Part shown: one piece after another, positions 1 to 48,824 of the stretch
Numbering within the stretch: the first letter of the stretch is position 1
Layout: each line of letters begins with the position of its first letter
Assembly: GCA_018335675.1 (NCBI GenBank)
Contig: JAGXRQ010000074.1
Location: forward strand, 1-48,824
DNA length: 48,824 nucleotides
From: Bacteroidota bacterium
GTDB lineage: Bacteria > Bacteroidota > Bacteroidia > Bacteroidales > UBA7960
Direction: 5' to 3'
Position numbers and translations under genes: made by a program
Notes under the pieces: generated by a model
What the model saw: the letters and a program-made list of their open reading frames with translations, nothing else
What the model was told of the DNA's origin: nothing
Databases searched by the model: none

Positions 1-22
1 TTGTTCCATAATATTGTTTTTA

Positions 23-176
23 AATCCACAAAGAGAGTTTTATCCAAGTCCTTGATAATAGGTCTCTAACCTAAATTTCTATCTTGATCTAGCTCTCAAA
101 GAAACAGGGTTCTTAATCTTTGCATAGGTCTGAATTCCTTTGGCGCAAACTGATTCACCCTGTTTCTTTGTGGATT
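23..176. repeat. Nested inverted repeats in a non-coding stretch
   Basis: Two overlapping inverted repeats are visible. A 12-bp pair, AATCCACAAAGA at 23-34 and its complement at 165-176, encloses a 14-bp pair, CAAAGAAACAGGGT at 97-110 and its complement at 157-170. The right arms overlap, so only one pairing can form at a time in RNA. No convincing reading frame covers 1-294: the first frame on the + strand stops at about 69 and the others are broken. It could be a structured RNA, a miniature element or the remains of an insertion sequence. Confidence 0.45.
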
Positions 177-270
177 GATTAATAAGTTCAAAATTACTAT
201 GTAAAACTTATTAGAAATTCCTTTTTGCAAACTAAAGGGCGCTTCAGACAATGGAAATACACGCCTGTAT

Positions 271-293
271 GAGACGCGCCGGTGAGGCTCGTC
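271..293. repeat. Degenerate REP-like palindrome
   Basis: GAGACGCGCC followed by a short loop and an imperfect complement (GGCTCGTC). It lies next to the stop codon of the RAYT transposase gene. It shares the GAGACGCGCC core of the three palindromes at 951-1078 but has a mismatch in the right arm. Confidence 0.55.
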
Positions 294-294
294 T

Positions 295-816
295 TTACAA
301 ATAATATCTATCGGATTGCCAATTTAGTGGATTAGAGCTAATGTAATTATTTATTTTATCGAATTGATTCACATCACGAATGATGTGATCATGGAATCTT
401 TCATGCCATCCATTCCAATTAAGGTTCTTTGATTTTGCATGTTTTGTTACACTGCCTTTGTAGTGATTTATTAAAGAAGAAAGAGAGCCTGCCAATAAAG
501 GTCCAAAATGATTTGTCGCTTTATGTTGGATGCTATTTGTCAATTTTATTATTGCATGCACATGATTAGGCATTACAATATGATTTATAACCCTAGCATT
601 TTCTTTACGATCATTCATGTTTGCCATGTAATCATAGGCAAATTGCCCAAGTTGATTTAATTTCATGCTTCCGGATATAATTTCTCCAAATTGAGGTTTC
701 ATTTTTTTTGTACATATAGTTACAAAATATAATTCCGGATTTCTGTAATCCCATCTTTCCCATCGAGCTGATGGTATTCTATATTTTCCCTGAAATAATA
801 AATCTTTTTTATGCAT
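295..816 (-). CDS. REP-associated tyrosine transposase (RAYT, Y1_Tnp/TnpA_REP)
   Basis: This 173-residue protein belongs to the HUH single-strand DNA transposases related to IS200/IS605 TnpA. The HUH motif is visible as MPNHVHAII near residue 85, and the C-terminal segment WHERFHDHIIRD...NNYISSNPLNW holds the likely catalytic tyrosine and the conserved NP..W ending. The N-terminal segment RIPSARWERWDYRNPELYFVTICT is typical of the Bacteroidota group. RAYTs act on REP palindromes and are usually single-copy, domesticated enzymes. Here GC-rich palindromes lie on both sides of the gene, as expected. The frame is intact, so it may be active. A TAnnTTTG element sits about 40 bp upstream. Confidence 0.88.
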   Translation of the reverse strand: MHKKDLLFQGKYRIPSARWERWDYRNPELYFVTICTKKMKPQFGEIISGSMKLNQLGQFAYDYMANMNDRKENARVINHIVMPNHVHAIIKLTNSIQHKATNHFGPLLAGSLSSLINHYKGSVTKHAKSKNLNWNGWHERFHDHIIRDVNQFDKINNYISSNPLNWQSDRYYL

Positions 817-856
817 TATAGTTTGATGAAAAATATGTATATTAAATTATATGCAG

Positions 857-864
857 CAAATATA
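857..864 (-). promoter_or_regulatory. -7 promoter element of the RAYT gene
   Basis: Reads TATATTTG on the minus strand, an exact TAnnTTTG match 40 bp upstream of the ATG. This implies a short 5' leader. Confidence 0.5.
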
Positions 865-950
865 AAGATATAATTAATAATTACATAGCTTAATTGATTA
901 TTTCACCATGAATCTAAAAGCAATTCTGTAAAATCATATTTACCCCTCGT

Positions 951-1078
951 AAAGACGCGCCTTTTCGGCGCGTCTCTAGGGGGGATTGCCTTGTTTCCTT
1001 TATGAGACGCGCCGGAAAGGCGCGTCTGTACGATTATCCAGCGCATGTGAGAATGAGACGCGCCTACCTGGCGCGTCT
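951..1078. repeat. Cluster of three REP-like palindromes
   Basis: Three hairpins at 951-977, 1004-1028 and 1055-1078 share the arms AGACGCGCC / GGCGCGTCT. The first has only eight bases of this stem. Each has a 5-base loop of different sequence. The stems are almost purely GC in an AT-rich background. Copies 2 and 3 are preceded by TGAG; the flank CTTTAC follows copy 3, and CGTAAAG precedes copy 1, so copy 1 is inverted relative to copy 3. This arrangement resembles a bacterial interspersed mosaic element beside a RAYT gene. Confidence 0.75.
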
Positions 1079-1120
1079 TTACAGATAATTATGATACATT
1101 TCCCAAAGGCTAATCATTCA

Positions 1121-1170
1121 AAATGACGAAGCATTGAATAGCGGGATCTCACCCTGACGGTCGAGATGAC
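1121..1170. repeat. Bacteroidota-type intergenic repeat (ATCTC...GAGAT hairpin)
   Basis: GGGATCTCACC at 1143 and GGTCGAGATGAC ending at 1170 form an imperfect hairpin around a TGAC loop. Sequences of this look recur between genes in many Bacteroidota genomes. This is recognition from memory, not a search result. Confidence 0.4.
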
Positions 1171-1187
1171 AGCTATTCCATAACTCT

Positions 1188-1227
1188 AATTAACCAATTA
1201 ACTAATTCCCCAATTAACTAATTAGCA
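1188..1227. repeat. Tandem octamer array, unit AATTAACT
   Basis: Five consecutive 8-bp units share AATT followed by a variable half (AACC, AACT, CCCC, AACT, AGCA). This is a short degenerate minisatellite in the upstream region of the response regulator gene. Confidence 0.65.
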
Positions 1228-1263
1228 CATTAAAAACATCACAAATAATCTCGTCTTATTTTC

Positions 1264-1296
1264 GTAACAATTTTGTAATAATGCTGTTATCATTAT
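1264..1296 (+). promoter_or_regulatory. Three 11-bp phased repeats upstream of the phoB-like gene
   Basis: GTAAC at 1264, GTAAT at 1275 and GTTAT at 1286 recur at exactly 11-bp spacing. They are weaker in sequence than the TTAAC repeats at 4770, 7919 and 9229 but share the period. They lie about 40-72 bp upstream of the -7 element and could serve autoregulation. Confidence 0.4.
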
Positions 1297-1335
1297 TAAA
1301 TATTTTTGCTTGTTTTTTTTACAATAAATTAAAAC

Positions 1336-1343
1336 TAATTTTG
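1336..1343 (+). promoter_or_regulatory. -7 promoter element of the phoB/phoR-like pair
   Basis: TAATTTTG is an exact TAnnTTTG match 30 bp before the ATG at 1373. A TTG at 1310-1312 lies 23 bp upstream as a possible -33 element. Confidence 0.55.
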
Positions 1344-1372
1344 GGAAAAATACAGTAATTAAATAACTCAAA

Positions 1373-2071
1373 ATGAAAGCACAAAGGATACTAGTAGTTG
1401 ACGACGAAGAAGATCTTTGCGAAATTCTTAAGTTTAATCTCGAAGGTGAGGGCTTTATTGTTGACGTAGCTCATTCTGCAGAAGGAGCGCTGGCCGGTAA
1501 GCTTGACCAATACAGCTTATTGTTGTTAGACATTATGATGGGGAAAATGTCGGGGCTAAAACTTGCTGAAAAAATACGCAAGGAGATGAAGCTTACCGTT
1601 CCAATTATCTTCATTACATCCAAAGACACAGAAAATGATACCCTTACCGGTTTTAGTCTTGGTGCCGATGATTATATTTCCAAGCCTTTCTCTGTTAGAG
1701 AAGTTATTGCAAGAATAAAAGCCGTATTAAAAAGAACATCTTCTAAAGAAGAGAATGCTGATAATATAATTCGTGTTAACAACATGGAGATTGACTTGAA
1801 AAGCAAAAAAGTTTTTGTATACAAAACCCCCATTTCTCTTACAAAAAAAGAGTTTGAAATACTGTTACTGTTAGTTCAGAACCCCGGTAGAGTTTTTTCG
1901 AGAGACGAAATATTAAGCTTAATTTGGAAAAATGATGTGATAGTTGTAAACAGAACTATAGATGTAAACATTGCCAGAATCAGAAAAAAACTGGGCAGCG
2001 ATTGTGAAAAAGCATTTGTGAGTCGCTCCGGATATGGCTATTGTTTTGAACCCGATAACATTAATATTTAA
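1373..2071 (+). CDS. PhoB/OmpR-family response regulator
   Basis: A 232-residue two-component regulator. The receiver domain (about 4-118) has the acidic pair D10-D11, phospho-acceptor D53 in LLLLDIMMGKMSG, T82 and K104 in SKPF. A winged-helix DNA-binding domain follows (about 132-228), ending in the usual recognition-helix segment NRTIDVNIARIRKKLG. A sensor kinase begins 17 nt downstream, so the two form one operon of PhoB-PhoR layout. The promoter has 11-bp phased repeats. Assigning it to phosphate sensing rests on family resemblance and on operator geometry at neighbouring genes; other OmpR-type inputs remain possible. Confidence 0.93.
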   Translation: MKAQRILVVDDEEDLCEILKFNLEGEGFIVDVAHSAEGALAGKLDQYSLLLLDIMMGKMSGLKLAEKIRKEMKLTVPIIFITSKDTENDTLTGFSLGADDYISKPFSVREVIARIKAVLKRTSSKEENADNIIRVNNMEIDLKSKKVFVYKTPISLTKKEFEILLLLVQNPGRVFSRDEILSLIWKNDVIVVNRTIDVNIARIRKKLGSDCEKAFVSRSGYGYCFEPDNINI

Positions 2072-2088
2072 TTCTTCAATTTGAGATC

Positions 2089-3858
2089 ATGAGAAGAAAA
2101 ATCCCCTACAAGGTTAAGCTTTTCTTATACTTTTTTGTTGTTTTTATTTCTTTTACAAGTGTAATTACAGGCTTTCAATACAACAGGGAAAAGCAATTTA
2201 AAATCAGAGAACTAGAGAGTTTGCTAAACAGTTATACTGATTTTGCGAACAGCTATTTTCAACATAAGGCTATTTTTGAAGAGAATAACGAACATTGGTT
2301 GGATTCACTGATTAAAATATTGCCAAGAAAAGACATAAGACTTACGGTAATTGATTTTGAAGGTACTGTTTTATACGACAGCTACTATCATGATTTCAAA
2401 AATATGGAAAACCACAAGAAGAGACCTGAAATACAAAGTGCTTTTAATTTAGGAAGTGGTTCAAATATAAGATTCTCTGAGTCAACAAATTATGATTATT
2501 ATTATTATGCCAAGAAATATGAAACCTACTTTGTTAGGGCTGCTATAGAATATAATATCACAGTAAAAGAATTCTTGCAAGCTGAAACTCTTTTCTTTTT
2601 TGTGATTTTGCTATTGTTTCTTCTTATGAGTGGTATTTTACTTTATGTTTCAGGAAAAATAGGCAAGTCAATTATGGCATTAAAAGATTTCGCCATTAGA
2701 GCAGCCAATAATGAAAAAATTGAAAATCATATCGAATTTCCGGAAAATGAGCTTGGGATAATTGGAGAGCAAATTATTAGTATTTATAATAATCTAAATA
2801 AAACAAATCAGGCACTGAAAAACGAGAAAGACAAGCTGATTCATCACTTACAAATTTCTCAGGAGGGTGTTGCTATTTTCTCAAATGAGAATGAAAAAAT
2901 ATTGGCCAATAACCATTTTATACAATATTTAAGTTTAATAGCCGACTATCCGGTAAGCAACCCTTCTAAGTTTTCAGATATTGAAGATTTTATTGGGATA
3001 AAAGGGTTTATAAAGAAAAACCAATGTCAAAGCATTATTATAGACCCCAAAAACCCGCCTATAGAAAGATTGATAATTGAGAAAAATAAGAGATACTTTG
3101 ATGTTCAGTGTGTTATTTTTATTGATAAGAGTTATGAAATTTCAATAATTGATGTTACAAAAGCTGAGAAAAATAAGCTGATGAAGCAGCAAATGACCTC
3201 AAATATTGCTCATGAGTTGCGTACACCTGTTAGCTCGATAAAAGGATACCTTGAAACAGTTCTTGAAAGTAAAGATCTTCCGGAAGAAAAGAAGAAATAT
3301 TTTATTGAAAAAGCAAATAATCAAACTGAAAGATTATCTGAACTAATCAGAGATATATCAATGCTTACAAAGATTGAAGAAGCAGCAGGTCTTTACGAAA
3401 TTGAAGAGGTTGAGATTCTTGCAATTGTAAAGGATGTTATAGAAAATCTTCATTCAAAAATTGAAGATGCCGGGGTTGACATTGCTTATAAGATTAATGC
3501 TGATACAAAAATTAAAGGCAATAAGGTGTTGTTATATTCAATTTTTCAAAATCTTTTAGAGAATTCTATAAATTATGCCGGAAATGACATATCTATCTGT
3601 ATTGATGAATATCATCAGGATGATAAAAATGTGTATTTTTCATTTTCTGATAATGGTTCAGGAATAAGCGAAGAGCACCAATCTAGAATATTTGAGAGAT
3701 TTTATAGAATAGACCATGGAAGAGCTAGAAAAACAGGTGGAACGGGCTTGGGCTTGGCAATAGTAAAAAATGCAGTGCAATTTCATAAGGGAGATATTTC
3801 AGTTAAAACCAAAAAAGGTGGCGGTGCTGAATTCTTGTTTAACCTGAATAAGGGATAA
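2089..3858 (+). CDS. PhoR-like membrane sensor histidine kinase
   Basis: A 589-residue kinase and the partner of the upstream regulator. It has a first membrane helix at about 9-29, a periplasmic loop of about 135 residues, a second helix at about 166-189, a HAMP-like linker, a PAS-like segment (about 245-355) and a HisKA domain with H375 in NIAHELRTPVSS. The HATPase domain has N-box N488/N492 in NLLENSINYA, the G1 box DNGSGIS and the G2 box GGTGLGLAIVKN. All catalytic motifs are intact. The single periplasmic loop plus PAS fits the PhoR/VicK class. The stop codon lies 4 nt from the stop of a convergent gene. Confidence 0.92.
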   Translation: MRRKIPYKVKLFLYFFVVFISFTSVITGFQYNREKQFKIRELESLLNSYTDFANSYFQHKAIFEENNEHWLDSLIKILPRKDIRLTVIDFEGTVLYDSYYHDFKNMENHKKRPEIQSAFNLGSGSNIRFSESTNYDYYYYAKKYETYFVRAAIEYNITVKEFLQAETLFFFVILLLFLLMSGILLYVSGKIGKSIMALKDFAIRAANNEKIENHIEFPENELGIIGEQIISIYNNLNKTNQALKNEKDKLIHHLQISQEGVAIFSNENEKILANNHFIQYLSLIADYPVSNPSKFSDIEDFIGIKGFIKKNQCQSIIIDPKNPPIERLIIEKNKRYFDVQCVIFIDKSYEISIIDVTKAEKNKLMKQQMTSNIAHELRTPVSSIKGYLETVLESKDLPEEKKKYFIEKANNQTERLSELIRDISMLTKIEEAAGLYEIEEVEILAIVKDVIENLHSKIEDAGVDIAYKINADTKIKGNKVLLYSIFQNLLENSINYAGNDISICIDEYHQDDKNVYFSFSDNGSGISEEHQSRIFERFYRIDHGRARKTGGTGLGLAIVKNAVQFHKGDISVKTKKGGGAEFLFNLNKG

Positions 3859-3862
3859 GAGT

Positions 3863-4315
3863 TTAATAATTCTTCTTGCTTATAGAGACTCCGTTTTCAT
3901 CCCACATTTCCCAAACTCCTGATTTCTCTCCGTTTTTGTAATTTAATGAGTAGCGCAACTGACCTGTGTCGTCCCATATTCTCCAGTTGCCGTGTTTTTT
4001 GTCTTTTTTGTACTTGGCTAAAGAAACTAAAACTCCTTTTTCGTTATATTGAAGCCATGTTCCATGCTTTAAACCATTGCGAAATATTCTTATCTCTTTA
4101 ATACTGCCATCAGAGAAGTAATATTCTGATTTACCGTGAAATCTTCCGTTCTTGATATTTAGTTTGGCAGTGATTTCTCCATTCTCGTTTGTCTGAGTAA
4201 AAATGCCGCTAAATAAATCGCCATTTATGTAATAGAGGCCGTCTTTTTGTTGAATGTCTTGTGATGAAGCAATTATAAATAGAAGTAAAAACCCCAGAAA
4301 TAAAGTATATCTCAT
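3863..4315 (-). CDS. Secreted MORN-repeat (YwqK-like) protein
   Basis: A 150-residue protein with an N-terminal signal peptide (MRYTLFLGFLLLFIIASSQ). The rest is a run of roughly 23-residue repeats of the form NG..HG.W..Y...G.L, for example RNGLKHGTWLQYNEKG and KKDKKHGNWRIWDDTG. These are MORN_2 repeats as in YwqK-family proteins. The role is not known; such proteins are common secreted or periplasmic proteins in Bacteroidota. It converges with the kinase gene and has its own promoter, so it is probably not part of the two-component operon. Confidence 0.75.
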   Translation of the reverse strand: MRYTLFLGFLLLFIIASSQDIQQKDGLYYINGDLFSGIFTQTNENGEITAKLNIKNGRFHGKSEYYFSDGSIKEIRIFRNGLKHGTWLQYNEKGVLVSLAKYKKDKKHGNWRIWDDTGQLRYSLNYKNGEKSGVWEMWDENGVSISKKNY

Positions 4316-4341
4316 GTATTATATTATTAAACCTTTGACCT

Positions 4342-4360
4342 ATGAGTTAAAAAAACTCAT
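4342..4360. other. Small hairpin between two minus-strand genes
   Basis: ATGAGTT and AACTCAT are 7-bp complementary arms around a five-A loop. The hairpin lies in the leader of the MORN gene and behind the stop of the 4385-4711 gene. It lacks a proper T-tract in either direction, so a terminator role is doubtful. Confidence 0.35.
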
Positions 4361-4372
4361 TATGAACTAAAA

Positions 4373-4380
4373 CAAAAGTA
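4373..4380 (-). promoter_or_regulatory. -7 promoter element of the MORN-repeat gene
   Basis: Reads TACTTTTG on the minus strand, an exact TAnnTTTG match 58 bp before the start codon. It is located between the two minus-strand genes. Confidence 0.5.
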
Positions 4381-4384
4381 CAAA

Positions 4385-4711
4385 TTAATTTACTTGTTTT
4401 ATCTCTATGGTTTCTATTTTTCCTTTTGAAGCTGGAATTTCTGTTGCTTCGTATGAAATGTATGAAACTTTGAGTTTATCCTCAAGCATATAATAAGGTA
4501 ATTCAAGGCTGAAGTTACCATCAAGGTCTGTATATACCTTATAACTACTAATGCATATTAGTACGCCTGCAAGACTCTCTTTTGATTCAGAATCAATTAC
4601 TTTCCCTTGTAAAGAGACAAGACTCATTTCTTCTGAAATTGTTTTTGCGTTGCCTGCTATTGTTGTTAATGTTGCGGCTAAGATTGTCAAAGTTAAAAAT
4701 AATTGCTTCAT
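4385..4711 (-). CDS. Stand-alone secreted carboxypeptidase-regulatory-like domain protein
   Basis: A 108-residue protein consisting of a signal peptide (about 1-20) and one CarboxypepD_reg-like beta-sandwich. The domain runs from LQGKVIDSESKESLAGV through TDLDGNFSLELP to KVSYISYEATEI. The same domain forms the N-terminus of the divergent TonB receptor at 5019 (GTIKDKSTKETVVGASI, SDIDGNFKI, FISYNKE). A separate copy suggests a periplasmic accessory module of that receptor, but this is inference. Its promoter carries the best 11-bp phased TTAAC array of the window, which points to co-regulation with the PhoB-like system. Confidence 0.75.
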   Translation of the reverse strand: MKQLFLTLTILAATLTTIAGNAKTISEEMSLVSLQGKVIDSESKESLAGVLICISSYKVYTDLDGNFSLELPYYMLEDKLKVSYISYEATEIPASKGKIETIEIKQVN

Positions 4712-4739
4712 AGTTGTTTTTGTTTATAGTTTCATGAAG

Positions 4740-4747
4740 CAAAAGTA
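4740..4747 (-). promoter_or_regulatory. -7 promoter element of the stand-alone regulatory-domain gene
   Basis: Reads TACTTTTG on the minus strand, an exact TAnnTTTG match 29 bp before the ATG. The nearest 11-bp repeat unit starts 26 bp upstream of it. Confidence 0.6.
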
Positions 4748-4769
4748 TACCCACAATATAAAGCCTTAG

Positions 4770-4818
4770 TTAACATATTTTTATTATTACATTACTTTTA
4801 TGTTAAGCCAATGTTAAG
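4770..4818 (-). promoter_or_regulatory. Five-unit 11-bp phased array, candidate PhoB box
   Basis: On the + strand TTAAC, TTATT, TTACT, TTAAG and TTAAG start at 4770, 4781, 4792, 4803 and 4814, exactly 11 bp apart. Read on the minus strand, the two strongest units are CTTAACA followed by variable bases. PhoB/PhoP operators are direct repeats with an 11-bp period, and Bacillus PhoP prefers TTAACA, so both sequence and geometry fit. The array lies upstream of the minus-strand promoter at 4740 and could also act on the divergent receptor gene. Confidence 0.6.
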
Positions 4819-4919
4819 AACTTTGGAGTTATAGCAATGTTTATTAACTTATGAAAAGTTGTGTGGTTTTATAATCAGCAATTTACAATGTTTTTGATAT
4901 AATGATTATGTTAATTCCC

Positions 4920-4957
4920 CTAACAATAATTTGAAGATAAGTTAACAACAACTTAAT
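4920..4957 (+). promoter_or_regulatory. 11-bp phased repeats upstream of TonB receptor 1
   Basis: CTAAC (4920), TTGAA (4931), TTAAC (4942) and TTAAT (4953) keep an 11-bp period. The last two are clear and the first two degenerate. The last unit touches the -7 element. The register relative to the -7 element (4, 15, 26, 37 bp) is the same as at the 7978 promoter. Confidence 0.45.
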
Positions 4958-4964
4958 AGCTTTG
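4957..4964 (+). promoter_or_regulatory. -7 promoter element of TonB receptor 1
   Basis: TAGCTTTG is an exact TAnnTTTG match. Transcription from here would give a leader of about 50 nt before the ATG at 5019, which also argues against starting translation further upstream. Confidence 0.55.
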
Positions 4965-5018
4965 CGCTCTGTTTTTTGTTTTTTTGCAACACTATTCAAA
5001 TGTAAAATAGGTGTAATC

Positions 5019-7766
5019 ATGATCAACAAAAAGTCACTCTTTCTGACTGTATTTGCATTTTTCTTCCTTTTACCTCTTATTACATTAAGCCAAAGAGGAA
5101 ATATTAGCGGGACTATAAAAGATAAAAGTACTAAAGAAACAGTTGTGGGTGCCAGTATTATTATCAAAGGTACAACAATTGGAACAACCTCTGATATAGA
5201 TGGAAATTTCAAAATTAATAATGTAAATGCTGGATTAGTTGAGCTTGAAATTTCGTTCATTTCATATAATAAAGAAATAGTTGAGGTACAAGTCGAGCCC
5301 GGTGGTAATGCTAAAATCAATGTTGAGTTGGAGGAATTTACATTTCTTCTAGATATGGTTACAATTTCTGCTAAGAGGGAGCTGGATAATGAAAGAGTGC
5401 TGATGATGGAACAAAAAAACGCAAGTGGAATTACTCTTCAGATTGGAGCTCAAGAGTTATCCAGGAAGGGAGTTTCAGATGTAGCTACTGCAGTTACCAA
5501 AGTAACAGGTGTTTCAAAACAGGAGGGAAGCAACAGAATATATGTTCGTGGTTTGGGTGATAGATATTTATCAACAACTCTAAACGGATTACCCATACCT
5601 TCTAACAACCCTGAACTTAAGAATATCGCACTTGATTTGTTTACTACAGATATAGTAGAAATGGTAACAATTGACAAGGTATATAATGAAAAGATTTCTG
5701 GAGATTTTGCCGGCGGAAATATTGATATTGTGTCTAAAAATAGAAATAAAGAAAATTTTATTGAGTTTGAATTGGGTTCAAATGTAAATAATAATGTTTT
5801 TACAACTGATGAGTTTCTGTTGCAACAAGGACCAGATTATTTTGGTTTTTACTCAATTGCATCCCCAACAACTATTTCTGACTTTGGGTTTGTGAATTCA
5901 ATGAATCCGGTTGCGAAAAATCCAATCGGGGCAGGTTTTGCGGCTACTGCTGGAAAGGTAATCCCTTTAAAAAGAAAGGAGATAAATATATTTACGACTG
6001 TTAATTTTTCTAATGACTATAGCTTAAAAGAAGGGATTTCTAAAAATGTTAATGCCAGTGGCTATCCGTCTAAAGACTTGACTTTTTCAACCGGTAGTTA
6101 TAATACAAATACAACTGCGATGCTTAATGCTGGTTATGAAATTAACGCATTCGACAGAATTAGCTATAATTTAATTTTTATAAATTCTTCAAATCAGCAA
6201 AATGAGGATTATATGGGTACAATATTAGATATTGCTGATTACGGAAATGGAAGACTAATTCGTTCTACTTATGAAAAAAATACTCTGCTTATAAACCAGT
6301 TGCTGGGTGTTCATAAAATATCTGAATCAACAAATCTTAAATGGGGTACCTCTTATAATACAATTTCAAGCGATATGCCCGACAGAATTCAGAATACTTT
6401 CAGGTCTGAGGGAGATTCTGTGTATTTTGGACAAAATCAAATTACAGATAATCACAGATATTTTCATTATCTGAACGAATCTGAAATCGCAGGAAATATA
6501 GCTTTAGAATATTCTTTGAATAAAAAAGCTGAGGATAAATCAAATGGGAAGATATCTATTGGAGCATTTATTAGGTCGAAAAATAGAGATTTCAATTCAA
6601 TACAATATAATTTTAGAATAGCAGGAACCAATAGAAATAAGCCTGTAGACCCATACAATCTCGATTTGTTTTTTAATCAACAAAATCTTGATGAGGGCTA
6701 TTTCACTATTGAAACATTCAGAGGAAACTATCAGGTGCCTAATGTTTTAAAGCCTCAGGAATACAGTGGTACTCAAAACATATTTGGAGGTTTTTCAAGC
6801 TTAGAATACAAACTCACTCCAAAGTTTATTGCAATTGTTGGTCTTAGAGCAGAATACATTTATCAGGAAGTGAAATGGAATACCCAAATAGACCCCCTCG
6901 ACAGAAGGGATGCTTTTGAAAGAATTGAATTTCTGCCGGTTGTAACAACTAAATACGAAGTTACTCAAAAACAGAATTTACGTTTTGCAGCTAATAAATC
7001 ATACACTTTGCCGCAATTTAAAGAAAGAGCATTTTTTATTTATGAAGAGGTTACACAAGTAAAAATAGGTAACCCCGATTTATATCCCTCCGAAAATTAT
7101 AATGCCGATTTAAAATGGGAGTATTTCCCTACTTTGGGAGAGGTATTTTCTGTTACTGCTTTTGGAAAATATATCTTAAATCCTATTAACGAAGTTACAA
7201 TTTCTTCAGCTACCAACGATATATCATTCTTAAACACAGGCGATTGGGGTTATGCAATGGGGCTTGAGTTTGAAGCAAAAAAAGACATTATTAAGTTCAA
7301 TAATTCAAGCATAATAGGAGGACTTAATTTTACATATATGATTACTGAGCAAGAGCTTAACTCTGAAAAGGTTAAAGAAGAAACACGCTATATAGTTTCT
7401 TTTACTCATGAAACTGCATCATTTGCAGGAGCAGCTGATTATTTGCTAAATGGCGACATAACTTACAAATATTCTTGGAAGAATGGTCTTAATAATATAA
7501 TGTCAACAATAACTTACCAACATACCTCAGATAAAATCTACGCAATTGGAACAGATTCCAGAGGCAATATAATCGACAAAGGTTTTGGCTTATTAAACTT
7601 CATTATCAAAACTGAATTTTCAAACAAATTTGGCATTGGAATAAGTGTTAACAATTTATTAAATCCAACCATACAGAAAGTTCAAGCCAACGAATGTAAT
7701 GATATAGTCGTTTACTCTTATCAAAAAGGATTGTTCTACAGTTTGAAAATGAATTTTAGGTTTTAA
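5019..7766 (+). CDS. TonB-dependent outer-membrane receptor 1 (SusC/Oar-like)
   Basis: About 915 residues from the chosen ATG, which gives a normal signal peptide (MINKKSLFLTVFAFFFLLP); the frame extends upstream only through the promoter. A CarboxypepD_reg-like domain follows (GTIKDKSTKETVVGASI), then a plug domain with the typical VTKVTGVSKQEGSNRIYVRGLGDRYLSTTLNGLPIPS and a long beta-barrel ending in SLKMNFRF. The C-terminal phenylalanine is typical of outer-membrane barrels. It imports an unknown substrate using TonB energy. No SusD partner is present; the beta-helix lipoprotein at 8022 is the likely surface partner. The promoter has 11-bp repeats. Confidence 0.92.
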   Translation: MINKKSLFLTVFAFFFLLPLITLSQRGNISGTIKDKSTKETVVGASIIIKGTTIGTTSDIDGNFKINNVNAGLVELEISFISYNKEIVEVQVEPGGNAKINVELEEFTFLLDMVTISAKRELDNERVLMMEQKNASGITLQIGAQELSRKGVSDVATAVTKVTGVSKQEGSNRIYVRGLGDRYLSTTLNGLPIPSNNPELKNIALDLFTTDIVEMVTIDKVYNEKISGDFAGGNIDIVSKNRNKENFIEFELGSNVNNNVFTTDEFLLQQGPDYFGFYSIASPTTISDFGFVNSMNPVAKNPIGAGFAATAGKVIPLKRKEINIFTTVNFSNDYSLKEGISKNVNASGYPSKDLTFSTGSYNTNTTAMLNAGYEINAFDRISYNLIFINSSNQQNEDYMGTILDIADYGNGRLIRSTYEKNTLLINQLLGVHKISESTNLKWGTSYNTISSDMPDRIQNTFRSEGDSVYFGQNQITDNHRYFHYLNESEIAGNIALEYSLNKKAEDKSNGKISIGAFIRSKNRDFNSIQYNFRIAGTNRNKPVDPYNLDLFFNQQNLDEGYFTIETFRGNYQVPNVLKPQEYSGTQNIFGGFSSLEYKLTPKFIAIVGLRAEYIYQEVKWNTQIDPLDRRDAFERIEFLPVVTTKYEVTQKQNLRFAANKSYTLPQFKERAFFIYEEVTQVKIGNPDLYPSENYNADLKWEYFPTLGEVFSVTAFGKYILNPINEVTISSATNDISFLNTGDWGYAMGLEFEAKKDIIKFNNSSIIGGLNFTYMITEQELNSEKVKEETRYIVSFTHETASFAGAADYLLNGDITYKYSWKNGLNNIMSTITYQHTSDKIYAIGTDSRGNIIDKGFGLLNFIIKTEFSNKFGIGISVNNLLNPTIQKVQANECNDIVVYSYQKGLFYSLKMNFRF

Positions 7767-7879
7767 GGTTTAGGGTTTAGGGTATAGGGTATAGGGTATA
7801 GGGTATAAGGTATAAGGGTATAAGGGTATAACCTAAAACCTGACACCCGACACCTAAAACCTGACACCTATTACCAAAT
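7760..7879. repeat. Intergenic array of 7-bp units behind TonB receptor 1
   Basis: Starting at the stop codon, units close to TAGGGTA / TTAGGGT repeat every 7 bp to about 7830, with a few one-base insertions. The array then switches to the complementary flavour ACCTAAA, ACCTGAC, ACCCGAC, still in 7-bp steps. Within this, a 17-bp sequence beginning ACCTAAAACC is perfectly repeated at 7831 and 7852 (21 bp, three units). The two halves could pair as a long imperfect hairpin. Related arrays lie at 18212 and 20325. Confidence 0.8.
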
Positions 7880-7918
7880 CATCACATCAACCATAATCTT
7901 CCCAATCTTCCAATCAAA

Positions 7919-7956
7919 TTAACCTAATCTTAATGCAATTATAAAATTGGCTTAAC
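7919..7956 (+). promoter_or_regulatory. 11-bp phased TTAAC repeats upstream of the beta-helix lipoprotein gene
   Basis: TTAAC at 7919, TTAAT at 7930 and TTAAC at 7952, with ATAA at 7941, keep an 11-bp register. The last strong unit (CTTAACA) lies 26 bp before the -7 element. This is the same distance as at the divergent promoter at 4740, which supports a real operator. Confidence 0.58.
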
Positions 7957-7977
7957 AGCATTAAAAAATACTCAGAA

Positions 7978-7985
7978 TACTTTTG
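7978..7985 (+). promoter_or_regulatory. -7 promoter element of the beta-helix lipoprotein gene
   Basis: TACTTTTG is an exact TAnnTTTG match 37 bp before the ATG at 8022. It overlaps a TTG that would otherwise look like an upstream start codon, so that start can be excluded. Confidence 0.6.
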
Positions 7986-8021
7986 TGCCGTAAATCGATT
8001 ATTAACAATTTTAAAAAAAAA

Positions 8022-9170
8022 ATGATGAAAAACTTATTCAAACTATTCTGTCTGCTAGCTGTAATTTCTATCGCTACTGTAAGTTGCGATAAAGACGACA
8101 ATGATGATGATCTTAATCAAATTGATCCTGAAAACTTTCAAGGTGAATTAACCGAAGGTACCTATACGTTAGATCCTGAAAAAACATATAAACTAACAGG
8201 ATTGGTTTATGTAAATGAAGGTGCTGAACTAGTTATTCCGGCAGGAACATTAATTGAAGCTACCGGTGGAACATCTGCAGCAATTATTGTTAAGCAAGGT
8301 GGAAAAATATTTGTAAACGGAACAAAAGAAGCTCCTGTTGTAATGACATCTGGTTTGGCAACAAAAAAAGCCGGAGATTGGGGCGGATTAGTTATTTGTG
8401 GAAGAGCTACTTGTAATTCTGGTGGTGGTATTTCAGAAGTTGGCGATAGCCCTTATGGTGGAACTACTGATAATGATGATTCTGGTGTTATTAAATATTT
8501 AAGAATTGAATACTCTGGTGCTGCATTCAATAGTGAAAAAGAATACAATGGCTTTTCATTATTTGGTGTAGGTAGCGGCACTGTGATAGAATATGTTCAG
8601 ATATATGAGAATGCAGACGATGGTATAGAGTTTTATGGTGGTACTGTTACTGCAAATTATATAATTGTTGCTAATGTTGAAGATGATATGTTTGACTGGA
8701 CTGAAGGTTGGAATGGTTCAGGAAGCTATTGGTTTGGTAAAAATGATCAAGGTTACGGAAACAGGGGTATGGAATGCGACAACTGGTCTACTAATCATAG
8801 TGCTACACCGGTTGCTAATCCAACTATTTCAAATGTAACTTTAATTGGAAGCGGCGACCAAGGCAATGAACCTCAAGGTATGGAACTAAGAGCAGGTACG
8901 CAAGGAACAATTAATAATGTTGTTCTTAAAGATTGGAAACATGGTATTAGAGTTTCAGGAGACGTTAGTAATGGTTACATGGGTGATGAATTGACAGTTT
9001 CTAATGTTAAATTTATTGATTGCGTTGTGAAAGTAACTGCTCGTAATAATGCTGGTGAATCATTTGAAATTCCAGAAGGTTTCTATTCTGAAAACGAAAG
9101 TGCAACAGGTGCTGGCGCAGGCGCAAGTGTTCCTGCTTGGGCTCAAGGCTGGACAATAGGATTGGAATAG
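8022..9170 (+). CDS. Beta-helix surface lipoprotein paired with TonB receptor 1
   Basis: About 382 residues. ATG 8022 (or the adjacent 8025) is chosen because the -7 element lies just upstream. A lipoprotein signal (LAVISIATVSC) is followed by an Asp-rich linker (DKDDNDDDLN) typical of surface-exposed Bacteroidota lipoproteins. The body is rich in Gly, Asn and Val with repeating strands (IIVKQGGKIFVNGTKEAPVV, GVIKYLRIEYSG, NPTISNVTLIGSG), suggesting a right-handed parallel beta-helix. A family of such proteins is often found next to TonB receptors in this phylum; the substrate is unknown. A hairpin terminator follows. Confidence 0.75.
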   Translation: MMKNLFKLFCLLAVISIATVSCDKDDNDDDLNQIDPENFQGELTEGTYTLDPEKTYKLTGLVYVNEGAELVIPAGTLIEATGGTSAAIIVKQGGKIFVNGTKEAPVVMTSGLATKKAGDWGGLVICGRATCNSGGGISEVGDSPYGGTTDNDDSGVIKYLRIEYSGAAFNSEKEYNGFSLFGVGSGTVIEYVQIYENADDGIEFYGGTVTANYIIVANVEDDMFDWTEGWNGSGSYWFGKNDQGYGNRGMECDNWSTNHSATPVANPTISNVTLIGSGDQGNEPQGMELRAGTQGTINNVVLKDWKHGIRVSGDVSNGYMGDELTVSNVKFIDCVVKVTARNNAGESFEIPEGFYSENESATGAGAGASVPAWAQGWTIGLE

Positions 9171-9193
9171 TAATTATAACTTCAAATTGCCTC

Positions 9194-9229
9194 AAAGCCT
9201 GGTGGATTTATTTCATCAGGCTTTTTTCT
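9194..9229 (+). terminator. Rho-independent terminator after the lipoprotein gene
   Basis: AAAGCCTG (9194-9201) pairs with CAGGCTTT (9217-9224) around an AT-rich loop and runs into a T-tract. Confidence 0.8.
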
Positions 9230-9244
9230 TAATATTTTCTTAAT
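9228..9244 (+). promoter_or_regulatory. Two 11-bp spaced CTTAAT repeats upstream of the second regulator
   Basis: CTTAATATT occurs at 9228 and again at 9239, exactly 11 bp apart, overlapping the terminator T-tract. A near-match to the -7 element (TTATTTTG, 9277-9284) lies 37 bp downstream of the second unit, the 11-bp register seen at 7952 (26 + 11). Confidence 0.45.
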
Positions 9245-9303
9245 ATTACTGCAATCAATCTTTTACAATAAAAGAATTATTTTGCTGTGTAAAAAAATGA
9301 ATT

Positions 9304-10011
9304 ATGAATAAAAAATCAATTCTGCTTGTTGACGATGAGGAAGATATTCTTGAGTTCCTTGAGTTTAATTTTTCTGCCAGCGGGTATGATGTTTTTACCG
9401 CAAACAATGGCAAAGATGCTATAGATATTGCAGTTAAAAAGAAACCGGATGTTATCATTTTAGATATTATGATGACAGGTATGGATGGCATTCAGGTGTG
9501 CGAGAAACTAAAAGAAATTGGTCAAAATAACGACAGTCTTATTATGTTTTTTACTGCAAGGGGAGAAGATTATTCTCAAATTGCCGGATTTGATGCAGGT
9601 GCCGATGATTTTGTAGTTAAGCCAATTAGTCCGAAAGTCTTGATAAAGAGAGTGGAAGCTTTGCTTAAAAGAAAAGGTAAAATTGAAAAAGAAGAAGAGA
9701 TAATTGTCTCCGATGATATTAAAATAGGAAAGCTTGTTATTGATAGAGAGCAGTATCAAATAAACTTAAATGGAAAAGTAATAATCTTACCAAGAAAAGA
9801 ATTCAATTTGCTTGAATTGCTCGCATCAAAACAAGGGAAAGTTTTTACCCGGGATGAAATTTTTGACGGGGTTTGGGGCGATACATTCATCGGCGATAGA
9901 ACAATAGATGTTCATATTAGAAAACTTAGAGAAAAGCTTGGCGAAGAATCTATAGTAACTGTTAAAGGTATTGGCTATAAAATTAATAGCACCTTCTTTG
10001 AGAATTGTTAA
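9304..10011 (+). CDS. Second PhoB/OmpR-family response regulator (orphan)
   Basis: A 235-residue regulator with receiver domain (D10-D11, phospho-acceptor D54 in VIILDIMMTGMDG, T84, K106 in VVKPI) and a C-terminal winged helix ending RTIDVHIRKLREKLG...VKGIGYKI. All key residues are present. No kinase gene adjoins it, so it may be phosphorylated by the PhoR-like kinase at 2089 or by a distant kinase. It is clearly diverged from the first regulator (for example in the 110-140 linker). It converges with a small basic protein gene 3 nt away. Confidence 0.9.
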   Translation: MNKKSILLVDDEEDILEFLEFNFSASGYDVFTANNGKDAIDIAVKKKPDVIILDIMMTGMDGIQVCEKLKEIGQNNDSLIMFFTARGEDYSQIAGFDAGADDFVVKPISPKVLIKRVEALLKRKGKIEKEEEIIVSDDIKIGKLVIDREQYQINLNGKVIILPRKEFNLLELLASKQGKVFTRDEIFDGVWGDTFIGDRTIDVHIRKLREKLGEESIVTVKGIGYKINSTFFENC

Positions 10012-10014
10012 ACC

Positions 10015-10341
10015 TTATTTTTTACTCTTACCCTTATTACCTTTATTCTTATCTGCTTTTTTTTCTTCAAAGTCAAAAAGCTGAAGTTGGTTTGCAGAAG
10101 TATAGCTTATAGGCATTTCAGCTTTGTATTTTGCAGCTTGCTTTTGAACTAACGATTTTAGAAATCTTACCGGTGTTGTTTTATGCCTATTGCAAAATTT
10201 AGTCATTGCTTCCAATTGGAAAGCAGTTATTTTTAATGATAGTTTTTTGTATTTAACCTTTTTCCTCTTAGGTTTTTTTTTCGTTGGAGTAATTCCTTTT
10301 TTGATATTCTCCTCAGAAATTGCGATAATTGTTTTTGGCAT
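10015..10341 (-). CDS. Small lysine-rich protein, possible ribbon-helix-helix DNA binder
   Basis: A 108-residue protein with a very basic N-terminal half (TKKKPKRKKVKYKK) and a Lys-rich tail. The middle part, LSLKITAFQLEAMTKFCNRHKTTPVRFLKSLVQKQ, has the strand-helix-helix spacing of ribbon-helix-helix proteins, with the TTP turn typical of that fold. That reading is tentative. It lies downstream of the nuclease-family gene start-to-end on the opposite side from it, converging with the second regulator. No function can be assigned. Confidence 0.55.
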   Translation of the reverse strand: MPKTIIAISEENIKKGITPTKKKPKRKKVKYKKLSLKITAFQLEAMTKFCNRHKTTPVRFLKSLVQKQAAKYKAEMPISYTSANQLQLFDFEEKKADKNKGNKGKSKK

Positions 10342-10378
10342 ATATCTCTACTAAAAAGTCTAACATCAGATTGTTTAA

Positions 10379-11464
10379 TTATTTTTTTCTTAGCAAATAA
10401 ACTAAAGTAGGAAAGTGGTCTGAGTATCCTCCAAGATATGTTCCTCCGGCAAATGTCCTGAAAGGATAACCCTGAAACCTTCCACTAGGTTGCACTAAAA
10501 AAGGCTTGTTAAATATTTCACGCTTCCAGTACTGAAATGTTTCATGTTCTCCTTTTATTAATCCTGGGCTTAGAAGAATTTGGTCAAACAAACTCCAAGT
10601 ATCCCTGTAAGCATTTGAGCCTATTCCCTTTTTATACAACTCAAAAAAAGGATTAAACAACTCATCATCTTTTACTTTATTAATGTTTCCATTACTTCTT
10701 AGATGCTTTTTTATGCTAATATCATCAGGGTTATCATTAAGGTCGCCCATCATGAAGATTTTTGCATTTGGTTCAGCTTCCTGAATGGAATCTATTATAC
10801 TTCTTGCAATATTTGCCGCTGCTATTCTATTCGGACGACTGCTTTTTTCCCCTCCTACACGACTTGGCCAATGCGCAACAATGAAGTGAACTCTTTCTCC
10901 CATCAATTCTCCGGTTAGCAAAAGCTGATCGCGTGTTCTGAAATTATCCAAACCTTCCACAACAGTTTTATGAGGTTTGCTGCTTATGTATTTGAAATAT
11001 TTTGGGTTGTAAAAGAATGCTACATCAACACCTCTGCCATCAGGCCCGTCATAATGAACAACCTGATAATTTCTTTTTTTTAACCTTTCGGTATTGGCAA
11101 GATCTTCTAAAACTCTTCTATTTTCAACTTCCGAAAGGCCTAATACTGCAAACCCGTCCGGAGTATATTCCTGAACTCCTAATTGCTCAATTACTTTAGA
11201 TAAATTATCAAGTTTTTCGAAGTATTTTTTACTATTCCACTTATTTGAACCTTCAGGTGTAAACTCTACATCGTTAATTCTAGGATCGTTTATGGTATCA
11301 AATAAATTTTCAACATTATAAAACCCAATTACTGAAACAATATATTCCTTCTTTTCAGATTCGTGTTGAGAATTTGCTTTGTCAATATTAGTAAATAACA
11401 AAACAGTTAATAATGTCAATAAAAATAATGATTGCGTTGGTCTTACTAAGAGATGTAATTTCAT
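10379..11464 (-). CDS. Secreted endonuclease/exonuclease/phosphatase-family enzyme
   Basis: A 361-residue protein with an N-terminal hydrophobic signal (LFLLTLLTVLLFTNI). The fold motifs are in order: VIGFYNVENLFD (metal/Asn motif), LGLSEVENRRVLEDL (catalytic Glu), HFIVAHWPSRVGG, MMGDLNDNPDD (GDxN) and the final GGYSDHFP with the catalytic His. The family includes DNase I, sphingomyelinase and inositol phosphatases, all cutting phosphodiester or phosphomonoester bonds with a divalent metal. Export plus divergent pairing with a TonB receptor and DUF5689 lipoproteins suggests a nuclease or phosphoesterase feeding that importer. Which substrate is cut cannot be read from sequence. Confidence 0.85.
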   Translation of the reverse strand: MKLHLLVRPTQSLFLLTLLTVLLFTNIDKANSQHESEKKEYIVSVIGFYNVENLFDTINDPRINDVEFTPEGSNKWNSKKYFEKLDNLSKVIEQLGVQEYTPDGFAVLGLSEVENRRVLEDLANTERLKKRNYQVVHYDGPDGRGVDVAFFYNPKYFKYISSKPHKTVVEGLDNFRTRDQLLLTGELMGERVHFIVAHWPSRVGGEKSSRPNRIAAANIARSIIDSIQEAEPNAKIFMMGDLNDNPDDISIKKHLRSNGNINKVKDDELFNPFFELYKKGIGSNAYRDTWSLFDQILLSPGLIKGEHETFQYWKREIFNKPFLVQPSGRFQGYPFRTFAGGTYLGGYSDHFPTLVYLLRKK

Positions 11465-11551
11465 GATATCGTTTTTATGAAGTTGTATAATATTGTATTA
11501 ATGCTATTGCCAAAAAAAAATAAAACTTACTTCGTGTAACTATAATTTGCT

Positions 11552-11559
11552 TAATTTTG
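11552..11559 (+). promoter_or_regulatory. -7 promoter element of TonB receptor 2
   Basis: TAATTTTG is an exact TAnnTTTG match giving a leader of about 105 nt. It lies only 7 bp from the oppositely oriented element at 11567. Confidence 0.45.
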
Positions 11560-11566
11560 AACTTCA

Positions 11567-11574
11567 CAAAAATA
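11567..11574 (-). promoter_or_regulatory. -7 promoter element of the nuclease-family gene
   Basis: Reads TATTTTTG on the minus strand, an exact TAnnTTTG match. Its predicted start region overlaps the + strand element at 11552. Confidence 0.45.
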
Positions 11575-11676
11575 ATGTTTTTTTCTGCTAAGAAATATTA
11601 AAACTCAAAAGATTCAAATAATTTACGGAGTATTATTATTCCTCAATATTTTTTTTTTAACTAAAACTACAAATAA

Positions 11677-14415
11677 ATGAATCGGATTTATCTTATTTTA
11701 ATGTTTTTCCTAGGAATTTCCTTAATTTCCAATGCTCAAACTGAATCATTTCAACTTAGAGGTAAAGTTGTTAGTTCAGTTGATGGAAAGCCTGTAGTTG
11801 GCGCCAATATTAGTTTACAGAACTCAACTGAATCAGCTCAGTCTGACAATGATGGAGTTTTTATTATTGAAGCAAAAATTGGCGACATCCTTGTAATTGA
11901 GCAAACAGGAATGACAACTGTTGAAATAGTTGTAGAGGGAATTGGAGACATAGTGGCCGAACTTGTTACGGCTCCTGCAATTTTAGAACAAACAGTCATT
12001 GATGTACCTACAGTTGCATTGTCTGCTGACGACATAGATAGTGATACTCAATCACATGATATATCAAGGCTTCTTCAAGGGTCTAGAGATATATATGTTA
12101 GCACTGCCGGATTTGATTTTGGTCAGGCCAGATATCGTATTAGAGGATATGATGGAGAAAATACTTCTATTTTGATGAATGGAATTCCTGTTAACGATAT
12201 GGAAACTGGAAGGGCATTTTACTCAAATTGGGGTGGTTTGAATGATGCTACAAGAATGTCGGAAGGTTATAACGGAATTGGAGTGTTGCGTTCAACATTC
12301 GGAAGCATTGGAGGTGCCACAGATATCAGCGTCAGAGCTTCTGAATATGGTGCAACATCTAGAGCTAGCTATTCTCTTGCAAATAGAAATTATAGAAATC
12401 GTGTTATGCTTACATATGCTACAGGTCTTCTTGATAACGGTTGGGCGTTGGTAGTTTCCGGCTCTAGGAGATGGGCACAGGAAGGCTATGTTGATGGTAC
12501 ATTCTATGATGCCTGGGGATATTTTCTTTCTGCTGAAAAGAAATTTAACAGCGAGCATAGCCTTGGTTTTGTTTTTATGGGAGCTCCTTCTAAAAGCGGG
12601 GCACCGGGTGTAGCCACTCAGGAAGCATACGACCTTGCTGGCACAAATTACTACAATCCAAATTGGGGATTTCAAGATGGTGAAAAAAGAAATGCAAGAG
12701 TTGGTCAGTATCATCAACCATTATCAATACTTTCTCATTATTGGAATGTAAATGAAAAAACAAAACTAACTACATCTGTTGCATATAGTTTTGGTAGAGG
12801 TGGTAGAACTGCACTAAACTGGTACGATTCAGCCGACCCAAGACCAGATTATTACCGCTATTTGCCAAGTTATTATAAAAATAATCAAGCAATGGCTGAT
12901 TATTATACTAATCTTTGGCAAAATGATGAAGCATTCAGACAATTAAAATGGGACGATTATTATAATGCTAATGTGAAAAACCTATTTTCTGTTAGAGATG
13001 CTTTTGGAATTGAAGGAAATACAGTTACTGGCAATCGTTCCAAATACATGGTTGAAGAGCGTAGAATAGATCACGATAGATATACTTTTACAACTAATTT
13101 GGAATCTGCCATTAAAGAAAATATTATTGTGAGTGGTGGTGCTAGTGCAATCATTCATAGAGGATATCAATTTAAAGTTGTTAGCGACCTTCTTGGAGGT
13201 GATTTTTGGTACGATGTTGATCAGTTTGCTGAAAGGGATTTTGATGATCCAAATATGGCTCAGGTAGACTTGAATAATCCAAATCGCATTGTTTATGAAG
13301 GCGACCGCTTTGGATACGATTATGTAGCTAACATCAACACATATGATTCATATGTGCAATCAGAATTTTTCTTGTCAAAATTTGATTTTTATTTTGGAGC
13401 TAATTTATCTCAAACTACTTTCTGGAGAACCGGTAAAATGAAAAACCCTAGATTTCCTGATAACTCATACGGAGATAGCGAAAAACAGAATTTTACAAAT
13501 TATGGGTTGAAAGGTGGTGCAACTTATAAAGTTACAGGAAGGCATTATATAACTGCTAACGCAGCATATATGACAAGAGCACCTTATTTTTGGAATTCTT
13601 ATGTAGCACCTAGAGTAAGGGATCACATTGTTCCGGGACTAGCTAGTGAAACTATTTATGGTGGTGATCTTAGTTATATAATTCGCTCTCCAAAAGTTAA
13701 ATCAAGACTTACTGTTTTTATGACAGAATTTAAAGACCAAACTTGGTCGAGAAGTTTTTATCATGAAGAATATAGAACATTCGTAAATTACACAATGACA
13801 GGAGTTGATAAAGTGCATATGGGCGCAGAACTAGGCTTGGAAGCAAATATTACAAGTACAGTTTCCGGACATATTGTTGCCGGGATAGGCGATTATTATT
13901 ATAATTCAAGACCAATGGTTAATATCACTAGAGATAATGATTTGGAAGTGCTTGCTGATGAAAGAATGGTTTATCTGCAAAACTATAAAATAGGTGGTAT
14001 GACTCATACAGCTGCTTCTGCCGGATTAAGGTATAATTCACCTAAGTACTGGTTTATTGGTGTTAGTGGAAATTATTTTGATGATATATATATTGATATA
14101 AACCCAGATCGTAGAACATACGAAGCCATTGAAGATTTTGTCATTGAAGATGAAGTTTGGAAAGATGTTTTAGAACAGGAAAAATTAAAAAGTAACTATA
14201 CTTTCAATGCTTTTGCAGGAAAGTCTTGGAGAGTTAAAAGAAAGTATTTCATTAACCTTAACATAAGCGTTAATAATATTCTTAATAATACAGGATTCTC
14301 AATTGGTGGTTTCGAACAGTTAAGATTCGATAATCGCGATATTGACAGGTTTGCCTCTAAGTATTTTTATTTGTATGGCAGATCATATTTTATTAATCTA
14401 GCGGTTAGAATTTAA
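11677..14415 (+). CDS. TonB-dependent outer-membrane receptor 2
   Basis: A 912-residue receptor with signal peptide (MNRIYLILMFFLGISLISNAQ), CarboxypepD_reg-like domain (LRGKVVSSVDGKPVVGANI), plug domain (DISRLLQGSRDIYVSTAGFD, RIRGYDGENTSILMNGIPVND) and a large barrel ending FINLAVRI. It is followed 49 nt later by the first of two DUF5689 lipoproteins and faces a secreted nuclease-family gene. Receptor, DUF5689 proteins and a secreted nuclease commonly sit together in Bacteroidota as I recall, which would fit import of nucleic-acid fragments. No SusD homologue is present, so the DUF5689 lipoproteins may take its place. Confidence 0.92.
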   Translation: MNRIYLILMFFLGISLISNAQTESFQLRGKVVSSVDGKPVVGANISLQNSTESAQSDNDGVFIIEAKIGDILVIEQTGMTTVEIVVEGIGDIVAELVTAPAILEQTVIDVPTVALSADDIDSDTQSHDISRLLQGSRDIYVSTAGFDFGQARYRIRGYDGENTSILMNGIPVNDMETGRAFYSNWGGLNDATRMSEGYNGIGVLRSTFGSIGGATDISVRASEYGATSRASYSLANRNYRNRVMLTYATGLLDNGWALVVSGSRRWAQEGYVDGTFYDAWGYFLSAEKKFNSEHSLGFVFMGAPSKSGAPGVATQEAYDLAGTNYYNPNWGFQDGEKRNARVGQYHQPLSILSHYWNVNEKTKLTTSVAYSFGRGGRTALNWYDSADPRPDYYRYLPSYYKNNQAMADYYTNLWQNDEAFRQLKWDDYYNANVKNLFSVRDAFGIEGNTVTGNRSKYMVEERRIDHDRYTFTTNLESAIKENIIVSGGASAIIHRGYQFKVVSDLLGGDFWYDVDQFAERDFDDPNMAQVDLNNPNRIVYEGDRFGYDYVANINTYDSYVQSEFFLSKFDFYFGANLSQTTFWRTGKMKNPRFPDNSYGDSEKQNFTNYGLKGGATYKVTGRHYITANAAYMTRAPYFWNSYVAPRVRDHIVPGLASETIYGGDLSYIIRSPKVKSRLTVFMTEFKDQTWSRSFYHEEYRTFVNYTMTGVDKVHMGAELGLEANITSTVSGHIVAGIGDYYYNSRPMVNITRDNDLEVLADERMVYLQNYKIGGMTHTAASAGLRYNSPKYWFIGVSGNYFDDIYIDINPDRRTYEAIEDFVIEDEVWKDVLEQEKLKSNYTFNAFAGKSWRVKRKYFINLNISVNNILNNTGFSIGGFEQLRFDNRDIDRFASKYFYLYGRSYFINLAVRI

Positions 14416-14464
14416 TTGTGCACTAGGAATTTCAAATTTGTTAAATAGAATAAAACATTATATC

Positions 14465-15877
14465 ATGAAACTTAAACAAATAATTTTAATATCATTTTCC
14501 GCATTTATGCTCTTTTTAATGGCAGGATGTGTGAAATCAGAATTTGACATGCCGGAGATAACGCCTATTCCTTATGATCCGAATAAAGTTATAACTATCG
14601 CAGAGCTGAAGCAAATTGATCCATTAACTTTCCCTTATAAGTATGATGATGATTATTCTTTGTTTGCAACGGTTGTGATGGATGATAAGTCTGGCAATAT
14701 TTATAAATCGGCTTTTATTCAGGATGCAACAGGTGGAATCAATATCAGATTGTTTTCTGCAGGTGGTTTATACCAAGGTGATTATATCAGAATAAACCTA
14801 AAAAATACTGTAGTTAGTCAATATCAGAAATTATGGCAAATAGATTCCATTGATGTTGATAAAAACATTGAAAAACTTGCAACATGGGCATGTACAACAA
14901 CAATTTATGGAGAACCTAAGCCTATAGTTGAGCCAACTCTTGTAAATATAAATACTATTAAGACGGATGCTTTTCAATCTCAACTTATCAGATTAGATAA
15001 TGTACAGTTTTTTGAAACAGAAATTGGTAATTACTTCGCAAATCCTAATAATCAGTTCGAAAATGTTAATAGAATCCTTATGGACTGCGATTGGAACACA
15101 ATTATCGTTAGAACAAGTGGATTCGCCAACTTCGCCGACAAGATTCTTCCTTCTGGCCGAGGCTCATTAATTGCCGTTGTGTCCAGATATCGTGATGATT
15201 ATCAACTATTGATCAGAAGTTTTAATGAAGTTACATTTAATGAACCTAGATGCGACGACGATGAAACAAATATAATCACTATTCAGGAAATTAAAGATTT
15301 GTTTGCTGAAGGAGAAGTTAATCTTCCGCCAAATGTTATTATTAGGGCTGTTGTTGTTTCAGATCGAGAAGGAGATAACATGTCGAGTAGAAATGCAGTG
15401 ATTATGGATGGATCTGGGGCTGGAATAACTTTAAGATTTACAGCAACACACAACTTCAACTTGGGAGATTTAATAAGAATAAGCGCCGGCACACTTCCTC
15501 TTGAATTATACGCAGGTTTGCTGCAAATTAATAATATTCCTAATGGAAATGTTAATCTTATTGGTCCTGGCACACTGCCACAGCCAGTTGAAACTACTGT
15601 TGCTGAAGTAATTGCAAATATTAATGTGTACGAATCAACCCTAGTTACCTTCGCAAATGCAACAATTACCGGAGGAACTACATTTGCTACCCCGGGAACT
15701 ACTCATGGTAGCCTTACTCTAAGCGATGGAACAGGCACTATTACTTTGTTTACATATAATTGGGCAGAGTTTGCCGGTTCTACTGTCCCATCAGGACCGG
15801 TTACTATTACAGGAATTGTGTCTATTAATAATACTCCACAGTTTTTGATAAGAAACTTAAACGATATAGTCGAATAA
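14465..15877 (+). CDS. Lipoprotein with two tandem DUF5689 domains
   Basis: About 470 residues from ATG 14465; the upstream TTG at 14438 would put extra residues before the signal peptide. Lipobox LMAGC is followed by an extended linker. The first DUF5689-type module (about 35-260) has VITIAELKQI, SLFATVVMDDKSGNIYKSAFIQDATGGINIRL and GDYIRINLKNT. A second, diverged copy (about 270-470) has IITIQEIKDLF, IIRAVVVSDREGDNMSSRNAVIMDGSGAGITLRF and GDLIRISAG. These look like OB-fold-type modules, which often bind nucleic acids or sugars. It is probably on the cell surface beside receptor 2. Confidence 0.82.
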   Translation: MKLKQIILISFSAFMLFLMAGCVKSEFDMPEITPIPYDPNKVITIAELKQIDPLTFPYKYDDDYSLFATVVMDDKSGNIYKSAFIQDATGGINIRLFSAGGLYQGDYIRINLKNTVVSQYQKLWQIDSIDVDKNIEKLATWACTTTIYGEPKPIVEPTLVNINTIKTDAFQSQLIRLDNVQFFETEIGNYFANPNNQFENVNRILMDCDWNTIIVRTSGFANFADKILPSGRGSLIAVVSRYRDDYQLLIRSFNEVTFNEPRCDDDETNIITIQEIKDLFAEGEVNLPPNVIIRAVVVSDREGDNMSSRNAVIMDGSGAGITLRFTATHNFNLGDLIRISAGTLPLELYAGLLQINNIPNGNVNLIGPGTLPQPVETTVAEVIANINVYESTLVTFANATITGGTTFATPGTTHGSLTLSDGTGTITLFTYNWAEFAGSTVPSGPVTITGIVSINNTPQFLIRNLNDIVE

Positions 15878-15919
15878 TTAACAAAATAAGATATTTATCC
15901 GAATTTAAAATTCAAAATT

Positions 15920-17251
15920 ATGAATTGGACAAAAAGAAGTTTTTTAATAATGCTAAATGCATTAGTCATTGGGCTTTTGTTTACTGGATGTGAAAAGGAA
16001 AAAGATGTTCCACCATTACAAAGCCTTGACCCAAACAGTATAATTACAATAGATTCTTTGATAAAAATTTATCAGCACTATGGGCAAACAGTTTCTTTTA
16101 ATGATGCTTTTTTTGCAGATGAAGAAAAGAACCCGACTGGAGTTAAAGAATATAATATTTATGCAATGGTAACTATGAGTCAAGAATCTGGAAATATTTA
16201 TAATCAAGCTTATATTCAGGATGAGACAGCCGCTATCAATGTAAGGTTTACCAGAACTAACCTTTTTCAAGGTGATTCAATCAGGATTAATCTGAAAGGA
16301 ACAAAAGTATCTGCATATAATAGTATGATGCAACTTGATTCTGTAGATGCTTACGAAAATGTTGTGCAACTGAAACAAGGTATTGATATAATTCCTGAGG
16401 AAGTGAGCATTACAGATGTTCTCTCAGGTCAGTATATGGCTAAATTTGTTAAGCTGGTTGATGTTCAGTTTAGAGAAACCGACATAGGTTCCTTATTTGC
16501 CGATCCTGTTGGGCTGAATACAATTAATCGTACGCTTGAAGATTGTTTTGGAAATAGTATTGTTGTTAGAACCAGTGGTTATGCAAATTTTGCAGGCAAG
16601 CAAGTACCCGGAGGCAGAGGATCTTTAATAGCAGTTGTTGGTTTATACAGGCCATCATGGCAAAGCTTTGATACTTGGCAAATTTATATAAGACATTTTG
16701 AAGAAATTGAAATGGATGGCGCCAGATGTGGTGATGTTGATGGTACTCTTATTTTTTCTGAGGACTTTTCACAAGGAACAGTTGGCTCTCCGATTAATTT
16801 TAACGGTTGGAAATCTTTTGCTATTGCAGGAACAAAACATTGGATAACTTCAACTACCGGCTCTAGAAATTTTGCTCAGATTACTGCTTACGGATCCGGT
16901 GAAGAAAGTAATATTGCATGGCTTACTACTCCGGCAATTGCAGCTAGTTCTTATCAGTCTTCAACTGTAACATTCGAAACAGCATACCTTAATTTCAGAC
17001 AGAATGGATTAAAAGTATTTGTATCATATAATTTCGATGGTTCAAATCCGGCGTCAGCTACATGGACTGAAATACCGGCTATTATAGCTTCTTCAAATGT
17101 AAATCAGGATACATGGGTTGGATCTGGAGAAATAAATGTTGCTAATACCGGCAGAAATTTTCACATTGGATTTAAATACACTGGTAGTGGAACTGAAGAT
17201 GAAACTACACTTTATAGACTGGATAAAGTAAAAGTATACGGAATTAATTAA
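15920..17251 (+). CDS. Lipoprotein with DUF5689 and choice-of-anchor J-like domain
   Basis: A 443-residue protein with lipobox LLFTGC. The DUF5689 module (about 35-270) parallels that of the preceding gene closely: IITIDSLIKIY, YAMVTMSQESGNIYNQAYIQDETAAINVRF and GDSIRINLKGTKVS. The C-terminal part (about 275-443), from FSEDFSQGTVGSPINFNGWKSF to YRLDKVKVYGIN, is a jelly-roll of the cleaved-adhesin/choice-of-anchor J type that often binds carbohydrate or protein. It lies 42 nt after the previous gene, forming an operon with receptor 2. A bidirectional terminator follows. Confidence 0.82.
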   Translation: MNWTKRSFLIMLNALVIGLLFTGCEKEKDVPPLQSLDPNSIITIDSLIKIYQHYGQTVSFNDAFFADEEKNPTGVKEYNIYAMVTMSQESGNIYNQAYIQDETAAINVRFTRTNLFQGDSIRINLKGTKVSAYNSMMQLDSVDAYENVVQLKQGIDIIPEEVSITDVLSGQYMAKFVKLVDVQFRETDIGSLFADPVGLNTINRTLEDCFGNSIVVRTSGYANFAGKQVPGGRGSLIAVVGLYRPSWQSFDTWQIYIRHFEEIEMDGARCGDVDGTLIFSEDFSQGTVGSPINFNGWKSFAIAGTKHWITSTTGSRNFAQITAYGSGEESNIAWLTTPAIAASSYQSSTVTFETAYLNFRQNGLKVFVSYNFDGSNPASATWTEIPAIIASSNVNQDTWVGSGEINVANTGRNFHIGFKYTGSGTEDETTLYRLDKVKVYGIN

Positions 17252-17267
17252 AATGATTCTCATATTT

Positions 17268-17302
17268 AAAAGAGGCTGAAATAACTTCAGCCTCTTTTTT
17301 TA
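17268..17302. terminator. Bidirectional terminator between convergent genes
   Basis: AGAGGCTGAA (17271-17280) pairs with TTCAGCCTCT (17286-17295) around a 5-base loop. A flanking A-tract and T-tract make it work for both strands. It separates the DUF5689 operon from the wtpA-like gene. Confidence 0.85.
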
Positions 17303-18199
17303 TTAATTAACTCTGGGTTGACCGGAATCTTCCAAAATTCTTATTCCTTTTTCAGTGTCAAGTAAAAAGTCAATAAATTTCTGAGCAAGCTCTTTATTTT
17401 TTGATTTGTGAGGAATTGTTAGTCCATATACCATTGATTGTCCTGTTTCTTTGATTGTCTCTCCCGGAGCTGCTCCTAATGTATTTGTGCTAACCTGTGC
17501 ATACCATTCATCTAATGCAGGATTACCGAGGTTTAACTCGTCGGGCAATACCAGATAATTAAGTTTATGTTGAACGGCAACGCTTCTATAAAGAAAGATA
17601 TAATCTATATGCCCCGATTCGAGTAATGCTATTAAATCTGTCTCTTTAGGTCTTATATTATGATTGTCTTTTTCTAGCAACCTATCCGAGAGGCCTTGAT
17701 TGTTATAAAAGATCTCAGCAAGTTTGCAAACAAAAACAGTTCTAACACCACAAGGATCATGGTCGGGATTGCTGCGACCAATACTGACATCGGGTTTAAG
17801 TAATATCTCAAACCAATTGTCGGGATTTATTTCATCTTTATAGCGCGACTTTTCAGTATATACAATAGACATTTCATTCCTGGCAAATTTGATATTCATC
17901 GACGCATGCTCAGGAATAAGCATATTTTCTATTACCATATAATCAGCTGAAAGAAAAACATCAGCCGGATTTTCCAGCTCTATAATTCTTCTTGCGCCTG
18001 CTTTACTCCCCCAAGCTTCTGTTAATACTTTTACTCCCGGATATTCAGCTTCAAAGGCTCTTGCAATTTTATGAACAGGATAAGTTAAACTTCCCGCATG
18101 AATTACATATAAGTTCTCTTTTGGTGCTTTGTTGCCTGAATTATTACATCCAAGAAAAAGAACCACAACTGTTAAAATAATAAATCTAAATAATCTCAT
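17303..18199 (-). CDS. wtpA: WtpA-like tungstate/molybdate-binding lipoprotein (orphan)
   Basis: A 298-residue periplasmic solute-binding lipoprotein (lipobox VVLFLGC). The family signatures are clear: IHAGSLTYPV, the segment PADVFLSADYMVIENMLIPEHA, RNEMSIVYT, IGRSNPDHDPCGVRT and YIFLYRSVAVQHKLNYLVLP. These match the WtpA group of tungstate/molybdate-binding proteins rather than ModA or PstS. No permease or ATPase gene is adjacent, which is unusual. The tungstate or molybdate role is by family; sulfate-type oxyanions cannot be excluded. It shares the strand with the upstream alkD-like gene, separated by a 7-bp repeat array. Confidence 0.85.
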   Translation of the reverse strand: MRLFRFIILTVVVLFLGCNNSGNKAPKENLYVIHAGSLTYPVHKIARAFEAEYPGVKVLTEAWGSKAGARRIIELENPADVFLSADYMVIENMLIPEHASMNIKFARNEMSIVYTEKSRYKDEINPDNWFEILLKPDVSIGRSNPDHDPCGVRTVFVCKLAEIFYNNQGLSDRLLEKDNHNIRPKETDLIALLESGHIDYIFLYRSVAVQHKLNYLVLPDELNLGNPALDEWYAQVSTNTLGAAPGETIKETGQSMVYGLTIPHKSKNKELAQKFIDFLLDTEKGIRILEDSGQPRVN

Positions 18200-18211
18200 A
18201 GTTAATAAAAT

Positions 18212-18302
18212 TAGTCAATAGTTAGCAGTCGACAGTCATAAGTAGTCAGTCGACAGTCAAAAGCCTTATGCCCGATACCCGACACCAGGAACCTGACACC
18301 AA
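18212..18302. repeat. Intergenic array of 7-bp units behind the alkD-like gene
   Basis: Thirteen consecutive 7-bp units can be read without a register shift. The 13-bp sequence CAGTCGACAGTCA occurs at 18226 and 18247 (21 bp apart), and units of ACACC/ATACCC type occupy 18268-18302. In the direction of the alkD-like gene the array begins 5 nt after its stop with GGTGT-type units and continues with GACTG-type units. This is the same order as behind carbamate kinase at 20325. Confidence 0.75.
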
Positions 18303-18307
18303 TTAAT

Positions 18308-19021
18308 TCAAATTTCACCCTTCAAAAACCTCCGTCTCAGTTCTTCGTCAAATTTTTCAATTGCGTATCTAAGCATTGTTCTTGGCATTTTCTTATAATG
18401 TTTTGCTAGAAAATCATACTCAGCATTAAAATCTTTCTTTCCTACTTCCCTAAGCATCCAACCTAATGCCTTATGTATAAGATCATGCTTATGATTAAGC
18501 ATTTTCTCGGCCATAATAAAAATATCAGTATAATTTCTTCTGTCAATGTAGTGCATAGTTGCAATTATTGCAACCCGCTGTTTCCATAAGTCGCCTGAAT
18601 CTAAGAAATCATATAGTAATGACTTGTCTTTATTTTCCAGAAATGGTCCAAGAATTTTATGAGCGGAAGAATCAACTATATCCCAGTTATTTACTCCTTT
18701 GATGCTTTCTATATATGCTTTAACAATTTGTTCTTTTTCTGCTTCATTTTTTGCTCTTGCATACTTTAAAACAAGAATAAATACTGCTGTAAGTCGTTCT
18801 TCATGAATTTTACTCAACAATAATTCAGCAGATTGTTCAAGGCTAAGATCTTTAAAATATCTTCTCGATAAATCTCTTTGTGCGGGCACTGTCAACCCAA
18901 TAAAAGCATCTCCTTCACCATATCCACCCGGATAAACTTGAAAATATTTTGCCATAAGCTTTGCTTTTTCAGGATTAGCCATTGCAAGCATTTCTTTTTT
19001 TAGTTTTTCTAGGGAATTCAT
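18308..19021 (-). CDS. AlkD-like DNA alkylation repair protein
   Basis: A 237-residue all-helical protein of the HEAT-like DNA alkylation repair family. The N-terminal motif YPGGYGEGDAFIGLTVPAQRDLSRRYFKDL and the central segments NNWDIVDSSAHKILGPFL, WKQRVAIIATMHYI and LIHKALGWMLREVGKKD are typical. AlkD-type glycosylases remove bulky or positively charged alkylated bases without flipping them. Conserved Trp and Asp residues are in place (NNWDIVDSS, WKQRVA), so activity is likely. It has its own promoter and is unrelated in function to wtpA. Confidence 0.88.
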   Translation of the reverse strand: MNSLEKLKKEMLAMANPEKAKLMAKYFQVYPGGYGEGDAFIGLTVPAQRDLSRRYFKDLSLEQSAELLLSKIHEERLTAVFILVLKYARAKNEAEKEQIVKAYIESIKGVNNWDIVDSSAHKILGPFLENKDKSLLYDFLDSGDLWKQRVAIIATMHYIDRRNYTDIFIMAEKMLNHKHDLIHKALGWMLREVGKKDFNAEYDFLAKHYKKMPRTMLRYAIEKFDEELRRRFLKGEI

Positions 19022-19080
19022 AATGATGATTTTAATTAAAGTGAAATTCAGGTTTTTGTTTGAAAATTCTAATCAACTCC

Positions 19081-19088
19081 CAAATTTA
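19081..19088 (-). promoter_or_regulatory. -7 promoter element of the alkD-like gene
   Basis: Reads TAAATTTG on the minus strand, an exact TAnnTTTG match about 60 bp before the start codon. Confidence 0.5.
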
Positions 19089-19143
19089 GCTTTTTTATGA
19101 GTGAGTAAATAAACATTTTGATATGGATTTCATTTAAATTTTA

Positions 19144-19151
19144 TAGATTTG
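19144..19151 (+). promoter_or_regulatory. -7 promoter element of the arcC-arcB pair
   Basis: TAGATTTG is an exact TAnnTTTG match, with TTTG at 19117-19120 lying 23 bp upstream. It implies a leader of about 220 nt before arcC. The leader contains the small inverted repeat TTCGG-N5-CCGAA at 19241-19255. Apart from these promoters, the 362-bp gap 19022-19383 shows no gene. Confidence 0.5.
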
Positions 19152-19383
19152 CACTTCAGATTTTATAAATACTTAAAATAAAACACTTTAGCCTTTATGA
19201 AGACTTTCAGTGAAATAGTGTTATTGTTTTTTCAAGCTCTTTCGGCAATACCGAATTAATTAAAAACATTTTCTTTGCTTTTTTATAAGCAAGTTGTTCA
19301 CTATTGCACATTTCGGAAAGTTTCGAGAGGCTTTTATTTTTATAAAACGGAAAAAATTAAAATCACATTAAATCTATCAAATT

Positions 19384-20325
19384 ATGAAAAAATTATCAGT
19401 AATAGCATTTGGCGGAAACGCTCTTCTGCGTGGTGATCAAGTAGGAACTATTGATGAGCAGGAACAAAATGTTTATGAAACCTGCCAGCACCTTGTTCCA
19501 TTGATTAAAAGTGGATATGATATTGTTATCGGACATGGAAATGGTCCACAAGTTGGAAATGTCTTGCTTCAGCACGAAGCTGGAAATCAGGTGTTTGGAT
19601 TGCCAAAGCAACCAATTGATTTTTGTGTTGCTGAAACTCAAGGGTCTATTGGTTTTATGATAGAACAACAATTACGTAATGTTCTTAGAGAAAATGGTAT
19701 TGAAAGAAATATCGTTACGCTTGTAACTCAGGTAGTTGTTGATAAAAAAGACCCTGCATTCAGCAAACCAAATAAACCGGTTGGCCCATTTTATACAAAA
19801 GAACAAGCTGACCAAATGGCTGCAGAGAACAACTGGGTATTTCATGAAGACCCACGTAAAAGAGGTTGGAGAAGAGTGGTTGCATCTCCTCGCCCAGTTG
19901 AAATTCCTAATTGGAAAGCAGTCGAGAAACTAGCTCGTGAAGGAAATATCGTTATTACTGTTGGTGGTGGCGGAATCCCTGCATATTACGATGAAAAAGG
20001 CAAAATGATTGGTATTGATGCCGTTATTGATAAGGATCTTGCATCATCATTGCTGGCTGCAAAGATTAAAGCTGATGAATTTTGCATTCTTACTGATGTT
20101 ACCAATGTTTTTATTAATTTTCATAAGCCGGGCGAACAAAAACTTGAAAGAGTTACTATCGAAGAAATCAAAAAACACCTGGCAGATGGTCAATTTACTG
20201 AAGGTAGCATGGCTCCAAAGGTAAGGGCTTGTATAGAATTCGTTGAAAATGGCGGCGTGGATGCAATCATTACAGAAGCTAAAGAACTTGGAAAAGAAGG
20301 AAAAGGAACGGTTATACATAAGTAG
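19384..20325 (+). CDS. arcC: Carbamate kinase
   Basis: A 313-residue enzyme of normal family length, transferring the phosphate of carbamoyl phosphate to ADP to make ATP, CO2 and ammonia. Family motifs are intact: AFGGNALL at the N-terminus, IGHGNGPQVGN, a PVGPFYT segment, KRGWRRVVASPRP, TVGGGGIPAYY and AVIDKDLASSLLA. The ornithine carbamoyltransferase gene follows after 120 bp, giving the last two steps of the arginine deiminase pathway. No arginine deiminase gene (arcA) is adjacent, so citrulline or a distant arcA may supply substrate. Its stop codon is abutted by a 7-bp repeat array. Confidence 0.95.
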   Translation: MKKLSVIAFGGNALLRGDQVGTIDEQEQNVYETCQHLVPLIKSGYDIVIGHGNGPQVGNVLLQHEAGNQVFGLPKQPIDFCVAETQGSIGFMIEQQLRNVLRENGIERNIVTLVTQVVVDKKDPAFSKPNKPVGPFYTKEQADQMAAENNWVFHEDPRKRGWRRVVASPRPVEIPNWKAVEKLAREGNIVITVGGGGIPAYYDEKGKMIGIDAVIDKDLASSLLAAKIKADEFCILTDVTNVFINFHKPGEQKLERVTIEEIKKHLADGQFTEGSMAPKVRACIEFVENGGVDAIITEAKELGKEGKGTVIHK

Positions 20326-20408
20326 GTATCGGGTGTCAGGTATCAGGTATTAGGTATCGAGTATCAGACATCTTGACTTAGGACTCAGGACTTAGAACTC
20401 AGAACTTA
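20325..20408. repeat. Twelve-unit array of 7-bp repeats between arcC and arcB
   Basis: From the last base of the arcC stop codon, twelve 7-bp units follow with no register shift. The first five are GGTATCG-like (GGTATCG, GGTGTCA, GGTATCA, GGTATTA). After transitional units the last four are GGACTCA/GAACTTA-like. The array is not translated and shows no clear terminator. It is the cleanest of the three heptamer arrays in the window. Confidence 0.85.
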
Positions 20409-20445
20409 TTAAATTAATTATAAACATCTAAAAAGGAGAAAAATT

Positions 20446-21447
20446 ATGGCTTTTAACTTAAGAAACAGGAGTTTTTTAAAACTGTTGGATTTCACTCCAC
20501 AGGAAATTAAATTTTTACTTGATCTTTCAATAGATCTTAAAAAGGCTAAATATGCTGGATACGAGCAACAAAGACTAAAAGGTAAAAACATTGCTCTTAT
20601 TTTTGAGAAAGATTCTACCAGAACTCGTTGTGCTTTCGAAGTAGCTGCTTATGATCAAGGTGCACATGTTACTTACCTTGGACCTACTGGTTCTCAAATT
20701 GGGAAGAAAGAATCAATGAAAGATACTGCAAGAGTTCTTGGAAGAATGTATGATGGTATCGAATACAGAGGTTATGGTCAGGAAAAAGTTGAAGAGCTTG
20801 CGAAATATGCAGGTGTACCAGTATGGAACGGGCTTACAAATGAGTTTCATCCAACTCAAATGTTGGCAGACGTTTTGACAATGATGGAACATTGCGATAA
20901 GCCTCTTAATAAAATGGTATTATGTTATATGGGCGATGCAAAAAATAACGTTGGAAACTCTCTTATGGTTGTTTCTGCAAAATTGGGTATCGATTTCAGA
21001 GCTATTGCTCCTAAATCTTGCCAGCCTGATGCAAAATTGGTTAAAGAATGCCAAGCTATTGCTAAAGAAACCGGTGCAAAAATAACTCTTACTGACGATG
21101 TAGCTAAAGGTGTTAAAGGCGCTGATTTTATTTATACCGACGTTTGGGTTTCTATGGGCGAGCCTGATTCAGTTTGGGTTGAAAGAATTAAGCTTCTTAA
21201 ACCTTTCCAGGTTAATAAAAAAGCAATGGATTTAACAGGAAATCCAAATGTGAAATTCTTACATTGTCTTCCTGCTTTCCATAATAGAGAAACCACAATC
21301 GGAGAAGATATTTTCCAAAAATATGGACTTGACGGAATGGAAGTAACTGAAGAAGTATTCGAATCTGAAGCTTCTGTTGTGTTTGACCAGGCTGAAAACC
21401 GTATGCACACAATTAAAGCGGTAATGGTTGCTACTTTGGGTGCATAA
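20446..21447 (+). CDS. arcB: Ornithine carbamoyltransferase
   Basis: A 333-residue enzyme interconverting ornithine plus carbamoyl phosphate and citrulline plus phosphate. The carbamoyl-phosphate motif STRTR is in [15 protein letters not shown], the HPTQ motif in [12 protein letters not shown] and the ornithine-binding/catalytic FLHCLPAFH near residue 275. The length and sequence match the ArgF/ArcB group of about 334 residues, not the short N-acetylornithine enzymes of many Bacteroidota. Pairing with carbamate kinase suggests the catabolic direction. An AAGGAG sequence 7 nt before the ATG is a real Shine-Dalgarno match, uncommon in this phylum. Confidence 0.94.
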
Positions 21448-21466
21448 TATCAAAAGTCATGTAATA

Positions 21467-21502
21467 AAAAAACCGATGGACTATTTCCATCGGTTTTTTT
21501 TT
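21467..21502 (+). terminator. Terminator after arcB
   Basis: AACCGATGGA pairs with TCCATCGGTT around a 5-base loop, flanked by an A-tract and a T-tract. It probably also serves the convergent gene at 21522. Confidence 0.85.
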
Positions 21503-21521
21503 ATTAAGTAATCGCCTAATC

Positions 21522-22229
21522 TTAAAATATCTTGCTCAAAACAGAATAGCTTTGAAGAACTCCTTTTTCATCATATGATTCAGAACGAACAGTTCCAAGG
21601 TCTTTAACCATATAATCAACAGATTTAGAATTGATGGTTGTTGTCATTCCCATAGCTTTTGATACTATAATATAATCATGTGTAACCTTAAATGATTCAT
21701 ATGTTCCTGCAGGTGTTGTGATATTTTCTTTACTTTCTACTTTTCTGTTTTTGACTGTAATTGTCATATCTGAAATTGTCATAGGCCCTGCCTTTACAAT
21801 CATTTTCATAGTAGCGTCTTTTAATTGATTGCCAACAACCAAGTCTGATGGTATCGTCATGTCAGATGCCTCAATCTGAACTTCCATTCCTTCAAAGCCC
21901 TTTAAAATGCTTTGGTCAATCATTGCTGACATGTCAAATGAAATTTCATTACCTGAACATGACACAATATATTCGCCCTCGCTTACAAGTTTGTTTTTGT
22001 TGTCGAAAATTTTTGTAGAAATAGTTGCTTCAAGAGAATTGCCAACGTTTTTCACATCTGAAATTAAAACCTCCTGCGTACTCTCTAATTTGTTTTTTGA
22101 ATTGAAAGTCTGATACTGCATTTTAGTATTTGCGTTAAGCGGATAATAATAATTGCAGTTTTGGCTTGTTGCTGAAAATGAAATTGATAAAACCAAAAGA
22201 AGCACTAATAATCTAGTTATTGCTTTCAT
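21522..22229 (-). CDS. Secreted protein of unknown function, possible DUF3108/TapB-like
   Basis: A 235-residue protein with a signal peptide (LLVLLLVLSISFSATSQ). The mature part starts NCNYYYPLNANTKMQYQTFNSKNKLES and is beta-rich, with the late segment TPAGTYESFKVTHDY and ending VDYMVKDLGTVRSESYDEKG. This pattern (a TPAGTF/YxxFK motif and a GTVRSExYDxxGxL ending) recalls DUF3108/TapB-like beta-sandwich proteins of the periplasm or outer membrane. No enzymatic motif is visible. It is monocistronic, with a good promoter at 22273. Confidence 0.65.
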   Translation of the reverse strand: MKAITRLLVLLLVLSISFSATSQNCNYYYPLNANTKMQYQTFNSKNKLESTQEVLISDVKNVGNSLEATISTKIFDNKNKLVSEGEYIVSCSGNEISFDMSAMIDQSILKGFEGMEVQIEASDMTIPSDLVVGNQLKDATMKMIVKAGPMTISDMTITVKNRKVESKENITTPAGTYESFKVTHDYIIVSKAMGMTTTINSKSVDYMVKDLGTVRSESYDEKGVLQSYSVLSKIF

Positions 22230-22272
22230 AATATTGTGAAATTAGTTAGTATAAAATTTGTTAAAGATTTTA

Positions 22273-22280
22273 CAAAAGTA
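22273..22280 (-). promoter_or_regulatory. -7 promoter element of the 21522-22229 gene
   Basis: Reads TACTTTTG on the minus strand, an exact TAnnTTTG match 44 bp before the start codon. Confidence 0.55.
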
Positions 22281-22367
22281 ATCAAAAAATTATACTAATT
22301 TTATTTGCTTATTAATAGCGATGAACAATAGTTAAATAACTTTTACCCACAATTAAACCTTCGTCAA

Positions 22368-25300
22368 ATGAGAAAGAATTCTACAATTAAGTCCCTGTCC
22401 TTCTTAATCTTTGTTTTCAACATTATTGTAATTCAAAATGTTATTTCTCAATCTCCTAATCAGTTTTCTTATCAAATAATATTAAGAGATTCAGAAAACG
22501 AATTGGTGAAAAATACTGATGTTGGAATAAAAATAAGCATATTAAAGAGCAGTGCCGAAGGGGAGTCGGTTTATTCTGAGACTCATTCGTCAAAAACAAA
22601 TATTAACGGGCTTGTTACAATTGCCATTGGTAATGGTCAACCCATAGGAAATATCTCTGCTGTCAACTGGCTCGAAGGCCATTATTATGTTAAAGCTGAG
22701 ATTGATCTCAATGGAGGCGAAAACTATACAGTTTCAGTAATTACTGAAATTATGAGCGTTCCATATTCTCTTTATGCCAAAACGACAGAGAGTATTACTG
22801 GTGGCTTAGATAAAGGCAACCTTTATTATTGGGATGGTAGCAAGTGGGTAACTATCAATGCAGGAAAAGATGGAACTGCGCTAGTTCTTTGCAATGGAAT
22901 TCCAACGTGGGGTGGCTGTAAAGAAGATGCTGATCAGCCAATTATGGTTGTTGAAAATAAAGATAATCAACGAGTACTGTCTGTTTATCAAGATGGTGTC
23001 GTGGTAAATGTTCCTGATTCTGATAATAAATCTGGTCGTGGTGGTTTCGCAGTTGGTGGGTTTACTTCTGAAAAGGATTTTCCATCAGAGTTCTTTTTGG
23101 TTACTCCGGATTCAGTTAGAGTTTATATTCAAACCGAAGAAGAGACTAAAAGTGGAAGAGGTGGCTTTGCTGTTGGAGGCTTCACATCTGAAAAAGAAAA
23201 AGCTCCCGATACTTTTTTTAAAGTTTTGAGTGATGCAACAGTTTTATCAACTAATGTTATTACAGATGAAGATATAATAATCGGAGGAGATACTAATATT
23301 GGTGGAAATATTGTTTTCAGACCTCAAGTTACTACTTTGCTTGCATTTGTTAACGAAATTATTGAGAAAATTGAGCTCTCAGGTTTAGTTGCAAATAACG
23401 GAGGAGGTGTTATTACTCAAGTAGGTTTCTTTTATAATTTAAATCCAATTGCCGAAACAGGTGGAACACTAGTTCCTTCAATATTTGTTGAAGGAGTGCC
23501 ATTTACAGCAAATATTGACATCTCTTTGCTTCTGCCGGGCTCTACTTATTATACCAGAGCTTTTGCTAGAAATAATGCTGGGGTAAGTTATGGTGAGGTT
23601 CTAAGTTTTGAAGCCCCAATTGTTTTATCTGATGTCTTTACTTTAAGTGTAACAGATGTAACAACAAATTCTGCAATCGCAAATGCTTCTGTTACATTTG
23701 AAGGTGGAGGTAGTGTTAATCAACGTGGATTTGTTTGGGGAATGTCTACCAATCCAGATTTGAGCAATTACATGGGGATCACAACAGAGGGAGTTGGACT
23801 TGGTTCGTTTTCTTCTGTGTTAACTAACTTATTACACAACACAGAATACTTTATCAGAGCATATGCTGTAAATGAAGCCGGAGTTGCATATGGTGATGAA
23901 ATTGTTTTCACAACTGAGTTTGACCCTGAAGTAATTGATGTTCAGTTTAATGTTTTAAATATCAATAACTTATTCCCAATTGATAATGCTGCCATAGATT
24001 TTGGTTCTGGTTTTATCTGGCACACAGGAATTAATGGAGTTGCTTGGATTCAATTATCTCAGGGTGAACATCCTTATACTGTTAGTGCTGACGGATATCA
24101 AGATTTAACCGATGTTGTTGAAGTATATGAAGGCATGAATACAGAGATAGTATTGCTTGAGCCTGTTGTTGAAACAGTTATTGACATTGATGGAAATGTT
24201 TATGAAGTAATAACAATCGGAAACCAAAAGTGGATTAAGACTAATCTAAAAACTACAAGGTTTAATGATAGTGAGACTGATTTTATTCAAACAGGATATT
24301 CAGATATAGCCTGGGAAAATCTTACCACTCCTGCATATTCTATTTATTCTTCCAATGATGTTACGGGGATAGATTCTGATGAGCAAATGGTATCGGCTTA
24401 TGGGTTGCAATACAACTGGTTTGCAGTTGATTCTGACAGGCTATGCCCAATTGGTTGGAAAGTGCCTACATTTGATGATTGGTTGGAGTTAGATGGTTTC
24501 CTTAAAACTGAATACTCAGTTACCGAGGTTGGTGGCTTGATGAAAGATACACGCACTGAACCTGAGGATCACCCTAGATGGGATGCTCCAAATGAAGGCG
24601 CCACAAACCAATCTGGTTTTTCAGGTTTGCCGGCAGGTGTTAGGTTGGGTGGCTATTGGGATATTGGACTTTACGGGTCATGGTGGACTTCAGAAGAGCC
24701 TGCATTATTTATGTTGGTTAATGGCGGCGACTATCTATCATACGCAGCAGAACAACCTGTGCAAACAGGAGCTTCAGTTAGGTGCCTCTGGAACAATGGT
24801 TTACCTAAAGTAAATAAACCTCAGTTCCCAAGTATGATTCTGGATAGCATCAAAGTAGCCTCTGATATTATTGATCTCGGATTCTCTTCTGAATACCCTA
24901 TTATAAAAAGAGGATTTCAATTAAGTCAGGACCCTTCTTTTAATAATCCTTTAACATGGGATGAAAACACTTCTAATCTTGGAGTTTTCTTTCATACTTT
25001 CAAAAATCTTGACATTGGTATTACATATTACGTAAGAGCTTTTGTGATAAATGCACTTGGTACAGAGTATAGTAAAGCAGCCGAGTTTAAAACGTTTACT
25101 TTAGTTGATGTTGAAAGAAATATCTATGATATAGTTAATGTTGAAGGACAATATTGGATTGCTCAAAACCTTAGAACACAAGCTTACAACGACAATGAGC
25201 AAATAAATCAGGATTGGAATATTAAAGGAATTGGCTCTGTAAAATATAGTTCTTATAATGATTTAAACAACACAGATGTATTTGGGTCATTTTATAATAG

Positions 25301-28300
25301 TATTGCAGTATCTTCTGATAAGCTTTGTCCAGCAGGTTGGCATATCCCCACAGCCAAAGATTTTATTGATTTAATAGATAATGTAGGCGGAGGCCTTCAG
25401 GTTGTTAATAAATTGAAAGGAACAGAATATTGGGAGGGTACTAATTTTGCAACAAATGATTATGGCTTTAATGCATTACCTGGCGGACAATTTGTTGAAG
25501 ATTTAGGTGAGCATATGATTAATGGTTTTGGATTTTTAGCTTATTGGTGGTCAAATACTACTTTTCAAGAATATATTCAAGAAAATACAAAAGTTGCTAA
25601 CTCAGGAAAAACTAGATATGAATCAGAAATGTCTCATTTTGCAATAGGCATCCACTACGACAGTGATTTATTGGATCATGGTTTTATAGGTGATAATCTC
25701 GGATTAAATGCTCGTTGTATCTGGAACAATGGTCTTCCAAAAGTGAAAAAGCCTGTTGTGATATCTAATGAAATACTGGAAACTGTTGAAGTTGGTTCAA
25801 AATTGATTGATCATGGCGGAAACCCATATATTGAATTTCACAGAAAAGGTTTTGTAATTAGCTTAGATACATTGCCTACTCTTATGCCCGGAGAATTTTT
25901 CGGTTATTATGAGTCATTTGACCCATATATTGGTAATTATTCAGCATTCTTAGATAACCTTTCACCCGGAGTTACTTATCACGTCAGGGCTTTTGCAGAA
26001 AATGATTTAGGCATATTCTATAGTGATGGAATTAAATTTAAAGCCTTTACTGTTAAAGATATTGATAACAATAGCTACGATATTATTAAAATTGGAACAC
26101 AATTCTGGATGGGTAGAAACCTTGAAACTACAAGGTTTAATAATGGAGTGGATATTACAGAGATTTCTTCCGGTACTGCTCAAGAACCCCAAAATACTGG
26201 CATAACATACCGCACTTATAACGATATGCCGGGAGATTTAGCTTACAATTTCGGATTGGTGTATTCTCATGCTGTGGTTGATGATTCAAATTATAATGTT
26301 TGTCCGACAGGATGGAAGGTGCCCAGCTTAGATGACTGGAATGATTTATTTACTCAACTTGGAGGCGTAGAAGTTGCCGGTGGCAAAATGAAAACAACTG
26401 ATACATACCCTGATAATCATGGGAATAGTTATTGGTTGCAGCATGATCCACCAACTGCATCAAACTCAAGCGGTTTTTCTGCTGTTCCTGCAGGTCCTCA
26501 AGGATTGTCAGGATATTACTATGGAATATCAAGTGATACAACGCCGGGAGCTCATTTTTGGTCATCAACAACAACTCCTGTTGAGGGTGATGATTACAGA
26601 AAAACAACAATTTATCTTTCTCACGATACTGAGGCCGTTAATTATTACTATGCTACTACGGAATATGGCAAACAGGATGGGTTAAGTATCAGATGTCTAA
26701 TGCATATCGGAAACCCTGTTGTTTCTACCCAGAGGGTTGTAAATGTTACGCAAAACTCCGCAGTAGCAGGTGTAAGCGTAATTTATGAGAGAGGAAATAA
26801 ACCCGACGCAATTGGTTTAGTCTGGAGCAAACTGCCCGAGCCTTCATTTGAAATAAATGATGGGTTAGTATTTAATAGCAATATTGATGCTGAAGCCAAA
26901 TTTGAGCTAAGCGGATTGACTAAGAATACATTATACTTTGTGAGAGCTTTTGCTACAATTGGTGGTACACATTTTTATGGAGATGAGGTTTCTTTTAAAA
27001 CTTATTTTGGAACTGTTACAGACGTAGAGGGAAATATTTATAATACTGTGAAAATTGGCAACCAACTTTGGATGGCTGAAAATTTAAGAGTTATTCAATA
27101 TAATTCTGATGGAAGCTTTATTCCATTTTATGATTTTTATGATCCTTGGGAGAATGTTTCAGGATTTGGCGCATATACTTATCATCCAAGCGAAGGAGAG
27201 ATTAAAATGGATGTAAATTATGGCAATTTATATAATTGGCATGCCGTAAATGATGCTAGAGGTCTTTGCCCCACTGATTGGCGTGTGCCCGATGATAATG
27301 ATTGGAATGAACTAGTCTATTTTGTTGACAAAGACGCAATTGGCAACGACAATATTGCAGGAAGTAAGCTCAAATCAACATCAAGGTACCCAGATTCACA
27401 CCCAAGATGGTTAAACCCAAATAGCAGTGCAATAAACGACCATGGATTTTCTGCCGTGCCCGGAGGTAATCGTCATAGCTGGGGTGGATCTCAACAGTTC
27501 GAATCTTTGGGGGAAAGCGCATTATTTTGGAGCTTGTCAGATGCTGGGAATAACGCATCATTTTTTCGTATATATTTCTTGGATGAAGATATGGCTAATT
27601 ATTCTTATAATAAGCACTATGGACTGTCTGTAAGGTGTATTAAAAATCAACTGCCAATAGAAGACTTTGAAGGTGGCTCAGGAACTGAAGGTGATCCATA
27701 TCTGGTAGCAAATGCTGCCCAACTCAATAATGTGAGAAATTTCCTTGGTGCTCACTTCAGGCAAACTGCTGATATAGATCTTGGTGTTGCTCCTTGGAAT
27801 GAAGGTCAAGGGTGGGAGCCAATTGGGGAATACGGTTGGGACGACCCTCTATACTCTACATTCTTCACGGGAGTTTATGATGGAAATGGTTTTGAAATTC
27901 AGAATCTTACAATAAATCGCCCTCAAATGGTAAGGGTTGGTCTTTTTGGCGCTTCATTTGGACTTGGAGAGCTTTATGGAGAATTTCATAATATAGCTCT
28001 TATTGATGTAAATGTGACAGGTAGTGATGAAGTTGGGGCGCTTATTGGTCATTTGGGCGGAGAGTCTTTAATTACTAAGTCCTATGCTACAGGTAATGTT
28101 AATGGAACAACAATGAATGCTTATACCAGAGTAGGAGGATTGGTTGGTATAGTCATGAATAACTCAGTTATTAATAGTTCATATTTCAATGGTGAAGTAA
28201 ATGGCTATGGTCGAGTTGGTGGTCTTGCAGGAGAAGTTTCAGGCTTCGTTCAAAATTGCTATGCCACCGGAATTGTTTCTGCTATGGAGTTTGGTGGTGG

Positions 28301-31300
28301 TTTGGTAGGTGATTTATGGGCTGGAAATATAGATAAATCATACTCTGTTGCAGTGGTTAACTGCGATATTAATTGTGGCGGTCTTACAGCTAATGTATAC
28401 ACTGATCAGGCTAATGTAACTAATTCATACTGGGATGTTATTAAATCAGGAAAGGCTACAAGTGCCGGAGATGAGGTCGGACTTACTACTGATCTTATGA
28501 TACAAGAGGCTTCTTTTGTTGATTGGGATTTTGTAGATGTTTGGGATATAATTGAAGATGATTCTTATCCTTTCCTTAGATGGCAAGTGGCTCCTGGAGA
28601 TCATAATTTCGGAAAAGATTTCGGTGGAGGTGATGGCTCTGAACTTAATCCATTCATTATTAAAACAGCAAGACACATTAATAACATTAGAAATTATTTA
28701 GATGTTGAACATGCTGATAAATATTTTAGTCAAACAGCCGATATTAACCTCGGCGTTGCTCCATGGAACGAAGGCGAAGGTTGGTTGCCAATTGGTGAAT
28801 ATGACTTCCCTGCAACGCCTTTTACCGGGAATTACAATGGTAACGGTTTTGCTATTGATGGTTTGTTTATTAATCGTGATTATTATAATCAAGGATTATT
28901 TGGATATGCAATTGGAGCAAGTATTAGTAATGTTATATTAAACAATGTTTCAATTACAGCAGATTCATATATTGGAAGCTTGTTGGCTGAAGGCGAGGGA
29001 GTAACGATTAGTAATTGCGTTGCCAATGGTGCCATAAATGGAAGTGGATCATTTGGAGGTTTAGTTGGGTATATTTATGATAGCGTAGAACCATCTTCTT
29101 TTACAGATTGCTCTTTTACAGGCAGTATTATTGCTAGCGACAGTAATGTAGGTGGGTTTATTGGCGAAGTTTATGGTTCAATGGGAAGTATTATTAATAT
29201 TACAAATTGTTCATATTCAGGTGACCTTTCTGCAGGTGGTGCTGTAATTGGTGGTTTTATTGGAGAAGTAAGATACACTAATATTCAAAATTGTTATAAT
29301 GAGGGAACGGTTTATTCAGGAAGTGGCGATAGCGGCGGTTTCATCGCATATACTTATGATACTACAGTTGATAATTGTTATTCTACTGCTGATATGACGG
29401 TTGAAATTAATGGAGCAAGCTTTTCAGGTGGTTTTATTGGTTTTGTTAATTCAGGATGTATTATTTCTAATTGTTATAGCGCAGGAACTATGACTGCAGA
29501 TAACCATAGCGGTGGATTTATTGGGTTTTTAGATATGGATACTTATGTTGTAAATTGCTATAACTATGGAGACTCATTCTTTTATGATGGTTGTGGAGGT
29601 GGATGTGGTTACTACAATGGTGGTTTCATAGGCTGGGCGGAAAGAGCTGTGGTTGAAAATTGCTTTAATTATGGAAACGTTATAGGCACAAAACAGATTG
29701 GAGGTTTTATTGGCCTTAGCAGGGATATGACCATTAAAAATAGTTATTCAATAGGTAACGTGGAAGGTATTAATAATATAGGTGGTTTTATTGGTCAAAT
29801 TGAACAAAGCTCAAATGTGGAAAATTGCTTTAGTGCAGGCCTTATTACTGCAAGTTCAGTTGGTGGCGGACTAATTGGTGTAAATTTTAATTCTACTGTT
29901 AAATATTCATTTTGGGATACTGACTTGTCTGGATACAACGAATCTGCAGGTGGAATTGGCAAATCTACATCCGAAATGCAGGAATTAGTAAATTATGTTC
30001 AGTTTGGTTGGGATTTTAAAGGACTTGGTCTAAATGAATTATGGAATCTAGGTAATGGCAGAAATGAAGGGTATCCATATTTGAATTATCAATATCCATC
30101 AGACCCATCAAATCCTGATACTGCTAATGATTTTCTTTCTGTTATTGAAACTCATCTTTCAACAGAGTTTACTAAATCATCTGCTACTCTAAATGGAAGT
30201 ATTGTTTTCATCGGTTCTCCCGCAGCTACTGAATACGGATTTTGTATAAATACATTAGGCAGCCCAACAATATCTGATATGACAATTACTTCGGCTCTTC
30301 CTATTGAACCTGGTGATTTTTCATTAATTGTTGAGAATCCGGATGTGGAGCAAGGAATAGTATATTACGCAAGAGCTTATGCCATTAGCCCATATGGTGT
30401 TGCTTATGGAAATGAAATTATGTTCTCTCTTGAACCCGAGGGTAGTGGTATATTACTTGATCCCTATCTTATAGAATCTCTTGCTGATTTACTTTGGGTC
30501 TCTAATACTTCTGTTAATTTGAGTAGTTTTTCAGGTAGTTATTTACTACAGTCTTCTGATATTGATGCCACTCCAACGTCAACTTGGAATGATGGTAAAG
30601 GGTTTAATCCAATTGGGCATATTTCATATGCTACTTTTGCAGGGAACTATAATGGCGGAGGGAACTCTATTGTTGGATTAACAATAAACAGGCCTGGAAA
30701 AGATTATATGGGCTTATTTGGCTATATTTACTTTGCAACAATTTCAAATCTCGGACTTATTGATGCAAATATTACAGGAAAGGATTTTGTTGGTGCTTTA
30801 TCAGGTTATGCTTGGTCGTCAAATTTTTCCCAGTGTTTTTCTGATGGTAATGTGTATGGAACAACTTATGTTGGTGGATTAATAGGTTATTTAAGTAATT
30901 CTTCATCAACTAATGATTCATACAGCACTGCAAATGTTGATGGGTTTTCGTATCTTGGAGGCCTTTGCGGGGTTAGTAATGGATCTTCTATAAATAGATG
31001 CTACAGTAAAGGTCAAGTTTTAGGTGATAATAATGTTTCCGGCTTAGTTTCCGGCTTCAGTCCCGGTGCTAGTTTCTCATACTGGGATATGGAATCATCA
31101 GGTCTTATTTCATCATCCGGAGGTATTGGCCAGGTTACTGAAGATATGATGCTTTCTTCTAGTTTTGTGGGTTGGGATTTTTTGGATACATGGAGTATTG
31201 TTGAAGGTGTTACTTACCCTTTCCTTCTATGGCAGGGTGCTCCTGGAGATCATAACTTTAAACCTCTTTTTGCAGGGGGGGCTGGTACCCTTATAAACCC

Positions 31301-33572
31301 ATACTTAATTGAAACTCCATCTCATCTGTCAAATATGAGGATAGTTCTGGCTGATAATGTTGATAGAATTTACTTCCGACAAATTGCAGATATTGACCTA
31401 AATGTTGCCCCATATAATGAAGGACAAGGTTGGATTCCAATAGGTGAAACTCATTCCTCAGTTATAAATTTCGAATATGATGGTAACGGTTATAGTATAA
31501 CCAAGATTTATATCAATAACGAATTTGGCCTTGCACAAGGATTGTTTAGCTGGATTGAAGATGCAAACATAAATAATGTTAGAATGACAGTAGCAAGTAT
31601 TTATAGCGGTGATTATGCTGGTATTTTAGCAGGAAGGGTATGGCTTAGCAATATTGGTAATTGCACTTTTGAGGGGGTAGTCATAGGTAATAGTAATTTA
31701 GGTGGTATTTCAGGTGAAGTGAATACTATTTTTGTTTCTAGAACTAATACAGATATTGAGATTACAGCATCTTCTGAATCTATAGGAGGGTTTTTTGGCA
31801 TGGCTTATGATGCTTCTATTATGGAATCCTTTAGCACTGGGACTATAACAGTTTCAGAAGTTCCTGGGTTTGGAAGGGCAGGAGGAATAATTGGAACTGC
31901 ACACGGTCCTGGAGCTGTTATAGAGAATGCTTATAGTACTGTTACTCTTAGATATACTGTTCTACCTCAGTCATACATTAGTGTTGGTGGTATTGTGGGG
32001 CATTTAGAAGAAGGTAGTATAAATAATTGTTATAGCGTTGGCAAAATACTTGAATCTGGATTGGGAGGAGGTTTAATTGGTGTACAAATTAATGCAACAA
32101 TTTCCAACTCTTACTGGGATATGCAAACTTCAGGTCAGACAGCATCAGCAGGAGGAACAGGGCTGCAATATTATGCTATGACACAGCAAAGCAATTTTTT
32201 TGGTTGGGATTTTATTGACACATGGGATATAATTGAAAATGATACCTATCCTTTCTTGAAATGGCAAGGATCACCGGCTGCACATAATTATCCTAAGATA
32301 TTCTCCGGAGGAAAAGGAACTGAAACAGAACCTTTTGAGATAGCTGCTCTTAAAGATTTGAAATTCTTAAGTGAAAACTTTATTTTCTGGGATAAATATT
32401 TTATTCAAACAGCCGATATTAATGCTTCTGCAACGATTAACTGGAACTTTGATGAAGGTATTGATGCATATCTCGGATTTTCTCCAATTGGAACGTTTGG
32501 AACTCCATTTACAGGCTCCTATGATGGTGCCGGATTTTTTATCTCTGATTTATTCATTAATAGGGCAGAAGATGATTTATATATTGGATTCTTTGGAGGT
32601 ACAAATGGTGCAACAATTACAGGGATAAATCTTTTATCTGTAAACGTTATTGGCTCAGGGCATTCCGGAGCATTGATTGGTAATGCAAATTCAACAAATA
32701 TTTCCAATTGTCATGTTTCAGGTGTTGTGAGCTACGGAGGCGCAGTACAAGAGGATTATTTTGGAGGTTTGGTTGGTCGCGCTGAGTCAACAGAGATTCT
32801 TAATTCATCTTCCGCATGTGATCTTAATGCTCCAATTTCTTCAAGCATTGGGGGGTTGGCTGGAGGACTGTTTAATACCTCGAGTGTTACCGGCTCAAAT
32901 GCAACAGGCATTATTACAGGCTATAATTACGTTGGAGGCTTGGTTGGAAACCTTTATGAATCAAATATCCTGAACTCATATTCAACCTCTATGGTTGTTG
33001 GTAATCAGGATGTTGGCGGGTTTGTTGGCATTAGTTCTATTGATGCAAACAGCGGTCAAATAAAAAACTCTTATGCTTCTGGTGATGTGCAGGGTGAATA
33101 TAATGTTGGTGGGTTTGTTGGTCAGATATATCAAGTTGACATTTCAGATTCTTATTCTACAGGCAAAGTCGTAAGAACTCAATTTGAAAATACTGCATTT
33201 GGTGGGTTTATTGGATACAACGTGCAGGGTAATGTTATACGGTGTTATTCAGTTGGTGCTGTTTATAGCTCTCCTGGCGTTATTTGGAATGAAGGTGGTT
33301 TTAGTGATAAAGGTTTTGTTGGTGGTGTAATAGGTGGTTCTATGATATTAAATTATTGGAATACTGAACAATCTCAACAATTCACGCCCATAGGCTCATA
33401 TGCAACCGGCTTATCTAATAATGATATGACTCAACAGCCAAGCTTTGTCACATGGGATTTCACCCTAACTTGGCAAATTCAAAATGGAATTTCATTTCCA
33501 TACTTATTGTGGCAAGGCGCACCGGGTTCTCATAATTTTCCGATTATTAAAAAATCAATTGAAATTGAATAA
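22368..33572 (+). CDS. Giant secreted FISUMP/GLUG-repeat protein
   Basis: This 3734-residue protein has a signal peptide (about 1-27). The N-terminal module shared with the next two genes follows (about 28-320: SYQIILRDSENELV, LCNGIPTWGGC, two SGRGGFAVGGF copies at about 222 and 262). Fibronectin-like domains ending in YY.RAFA.N..G..YG then alternate with four FISUMP domains (about 604-807, 912-1115, 1229-1441, 1549-1756), each with a CP.GW..P...DW/F core. From about 1765 to the end, five GLUG beta-helix blocks follow, with one fibronectin-like insert at about 2585-2685. No LPXTG, type IX sorting domain or membrane anchor is visible at the C-terminus. It is likely an extracellular adhesin or matrix protein; the ligand is unknown. 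Confidence 0.9.
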   Translation: MRKNSTIKSLSFLIFVFNIIVIQNVISQSPNQFSYQIILRDSENELVKNTDVGIKISILKSSAEGESVYSETHSSKTNINGLVTIAIGNGQPIGNISAVNWLEGHYYVKAEIDLNGGENYTVSVITEIMSVPYSLYAKTTESITGGLDKGNLYYWDGSKWVTINAGKDGTALVLCNGIPTWGGCKEDADQPIMVVENKDNQRVLSVYQDGVVVNVPDSDNKSGRGGFAVGGFTSEKDFPSEFFLVTPDSVRVYIQTEEETKSGRGGFAVGGFTSEKEKAPDTFFKVLSDATVLSTNVITDEDIIIGGDTNIGGNIVFRPQVTTLLAFVNEIIEKIELSGLVANNGGGVITQVGFFYNLNPIAETGGTLVPSIFVEGVPFTANIDISLLLPGSTYYTRAFARNNAGVSYGEVLSFEAPIVLSDVFTLSVTDVTTNSAIANASVTFEGGGSVNQRGFVWGMSTNPDLSNYMGITTEGVGLGSFSSVLTNLLHNTEYFIRAYAVNEAGVAYGDEIVFTTEFDPEVIDVQFNVLNINNLFPIDNAAIDFGSGFIWHTGINGVAWIQLSQGEHPYTVSADGYQDLTDVVEVYEGMNTEIVLLEPVVETVIDIDGNVYEVITIGNQKWIKTNLKTTRFNDSETDFIQTGYSDIAWENLTTPAYSIYSSNDVTGIDSDEQMVSAYGLQYNWFAVDSDRLCPIGWKVPTFDDWLELDGFLKTEYSVTEVGGLMKDTRTEPEDHPRWDAPNEGATNQSGFSGLPAGVRLGGYWDIGLYGSWWTSEEPALFMLVNGGDYLSYAAEQPVQTGASVRCLWNNGLPKVNKPQFPSMILDSIKVASDIIDLGFSSEYPIIKRGFQLSQDPSFNNPLTWDENTSNLGVFFHTFKNLDIGITYYVRAFVINALGTEYSKAAEFKTFTLVDVERNIYDIVNVEGQYWIAQNLRTQAYNDNEQINQDWNIKGIGSVKYSSYNDLNNTDVFGSFYNSIAVSSDKLCPAGWHIPTAKDFIDLIDNVGGGLQVVNKLKGTEYWEGTNFATNDYGFNALPGGQFVEDLGEHMINGFGFLAYWWSNTTFQEYIQENTKVANSGKTRYESEMSHFAIGIHYDSDLLDHGFIGDNLGLNARCIWNNGLPKVKKPVVISNEILETVEVGSKLIDHGGNPYIEFHRKGFVISLDTLPTLMPGEFFGYYESFDPYIGNYSAFLDNLSPGVTYHVRAFAENDLGIFYSDGIKFKAFTVKDIDNNSYDIIKIGTQFWMGRNLETTRFNNGVDITEISSGTAQEPQNTGITYRTYNDMPGDLAYNFGLVYSHAVVDDSNYNVCPTGWKVPSLDDWNDLFTQLGGVEVAGGKMKTTDTYPDNHGNSYWLQHDPPTASNSSGFSAVPAGPQGLSGYYYGISSDTTPGAHFWSSTTTPVEGDDYRKTTIYLSHDTEAVNYYYATTEYGKQDGLSIRCLMHIGNPVVSTQRVVNVTQNSAVAGVSVIYERGNKPDAIGLVWSKLPEPSFEINDGLVFNSNIDAEAKFELSGLTKNTLYFVRAFATIGGTHFYGDEVSFKTYFGTVTDVEGNIYNTVKIGNQLWMAENLRVIQYNSDGSFIPFYDFYDPWENVSGFGAYTYHPSEGEIKMDVNYGNLYNWHAVNDARGLCPTDWRVPDDNDWNELVYFVDKDAIGNDNIAGSKLKSTSRYPDSHPRWLNPNSSAINDHGFSAVPGGNRHSWGGSQQFESLGESALFWSLSDAGNNASFFRIYFLDEDMANYSYNKHYGLSVRCIKNQLPIEDFEGGSGTEGDPYLVANAAQLNNVRNFLGAHFRQTADIDLGVAPWNEGQGWEPIGEYGWDDPLYSTFFTGVYDGNGFEIQNLTINRPQMVRVGLFGASFGLGELYGEFHNIALIDVNVTGSDEVGALIGHLGGESLITKSYATGNVNGTTMNAYTRVGGLVGIVMNNSVINSSYFNGEVNGYGRVGGLAGEVSGFVQNCYATGIVSAMEFGGGLVGDLWAGNIDKSYSVAVVNCDINCGGLTANVYTDQANVTNSYWDVIKSGKATSAGDEVGLTTDLMIQEASFVDWDFVDVWDIIEDDSYPFLRWQVAPGDHNFGKDFGGGDGSELNPFIIKTARHINNIRNYLDVEHADKYFSQTADINLGVAPWNEGEGWLPIGEYDFPATPFTGNYNGNGFAIDGLFINRDYYNQGLFGYAIGASISNVILNNVSITADSYIGSLLAEGEGVTISNCVANGAINGSGSFGGLVGYIYDSVEPSSFTDCSFTGSIIASDSNVGGFIGEVYGSMGSIINITNCSYSGDLSAGGAVIGGFIGEVRYTNIQNCYNEGTVYSGSGDSGGFIAYTYDTTVDNCYSTADMTVEINGASFSGGFIGFVNSGCIISNCYSAGTMTADNHSGGFIGFLDMDTYVVNCYNYGDSFFYDGCGGGCGYYNGGFIGWAERAVVENCFNYGNVIGTKQIGGFIGLSRDMTIKNSYSIGNVEGINNIGGFIGQIEQSSNVENCFSAGLITASSVGGGLIGVNFNSTVKYSFWDTDLSGYNESAGGIGKSTSEMQELVNYVQFGWDFKGLGLNELWNLGNGRNEGYPYLNYQYPSDPSNPDTANDFLSVIETHLSTEFTKSSATLNGSIVFIGSPAATEYGFCINTLGSPTISDMTITSALPIEPGDFSLIVENPDVEQGIVYYARAYAISPYGVAYGNEIMFSLEPEGSGILLDPYLIESLADLLWVSNTSVNLSSFSGSYLLQSSDIDATPTSTWNDGKGFNPIGHISYATFAGNYNGGGNSIVGLTINRPGKDYMGLFGYIYFATISNLGLIDANITGKDFVGALSGYAWSSNFSQCFSDGNVYGTTYVGGLIGYLSNSSSTNDSYSTANVDGFSYLGGLCGVSNGSSINRCYSKGQVLGDNNVSGLVSGFSPGASFSYWDMESSGLISSSGGIGQVTEDMMLSSSFVGWDFLDTWSIVEGVTYPFLLWQGAPGDHNFKPLFAGGAGTLINPYLIETPSHLSNMRIVLADNVDRIYFRQIADIDLNVAPYNEGQGWIPIGETHSSVINFEYDGNGYSITKIYINNEFGLAQGLFSWIEDANINNVRMTVASIYSGDYAGILAGRVWLSNIGNCTFEGVVIGNSNLGGISGEVNTIFVSRTNTDIEITASSESIGGFFGMAYDASIMESFSTGTITVSEVPGFGRAGGIIGTAHGPGAVIENAYSTVTLRYTVLPQSYISVGGIVGHLEEGSINNCYSVGKILESGLGGGLIGVQINATISNSYWDMQTSGQTASAGGTGLQYYAMTQQSNFFGWDFIDTWDIIENDTYPFLKWQGSPAAHNYPKIFSGGKGTETEPFEIAALKDLKFLSENFIFWDKYFIQTADINASATINWNFDEGIDAYLGFSPIGTFGTPFTGSYDGAGFFISDLFINRAEDDLYIGFFGGTNGATITGINLLSVNVIGSGHSGALIGNANSTNISNCHVSGVVSYGGAVQEDYFGGLVGRAESTEILNSSSACDLNAPISSSIGGLAGGLFNTSSVTGSNATGIITGYNYVGGLVGNLYESNILNSYSTSMVVGNQDVGGFVGISSIDANSGQIKNSYASGDVQGEYNVGGFVGQIYQVDISDSYSTGKVVRTQFENTAFGGFIGYNVQGNVIRCYSVGAVYSSPGVIWNEGGFSDKGFVGGVIGGSMILNYWNTEQSQQFTPIGSYATGLSNNDMTQQPSFVTWDFTLTWQIQNGISFPYLLWQGAPGSHNFPIIKKSIEIE
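31275..31281 (+). repeat. G7 homopolymer inside the giant surface-protein gene
   Basis: Seven consecutive G bases encode part of the FAGGAGT linker that opens the fourth GLUG block. The frame is intact in this sequence. Such a tract in an AT-rich gene could allow slipped-strand frameshifts. Confidence 0.6.
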
Positions 33573-33592
33573 ATCATAAAAATATTTTAATC

Positions 33593-35464
33593 ATGAAAAA
33601 CAAACTGCTATTATCGAAAATATTGACACTTGTGATAGTGCTTATTTCAGTTTCTGCATTAGCTCAAATACCTCAGAAAATGAGTTATCAGGCTGTAGTT
33701 AGAGATTCTGATAATAAAATAGTGGCCGGCTCTAATGTTGGTGTCAGAATTAGTATTCTAAAAGGTGCAGTACCGGTGTATGTCGAAACTCATCTTATAC
33801 AATCTAATGAGAATGGACTTATTTCTCTTGAGATTGGCGGAGGAAATACAAATGATGATTTTTCGGCAATTCAATGGTTTGATGGAATATTCTATCTTAA
33901 AACGGAGTTTGATATTGCAGGCGGAACATCTTATCAGATTTCAGGAACAAGCCAACTATTAAGTGTGCCATATGCATTGCATTCTAAAACTTCCGAAAGT
34001 ATTCCGGAAGGTCAAAATGTTGGTGATATGCTATATTGGGATGGAACAAAATGGGCAATTCTGCCTGTTGGTAACGACCGTACAGCTTTAATACTTTGTA
34101 ATGGTATTCCATCTTGGGGCGGCTGTGATGAGGATGGCGAACCTATTCTAATTGTTGATAATAGATATGGTGATGAAGTTCTTGCTGTGTATGGATCCGG
34201 CGTTGTGGTTAATATACCCTATTCTGATGGCCAGAAATCTGGTCGCGGTGGTTTTGCTGTAGGCGGCTTTACTACTGAAAAAGAAGGATTTCAGGATTTT
34301 CTGCTTGTAACTACTGATTCTGTCAGAGTTTATGTTAAGGATGATAGCCCTGATAGATCTGGTAGGGGTGGTTTTGCTGTGGGTGGATTTACTTCTGAAA
34401 AAGATATAATGGCAGATGATTATTTTAGAGTAACCAATGATTCAATTTTCGTTTCAACACCATTAATTGCAGAAGGGAATATTCAAATTACAGGTGACCT
34501 TAATATAGGAGGTAACATTATTAACAAACCAATTGTTAGCACTAATGACGCTTACATAGAAGATTTTGTTACTGTTCATGCTAATATTATTGATGATGGA
34601 GGTGGGGAAATTATTGAAATAGGTTTTTATTACGGATTATCTGCGACTCAAAATAGCAATTGGGTTAAACACATTGTTGACTTAATTTATTTATCTGACG
34701 GGTTTTTCTTTGCAACTATTGAATTCTCAGACTTATTGCCGGAGACCACTTATTATATAAGAGCATTTGCAAGAAATTCAGCAGGATTTGGAGTGGGAGA
34801 AATATTAAGTTTCGAAACTCCTGAAGGCCAAGGTCCAGGCACTGTAGTTGATGAAGACAATAATGTTTATCAAACATTATTTATTGGTGGAAATAGATGG
34901 ATGGTTGAGAATTTAAGAACTACAAAATATAATGATGGATTTCCAATTACCACTGGTCTTAATAATACTGAGTGGATGGAAGCATCAACAGGCGCTTATT
35001 CAATATATCCTCACGAAAGTATATTTCCAACTCAGGACGAAATGATGCAAGCATACGGAGTGTTATATAATTGGTTTACTATTGAAACAAATATGCTATG
35101 TCCCATTGGATGGAGAGTTCCAACTCTAAGTGATTGGAATATGCTTCTTTACGCAGTTGGAGGTCCGGGTGTTGCCGGAAGAGAGCTTAAAAGCACTAGA
35201 ACTGAGCCTGAGTTGCACCCTAGGTGGAATGCGGGAAATATTGCAACTAATAGTGTTGACTTTTCTACTCTGCCCGCCGGATATAGAAATTTTGAAGGTC
35301 TTTATTTCGGATTGGGCAGTAGCGCCACATATTGGGCAGCAGATGATATTGGGTCTACGGAAACTTTTGCCCTTAATTTTGCATTTAATTTTATTGATAT
35401 TGCACAGCAAATATTTCTAAAAACATCTGGCTACAGTGTTAGATGTGTCAAAAACAATAAGTAA
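33593..35464 (+). CDS. Secreted protein with shared N-terminal module and one FISUMP domain
   Basis: A 623-residue paralogue of the giant protein, 20 nt downstream of it. After the signal peptide (about 1-24) comes the shared module: KMSYQAVVRDSDNKIV, LLSVPYALHSKTSES, LYWDGTKWAILPVGND, LILCNGIPSWGGC and two SGRGGFAVGGFT copies at about 216 and 256. A fibronectin-like domain ends TTYYIRAFARNSAGFGVG. One FISUMP domain (about 419-620) has MLCPIGWRVPTLSDWNMLL and ends SVRCVKNNK. It is essentially the giant protein with the repeats removed. The role is unknown; co-transcription with both neighbours is likely. Confidence 0.88.
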   Translation: MKNKLLLSKILTLVIVLISVSALAQIPQKMSYQAVVRDSDNKIVAGSNVGVRISILKGAVPVYVETHLIQSNENGLISLEIGGGNTNDDFSAIQWFDGIFYLKTEFDIAGGTSYQISGTSQLLSVPYALHSKTSESIPEGQNVGDMLYWDGTKWAILPVGNDRTALILCNGIPSWGGCDEDGEPILIVDNRYGDEVLAVYGSGVVVNIPYSDGQKSGRGGFAVGGFTTEKEGFQDFLLVTTDSVRVYVKDDSPDRSGRGGFAVGGFTSEKDIMADDYFRVTNDSIFVSTPLIAEGNIQITGDLNIGGNIINKPIVSTNDAYIEDFVTVHANIIDDGGGEIIEIGFYYGLSATQNSNWVKHIVDLIYLSDGFFFATIEFSDLLPETTYYIRAFARNSAGFGVGEILSFETPEGQGPGTVVDEDNNVYQTLFIGGNRWMVENLRTTKYNDGFPITTGLNNTEWMEASTGAYSIYPHESIFPTQDEMMQAYGVLYNWFTIETNMLCPIGWRVPTLSDWNMLLYAVGGPGVAGRELKSTRTEPELHPRWNAGNIATNSVDFSTLPAGYRNFEGLYFGLGSSATYWAADDIGSTETFALNFAFNFIDIAQQIFLKTSGYSVRCVKNNK

Positions 35465-35493
35465 AAAATTATCATATCATAAAACCAAAGAAA

Positions 35494-36750
35494 ATGAAAA
35501 CAAAAGAAAAATTCTTAATTAATTTGCTGATTTGCATTTTTTTAAGTGCCTTTTGCTCAGTATCAACGTTCTCTCAAGCACCTGATCAAATTAGTTATCA
35601 GGCTGTTGTTAGGGATGCAAATAGTAATTTAGTTGTTAATTCAAATATCGGTATTAGGATTAGTATTCTAAAAGATGCAAACGATGGAGCTTCAGTATAT
35701 ACTGAAACTCAAATCGCAGAATCTAATGATAATGGATTAATTTCCATTGCCGTCGGCTCTGGTAGCTCTTCTGATGTATTTTCTAATATTGATTGGTCAG
35801 ATGGTCCATATTTTATAAAAACAGAAATTGACAAAAATGGTGGAACAAACTATACTATAACTGCTGTAAGCCAATTACTTAGTGTTCCATACGCTATTCA
35901 CTCTAAAACAGCCGAAAATGTTCCAATTGGTGGAGGATTGGGAGATTTATTGTATTGGGATGGCACCGAATGGGCTCCTATTTCTCCTGGAAAAAACAGA
36001 ACTGCACTGATATTATGTAATGGTGTTCCTAAATGGGGTGGATGCGACGACAGTGATAAACCAATTTTTAGAGTCGAAAATAAAAATGACATTAATGTTC
36101 TTGCTGTTTATACCGATGGTGTAGTTATTACAGCTGATGAAACTATTGGTAATAAATCCGGTCGAGGCGGCTTTGCAGTTGGAGGGTTTACTACTAACAA
36201 AGAAGATTTTCAAGATTTTCTGGTTATTAATCAAGATTCCGCAAGGGTATATATTAGGGAAGAAAATGATGCCGACAAATCCGGTCGAGGAGGCTTTGCT
36301 GTTGGCGGGTTTACTACTAACAAAGAAGGTGGTATTGATCTCTATTTTCAGGTTACAAGCGATACTACATATGTGTCTACTACCTTATTTGCGGGCGGGG
36401 ATTTATCTGTTTCAGGCGATGTGAATTTAGGTGGGTCTATTTCCAGCGTTCCAGTAGTGGAAACTATTGCTGCTTCTGGAATTACAAGCATTTCAGCCAA
36501 TTTAGGTGGTGTTGTAGTTGCTGATAACGGAAGTTTCGTTTTTGAAAGGGGAATCTATTACAGTGTATTGCCTGATCCGATTAATACAGGCATTAAGATA
36601 CCAATGGGTGAGGGCTTAGGTACATTTCTAGATAATGTGTTAGGATTATCTCCAGGCACTAATTATTATTTTGTTGCTTATGCAACAAATTCCAAGGGAA
36701 TAGCCTATGGTACTGTAATTTCATTTATGACTTTAGTCTCAAAAGAATAG
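35494..36750 (+). CDS. Secreted protein with shared N-terminal module, no FISUMP domain
   Basis: The third and shortest paralogue (418 residues), 29 nt after the previous gene. It has a signal peptide and the shared module (QISYQAVVRDANSNLV, LLSVPYAIHSKTAEN, LILCNGVPKWGGC, SGRGGFAVGGFTTNKE at about 222 and 263). A single fibronectin-like domain follows, ending GTNYYFVAYATNSKGIAYG. It lacks FISUMP and GLUG parts altogether. The three genes thus grade from very long to minimal with the same front end, suggesting the front end fixes location or assembly while the rest varies. No terminator is visible before the methionine sulfoxide reductase gene. Confidence 0.87.
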   Translation: MKTKEKFLINLLICIFLSAFCSVSTFSQAPDQISYQAVVRDANSNLVVNSNIGIRISILKDANDGASVYTETQIAESNDNGLISIAVGSGSSSDVFSNIDWSDGPYFIKTEIDKNGGTNYTITAVSQLLSVPYAIHSKTAENVPIGGGLGDLLYWDGTEWAPISPGKNRTALILCNGVPKWGGCDDSDKPIFRVENKNDINVLAVYTDGVVITADETIGNKSGRGGFAVGGFTTNKEDFQDFLVINQDSARVYIREENDADKSGRGGFAVGGFTTNKEGGIDLYFQVTSDTTYVSTTLFAGGDLSVSGDVNLGGSISSVPVVETIAASGITSISANLGGVVVADNGSFVFERGIYYSVLPDPINTGIKIPMGEGLGTFLDNVLGLSPGTNYYFVAYATNSKGIAYGTVISFMTLVSKE

Positions 36751-36784
36751 TTAAGAGTATTACTTTACTTCCTCGTTTCTAAAA

Positions 36785-37696
36785 ATGTTGATTATGAACA
36801 ATCTGCTAATTTGGTTGTTTCTCGCTTGTGTGTTTTTTTTAATTCCACCTGAAATGAAATTTAATAAACTAACAAGCGAGGAAGAAAGGGTTATCGTTTA
36901 TAAGGGCACTGAAATGCCTTTTAAAGGCGAGTATTATAAACATAAAGCTGTCGGTATTTATAAGTGTAAAAGATGTAATGACCCTCTGTATTTATCGTCC
37001 GATAAATTTGATGCTAATTGTGGTTGGCCTTCTTTTGATGATGAAATCACCGGAGCAGTTAAAAAACTAATTGATGCTGACGGTAGAAGAACTGAAATAG
37101 TTTGCGCAAATTGTGATGCTCATCTCGGTCATGTTTTTATTGGGGAAGGATTTACCGATAAAAATACACGACACTGTGTAAATTCAATATCAATGATATT
37201 TGAATCTTATGAAGTATCTGACACAGCTATATTTGCGGCTGGTTGTTTTTGGGGCGTTGAGTATTATTTTAAAAAACTTTCAGGTGTAAAGGAAGTTACT
37301 TCCGGTTATATTGGAGGGAAAACTGACAATCCATCATATCAGGAGGTTTGCACCGGAGAAACTGGTCACGCCGAAGCAGTTAAAGTTGTTTATGATTCTG
37401 AAAAAGTAAGCTACGAAAAATTAGTTAAATATTTTTTTGAAATCCACAACTTCGAGCAGTTAAACCGACAAGGCCCTGATATTGGCACTCAGTATCGTTC
37501 TGCGATTTTTGTTGAAAATGAATTTCAGAAATATCAGGCTCAAAGAATCATAGAGATATTAAAATCTAAAGGGTATAAAGTAGTTACCACTATAGAAGAT
37601 GCAAACGTGTTTTGGAAAGCTGAAAATTACCATCAGGATTATTACTTTAAAAAAGGCTCAACTCCTTATTGCCATTCTTATAAGAAGATTTTTTAA
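36785..37696 (+). CDS. msrBA: Secreted bifunctional methionine sulfoxide reductase MsrB-MsrA
   Basis: A 303-residue fusion. An N-terminal hydrophobic segment (LLIWLFLACVFFLIPP) suggests export or membrane anchoring. The MsrB domain (about 28-142) has zinc motifs CKRC and CANC, GWPSFDDEI and catalytic C131 in RHCVNS. The MsrA domain (about 148-300) has catalytic C154 in GCFWG, EVCTGETGHAEAV and a C-terminal CHSY. Together they repair both stereoisomers of oxidised methionine. Order B-A with a signal sequence points to periplasmic or surface protein repair, possibly of the large secreted proteins encoded just upstream. ATG 36794 is an alternative start. Its stop overlaps that of a convergent gene by 4 bp. 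Confidence 0.92.
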   Translation: MLIMNNLLIWLFLACVFFLIPPEMKFNKLTSEEERVIVYKGTEMPFKGEYYKHKAVGIYKCKRCNDPLYLSSDKFDANCGWPSFDDEITGAVKKLIDADGRRTEIVCANCDAHLGHVFIGEGFTDKNTRHCVNSISMIFESYEVSDTAIFAAGCFWGVEYYFKKLSGVKEVTSGYIGGKTDNPSYQEVCTGETGHAEAVKVVYDSEKVSYEKLVKYFFEIHNFEQLNRQGPDIGTQYRSAIFVENEFQKYQAQRIIEILKSKGYKVVTTIEDANVFWKAENYHQDYYFKKGSTPYCHSYKKIF

Positions 37697-38811
37697 AGGC
37701 ATTTTTCAATACTTTCCCATAAAAGCGTTGCAGCTTTCTCCCAGGTGTATTTGATTCTTTGAATGCGACCTTTCTCTATTAAGGAGTTTCTTAAATCTTT
37801 ATCATCGACCATTTTTATTAAAGCCTGGCTAATAGATTCAATCGAATATGGGTCGATGAGAATTGCTGCATCTCCTGATACCTCTGGCATTGAAGTAATG
37901 TTTGACGTAATTACAGGTACATCGCAATTCATCGCCTCTACTATTGGAATTCCAAAACCCTCAAATGTGCTGGGATATACCATCGCCAAAGCTGCTGCAG
38001 TTATTCTCCCAAGATCCTTTCGCGATTGCCTGCCAATAAAAAGCACTCTTTCTTTATACTCCATATTTTGAAAACTGCTATTATAGCATTTGGTTGAAAA
38101 CATTGGTGTGCCGGCAATTACAAGCTTAACGTCGTTTTTAGTTTCTTTACAAAAATTATCAAATGCTTCTAATAATCTTGATATATTCTTTCTTGGATTT
38201 AATGCTCCTACAAACAAAAAATAATCTGAACCCCCTGTAATTTCTTTTTTTATGGAATCCTTCTCTTGACTGTTAAGAGGTATAAATTCTTCACTGGCAC
38301 CATTGCAAAGTACATCTACTTTTTCAGGAGTTATTTTGTATGTTTTAACTATGTCATTTTTTGAAAATTCTGATACAGTTCCTAGTCTGCAACAATCCTT
38401 TATGTATTTAGGCATAAACCACTGATAAAACTTTCTTTCAAAGTACGGCACGTTTTCAGGGAAATGAACAAAATTAATGTCGTGAACAACAATATATGAT
38501 TTTATTGATTTTGGAACATTAAACCCATCCGGCGATATAAAAAGATCAATCTTATGCCTCCTGAGTATTGGTGGAATTAAAATCCTAAACCATAAATACC
38601 ATAAAAATGGATGCCTGCAAGGAATTTTTGTATATACAGCTTTTACATTATCTGAAAAGACAAAGTCTTTGTCATACGGCCTGTCGAAAATAAAAAGAAA
38701 GTTGTGCTCGGGATGAGCTTTAACAACTCTTTTTATTGTTTCGTATGTAAACCAGCCTATTCCTTCCATCTTGTCTCTCAGTAGTAGGCGAGTATTAACG
38801 GCAATGTTCAT
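37693..38811 (-). CDS. Family GT4 glycosyltransferase
   Basis: About 372 residues from ATG 38811, chosen because MNIAVNTRLLLRDKMEGIGWFTYE is the usual N-terminus; the frame extends 11 codons further upstream. The GT-B fold is visible: an N-terminal acceptor domain, then YFLFVGALNPRKNISRLLEAF opening the donor domain, and the E-x7-E motif in STFEGFGIPIVEAMNCDVPVITSN. It transfers an unknown sugar from a nucleotide donor. It is an isolated gene, not in a polysaccharide cluster. A near-match to the -7 element (CACTTTTG on the minus strand, 38842-38849) lies 31 bp upstream. Confidence 0.88.
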   Translation of the reverse strand: MNIAVNTRLLLRDKMEGIGWFTYETIKRVVKAHPEHNFLFIFDRPYDKDFVFSDNVKAVYTKIPCRHPFLWYLWFRILIPPILRRHKIDLFISPDGFNVPKSIKSYIVVHDINFVHFPENVPYFERKFYQWFMPKYIKDCCRLGTVSEFSKNDIVKTYKITPEKVDVLCNGASEEFIPLNSQEKDSIKKEITGGSDYFLFVGALNPRKNISRLLEAFDNFCKETKNDVKLVIAGTPMFSTKCYNSSFQNMEYKERVLFIGRQSRKDLGRITAAALAMVYPSTFEGFGIPIVEAMNCDVPVITSNITSMPEVSGDAAILIDPYSIESISQALIKMVDDKDLRNSLIEKGRIQRIKYTWEKAATLLWESIEKCL

Positions 38812-38962
38812 TATTGTGTATATTAAATCAACCTTATTTCGCAAAAGTGCAACTTTTTTTTTAAAATTGTACTATAATTAACTCATTTCAATAAAGCCTA
38901 AAAATCGTTTTTCAACCAAACATAGTTTTATGTTATTTGTTTAATTATAAAACACCATAATT

Positions 38963-39004
38963 CTCAACCTCAGCCTTAACCTTAATTTTAATCTTAATCT
39001 TAAC
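38963..39004. repeat. Seven tandem hexamers directly before the copA-like start codon
   Basis: Seven 6-bp units of the type CTTAAC/CTTAAT/CTCAAC run without a break and end 3 nt before the ATG at 39008. They occupy the place where a ribosome binding site would lie. Confidence 0.8.
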
Positions 39005-39007
39005 CAA

Positions 39008-41137
39008 ATGTCTGATAAAAGAATAAAAATAGCAAAACTCGGAGTTTCAGGGATGAACTGTACTAATTGCGCTTTGGGTGTTAAAAGGTCTTTAGAAAAA
39101 GCGGGTTATAAAGATGTTAGTGTTGAATTTGCATCTGAAGAGGCAACATTTTCAATTAGCAATGAAGATGAAATTCAAAATGCCAAACAAATTATATCTT
39201 CTTTAGGATATAAGGTTTGGGAAAATAATGGTAAAGAAGAAAAACCCAAAGGCTGGTCTTCTATTGAAAAGAAATTTTGGTTTACAGCTGTATTCACAAT
39301 TCCATTGGTATTAGCAATGTTTTTACCTTGGGGATTTATGCATAATGATATTTTTCAGCTTGGGCTTACTATCCCTGTTTTTATAGTTGGGTTTTCTCAC
39401 TTTGGCAAAAGCGCATACTATTCTATAAAGTCTGGTGTAACAAATATGGATGTACTTATATTTATGGGAACTACAGCGGCTTTTGTTTATAGCTTGATAG
39501 GTACAATTAACGGACTAGGACACGATTACCTCTTCTATGAAACTTCTGCCAGTATTATCTCTTTGGTTCTTCTCGGAAATATGCTCGAACATAAAGCAGT
39601 TAATAAGACAACTTCCGCAATTGATGATTTGATTAGCCTTCAGAAAAATACTGCAAAAATCATTACTCAGGAAATGCACGAAGGAGCTGAATCAATTGAA
39701 GAAGTGGATGCTGCTCTTGTGAAAAAAGGTGATAAAGTTTTAGTAAACTCCGGCGATAAAATTCCTGTTGATGGAATTGTCTATTGGGGAGGGGGTAGCA
39801 TTGATGAAAGTATGATTTCCGGCGAAAGTATTCCTGTAGATAAAACAAAAGGGATGAACGTTGTTGCGGGAACTATTTTAGTAAGTGGAAATATTAAAGT
39901 TGAAACTACAGCCTCCGGAAACAAAACAGTTTTAGCCCAAATTATTGATATGGTAAAAACTGCTCAAAAAGATAAACCTAAATTGCAAAATCTTGCAGAT
40001 AAAATCAGTAGTATTTTTGTTCCTCTGGTTTTGGGAATAGCTATATTGACATTCGTTGGATGGTTCTTTGTGGGAAGCCTCGAATTTAAGGATGCTTTGA
40101 TGAGAAGTATTGCTGTTTTGGTTATCGCTTGCCCTTGTGCACTCGGATTAGCAATTCCTACTGCTGTTGTTGTAGGACTTGGACGAACGGCAAAAAACGG
40201 CATTTTGCTTAAAGGTGCCTCTGGTTTCGACAAACTTAATAATATAAATGCTGTTGTTTTTGATAAAACAGGAACTCTTACATCAGGAAATTTTTTCATC
40301 AGAAATATTAATTCATACAATTATGATGTTGAGGAAATAAAGAAAATTCTTTATAGTCTTGAAAAACACTCATCTCATCCAATTGCAAATGCAATTGTTA
40401 AGGAGTTGAAAGGAACTAAAGAAATTAAAGTTCAATCAGTTGAAGAGATAAGGGGAGTTGGAATTAGTGCTTCAGATGTTGAAGGAAATTTATACTCGGT
40501 TGGTTCTTTTAGCATAGCTAATCATTTGACACAGGAAAGCAATCACAATATTTATGTAATAAGGAATAATGATTTAATTGCAACAATCGACATTCAGGAT
40601 GAAATAAAACCGGAAGCTGAACGCGCTATTATTTATTTGAAAACAAGAGGAATAAAGCCAATTATGCTTAGTGGAGATAAAGAACTAAGATGCAAGGAAG
40701 TTGCAGATAAATTAGGAATTGAAGAGTATTATTCTGAGAAAATGCCTTCAGAGAAGCTTGAAATTATCGATAAAATATCTCTGCATTATAAAGTTGCTAT
40801 GGTTGGAGACGGCATTAATGATGCTCCTGCGCTTGCAAAAGCATACGTAGGAATTAGTATGAGCAACGCAACACAAATTGCTGTAAATACGGCAGAAGTA
40901 GTTTTGCTAAAAGGTGATTTGTCATTAATGGCAAATGCATTCCATATTTCAGGATTAACTCAGCGTACAATTAAAGAAAATTTATTCTGGGCATTCTTTT
41001 ATAATGTTGCGTCTATTCCATTGGCAGTTATTGGTCTTCTAACTCCCATAGTTGCAGCTGCTGCTATGGCAATTTCTGATGTTATTGTTGTTTTTAATTC
41101 TTTAAGGTTGAAAAGGCGCCGAAGAAAAATCAAATAA
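39008..41137 (+). CDS. copA: Copper-type P1B ATPase
   Basis: A 709-residue heavy-metal pump. The N-terminal metal-binding HMA domain has GMNCTNCA (C18, C21). Membrane helices follow, with the actuator TGES-type motif present as SGES (MISGESIPVDKT), the ion-site CPC at 375-377 in ACPCALGLAIPT, phosphorylation D419 in DKTGTLT, the HP motif in KHSSHPIAN and the hinge GDGINDAPALAKA. CPC plus HMA points to monovalent copper (or silver) export. It has only one HMA domain and an RLKRRRRK basic C-terminus. No regulator or chaperone gene is adjacent. A hexamer array abuts its start. Confidence 0.92.
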   Translation: MSDKRIKIAKLGVSGMNCTNCALGVKRSLEKAGYKDVSVEFASEEATFSISNEDEIQNAKQIISSLGYKVWENNGKEEKPKGWSSIEKKFWFTAVFTIPLVLAMFLPWGFMHNDIFQLGLTIPVFIVGFSHFGKSAYYSIKSGVTNMDVLIFMGTTAAFVYSLIGTINGLGHDYLFYETSASIISLVLLGNMLEHKAVNKTTSAIDDLISLQKNTAKIITQEMHEGAESIEEVDAALVKKGDKVLVNSGDKIPVDGIVYWGGGSIDESMISGESIPVDKTKGMNVVAGTILVSGNIKVETTASGNKTVLAQIIDMVKTAQKDKPKLQNLADKISSIFVPLVLGIAILTFVGWFFVGSLEFKDALMRSIAVLVIACPCALGLAIPTAVVVGLGRTAKNGILLKGASGFDKLNNINAVVFDKTGTLTSGNFFIRNINSYNYDVEEIKKILYSLEKHSSHPIANAIVKELKGTKEIKVQSVEEIRGVGISASDVEGNLYSVGSFSIANHLTQESNHNIYVIRNNDLIATIDIQDEIKPEAERAIIYLKTRGIKPIMLSGDKELRCKEVADKLGIEEYYSEKMPSEKLEIIDKISLHYKVAMVGDGINDAPALAKAYVGISMSNATQIAVNTAEVVLLKGDLSLMANAFHISGLTQRTIKENLFWAFFYNVASIPLAVIGLLTPIVAAAAMAISDVIVVFNSLRLKRRRRKIK

Positions 41138-41154
41138 TGATTGGTGTAAAAAAA

Positions 41155-41184
41155 TTTAGAGACGCCATGCTTGGCGTCTCTAAA
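41155..41184. terminator. Perfect 12-bp palindrome between copA and rho; REP-related
   Basis: TTTAGAGACGCC (41155-41166) pairs perfectly with its complement at 41173-41184 around ATGCTT. Flanking A and T bases allow termination of both convergent genes. The GAGACGCC core resembles the GAGACGCGCC palindromes near the RAYT gene, so it may be a derived REP element used as a terminator. Confidence 0.8.
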
Positions 41185-41214
41185 ACAATTATTTATTGAA
41201 AATAAAATATTCAA

Positions 41215-42942
41215 TTAACCATTCATAGATAATAGAAATTCTCCATTATCTTTTGTGTGTTTTATTCTCTCAAGTAAAAACTCCATTGCCTCAAGAGGAG
41301 TCATATCAGCCATGAATTTTCTTAAAACCCAGATTCTATTCATGATATCCTTATCAATAAGAAGATCTTCTCTCCTCGTTCCGGATGCAACAATGTCAAT
41401 AGCAGGGAAAATACGTTTGTTAGAAATTTTTCTATCGAGTTGTAGTTCCATGTTGCCTGTTCCTTTAAACTCTTCGAAAATAACTTCATCCATTTTTGAT
41501 ACTGTATCAATAAGTGCTGTGGCAATAATTGATAGTGAACCTCCATTTTCAATATTACGTGCAGCTCCAAAAAATCTTTTAGGTTTGTGTAATGCATTAG
41601 CGTCAACACCACCCGACAATACCTTACCTGAAGCAGGAGCAACTGTGTTAAATGCTCTTGCTAAACGTGTAATACTGTCAAGTAAAATTACAACATCATG
41701 TCCGCATTCAACCATTCTTTTTGCTTTTTCCAGCACTATATTAGAAATCTTAACATGTCTTTCTGCAGGCTCGTCAAATGTTGATGCAATAACCTCCGCT
41801 TTAACATTACGTGCCATTTCAGTAACCTCTTCAGGTCGCTCGTCAACTAGCAGAACTATCAAATAAACTTCCGGATGGTTGGCTGCAATTGCATTGGCAA
41901 TATCTTGCAATAATATCGTTTTACCGGTTTTTGGTTGGGCAACAATTAATCCACGCTGTCCCTTGCCAATTGGGGCAAACATATCAATTACCCTTACCGA
42001 CATTGGAGCATTATAGTGTCCTGTTATGTTAAATTTCTCTTCTGGGAATAGTGGTGTAAGAAAATCGAATGGAACTCTGTCGCGAACTTCAGCGGGGTTT
42101 CTTCCGTTTATTTTTTCAACTTTTATAAGTGGAAAATATTTTTCATTTTCTTTTGGAGGTCTTATGCCACCATTAACAGTATCTCCCGTTTTCAAGCCGA
42201 ATAGCTTGATCTGGCTTTGAGAAACATAAATATCATCGGGTGAGTTAAGGTAATTATAGTCAGATGACCTTAAAAACCCATAACCATCAGGCATTATCTC
42301 AAGAACTCCTTCAGCAGAAATTATTCCATCAAACTCATATACGTGCTCATTTGTTCTTCTCTCAGTCTTATGCCTAAAAGTACCTTGTTCTTTTGGGTCG
42401 GTTCTTTGTTGCGCTCCTTCTTTGTCTGGGTTTATTTCTCTTGATTCAACAGGTTTTTCAGATTCAACAACATTTTCCTTTGTTTCGGTAAAGTCTGTTA
42501 CAATCGCAATTTCTCCTTCATCAAATAATGTTGTTGGAACCTCAAACATAGGATCCTCTATTTTTGCCTTTGGTTTGTTTTCTTTATTTTCAGACTTTTC
42601 TACGTTTTTCCATGAATTAGGGTTAGATGCAGGTTTCTCTTTGGTGTCTTTATCTTTGAAATCCTTACCTTTAATATCTTTTTCTTCATTATCTGGCTTA
42701 GCTTTTATCCTCTCTCTTGGAGTATTCCGCATATTGTCTTTTTTGAACTTATCGTTACGGTGACCTTGTTTTTTTTGCTCATTTTTAAGAATTTCAGCAG
42801 AAGGGTTTAATGCTTGAGCATCAAGTATTTTGTAAATAAGGTCTTCCTTCTTTAATGAATCAACCTTCTTTATATCAAGAGTTTTGGCAATTTCTTTTAG
42901 CTCTGATAAAAGTTTGTTGTTAAGTGTAATAATGTCGTACAT
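41215..42942 (-). CDS. rho: Transcription termination factor Rho
   Basis: A 575-residue protein, longer than the roughly 420 residues of E. coli Rho. The N-terminal Rho_N helices (about 1-45) are followed by a charged, low-complexity insertion (about 46-205, rich in Lys, Glu, Asp, Asn). Then come the cold-shock-like RNA-binding domain ([16 protein letters not shown]) and the hexameric helicase domain with Walker [10 protein letters not shown], Walker [15 protein letters not shown] and the Q/R loops. Such an insertion is known in Bacteroidota Rho and has been linked to phase separation in Bacteroides. A predicted promoter at 43123 gives a long leader. Confidence 0.96.
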
Positions 42943-43122
42943 GTTTTTTTATTAATGATTTTAATTTATAGACAAATTCTAAGTTGTATAGCAGCAATAA
43001 GAATGCAATATATGTTTTTGGATTATATAAAAACTAACCACCTGACCCCACAAATTTTCGGAAAAATATTTTGATTTTTTACTAAGAATAAAGCTTTGAA
43101 TGTTTAATGCAGAAATTCGAGG

Positions 43123-43130
43123 CAAATATA
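43123..43130 (-). promoter_or_regulatory. -7 promoter element of rho
   Basis: Reads TATATTTG on the minus strand, an exact TAnnTTTG match. It implies a leader of about 170 nt, in which autoregulation by Rho would be possible. Confidence 0.45.
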
Positions 43131-43200
43131 AGTATTATAAAAATAACAAAAAAATAAATGTGTTTTTTTGAAAAAAAATATGACTTTTGAAGGAGTAATA

Positions 43201-44070
43201 ATGAATGTGTTTTATAAATATAATGGAATTATGAATAAAGAGATTTTTATAGAAAAAGCAACCGGGGAAAAACAGATATTTGATCGACAAAAGCTTTATA
43301 ATTCTCTCAATAGGGCAGGTGCCTCTGAAGTTGTTATAGAAAAAGTGATTTCTGAAATACTTGATAATCTGTATAATGGGATTTCTACAAGGGAAATATA
43401 TAAAGATGCATTTAGACTTTTAAAAAAATATAAGAGCTCAAATGCAGCTAGATATAGCTTGAAAAAGGCTATAATGGAATTGGGACCAACTGGTTACCCA
43501 TTCGAAGTGTTTGTTTCTCACATACTAGCAAAACTGGGATTCTCAGTGGAGGTTGGGAAGATAGTGCAAGGTAAATGCATAACCCATGAAGTTGATGTTA
43601 TTGCATCTGCAAATAATACTCAGTATCTGGTAGAGTGTAAATATTATAATAGTTTGGGCAAATATGCAAATGTTCAAGTGCCTCTCTATATTAGAAGCAG
43701 GGTTGATGATATTGTTGCATACAGAAAGAATCTTCCGGAATTTAAGGATACAAATTTTTTTGGTTGGGTAGTTACTAATACTAGGTTTACTGATGATGCT
43801 TTGAAGTATGGATTGTGCGCTGGCTTGAATCTCTTAGGATGGGACATTCCCAAAAACAAAGGGCTGAAAGACCTGATTGAAAAATCTGACCTTTTTCCAA
43901 TAACAGTTCTAACCAATCTTAATAAAAAAGACAAATCATTTCTGCTTAATAAGGAAGTAATTCTATGCAAACAACTTATAGATTCGCCTGAAACTTTAGA
44001 CGAATTAAATGTGAGTACAGCAAAAAAGAAACAAATTCTTGGTGAATTGAAGGACCTTATGAATTACTAA
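43201..44070 (+). CDS. ATP-cone domain fused to a restriction-endonuclease-like (PD-(D/E)XK) domain
   Basis: About 289 residues. ATG 43201 is chosen because AAGGAG ends 6 nt upstream; ATG 43231 is an alternative. Residues about 11-100 form an ATP-cone (KATGEKQIFDRQKLYNSLNRAGAS ... YSLKKAI), the nucleotide-sensing domain of ribonucleotide reductases and NrdR. The rest has a Mrr-like nuclease core: FEVFVSHILAKLGFSV, THEVDVIA and YLVECKYY (the D...ExK catalytic pattern). An NTRFT segment in GWVVTNTRFTDDA is also typical of Mrr-like folds. The C-terminal region is helical and ends in a possible helix-hairpin. It might cleave DNA in response to nucleotide levels; no methylase is adjacent. Confidence 0.8.
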   Translation: MNVFYKYNGIMNKEIFIEKATGEKQIFDRQKLYNSLNRAGASEVVIEKVISEILDNLYNGISTREIYKDAFRLLKKYKSSNAARYSLKKAIMELGPTGYPFEVFVSHILAKLGFSVEVGKIVQGKCITHEVDVIASANNTQYLVECKYYNSLGKYANVQVPLYIRSRVDDIVAYRKNLPEFKDTNFFGWVVTNTRFTDDALKYGLCAGLNLLGWDIPKNKGLKDLIEKSDLFPITVLTNLNKKDKSFLLNKEVILCKQLIDSPETLDELNVSTAKKKQILGELKDLMNY

Positions 44071-44088
44071 GTGTTGAATCTTGTTTTT

Positions 44089-46236
44089 CTATTCTTTCCT
44101 CATTAGTCCCAATGGATCAACAAATGGACCAACGGAGTATGTTTCGTCTTCATCAAACTCTGCATAAGGTATTATATTTAAAACCGGTATGTCAGATTTG
44201 TCAATAATTTGTTCGGCAAAGTTTTGTCCAAGTATTTCTGAAAACTTACTTGACCTTTTAGCAACTACTATAATTATGTCGGCATTATTTTTATTAGCAT
44301 AATCAAGGAACTTAGATTCCGCATTTGTTTTTGATACATGTAAAATTTCACTCTGAATTTTAATTCCTGTGTTTTCTATATGAGATGCAACATTCTTAAT
44401 TAATGCTTCTTTCTCAATTTTGTAAACACTCCCTTTGGAATGTAAAAATCCGGTTAAATGTATCGTTGATCCAAAATACCTTGCAAAATCGATGGCCTTA
44501 AACACTTTCTGAGTGCTTTCATGCTCTATGCTAAGTGGTATAATAATGTTATTTATGTTATTTTTGGGAAAATCGTTTTTCACTACAAGAACAGGCACTT
44601 TTGAGCTTTTCACCACTTTAAATGCATTGCTGCCCATAATGTGCTGAAGACCTTTCTTTCCATGAATACCCATAATAATCAAATCTGCTGAAATTTCACT
44701 TGCAGTTTCTGTGATTACATCATATATGCTACCTGTTTCAGCAATGAAAGATGTAATAACACCAGATCTTTTATGAATGGAATGAGCAGTTTGTTCTAAT
44801 GAGGTTTCAATATCTTTTTTCTCGCTGTCTTTTATATTCTCTTTCAAAACATTCAAAAGGCAAATGTTCTTCCCTGATTTTTTTGCTATTTCAGTTGCAT
44901 AATTAATAGCATAATTTGCCTCACGTGTAAAGTCTATTGGAACTAGCAGGGAATTTGATTTTATCAAAACTTCAGATAAATATCTTACGCCTTTAGAGAT
45001 TAAGTAATCATTAATGCTTTTAAGAAGTGCAGCCTTCTCATTCTTTGAAGAAATTTCGTTAATGTGAAGTACACCTATTACGTGCACCAAACAGTCAAAA
45101 GCTTTTGCAAACTTTATTGCTTTATTTACTTTCTCTATTCTTTCATGTGGGAAGTTGATAGGAACAACAATGTGATTATCACTGATATCTAAGTGGGTTT
45201 TCTTAACAACCATAACTGGCACAGCAGAATTTCGAATTACAGTATATGCAAAGCCACTGGTTATATGCTCAACTCCTTGTCTTCCATGGAAACCAATAAC
45301 CATCATTCCGGCAGATATCTCGCTTACTGTATCAGTTATTACATCAAATATACCTCCGATTTTAATTAAATATGAAATTTCAACCCCGTGTCTTTTATGA
45401 GCTTCTTCTGCAATATGTTTCAGTTGATGCTCAACCTTTTCTTTTGTCGATTCTTTAGTGTTCTTTCCAATTACGTGAAGCAGACAAATTTTCCTTTCCA
45501 CGTTTTTTGCTAACTCAATAGCATGCTCGAGAGCTTTTGCAGCAACAGGTGTAAAATCTGTTGGAACAAGAATCGTCTTAGGCTTTATTAATATGTCGGC
45601 TTTAACATTAATTCCTTCTTTCTTAATCTTATCTGCAATTTTTTGTAATACTGATTCCTTTTTTTCTCTCGAAACAATTGTGTCGTATAGGCTGCTTTTA
45701 GAAAACAATACACCTGTAACGTGAACGGCACATTTAATAACTGAAGCAAACTTTATCGACAGCTCAACTGCGGGATGAACGTCTTGAGTAAAATCTACAG
45801 GTACTACTATAGTTCCTTCTTCAGGAGTTTCATGGCATTTCTTTACTACCATTACCGGCACTTGTGAACTGCATATTACATTATATGCAAAACTTCCAAG
45901 GATATCTTTGTCTTTATGTGTTCCATGAATTCCTATCACTATTAATTCAGCTGATACCTCACTTACAGTGTTTGTTATTGCACTGAATATGCTTCCTTCC
46001 TTAATATGATATGTTATTCTAACATCAAATTTCTTACTGTGCTTTTCGGATAATCTTGACAATTGATCCTCTATATGTTGTTTTTCTTCGTTAGATGCAT
46101 TTTTGCTAACAACATGCAATAGGCAAACATTCAAGTCGAATTTTGAAGCTATTTCCAACGAATTCATTATGGCACAATCTGCAATTGAAGTGAAATCTGT
46201 TGGTACTAATATAGTATTTTTTCCTGTGGCTGACAT
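44089..46236 (-). CDS. Six-part tandem universal stress protein
   Basis: A 715-residue cytoplasmic protein made of Usp units in the order A1 (8-133), B1 (142-218), A2 (221-346), B2 (355-427), A3 (429-553), B3 (562-690). The three A units are complete, with ILVPTDFT starts and G-x2-G-x8/9-G nucleotide-binding motifs (GIHG..., GFHG..., GIHG...) followed by VPVMVVKK. B1 and B2 stop after ADILIK/SEVLIK and run straight into the next A unit, lacking their C-terminal third. Only B3 is complete. Usual Bacteroidota Usp proteins have two units. Two internal duplications of a period of about 210 residues explain the layout. The signal sensed is unknown. Confidence 0.9.
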   Translation of the reverse strand: MSATGKNTILVPTDFTSIADCAIMNSLEIASKFDLNVCLLHVVSKNASNEEKQHIEDQLSRLSEKHSKKFDVRITYHIKEGSIFSAITNTVSEVSAELIVIGIHGTHKDKDILGSFAYNVICSSQVPVMVVKKCHETPEEGTIVVPVDFTQDVHPAVELSIKFASVIKCAVHVTGVLFSKSSLYDTIVSREKKESVLQKIADKIKKEGINVKADILIKPKTILVPTDFTPVAAKALEHAIELAKNVERKICLLHVIGKNTKESTKEKVEHQLKHIAEEAHKRHGVEISYLIKIGGIFDVITDTVSEISAGMMVIGFHGRQGVEHITSGFAYTVIRNSAVPVMVVKKTHLDISDNHIVVPINFPHERIEKVNKAIKFAKAFDCLVHVIGVLHINEISSKNEKAALLKSINDYLISKGVRYLSEVLIKSNSLLVPIDFTREANYAINYATEIAKKSGKNICLLNVLKENIKDSEKKDIETSLEQTAHSIHKRSGVITSFIAETGSIYDVITETASEISADLIIMGIHGKKGLQHIMGSNAFKVVKSSKVPVLVVKNDFPKNNINNIIIPLSIEHESTQKVFKAIDFARYFGSTIHLTGFLHSKGSVYKIEKEALIKNVASHIENTGIKIQSEILHVSKTNAESKFLDYANKNNADIIIVVAKRSSKFSEILGQNFAEQIIDKSDIPVLNIIPYAEFDEDETYSVGPFVDPLGLMRKE

Positions 46237-46340
46237 ATATTGTATTGTTTTCGTTGAACAATTATGCTGATTAGTCTTGATTATGTGTTATAAAGTTAGT
46301 GATTTTTTATTCGCTGAAATATGCTTTTTGATTATTTTAT

Positions 46341-46348
46341 CAAATATA
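46341..46348 (-). promoter_or_regulatory. -7 promoter element of the tandem Usp gene
   Basis: Reads TATATTTG on the minus strand, an exact TAnnTTTG match about 105 bp before the start codon. Confidence 0.45.
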
Positions 46349-46404
46349 ATTTAAAATTTGTAACATTACATTTAAACTTGTTAATTATCCTGCAAAACTT
46401 TTTC

Positions 46405-46412
46405 TAATTTTG
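46405..46412 (+). promoter_or_regulatory. -7 promoter element of the DUF4293 gene
   Basis: TAATTTTG is an exact TAnnTTTG match 42 bp before ATG 46454. It shows that an upstream GTG at 46415 is an unlikely start. Confidence 0.55.
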
Positions 46413-46453
46413 TTGTGATAATAAAAACTAATTTGTTAATAAATAACACTACA

Positions 46454-46921
46454 ATGATACAAAGAGTTCAAACCATTTATCTGATAATTATAAAAGTATT
46501 CGTTCTGCTGTTCTTGTTTGCTCCTGTTGGAGAAGTAAGTAGTAATTCAAGTTTTGCTAGCTTCAGTATTATGAAAATCAATACATCTGATAGTTTTGAA
46601 TTTCAGATACAAGATTCATGGCATAGATATACAGTAATTGCTTTAGCTGCAATGATTATGGTTCTTACTTTAATAATTGTTTTCTCATATAAAAATCGCA
46701 GAAAACAAATTAAATTCAACCAGATGAATCTATTGCTTCATATACTTATGATATCAATGACATTCTTTTATGTTGATTTTATTAAAGCTCAAACCGGAAT
46801 GGTTTTTAATTTCGGATTAGCAATTGCATTTCCACTAGTATCAATTATTTTAATACTTATTGCAAACCGGGCAATTAGAAAAGATGAAAAACTGGTAAGG
46901 TCAGCTGATAGATTGAGATAA
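46454..46921 (+). CDS. DUF4293-family membrane protein
   Basis: About 155 residues from ATG 46454, giving the family start MIQRVQTIYL. Four hydrophobic segments are visible: IYLIIIKVFVLLFLFAPVG, VIALAAMIMVLTLIIVFSY, LLLHILMISMTFFYV and GLAIAFPLVSIILILIAN, with the charged RKQIKFNQ segment between the second and third. This is a conserved inner-membrane family of Bacteroidota with no assigned function, often located next to rho; here two genes lie between. The C-terminus is Arg/Lys-rich and cytoplasmic. Confidence 0.8.
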   Translation: MIQRVQTIYLIIIKVFVLLFLFAPVGEVSSNSSFASFSIMKINTSDSFEFQIQDSWHRYTVIALAAMIMVLTLIIVFSYKNRRKQIKFNQMNLLLHILMISMTFFYVDFIKAQTGMVFNFGLAIAFPLVSIILILIANRAIRKDEKLVRSADRLR

Positions 46922-46937
46922 TATCTATTATTTTAGA

Positions 46938-47387
46938 TTACTTTTTCTCTTTATAATATCTCATTTCGAGATATTTACTGGTAAATCCGAGCTTTTCATA
47001 CAAAAACCTGGCTGGGTTATTTTGTTCAACATGTAGCTTAATGTCACCTTCGGCATGCTCAAATGTTTTAAGCATTAATTCTTTACCTAAGCCTTTACCC
47101 CTGTATTCTTTATGCACAGCTATATATACAAGAATGTTTTCAGGTATATAACCAGACATTCCGGTTTTGTTAACTATAACAGCTCCTGCGATTTTTCCAT
47201 TATCACGAGCAACAACAATGAATCCGCCAAATTTTGTTTTATCATCCATTGCAAAAATGATACATCTCATTATCGCCTGATAATTATCTCCAAACTCATC
47301 AAGATGTTTAAATAAGAAATCTGCTACTTCTTTTTGCTGTGAGTCATTTAGCTTTTTGGTTTTGGGGGAGAAAAATTCAAAAATCAT
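46938..47387 (-). CDS. GNAT-family N-acetyltransferase
   Basis: A 149-residue single-domain acetyltransferase. The acetyl-CoA motif is visible as VHKEYRGKGLGKELMLKTFEHA, with the R-G-K-G-L-G pyrophosphate loop, and is followed by IKLHVEQNNPARFLYEKLGF, the usual last part of the fold. The substrate is not predictable. Monocistronic; it converges with the DUF4293 gene 16 nt away. Confidence 0.9.
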   Translation of the reverse strand: MIFEFFSPKTKKLNDSQQKEVADFLFKHLDEFGDNYQAIMRCIIFAMDDKTKFGGFIVVARDNGKIAGAVIVNKTGMSGYIPENILVYIAVHKEYRGKGLGKELMLKTFEHAEGDIKLHVEQNNPARFLYEKLGFTSKYLEMRYYKEKK

Positions 47388-47431
47388 AATTAAGTTTTTT
47401 TATTAATAATAACAGTAAACTTGTTTATATG

Positions 47432-47439
47432 CAAATATA
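47432..47439 (-). promoter_or_regulatory. -7 promoter element of the GNAT gene
   Basis: Reads TATATTTG on the minus strand, an exact TAnnTTTG match 45 bp before the start codon. Confidence 0.5.
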
Positions 47440-47525
47440 CAATAAAATAACCCGTTTCAAGTGTTTTTGTTCAATAAATTGATTAGTTTCTGTAAGAATG
47501 GATATATGTAGAAATTGTTTTTATT

Positions 47526-47533
47526 TACTTTTG
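47526..47533 (+). promoter_or_regulatory. -7 promoter element of the YhcC-like gene
   Basis: TACTTTTG is an exact TAnnTTTG match lying inside the longest possible reading frame. Transcription would begin about 5 nt before the TTG at 47545, so the frame upstream of it is probably untranslated. Confidence 0.45.
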
Positions 47534-47544
47534 TAATAAAAAAA

Positions 47545-48507
47545 TTGGAATATCATTGGGGAGATAATCGACGATATAATTCATTTTCCGGCTGGTGCAA
47601 GAAAAGGTTTGGCCAACGTATTCAAAAGGTTTCTATTAATGCCGGATTTTCATGCCCAAATCGTGATGGGAAAATAAGTACAGGCGGTTGTACTTTTTGC
47701 AATAATGAGGCATTTAACCCTGTTTCATCATACTCTGAAAAAGGAGAATCTGTTACTTCGCAAATTAATAAAGGATTGCTTTTTCTAAAAGAAAGGTACA
47801 AAAGAGCTGCAATGTTTGTTGCATATTTTCAGGCCTACAGCAACACATATAAAAGTCTTGATGAGTTAAAAATTGTTTATTCAGAAGCATTAAAGCATCC
47901 TGATATTTCAGGTATTGTTGTGGGAACTAGACCTGATTGTATTGATGTAGAAAAATTGAAATACCTTAAAGAGTTATCGAAAGAGTATTTTGTATCTATT
48001 GAGTATGGAGTGGAATCTTGCTATGATAAAACCCTTAATTTAATAAATCGTGGACACGATTTTCAAACTTCTGTAAAAGCTATTAAGCAAACTTCTGAGA
48101 TGGGAATCCACACAGGTGCTCATTTTATTATTGGACTTCCTGGTGAAACTAAGGCAGAAATCTTAAATCAAATTCCTGTAATTTCTGAACTTCCACTCAA
48201 TTCTCTCAAATTTCATCAGCTACAGATTGTTAAGGATACAAAAATTGCAGACCAATATTTGCAAAACCCTAAGGATTTTATGTTTTTTGAACTTCCTGAA
48301 TATGTTGATTTTATGGTTGATATAATTGAAAGATTAAATCCAAGTATAGCAATTGAAAGATTGTCAGGTGAAGTTCCTCCACGATTTAATCTTGGAAAAA
48401 GATGGGGATTGATTAGAAGCGACCAAATAATAAAAATGATTGAAAAAAGGCTGGAAGAAAGAAATACCTGGCAGGGAAAACTTTATAATAAAGAAATTGT
48501 TGGATAG
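47545..48507 (+). CDS. YhcC-like radical SAM protein (TIGR01212 family)
   Basis: About 320 residues. No ATG lies near the expected N-terminus. TTG 47545 is chosen because family members begin close to YHWGDNRRYNSF and a promoter element sits just upstream; TTG 47515 is the longest alternative. The radical SAM cluster motif is the non-standard C-x11-C-x2-C (AGFSCPNRDG...GGCTFC) typical of this family. Later segments are GTRPDCID, SIEYGVESCYDKTL, GAHFIIGLPGET and LKFHQLQIVKDT. The reaction is unknown; the family resembles oxygen-independent coproporphyrinogen oxidases and Elp3. The window shows no gene in the 190 bp that follow. Confidence 0.87.
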   Translation: MEYHWGDNRRYNSFSGWCKKRFGQRIQKVSINAGFSCPNRDGKISTGGCTFCNNEAFNPVSSYSEKGESVTSQINKGLLFLKERYKRAAMFVAYFQAYSNTYKSLDELKIVYSEALKHPDISGIVVGTRPDCIDVEKLKYLKELSKEYFVSIEYGVESCYDKTLNLINRGHDFQTSVKAIKQTSEMGIHTGAHFIIGLPGETKAEILNQIPVISELPLNSLKFHQLQIVKDTKIADQYLQNPKDFMFFELPEYVDFMVDIIERLNPSIAIERLSGEVPPRFNLGKRWGLIRSDQIIKMIEKRLEERNTWQGKLYNKEIVG

Positions 48508-48638
48508 AATAATTTATTGTGCAGTTTCTTTTTTAGGTTGGGGCAAATTATATATTTTTGAAGCTTAAAACCGTAGTATTTGTTTAGTTTAGATTTTTTA
48601 TACATAGAAAATCACTACTGAACGACTAAAAAAAAATA

Positions 48639-48702
48639 GGGGTTAATCCCCGAAGGTTTCACCCCATGTTGTAAGTTTGCTTTGCGAACAACAAACAACA
48701 TG
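48639..48702 (+). promoter_or_regulatory. Palindrome and start-codon hairpin in the IS left end
   Basis: GGGGTTAATCCCC at 48639-48651 is a perfect palindrome around one base. Downstream, CATGTTGT (48665-48672) pairs with ACAACATG (48695-48702), placing the transposase ATG in the stem; an inner GTTTGC/GCGAAC pairing extends it. Such hairpins in IS elements can block translation of read-through transcripts. Confidence 0.55.
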
Positions 48703-48824
48703 AGCAAAAATACGGAAATAAAATTTGTCGGACAGCCGATTTTCAAACAAGTAATAAGTCTTATTGATGCGATTGGTATCAAAAGCATAGTGAAGAAGCA
48801 TAATGCAGATCATTATTACAAGGC
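48700..48824 (+). CDS. IS4-like transposase, N-terminal part (cut by window end)
   Basis: The frame runs from ATG 48700 off the end of the window (41 complete codons). The residues FVGQPIFKQVISLIDAIG and KKHNADHYYK match the N-terminal domain (DUF4372) of a common Bacteroidota IS4-family transposase. The catalytic DDE part lies outside the window. An inverted-repeat-rich leader precedes it, so the left end of the IS probably lies between about 48600 and 48640. Confidence 0.7.
   Translation, partial: MSKNTEIKFVGQPIFKQVISLIDAIGIKSIVKKHNADHYYK

Follow-up and report, generated by a model that had tools for sequence, protein, structure and literature searches.

Tandem 11-bp direct repeats as probable Pho boxes in a PhoB/PhoR and TonB receptor module of Bacteroidota

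Five neighbouring genes in a 48,824-nucleotide stretch of Bacteroidota DNA (the window) are preceded by TTAA or [TG]TAA[CT] words that recur with an 11-bp step, which raises the question of whether these arrays are the Pho boxes of the phylum. In E. coli, PHO boxes precede pst as well as the gene of the regulator itself, and the Bacillus subtilis PhoP box is TTAACA-like, likewise with an 11-bp step. The PHO box is defined as a tandem series of 11-nt direct repeats, in which some seven bases are conserved and which are occupied head to tail (PMC4415409). Phosphate regulation in Bacteroidota has so far been known from expression data and EMSA; in one such EMSA, B. fragilis PhoB bound a pst promoter fragment of 512 bp (PMC3547664). 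Within the literature accessible to full-text searching, no defined Pho box for Bacteroidota was found, the nearest being the TTTAACA motif of Riemerella PhoP.

The genes concerned point to phosphate. A Bacteroidota-type PhoB (1373..2071, plus strand) scores 327.7 bits on NF053854, above the cut-off of 270, and is followed by the sensor kinase PhoR (2089..3858, plus; NF053855, 672.4 bits against a cut-off of 500). Two recurrent neighbours of the receptor module are encoded on the minus strand, a MORN_2 protein (3863..4315) and a small CarboxypepD_reg-like protein (4385..4711, the 4711 gene). The plus strand continues with a TonB-dependent receptor carrying a CarbopepD_reg_2 domain (5010..7766), a lipoprotein (8022..9170) and a second PhoB-like response regulator, RR2 (9304..10011), whose NF053854 score of 204.2 bits stays below the cut-off of 270. 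Receptor and lipoprotein genes adjoin each other in 24/24 neighbourhoods (23 distinct) and in 20/20 class-level loci. The F. johnsoniae PhoBR cluster Fjoh_0542-0546 encodes Porin, PhoR, PhoB, TonB receptor and lipoprotein, and phosphate depletion induces Fjoh_0545 and Fjoh_0546 (8.02 and 9.91 in the table's first value column); the main text of that report uses none of the terms "Pho box", "motif" and "promoter" (PMC8115612). With PhoB and PhoR above curated cut-offs, and a receptor and lipoprotein whose gene order in relatives agrees with the F. johnsoniae cluster, the genes form a Pho module as judged from sequence. The lipoprotein is likely the counterpart of F. johnsoniae FII. Together with the receptor it probably scavenges phosphorus compounds at the cell surface, and by analogy with F. 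johnsoniae the genes may respond to phosphate (PMC8115612). The host genome gave no PstC match above cut-off and, for PhoU, a single weak domain match in a 572-aa frame.

Re-reading of the sequence confirmed the positions of the words, and the 11-bp direct repeats originally noted before five genes were reproduced at all coordinates. The phoB operator (1253..1296, plus) consists of four 11-bp units of G-type, GTCTTATTTTC at 1253, GTAACAATTTT at 1264, GTAATAATGCT at 1275 and GTTATCATTAT at 1286. After a further 4 bp follows the -7 element TATTTTTG (1301..1308, plus), 15 bp past the start of the last unit. The units of the other four promoters are mostly T-type. On the minus strand, the 4711-gene promoter holds a six-unit array (4752..4817; TTAACATTGGC TTAACATAAAA GTAATGTAATA ATAAAAATATG TTAACTAAGGC TTTATATTGTG, starting at 4817, 4806, 4795, 4784, 4773 and 4762) and the -7 element TACTTTTG (4740..4747). 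This stretch had been read as a plus-strand series at 4770-4814; the repeats are real, but it is the minus-strand reading that fits the register of the 4711 promoter. The receptor-gene array (4920..4952, plus) comprises CTAACAATAAT at 4920, the weak TTGAAGATAAG at 4931 and TTAACAACAAC at 4942, with the -7 element TAGCTTTG at 4957..4964 (plus); an alternative -7, TTTTTTTG at 4979, lies in the same register and gives the best phase score (16.8 vs 14.7 for the 4957 element). Upstream of the lipoprotein gene, TTAACCTAATC (7919), TTAATGCAATT (7930), the weak ATAAAATTGGC (7941) and TTAACAGCATT (7952) form an array at 7919..7962 (plus), and the -7 element, again TACTTTTG, occupies 7978..7985 (plus), 26 bp from where the last strong unit begins. 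The RR2 array (9229..9272, plus) is built from TTAATATTTTC (9229), TTAATATTACT (9240), a weak GCAATCAATCT (9251) and TTTACAATAAA (9262), and is followed by the -7 element TTATTTTG (9277..9284, plus).

All five sets of units share one register modulo 11, which equals 15+11k bp ahead of the -7 element. A common register had been noted for the units at the 4957 and 9277 promoters, and it holds throughout. The 26 bp noted between the last strong unit and the -7 element at 4740 (minus) and 7978 (plus) proved exact (4773 to 4747 and 7952 to 7978). The array probably stands in place of the -33 element.

Do such repeats exceed chance? The five promoters contain 8 word pairs 11 bp apart, compared with a mean of 0.6 in dinucleotide shuffles, and 0/1000 shuffles match this number. 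Equal density in shuffled DNA, which the original prediction had named as evidence against itself, was therefore not found. Pairs were also in excess at 22 bp (P 0.020) and 33 bp (P 0.005), and for five further distances among the 40 tested (16, 30, 31, 41 and 42) P also fell below 0.05, in each case from 3 pairs. Measured against 160 upstream regions of the own genome, the tandem score separated the five promoters with an AUC of 0.94 at period 11; values were raised at periods 8 (0.82) and 14 (0.87) and lay at 0.50-0.68 for 9, 10, 12 and 13. Phase to the -7 element gave an AUC of 0.97 at offset 15 and 0.18-0.74 at the ten remaining offsets, the highest being offset 18 (p 0.035). Taken singly, the phoB, receptor and RR2 promoters each top all 160 regions on three tandem units and likewise on phase. 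The lipoprotein promoter is significant on phase (P 0.006) and not on three tandem units (P 0.26), and the 4711-gene promoter on the tandem score (P 0.025) and not on phase (P 0.156).

Helically phased A-tracts, that is, bent DNA or UP elements in AT-rich intergenic DNA without any regulator, would suit an AT-rich region and a period of 11 close to the helical repeat. However, we regard them as a highly improbable explanation: dinucleotide shuffles yield 0.6 pairs and not 8, the conserved word, which contains a C (TAAC), recurs in further promoters of this family, and only offset 15 modulo 11 stands out.

Simple patterns did not capture the arrays genome-wide. TTAACN6TTAAC alone was not enriched across the genome (351 occurrences with one mismatch allowed, the reversed pattern having 877), and the word pair on its own therefore cannot serve as a detector. 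TTAACN21TANNTTTG was likewise dismissed as a genome-wide detector, being suggestive but weak for lack of an 11-bp term: it had 17 matches vs 19 reversed, a single repeat accounted for 8/17, and the remaining 9 included 2 in the window. A unit model derived from the pst promoters of six other genomes was applied to 495 kb of host DNA, which includes loci fetched by TTAAC patterns and some overlapping pieces. The top rank went to phoB and the second to RR2, and the receptor took ranks four and six. Nine sites scored at least 12; four of them belong to the five promoters (phoB, RR2 and the receptor twice) and two lie elsewhere in the window with no gene shortly after them, while the lipoprotein and 4711 sites scored below 12. 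A best site at the phoB promoter is what autoregulation would lead us to expect. This part of the proposed autoregulated regulon, which was to include phoBR and the second regulator, is supported; RR2, however, is a distinct PhoB-like protein that may own the four T-rich promoters, so the regulon may not be PhoB's alone.

The same arrays are found in relatives. In 6/10 relatives with PhoB and PstC above cut-off, the pst operon is preceded by four units, the last 15 bp before a -7-like element; in the other 4/10 a four-unit array before pst was not clear, in one case because a contig end cuts it. The six promoters served for training and were chosen through a GTAAC-like pattern match, so that independent tests come from the receptor, window and class-level promoters and not from these six. 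The model separated 33 receptor promoters (the window's included; L107, identical to L041, was removed from 34 loci, and L136 likewise repeats L041) from 106 control promoters of 20 neighbourhoods with an AUC of 0.896 (p 3.6e-12) at period 11, and at this period only (0.49-0.63 at nine others). Several top-scoring controls, in this set and in the class-level one, are probably Pho genes themselves, as they share the module's intergenic region or stand in the porin's place. For 24 non-training promoters of PhoB genomes, the phase test with offset 15 gave an AUC of 0.92 (p 3e-11), with 0.47-0.61 for the ten others. Loss of the 11-bp spacing in orthologous promoters would have spoken against the prediction; spacing and phase to the -7 element are both conserved.

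At class level, 37 receptor and lipoprotein promoters from 20 loci were in register when compared with 131 controls (AUC 0.77, p 1.6e-7; 0.40-0.55 at other offsets). Kinase and RR2 genes lie divergent from receptor and lipoprotein genes in 15/20 of these loci. At locus L331, where the RR2-type regulator scores 205.8 bits on NF053854, a Porin_O_P gene follows, and the order equals that of Fjoh_0542-0546. From this gene order we infer that F. johnsoniae PhoB is of RR2 type, and RR2 is probably the flavobacterial-type PhoB. Receptor promoters of RR2-only genomes gave a weaker signal (n=10, AUC 0.72, p 0.008; L042 and L044 were called RR2-only from the adjoining gene). The pst promoters of RR2-class genomes showed no enrichment as a group (n=19, AUC 0.53), and 6/20 individually exceeded the control 95th percentile; this set leaves out L077 and L160 (contig end) and L246 (genome without RR2 match), L248 was too short for the offset test, and G007, G023, G024, G026, G389, G364 and G421 were classed RR2 on NF053854 scores of 200-216 bits.

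The arrays share three properties with PHO boxes: at least two head-to-tail 11-bp direct repeats, a place before genes for phosphate acquisition in the same clade (pst, in the 6/10 relatives), and a fixed position beside the core promoter (15+11k to -7). Together with conserved spacing and phase and a density above shuffles, this supports the candidate Bacteroidota Pho box that had been proposed, and we consider it very probable, on sequence grounds, that the arrays are docking sites of PhoB-family regulators. They resemble the E. coli PHO box in their tandem 11-nt direct repeats, but the E. coli word is CTGTCAT, whereas here NTAACA occurs in three to six units that keep a constant register to TAnnTTTG, the -7 element of Bacteroidota. 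The B. subtilis PhoP box has nearly the same hexamer and the 11-bp step, a likeness to be taken as a lead, yet it belongs to another phylum and promoter type.

Another OmpR-family regulator, ArcA- or RprY-like and answering a signal other than phosphate, might merely lie beside phoBR. Operators of this family are commonly direct repeats near 10-11 bp, and the genome has four Trans_reg_C domains. The DAP-seq motif of Riemerella anatipestifer PhoP, with TTTAACA as its most conserved letters, was moreover likened to ArcA by its authors (PMC9603813). That Bacteroidota regulator binds upstream of its own operon and, by EMSA, a TonB-receptor promoter, targets that match those considered here; "Pho box" and "direct repeat" are absent from the main text, and no phase to a -7 element was seen in it (PMC9603813). 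Against such a regulator, the unit model, whose training set came from pst promoters in other genomes, has its best site in the 495 kb at phoB, and the module lies near PhoB or RR2 in 9/24 neighbourhoods and near RR2 in 15/20 class-level loci. We hold this explanation to be unlikely.

If the arrays are Pho boxes, the operator would be a series of tandem head-to-tail 11-bp half-sites with the consensus NTAACA plus five loose bases. When phosphate is scarce, PhoR would phosphorylate PhoB-family response regulators, which would then bind the half-sites side by side, one per helical turn. Measured from its start, the half-site closest to the promoter lies 15 or 26 bp ahead of TAnnTTTG, the -7 element. 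A regulator bound there would occupy the -33 position and bring in the sigma factor, much as PhoB of E. coli acts at -35. Targets switched on in this way would be phoBR, the small 4711 protein, RR2 and the pair of TonB receptor and lipoprotein; binding, activation and the phosphate signal at these promoters are presumed. With its register to the -7 element fixed, such a box would permit sequence-based prediction of Pho regulons in Bacteroidales and related families of the class.

Which regulator binds which array is less clear. RR2 might own the arrays at four promoters and the Bacteroidales-type PhoB only that of phoB, the two being related regulators with different first-base preference. With all bases allowed, G is the first base of 22/38 units (58%) in PhoB-only genomes, a label for which RR2 absence is partly inferred (for G221 the PhoB assignment goes back to two fragments below cut-off), and of 3/21 units in RR2-only Bacteroidales and 15/76 at RR2-linked class-level promoters (14-20%). 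The difference between the PhoB-only set and the two RR2 sets is significant (Fisher p 0.002 and 9e-5), but units of one promoter are not independent, and the counts come from promoters above the control 95th percentile (13/24, 7/30 and 23/30), leaving out L043, which had no regulator assigned, and the sub-threshold L252, classed RR2 although its genome G084 has no RR2 match. The background leans likewise, with GTAAC:TTAAC at 325:315 in PhoB neighbourhoods and 142:293 in RR2 ones; relative to it, the first-base bias has p 0.009 for PhoB and p 0.06 for RR2. The window agrees with such a division in its G-type phoB units and mostly T-type units elsewhere, and so does the Riemerella TTTAACA motif (PMC9603813), provided that Riemerella PhoP is an RR2 ortholog. 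RR2's own promoters give no clear signal: in relatives the AUC is 0.70 at periods 11 and 9 alike (n=38 of 39 loci, L071 having no start; the starts used for L222, L232, L236 and L065 lie well away from the common position and are perhaps incorrect), 5/38 exceed the 95th percentile, and at class level p is 0.12 for phase and 0.095 for tandem units (n=15). Separate ownership is a real possibility, though one we doubt somewhat. A strict G-versus-T code was weakened, since class-level RR2 sites start most commonly with A and not T, with some C and G.

Bacteroidales PhoB and flavobacterial PhoB often seem to be alternatives elsewhere, and both are probably present in this locus. This suggests that the proteins named PhoB in Bacteroides and those in Flavobacterium may be distinct paralogs that often replace one another, and a locus with both regulator types allows direct comparison of their site preference. 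Even more tentatively, one might picture a two-tier phosphate circuit in a bacterium seemingly without Pst, in which PhoB acts on its own gene by way of a G-type array and RR2, by way of T-type arrays, on its own gene and the receptor module, with GTAACA and T/ATAACA half-sites and recognition helices differing to match. At two adjacent positions of the recognition helix, T or A then R occur in 34/34 PhoB rows, and R then K in RR2, in 32/33 rows each. The wing consensus also differs between PhoB and RR2, though it is less conserved.

The original prediction placed rows of TTAAC-like motifs with an 11-bp step upstream of five genes, and units of NTAACA plus five loose bases were indeed read back in all five promoters. 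Relative to the -7 element (TAnnTTTG), whose first base serves as reference, they start 15, 26, 37 and 48 bp upstream before phoB (gene 1373), 15, 26 and 37 bp before the TonB receptor (gene 5010; one weak), 26, 37, 48 and 59 bp before the lipoprotein (gene 8022; one weak) and 15, 26, 37 and 48 bp (one weak) before RR2, a second PhoB-like response regulator (9304-10011). The minus-strand promoter of the small gene at 4711 carries six units, 15 to 70 bp upstream. The register common to all five is 15+11k bp. The repeat stretch described as a plus-strand series at 4770-4814 is genuine, and is the 4711 array viewed from the opposite strand. In the 260-bp upstream regions of these promoters, words of the form TTAA or [TG]TAA[CT] occurred at 11-bp spacing eight times, compared with 0.6 times in dinucleotide shuffles (0/1000). 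Steps of 22 and 33 bp also lay above the shuffles (P 0.020 and 0.005), and P<0.05 was reached at five other distances among 40. Against 160 upstream regions of the same genome, the phase of the five promoters gave an AUC of 0.97, other offsets 0.18-0.74. Degenerate GGGTATA/GGTTTAG tandem repeats fill part of the receptor-lipoprotein gap (7767-7860), directly upstream of the lipoprotein promoter.

Among ten relatives that have PhoB as well as PstC above cut-off, six carry four units in the pst promoter, the last one 15 bp before a -7-like element (for example GTAACAATTAT GTAACAATTAT GAAATATGCTT GTAATCTTTTT, 4 bp and TAATATTG). A unit model built from these 24 units separated 33 receptor upstream regions, the window's own included, from 106 controls at period 11 (AUC 0.896, p 3.6e-12), while periods 7-10 and 12-16 gave 0.49-0.63; the spacing is thus kept in orthologous promoters of relatives. 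The phase score, which tolerates one mismatch in the -7 element, was applied to 24 promoters from PhoB genomes outside the training set; it reached an AUC of 0.92 at offset 15, with ten other offsets in the range 0.47-0.61. These results, together with a PhoB (1373-2071) and a PhoR (2089-3858) above the curated Bacteroidota cut-offs, support the predicted Pho-box reading, with the arrays as candidate Pho boxes in a phylum-specific form of a known operator kind. A defined Bacteroidota Pho box was not found in the literature searched, where subscription journals mostly fell outside coverage. B. fragilis PhoB is reported to bind a 512-bp pst fragment, and the word "consensus" is absent from the main text of that paper (PMC3547664). 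A Riemerella PhoP DAP-seq motif, TTTAACA, was compared to ArcA (PMC9603813), and pstS mRNA is reported 8-fold up in a PhoP mutant (PMC5399024).

We propose that under low phosphate PhoR would become active and PhoB, perhaps also RR2, would be phosphorylated. Following PhoB structural work on tandem binding summarised in PMC4415409, neighbouring regulators would occupy consecutive turns of the helix in head-to-tail order along the array. The last in the row would make contact with sigma at the -7 promoter, switching on phoBR and the surface module, whose receptor substrate and phosphate response are presumed.

When 495 kb of the window's genome was scanned (the window itself, background stretches and some pattern-chosen loci, partly overlapping), the phoB site came first, RR2 second and the promoter of a DUF4168 gene third. 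The receptor took ranks four and six; neither the lipoprotein site nor the 4711 site reached the listing threshold. The third site is a phase-locked array, TTAACTAATCC TTTATCATTTT TTAACAGGTAG TTGGTGAAATT before TACCTTTG (locus L209, 1479-1573; G000 contig C132 near 35574), that precedes the gene for a 180-aa protein matching DUF4168, possibly a further regulon member. Eight identical copies of TTAACTGATTGATTTTCTTTTGTTTATATTTTTG, on contigs C5, C24, C31, C43, C62, C65, C99 and C147 of the window's genome, mimic the promoter pattern, some close to contig ends.

Receptor and lipoprotein adjoin in 24/24 neighbourhoods (23 distinct), with MORN and small CarboxypepD_reg proteins as frequent companions. 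PhoB and PhoR lie nearby in five (L138, L141, which ends at a contig end, L144, L150, L152) and RR2 in four (L042, L044, L139, L147), in two of these with a kinase of 342-343 aa; no kinase adjoins the window's RR2. PhoB exceeded the cut-off in 17/98 relatives, and RR2 orthologs occur in 154/295 genomes of the order (E 1e-60). At that threshold RR2 is absent from ten listed PhoB genomes (G048, G054, G057, G065, G067, G069, G071, G074, G076, G086); both occur together in G000 (the window's own genome), G177 and G284. The window's genome has no PstC above cut-off and a single weak PhoU-domain match. Elsewhere in the window, 22368-33572 forms one uninterrupted reading frame of 3734 aa, and several GAGACGCGCC...GGCGCGTCT inverted repeats (240-1080) surround a 173-aa minus-strand ORF (295-816) that, by motifs read by eye, resembles a REP-associated tyrosine transposase.

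The lipoprotein profile matched in 251/395 genomes of a phylum sample (E 1e-20), many matches sitting in longer proteins, so that orthology is not implied. In 15 of 20 class-level neighbourhoods, drawn from the better matches, kinase and RR2 are divergent from receptor and lipoprotein. At locus L331, where Porin_O_P is encoded directly after the kinase, the module has the reported F. johnsoniae order, Fjoh_0542 OprP, 0543 PhoR, 0544 PhoB, 0545 receptor and 0546 lipoprotein, the last two strongly induced upon phosphate depletion (PMC8115612). From this gene order, RR2 is most likely the protein called PhoB in Flavobacterium. Two further proteins are encoded beside the L331 module (3241-4695), one of 112 aa with a T9SS sorting tail, the other of 241 aa and LuxE-like; L328, L343 and L344 have ORFs of matching lengths in the corresponding place. 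The 37 class-level receptor and lipoprotein promoters were in register (AUC 0.77, p 1.6e-7, 131 controls; other offsets 0.40-0.55); the 15 RR2 promoters did not stand out (p 0.12). Six of the eight top-scoring controls (L327, L328, L331, L332, L343, L345) belong to the gene at the porin's position, for which Pfam gave an identification in L331 alone.

One locus with two PhoB paralogs raises the question of their roles, which is testable here. With the first base left free and promoters above threshold counted, units began with G in 22/38 cases in PhoB-only genomes, 3/21 in RR2-only Bacteroidales (p 0.002) and 15/76 in RR2-linked class-level promoters (p 9e-5). At two adjacent recognition-helix positions, which we take from PhoB structures to contact DNA, PhoB has T or A then R (34/34 rows) and RR2 has R then K (32/33 rows each). 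In the window the phoB array is made of G-type units, the other four arrays mostly of T-type ones, which makes a division of labour between PhoB and RR2 plausible. Against this, the background composition of PhoB and RR2 loci tilts in the same direction, A is the commonest first base at class-level RR2 sites, and RR2's own promoters gave no clear signal. Two further results complicate the picture. Receptor promoters of RR2-only genomes were only moderately enriched (AUC 0.72, p 0.008, n=10). The pst promoters of RR2-class genomes showed no group enrichment (AUC 0.53, n=19); 6/20 exceeded the control 95th percentile.
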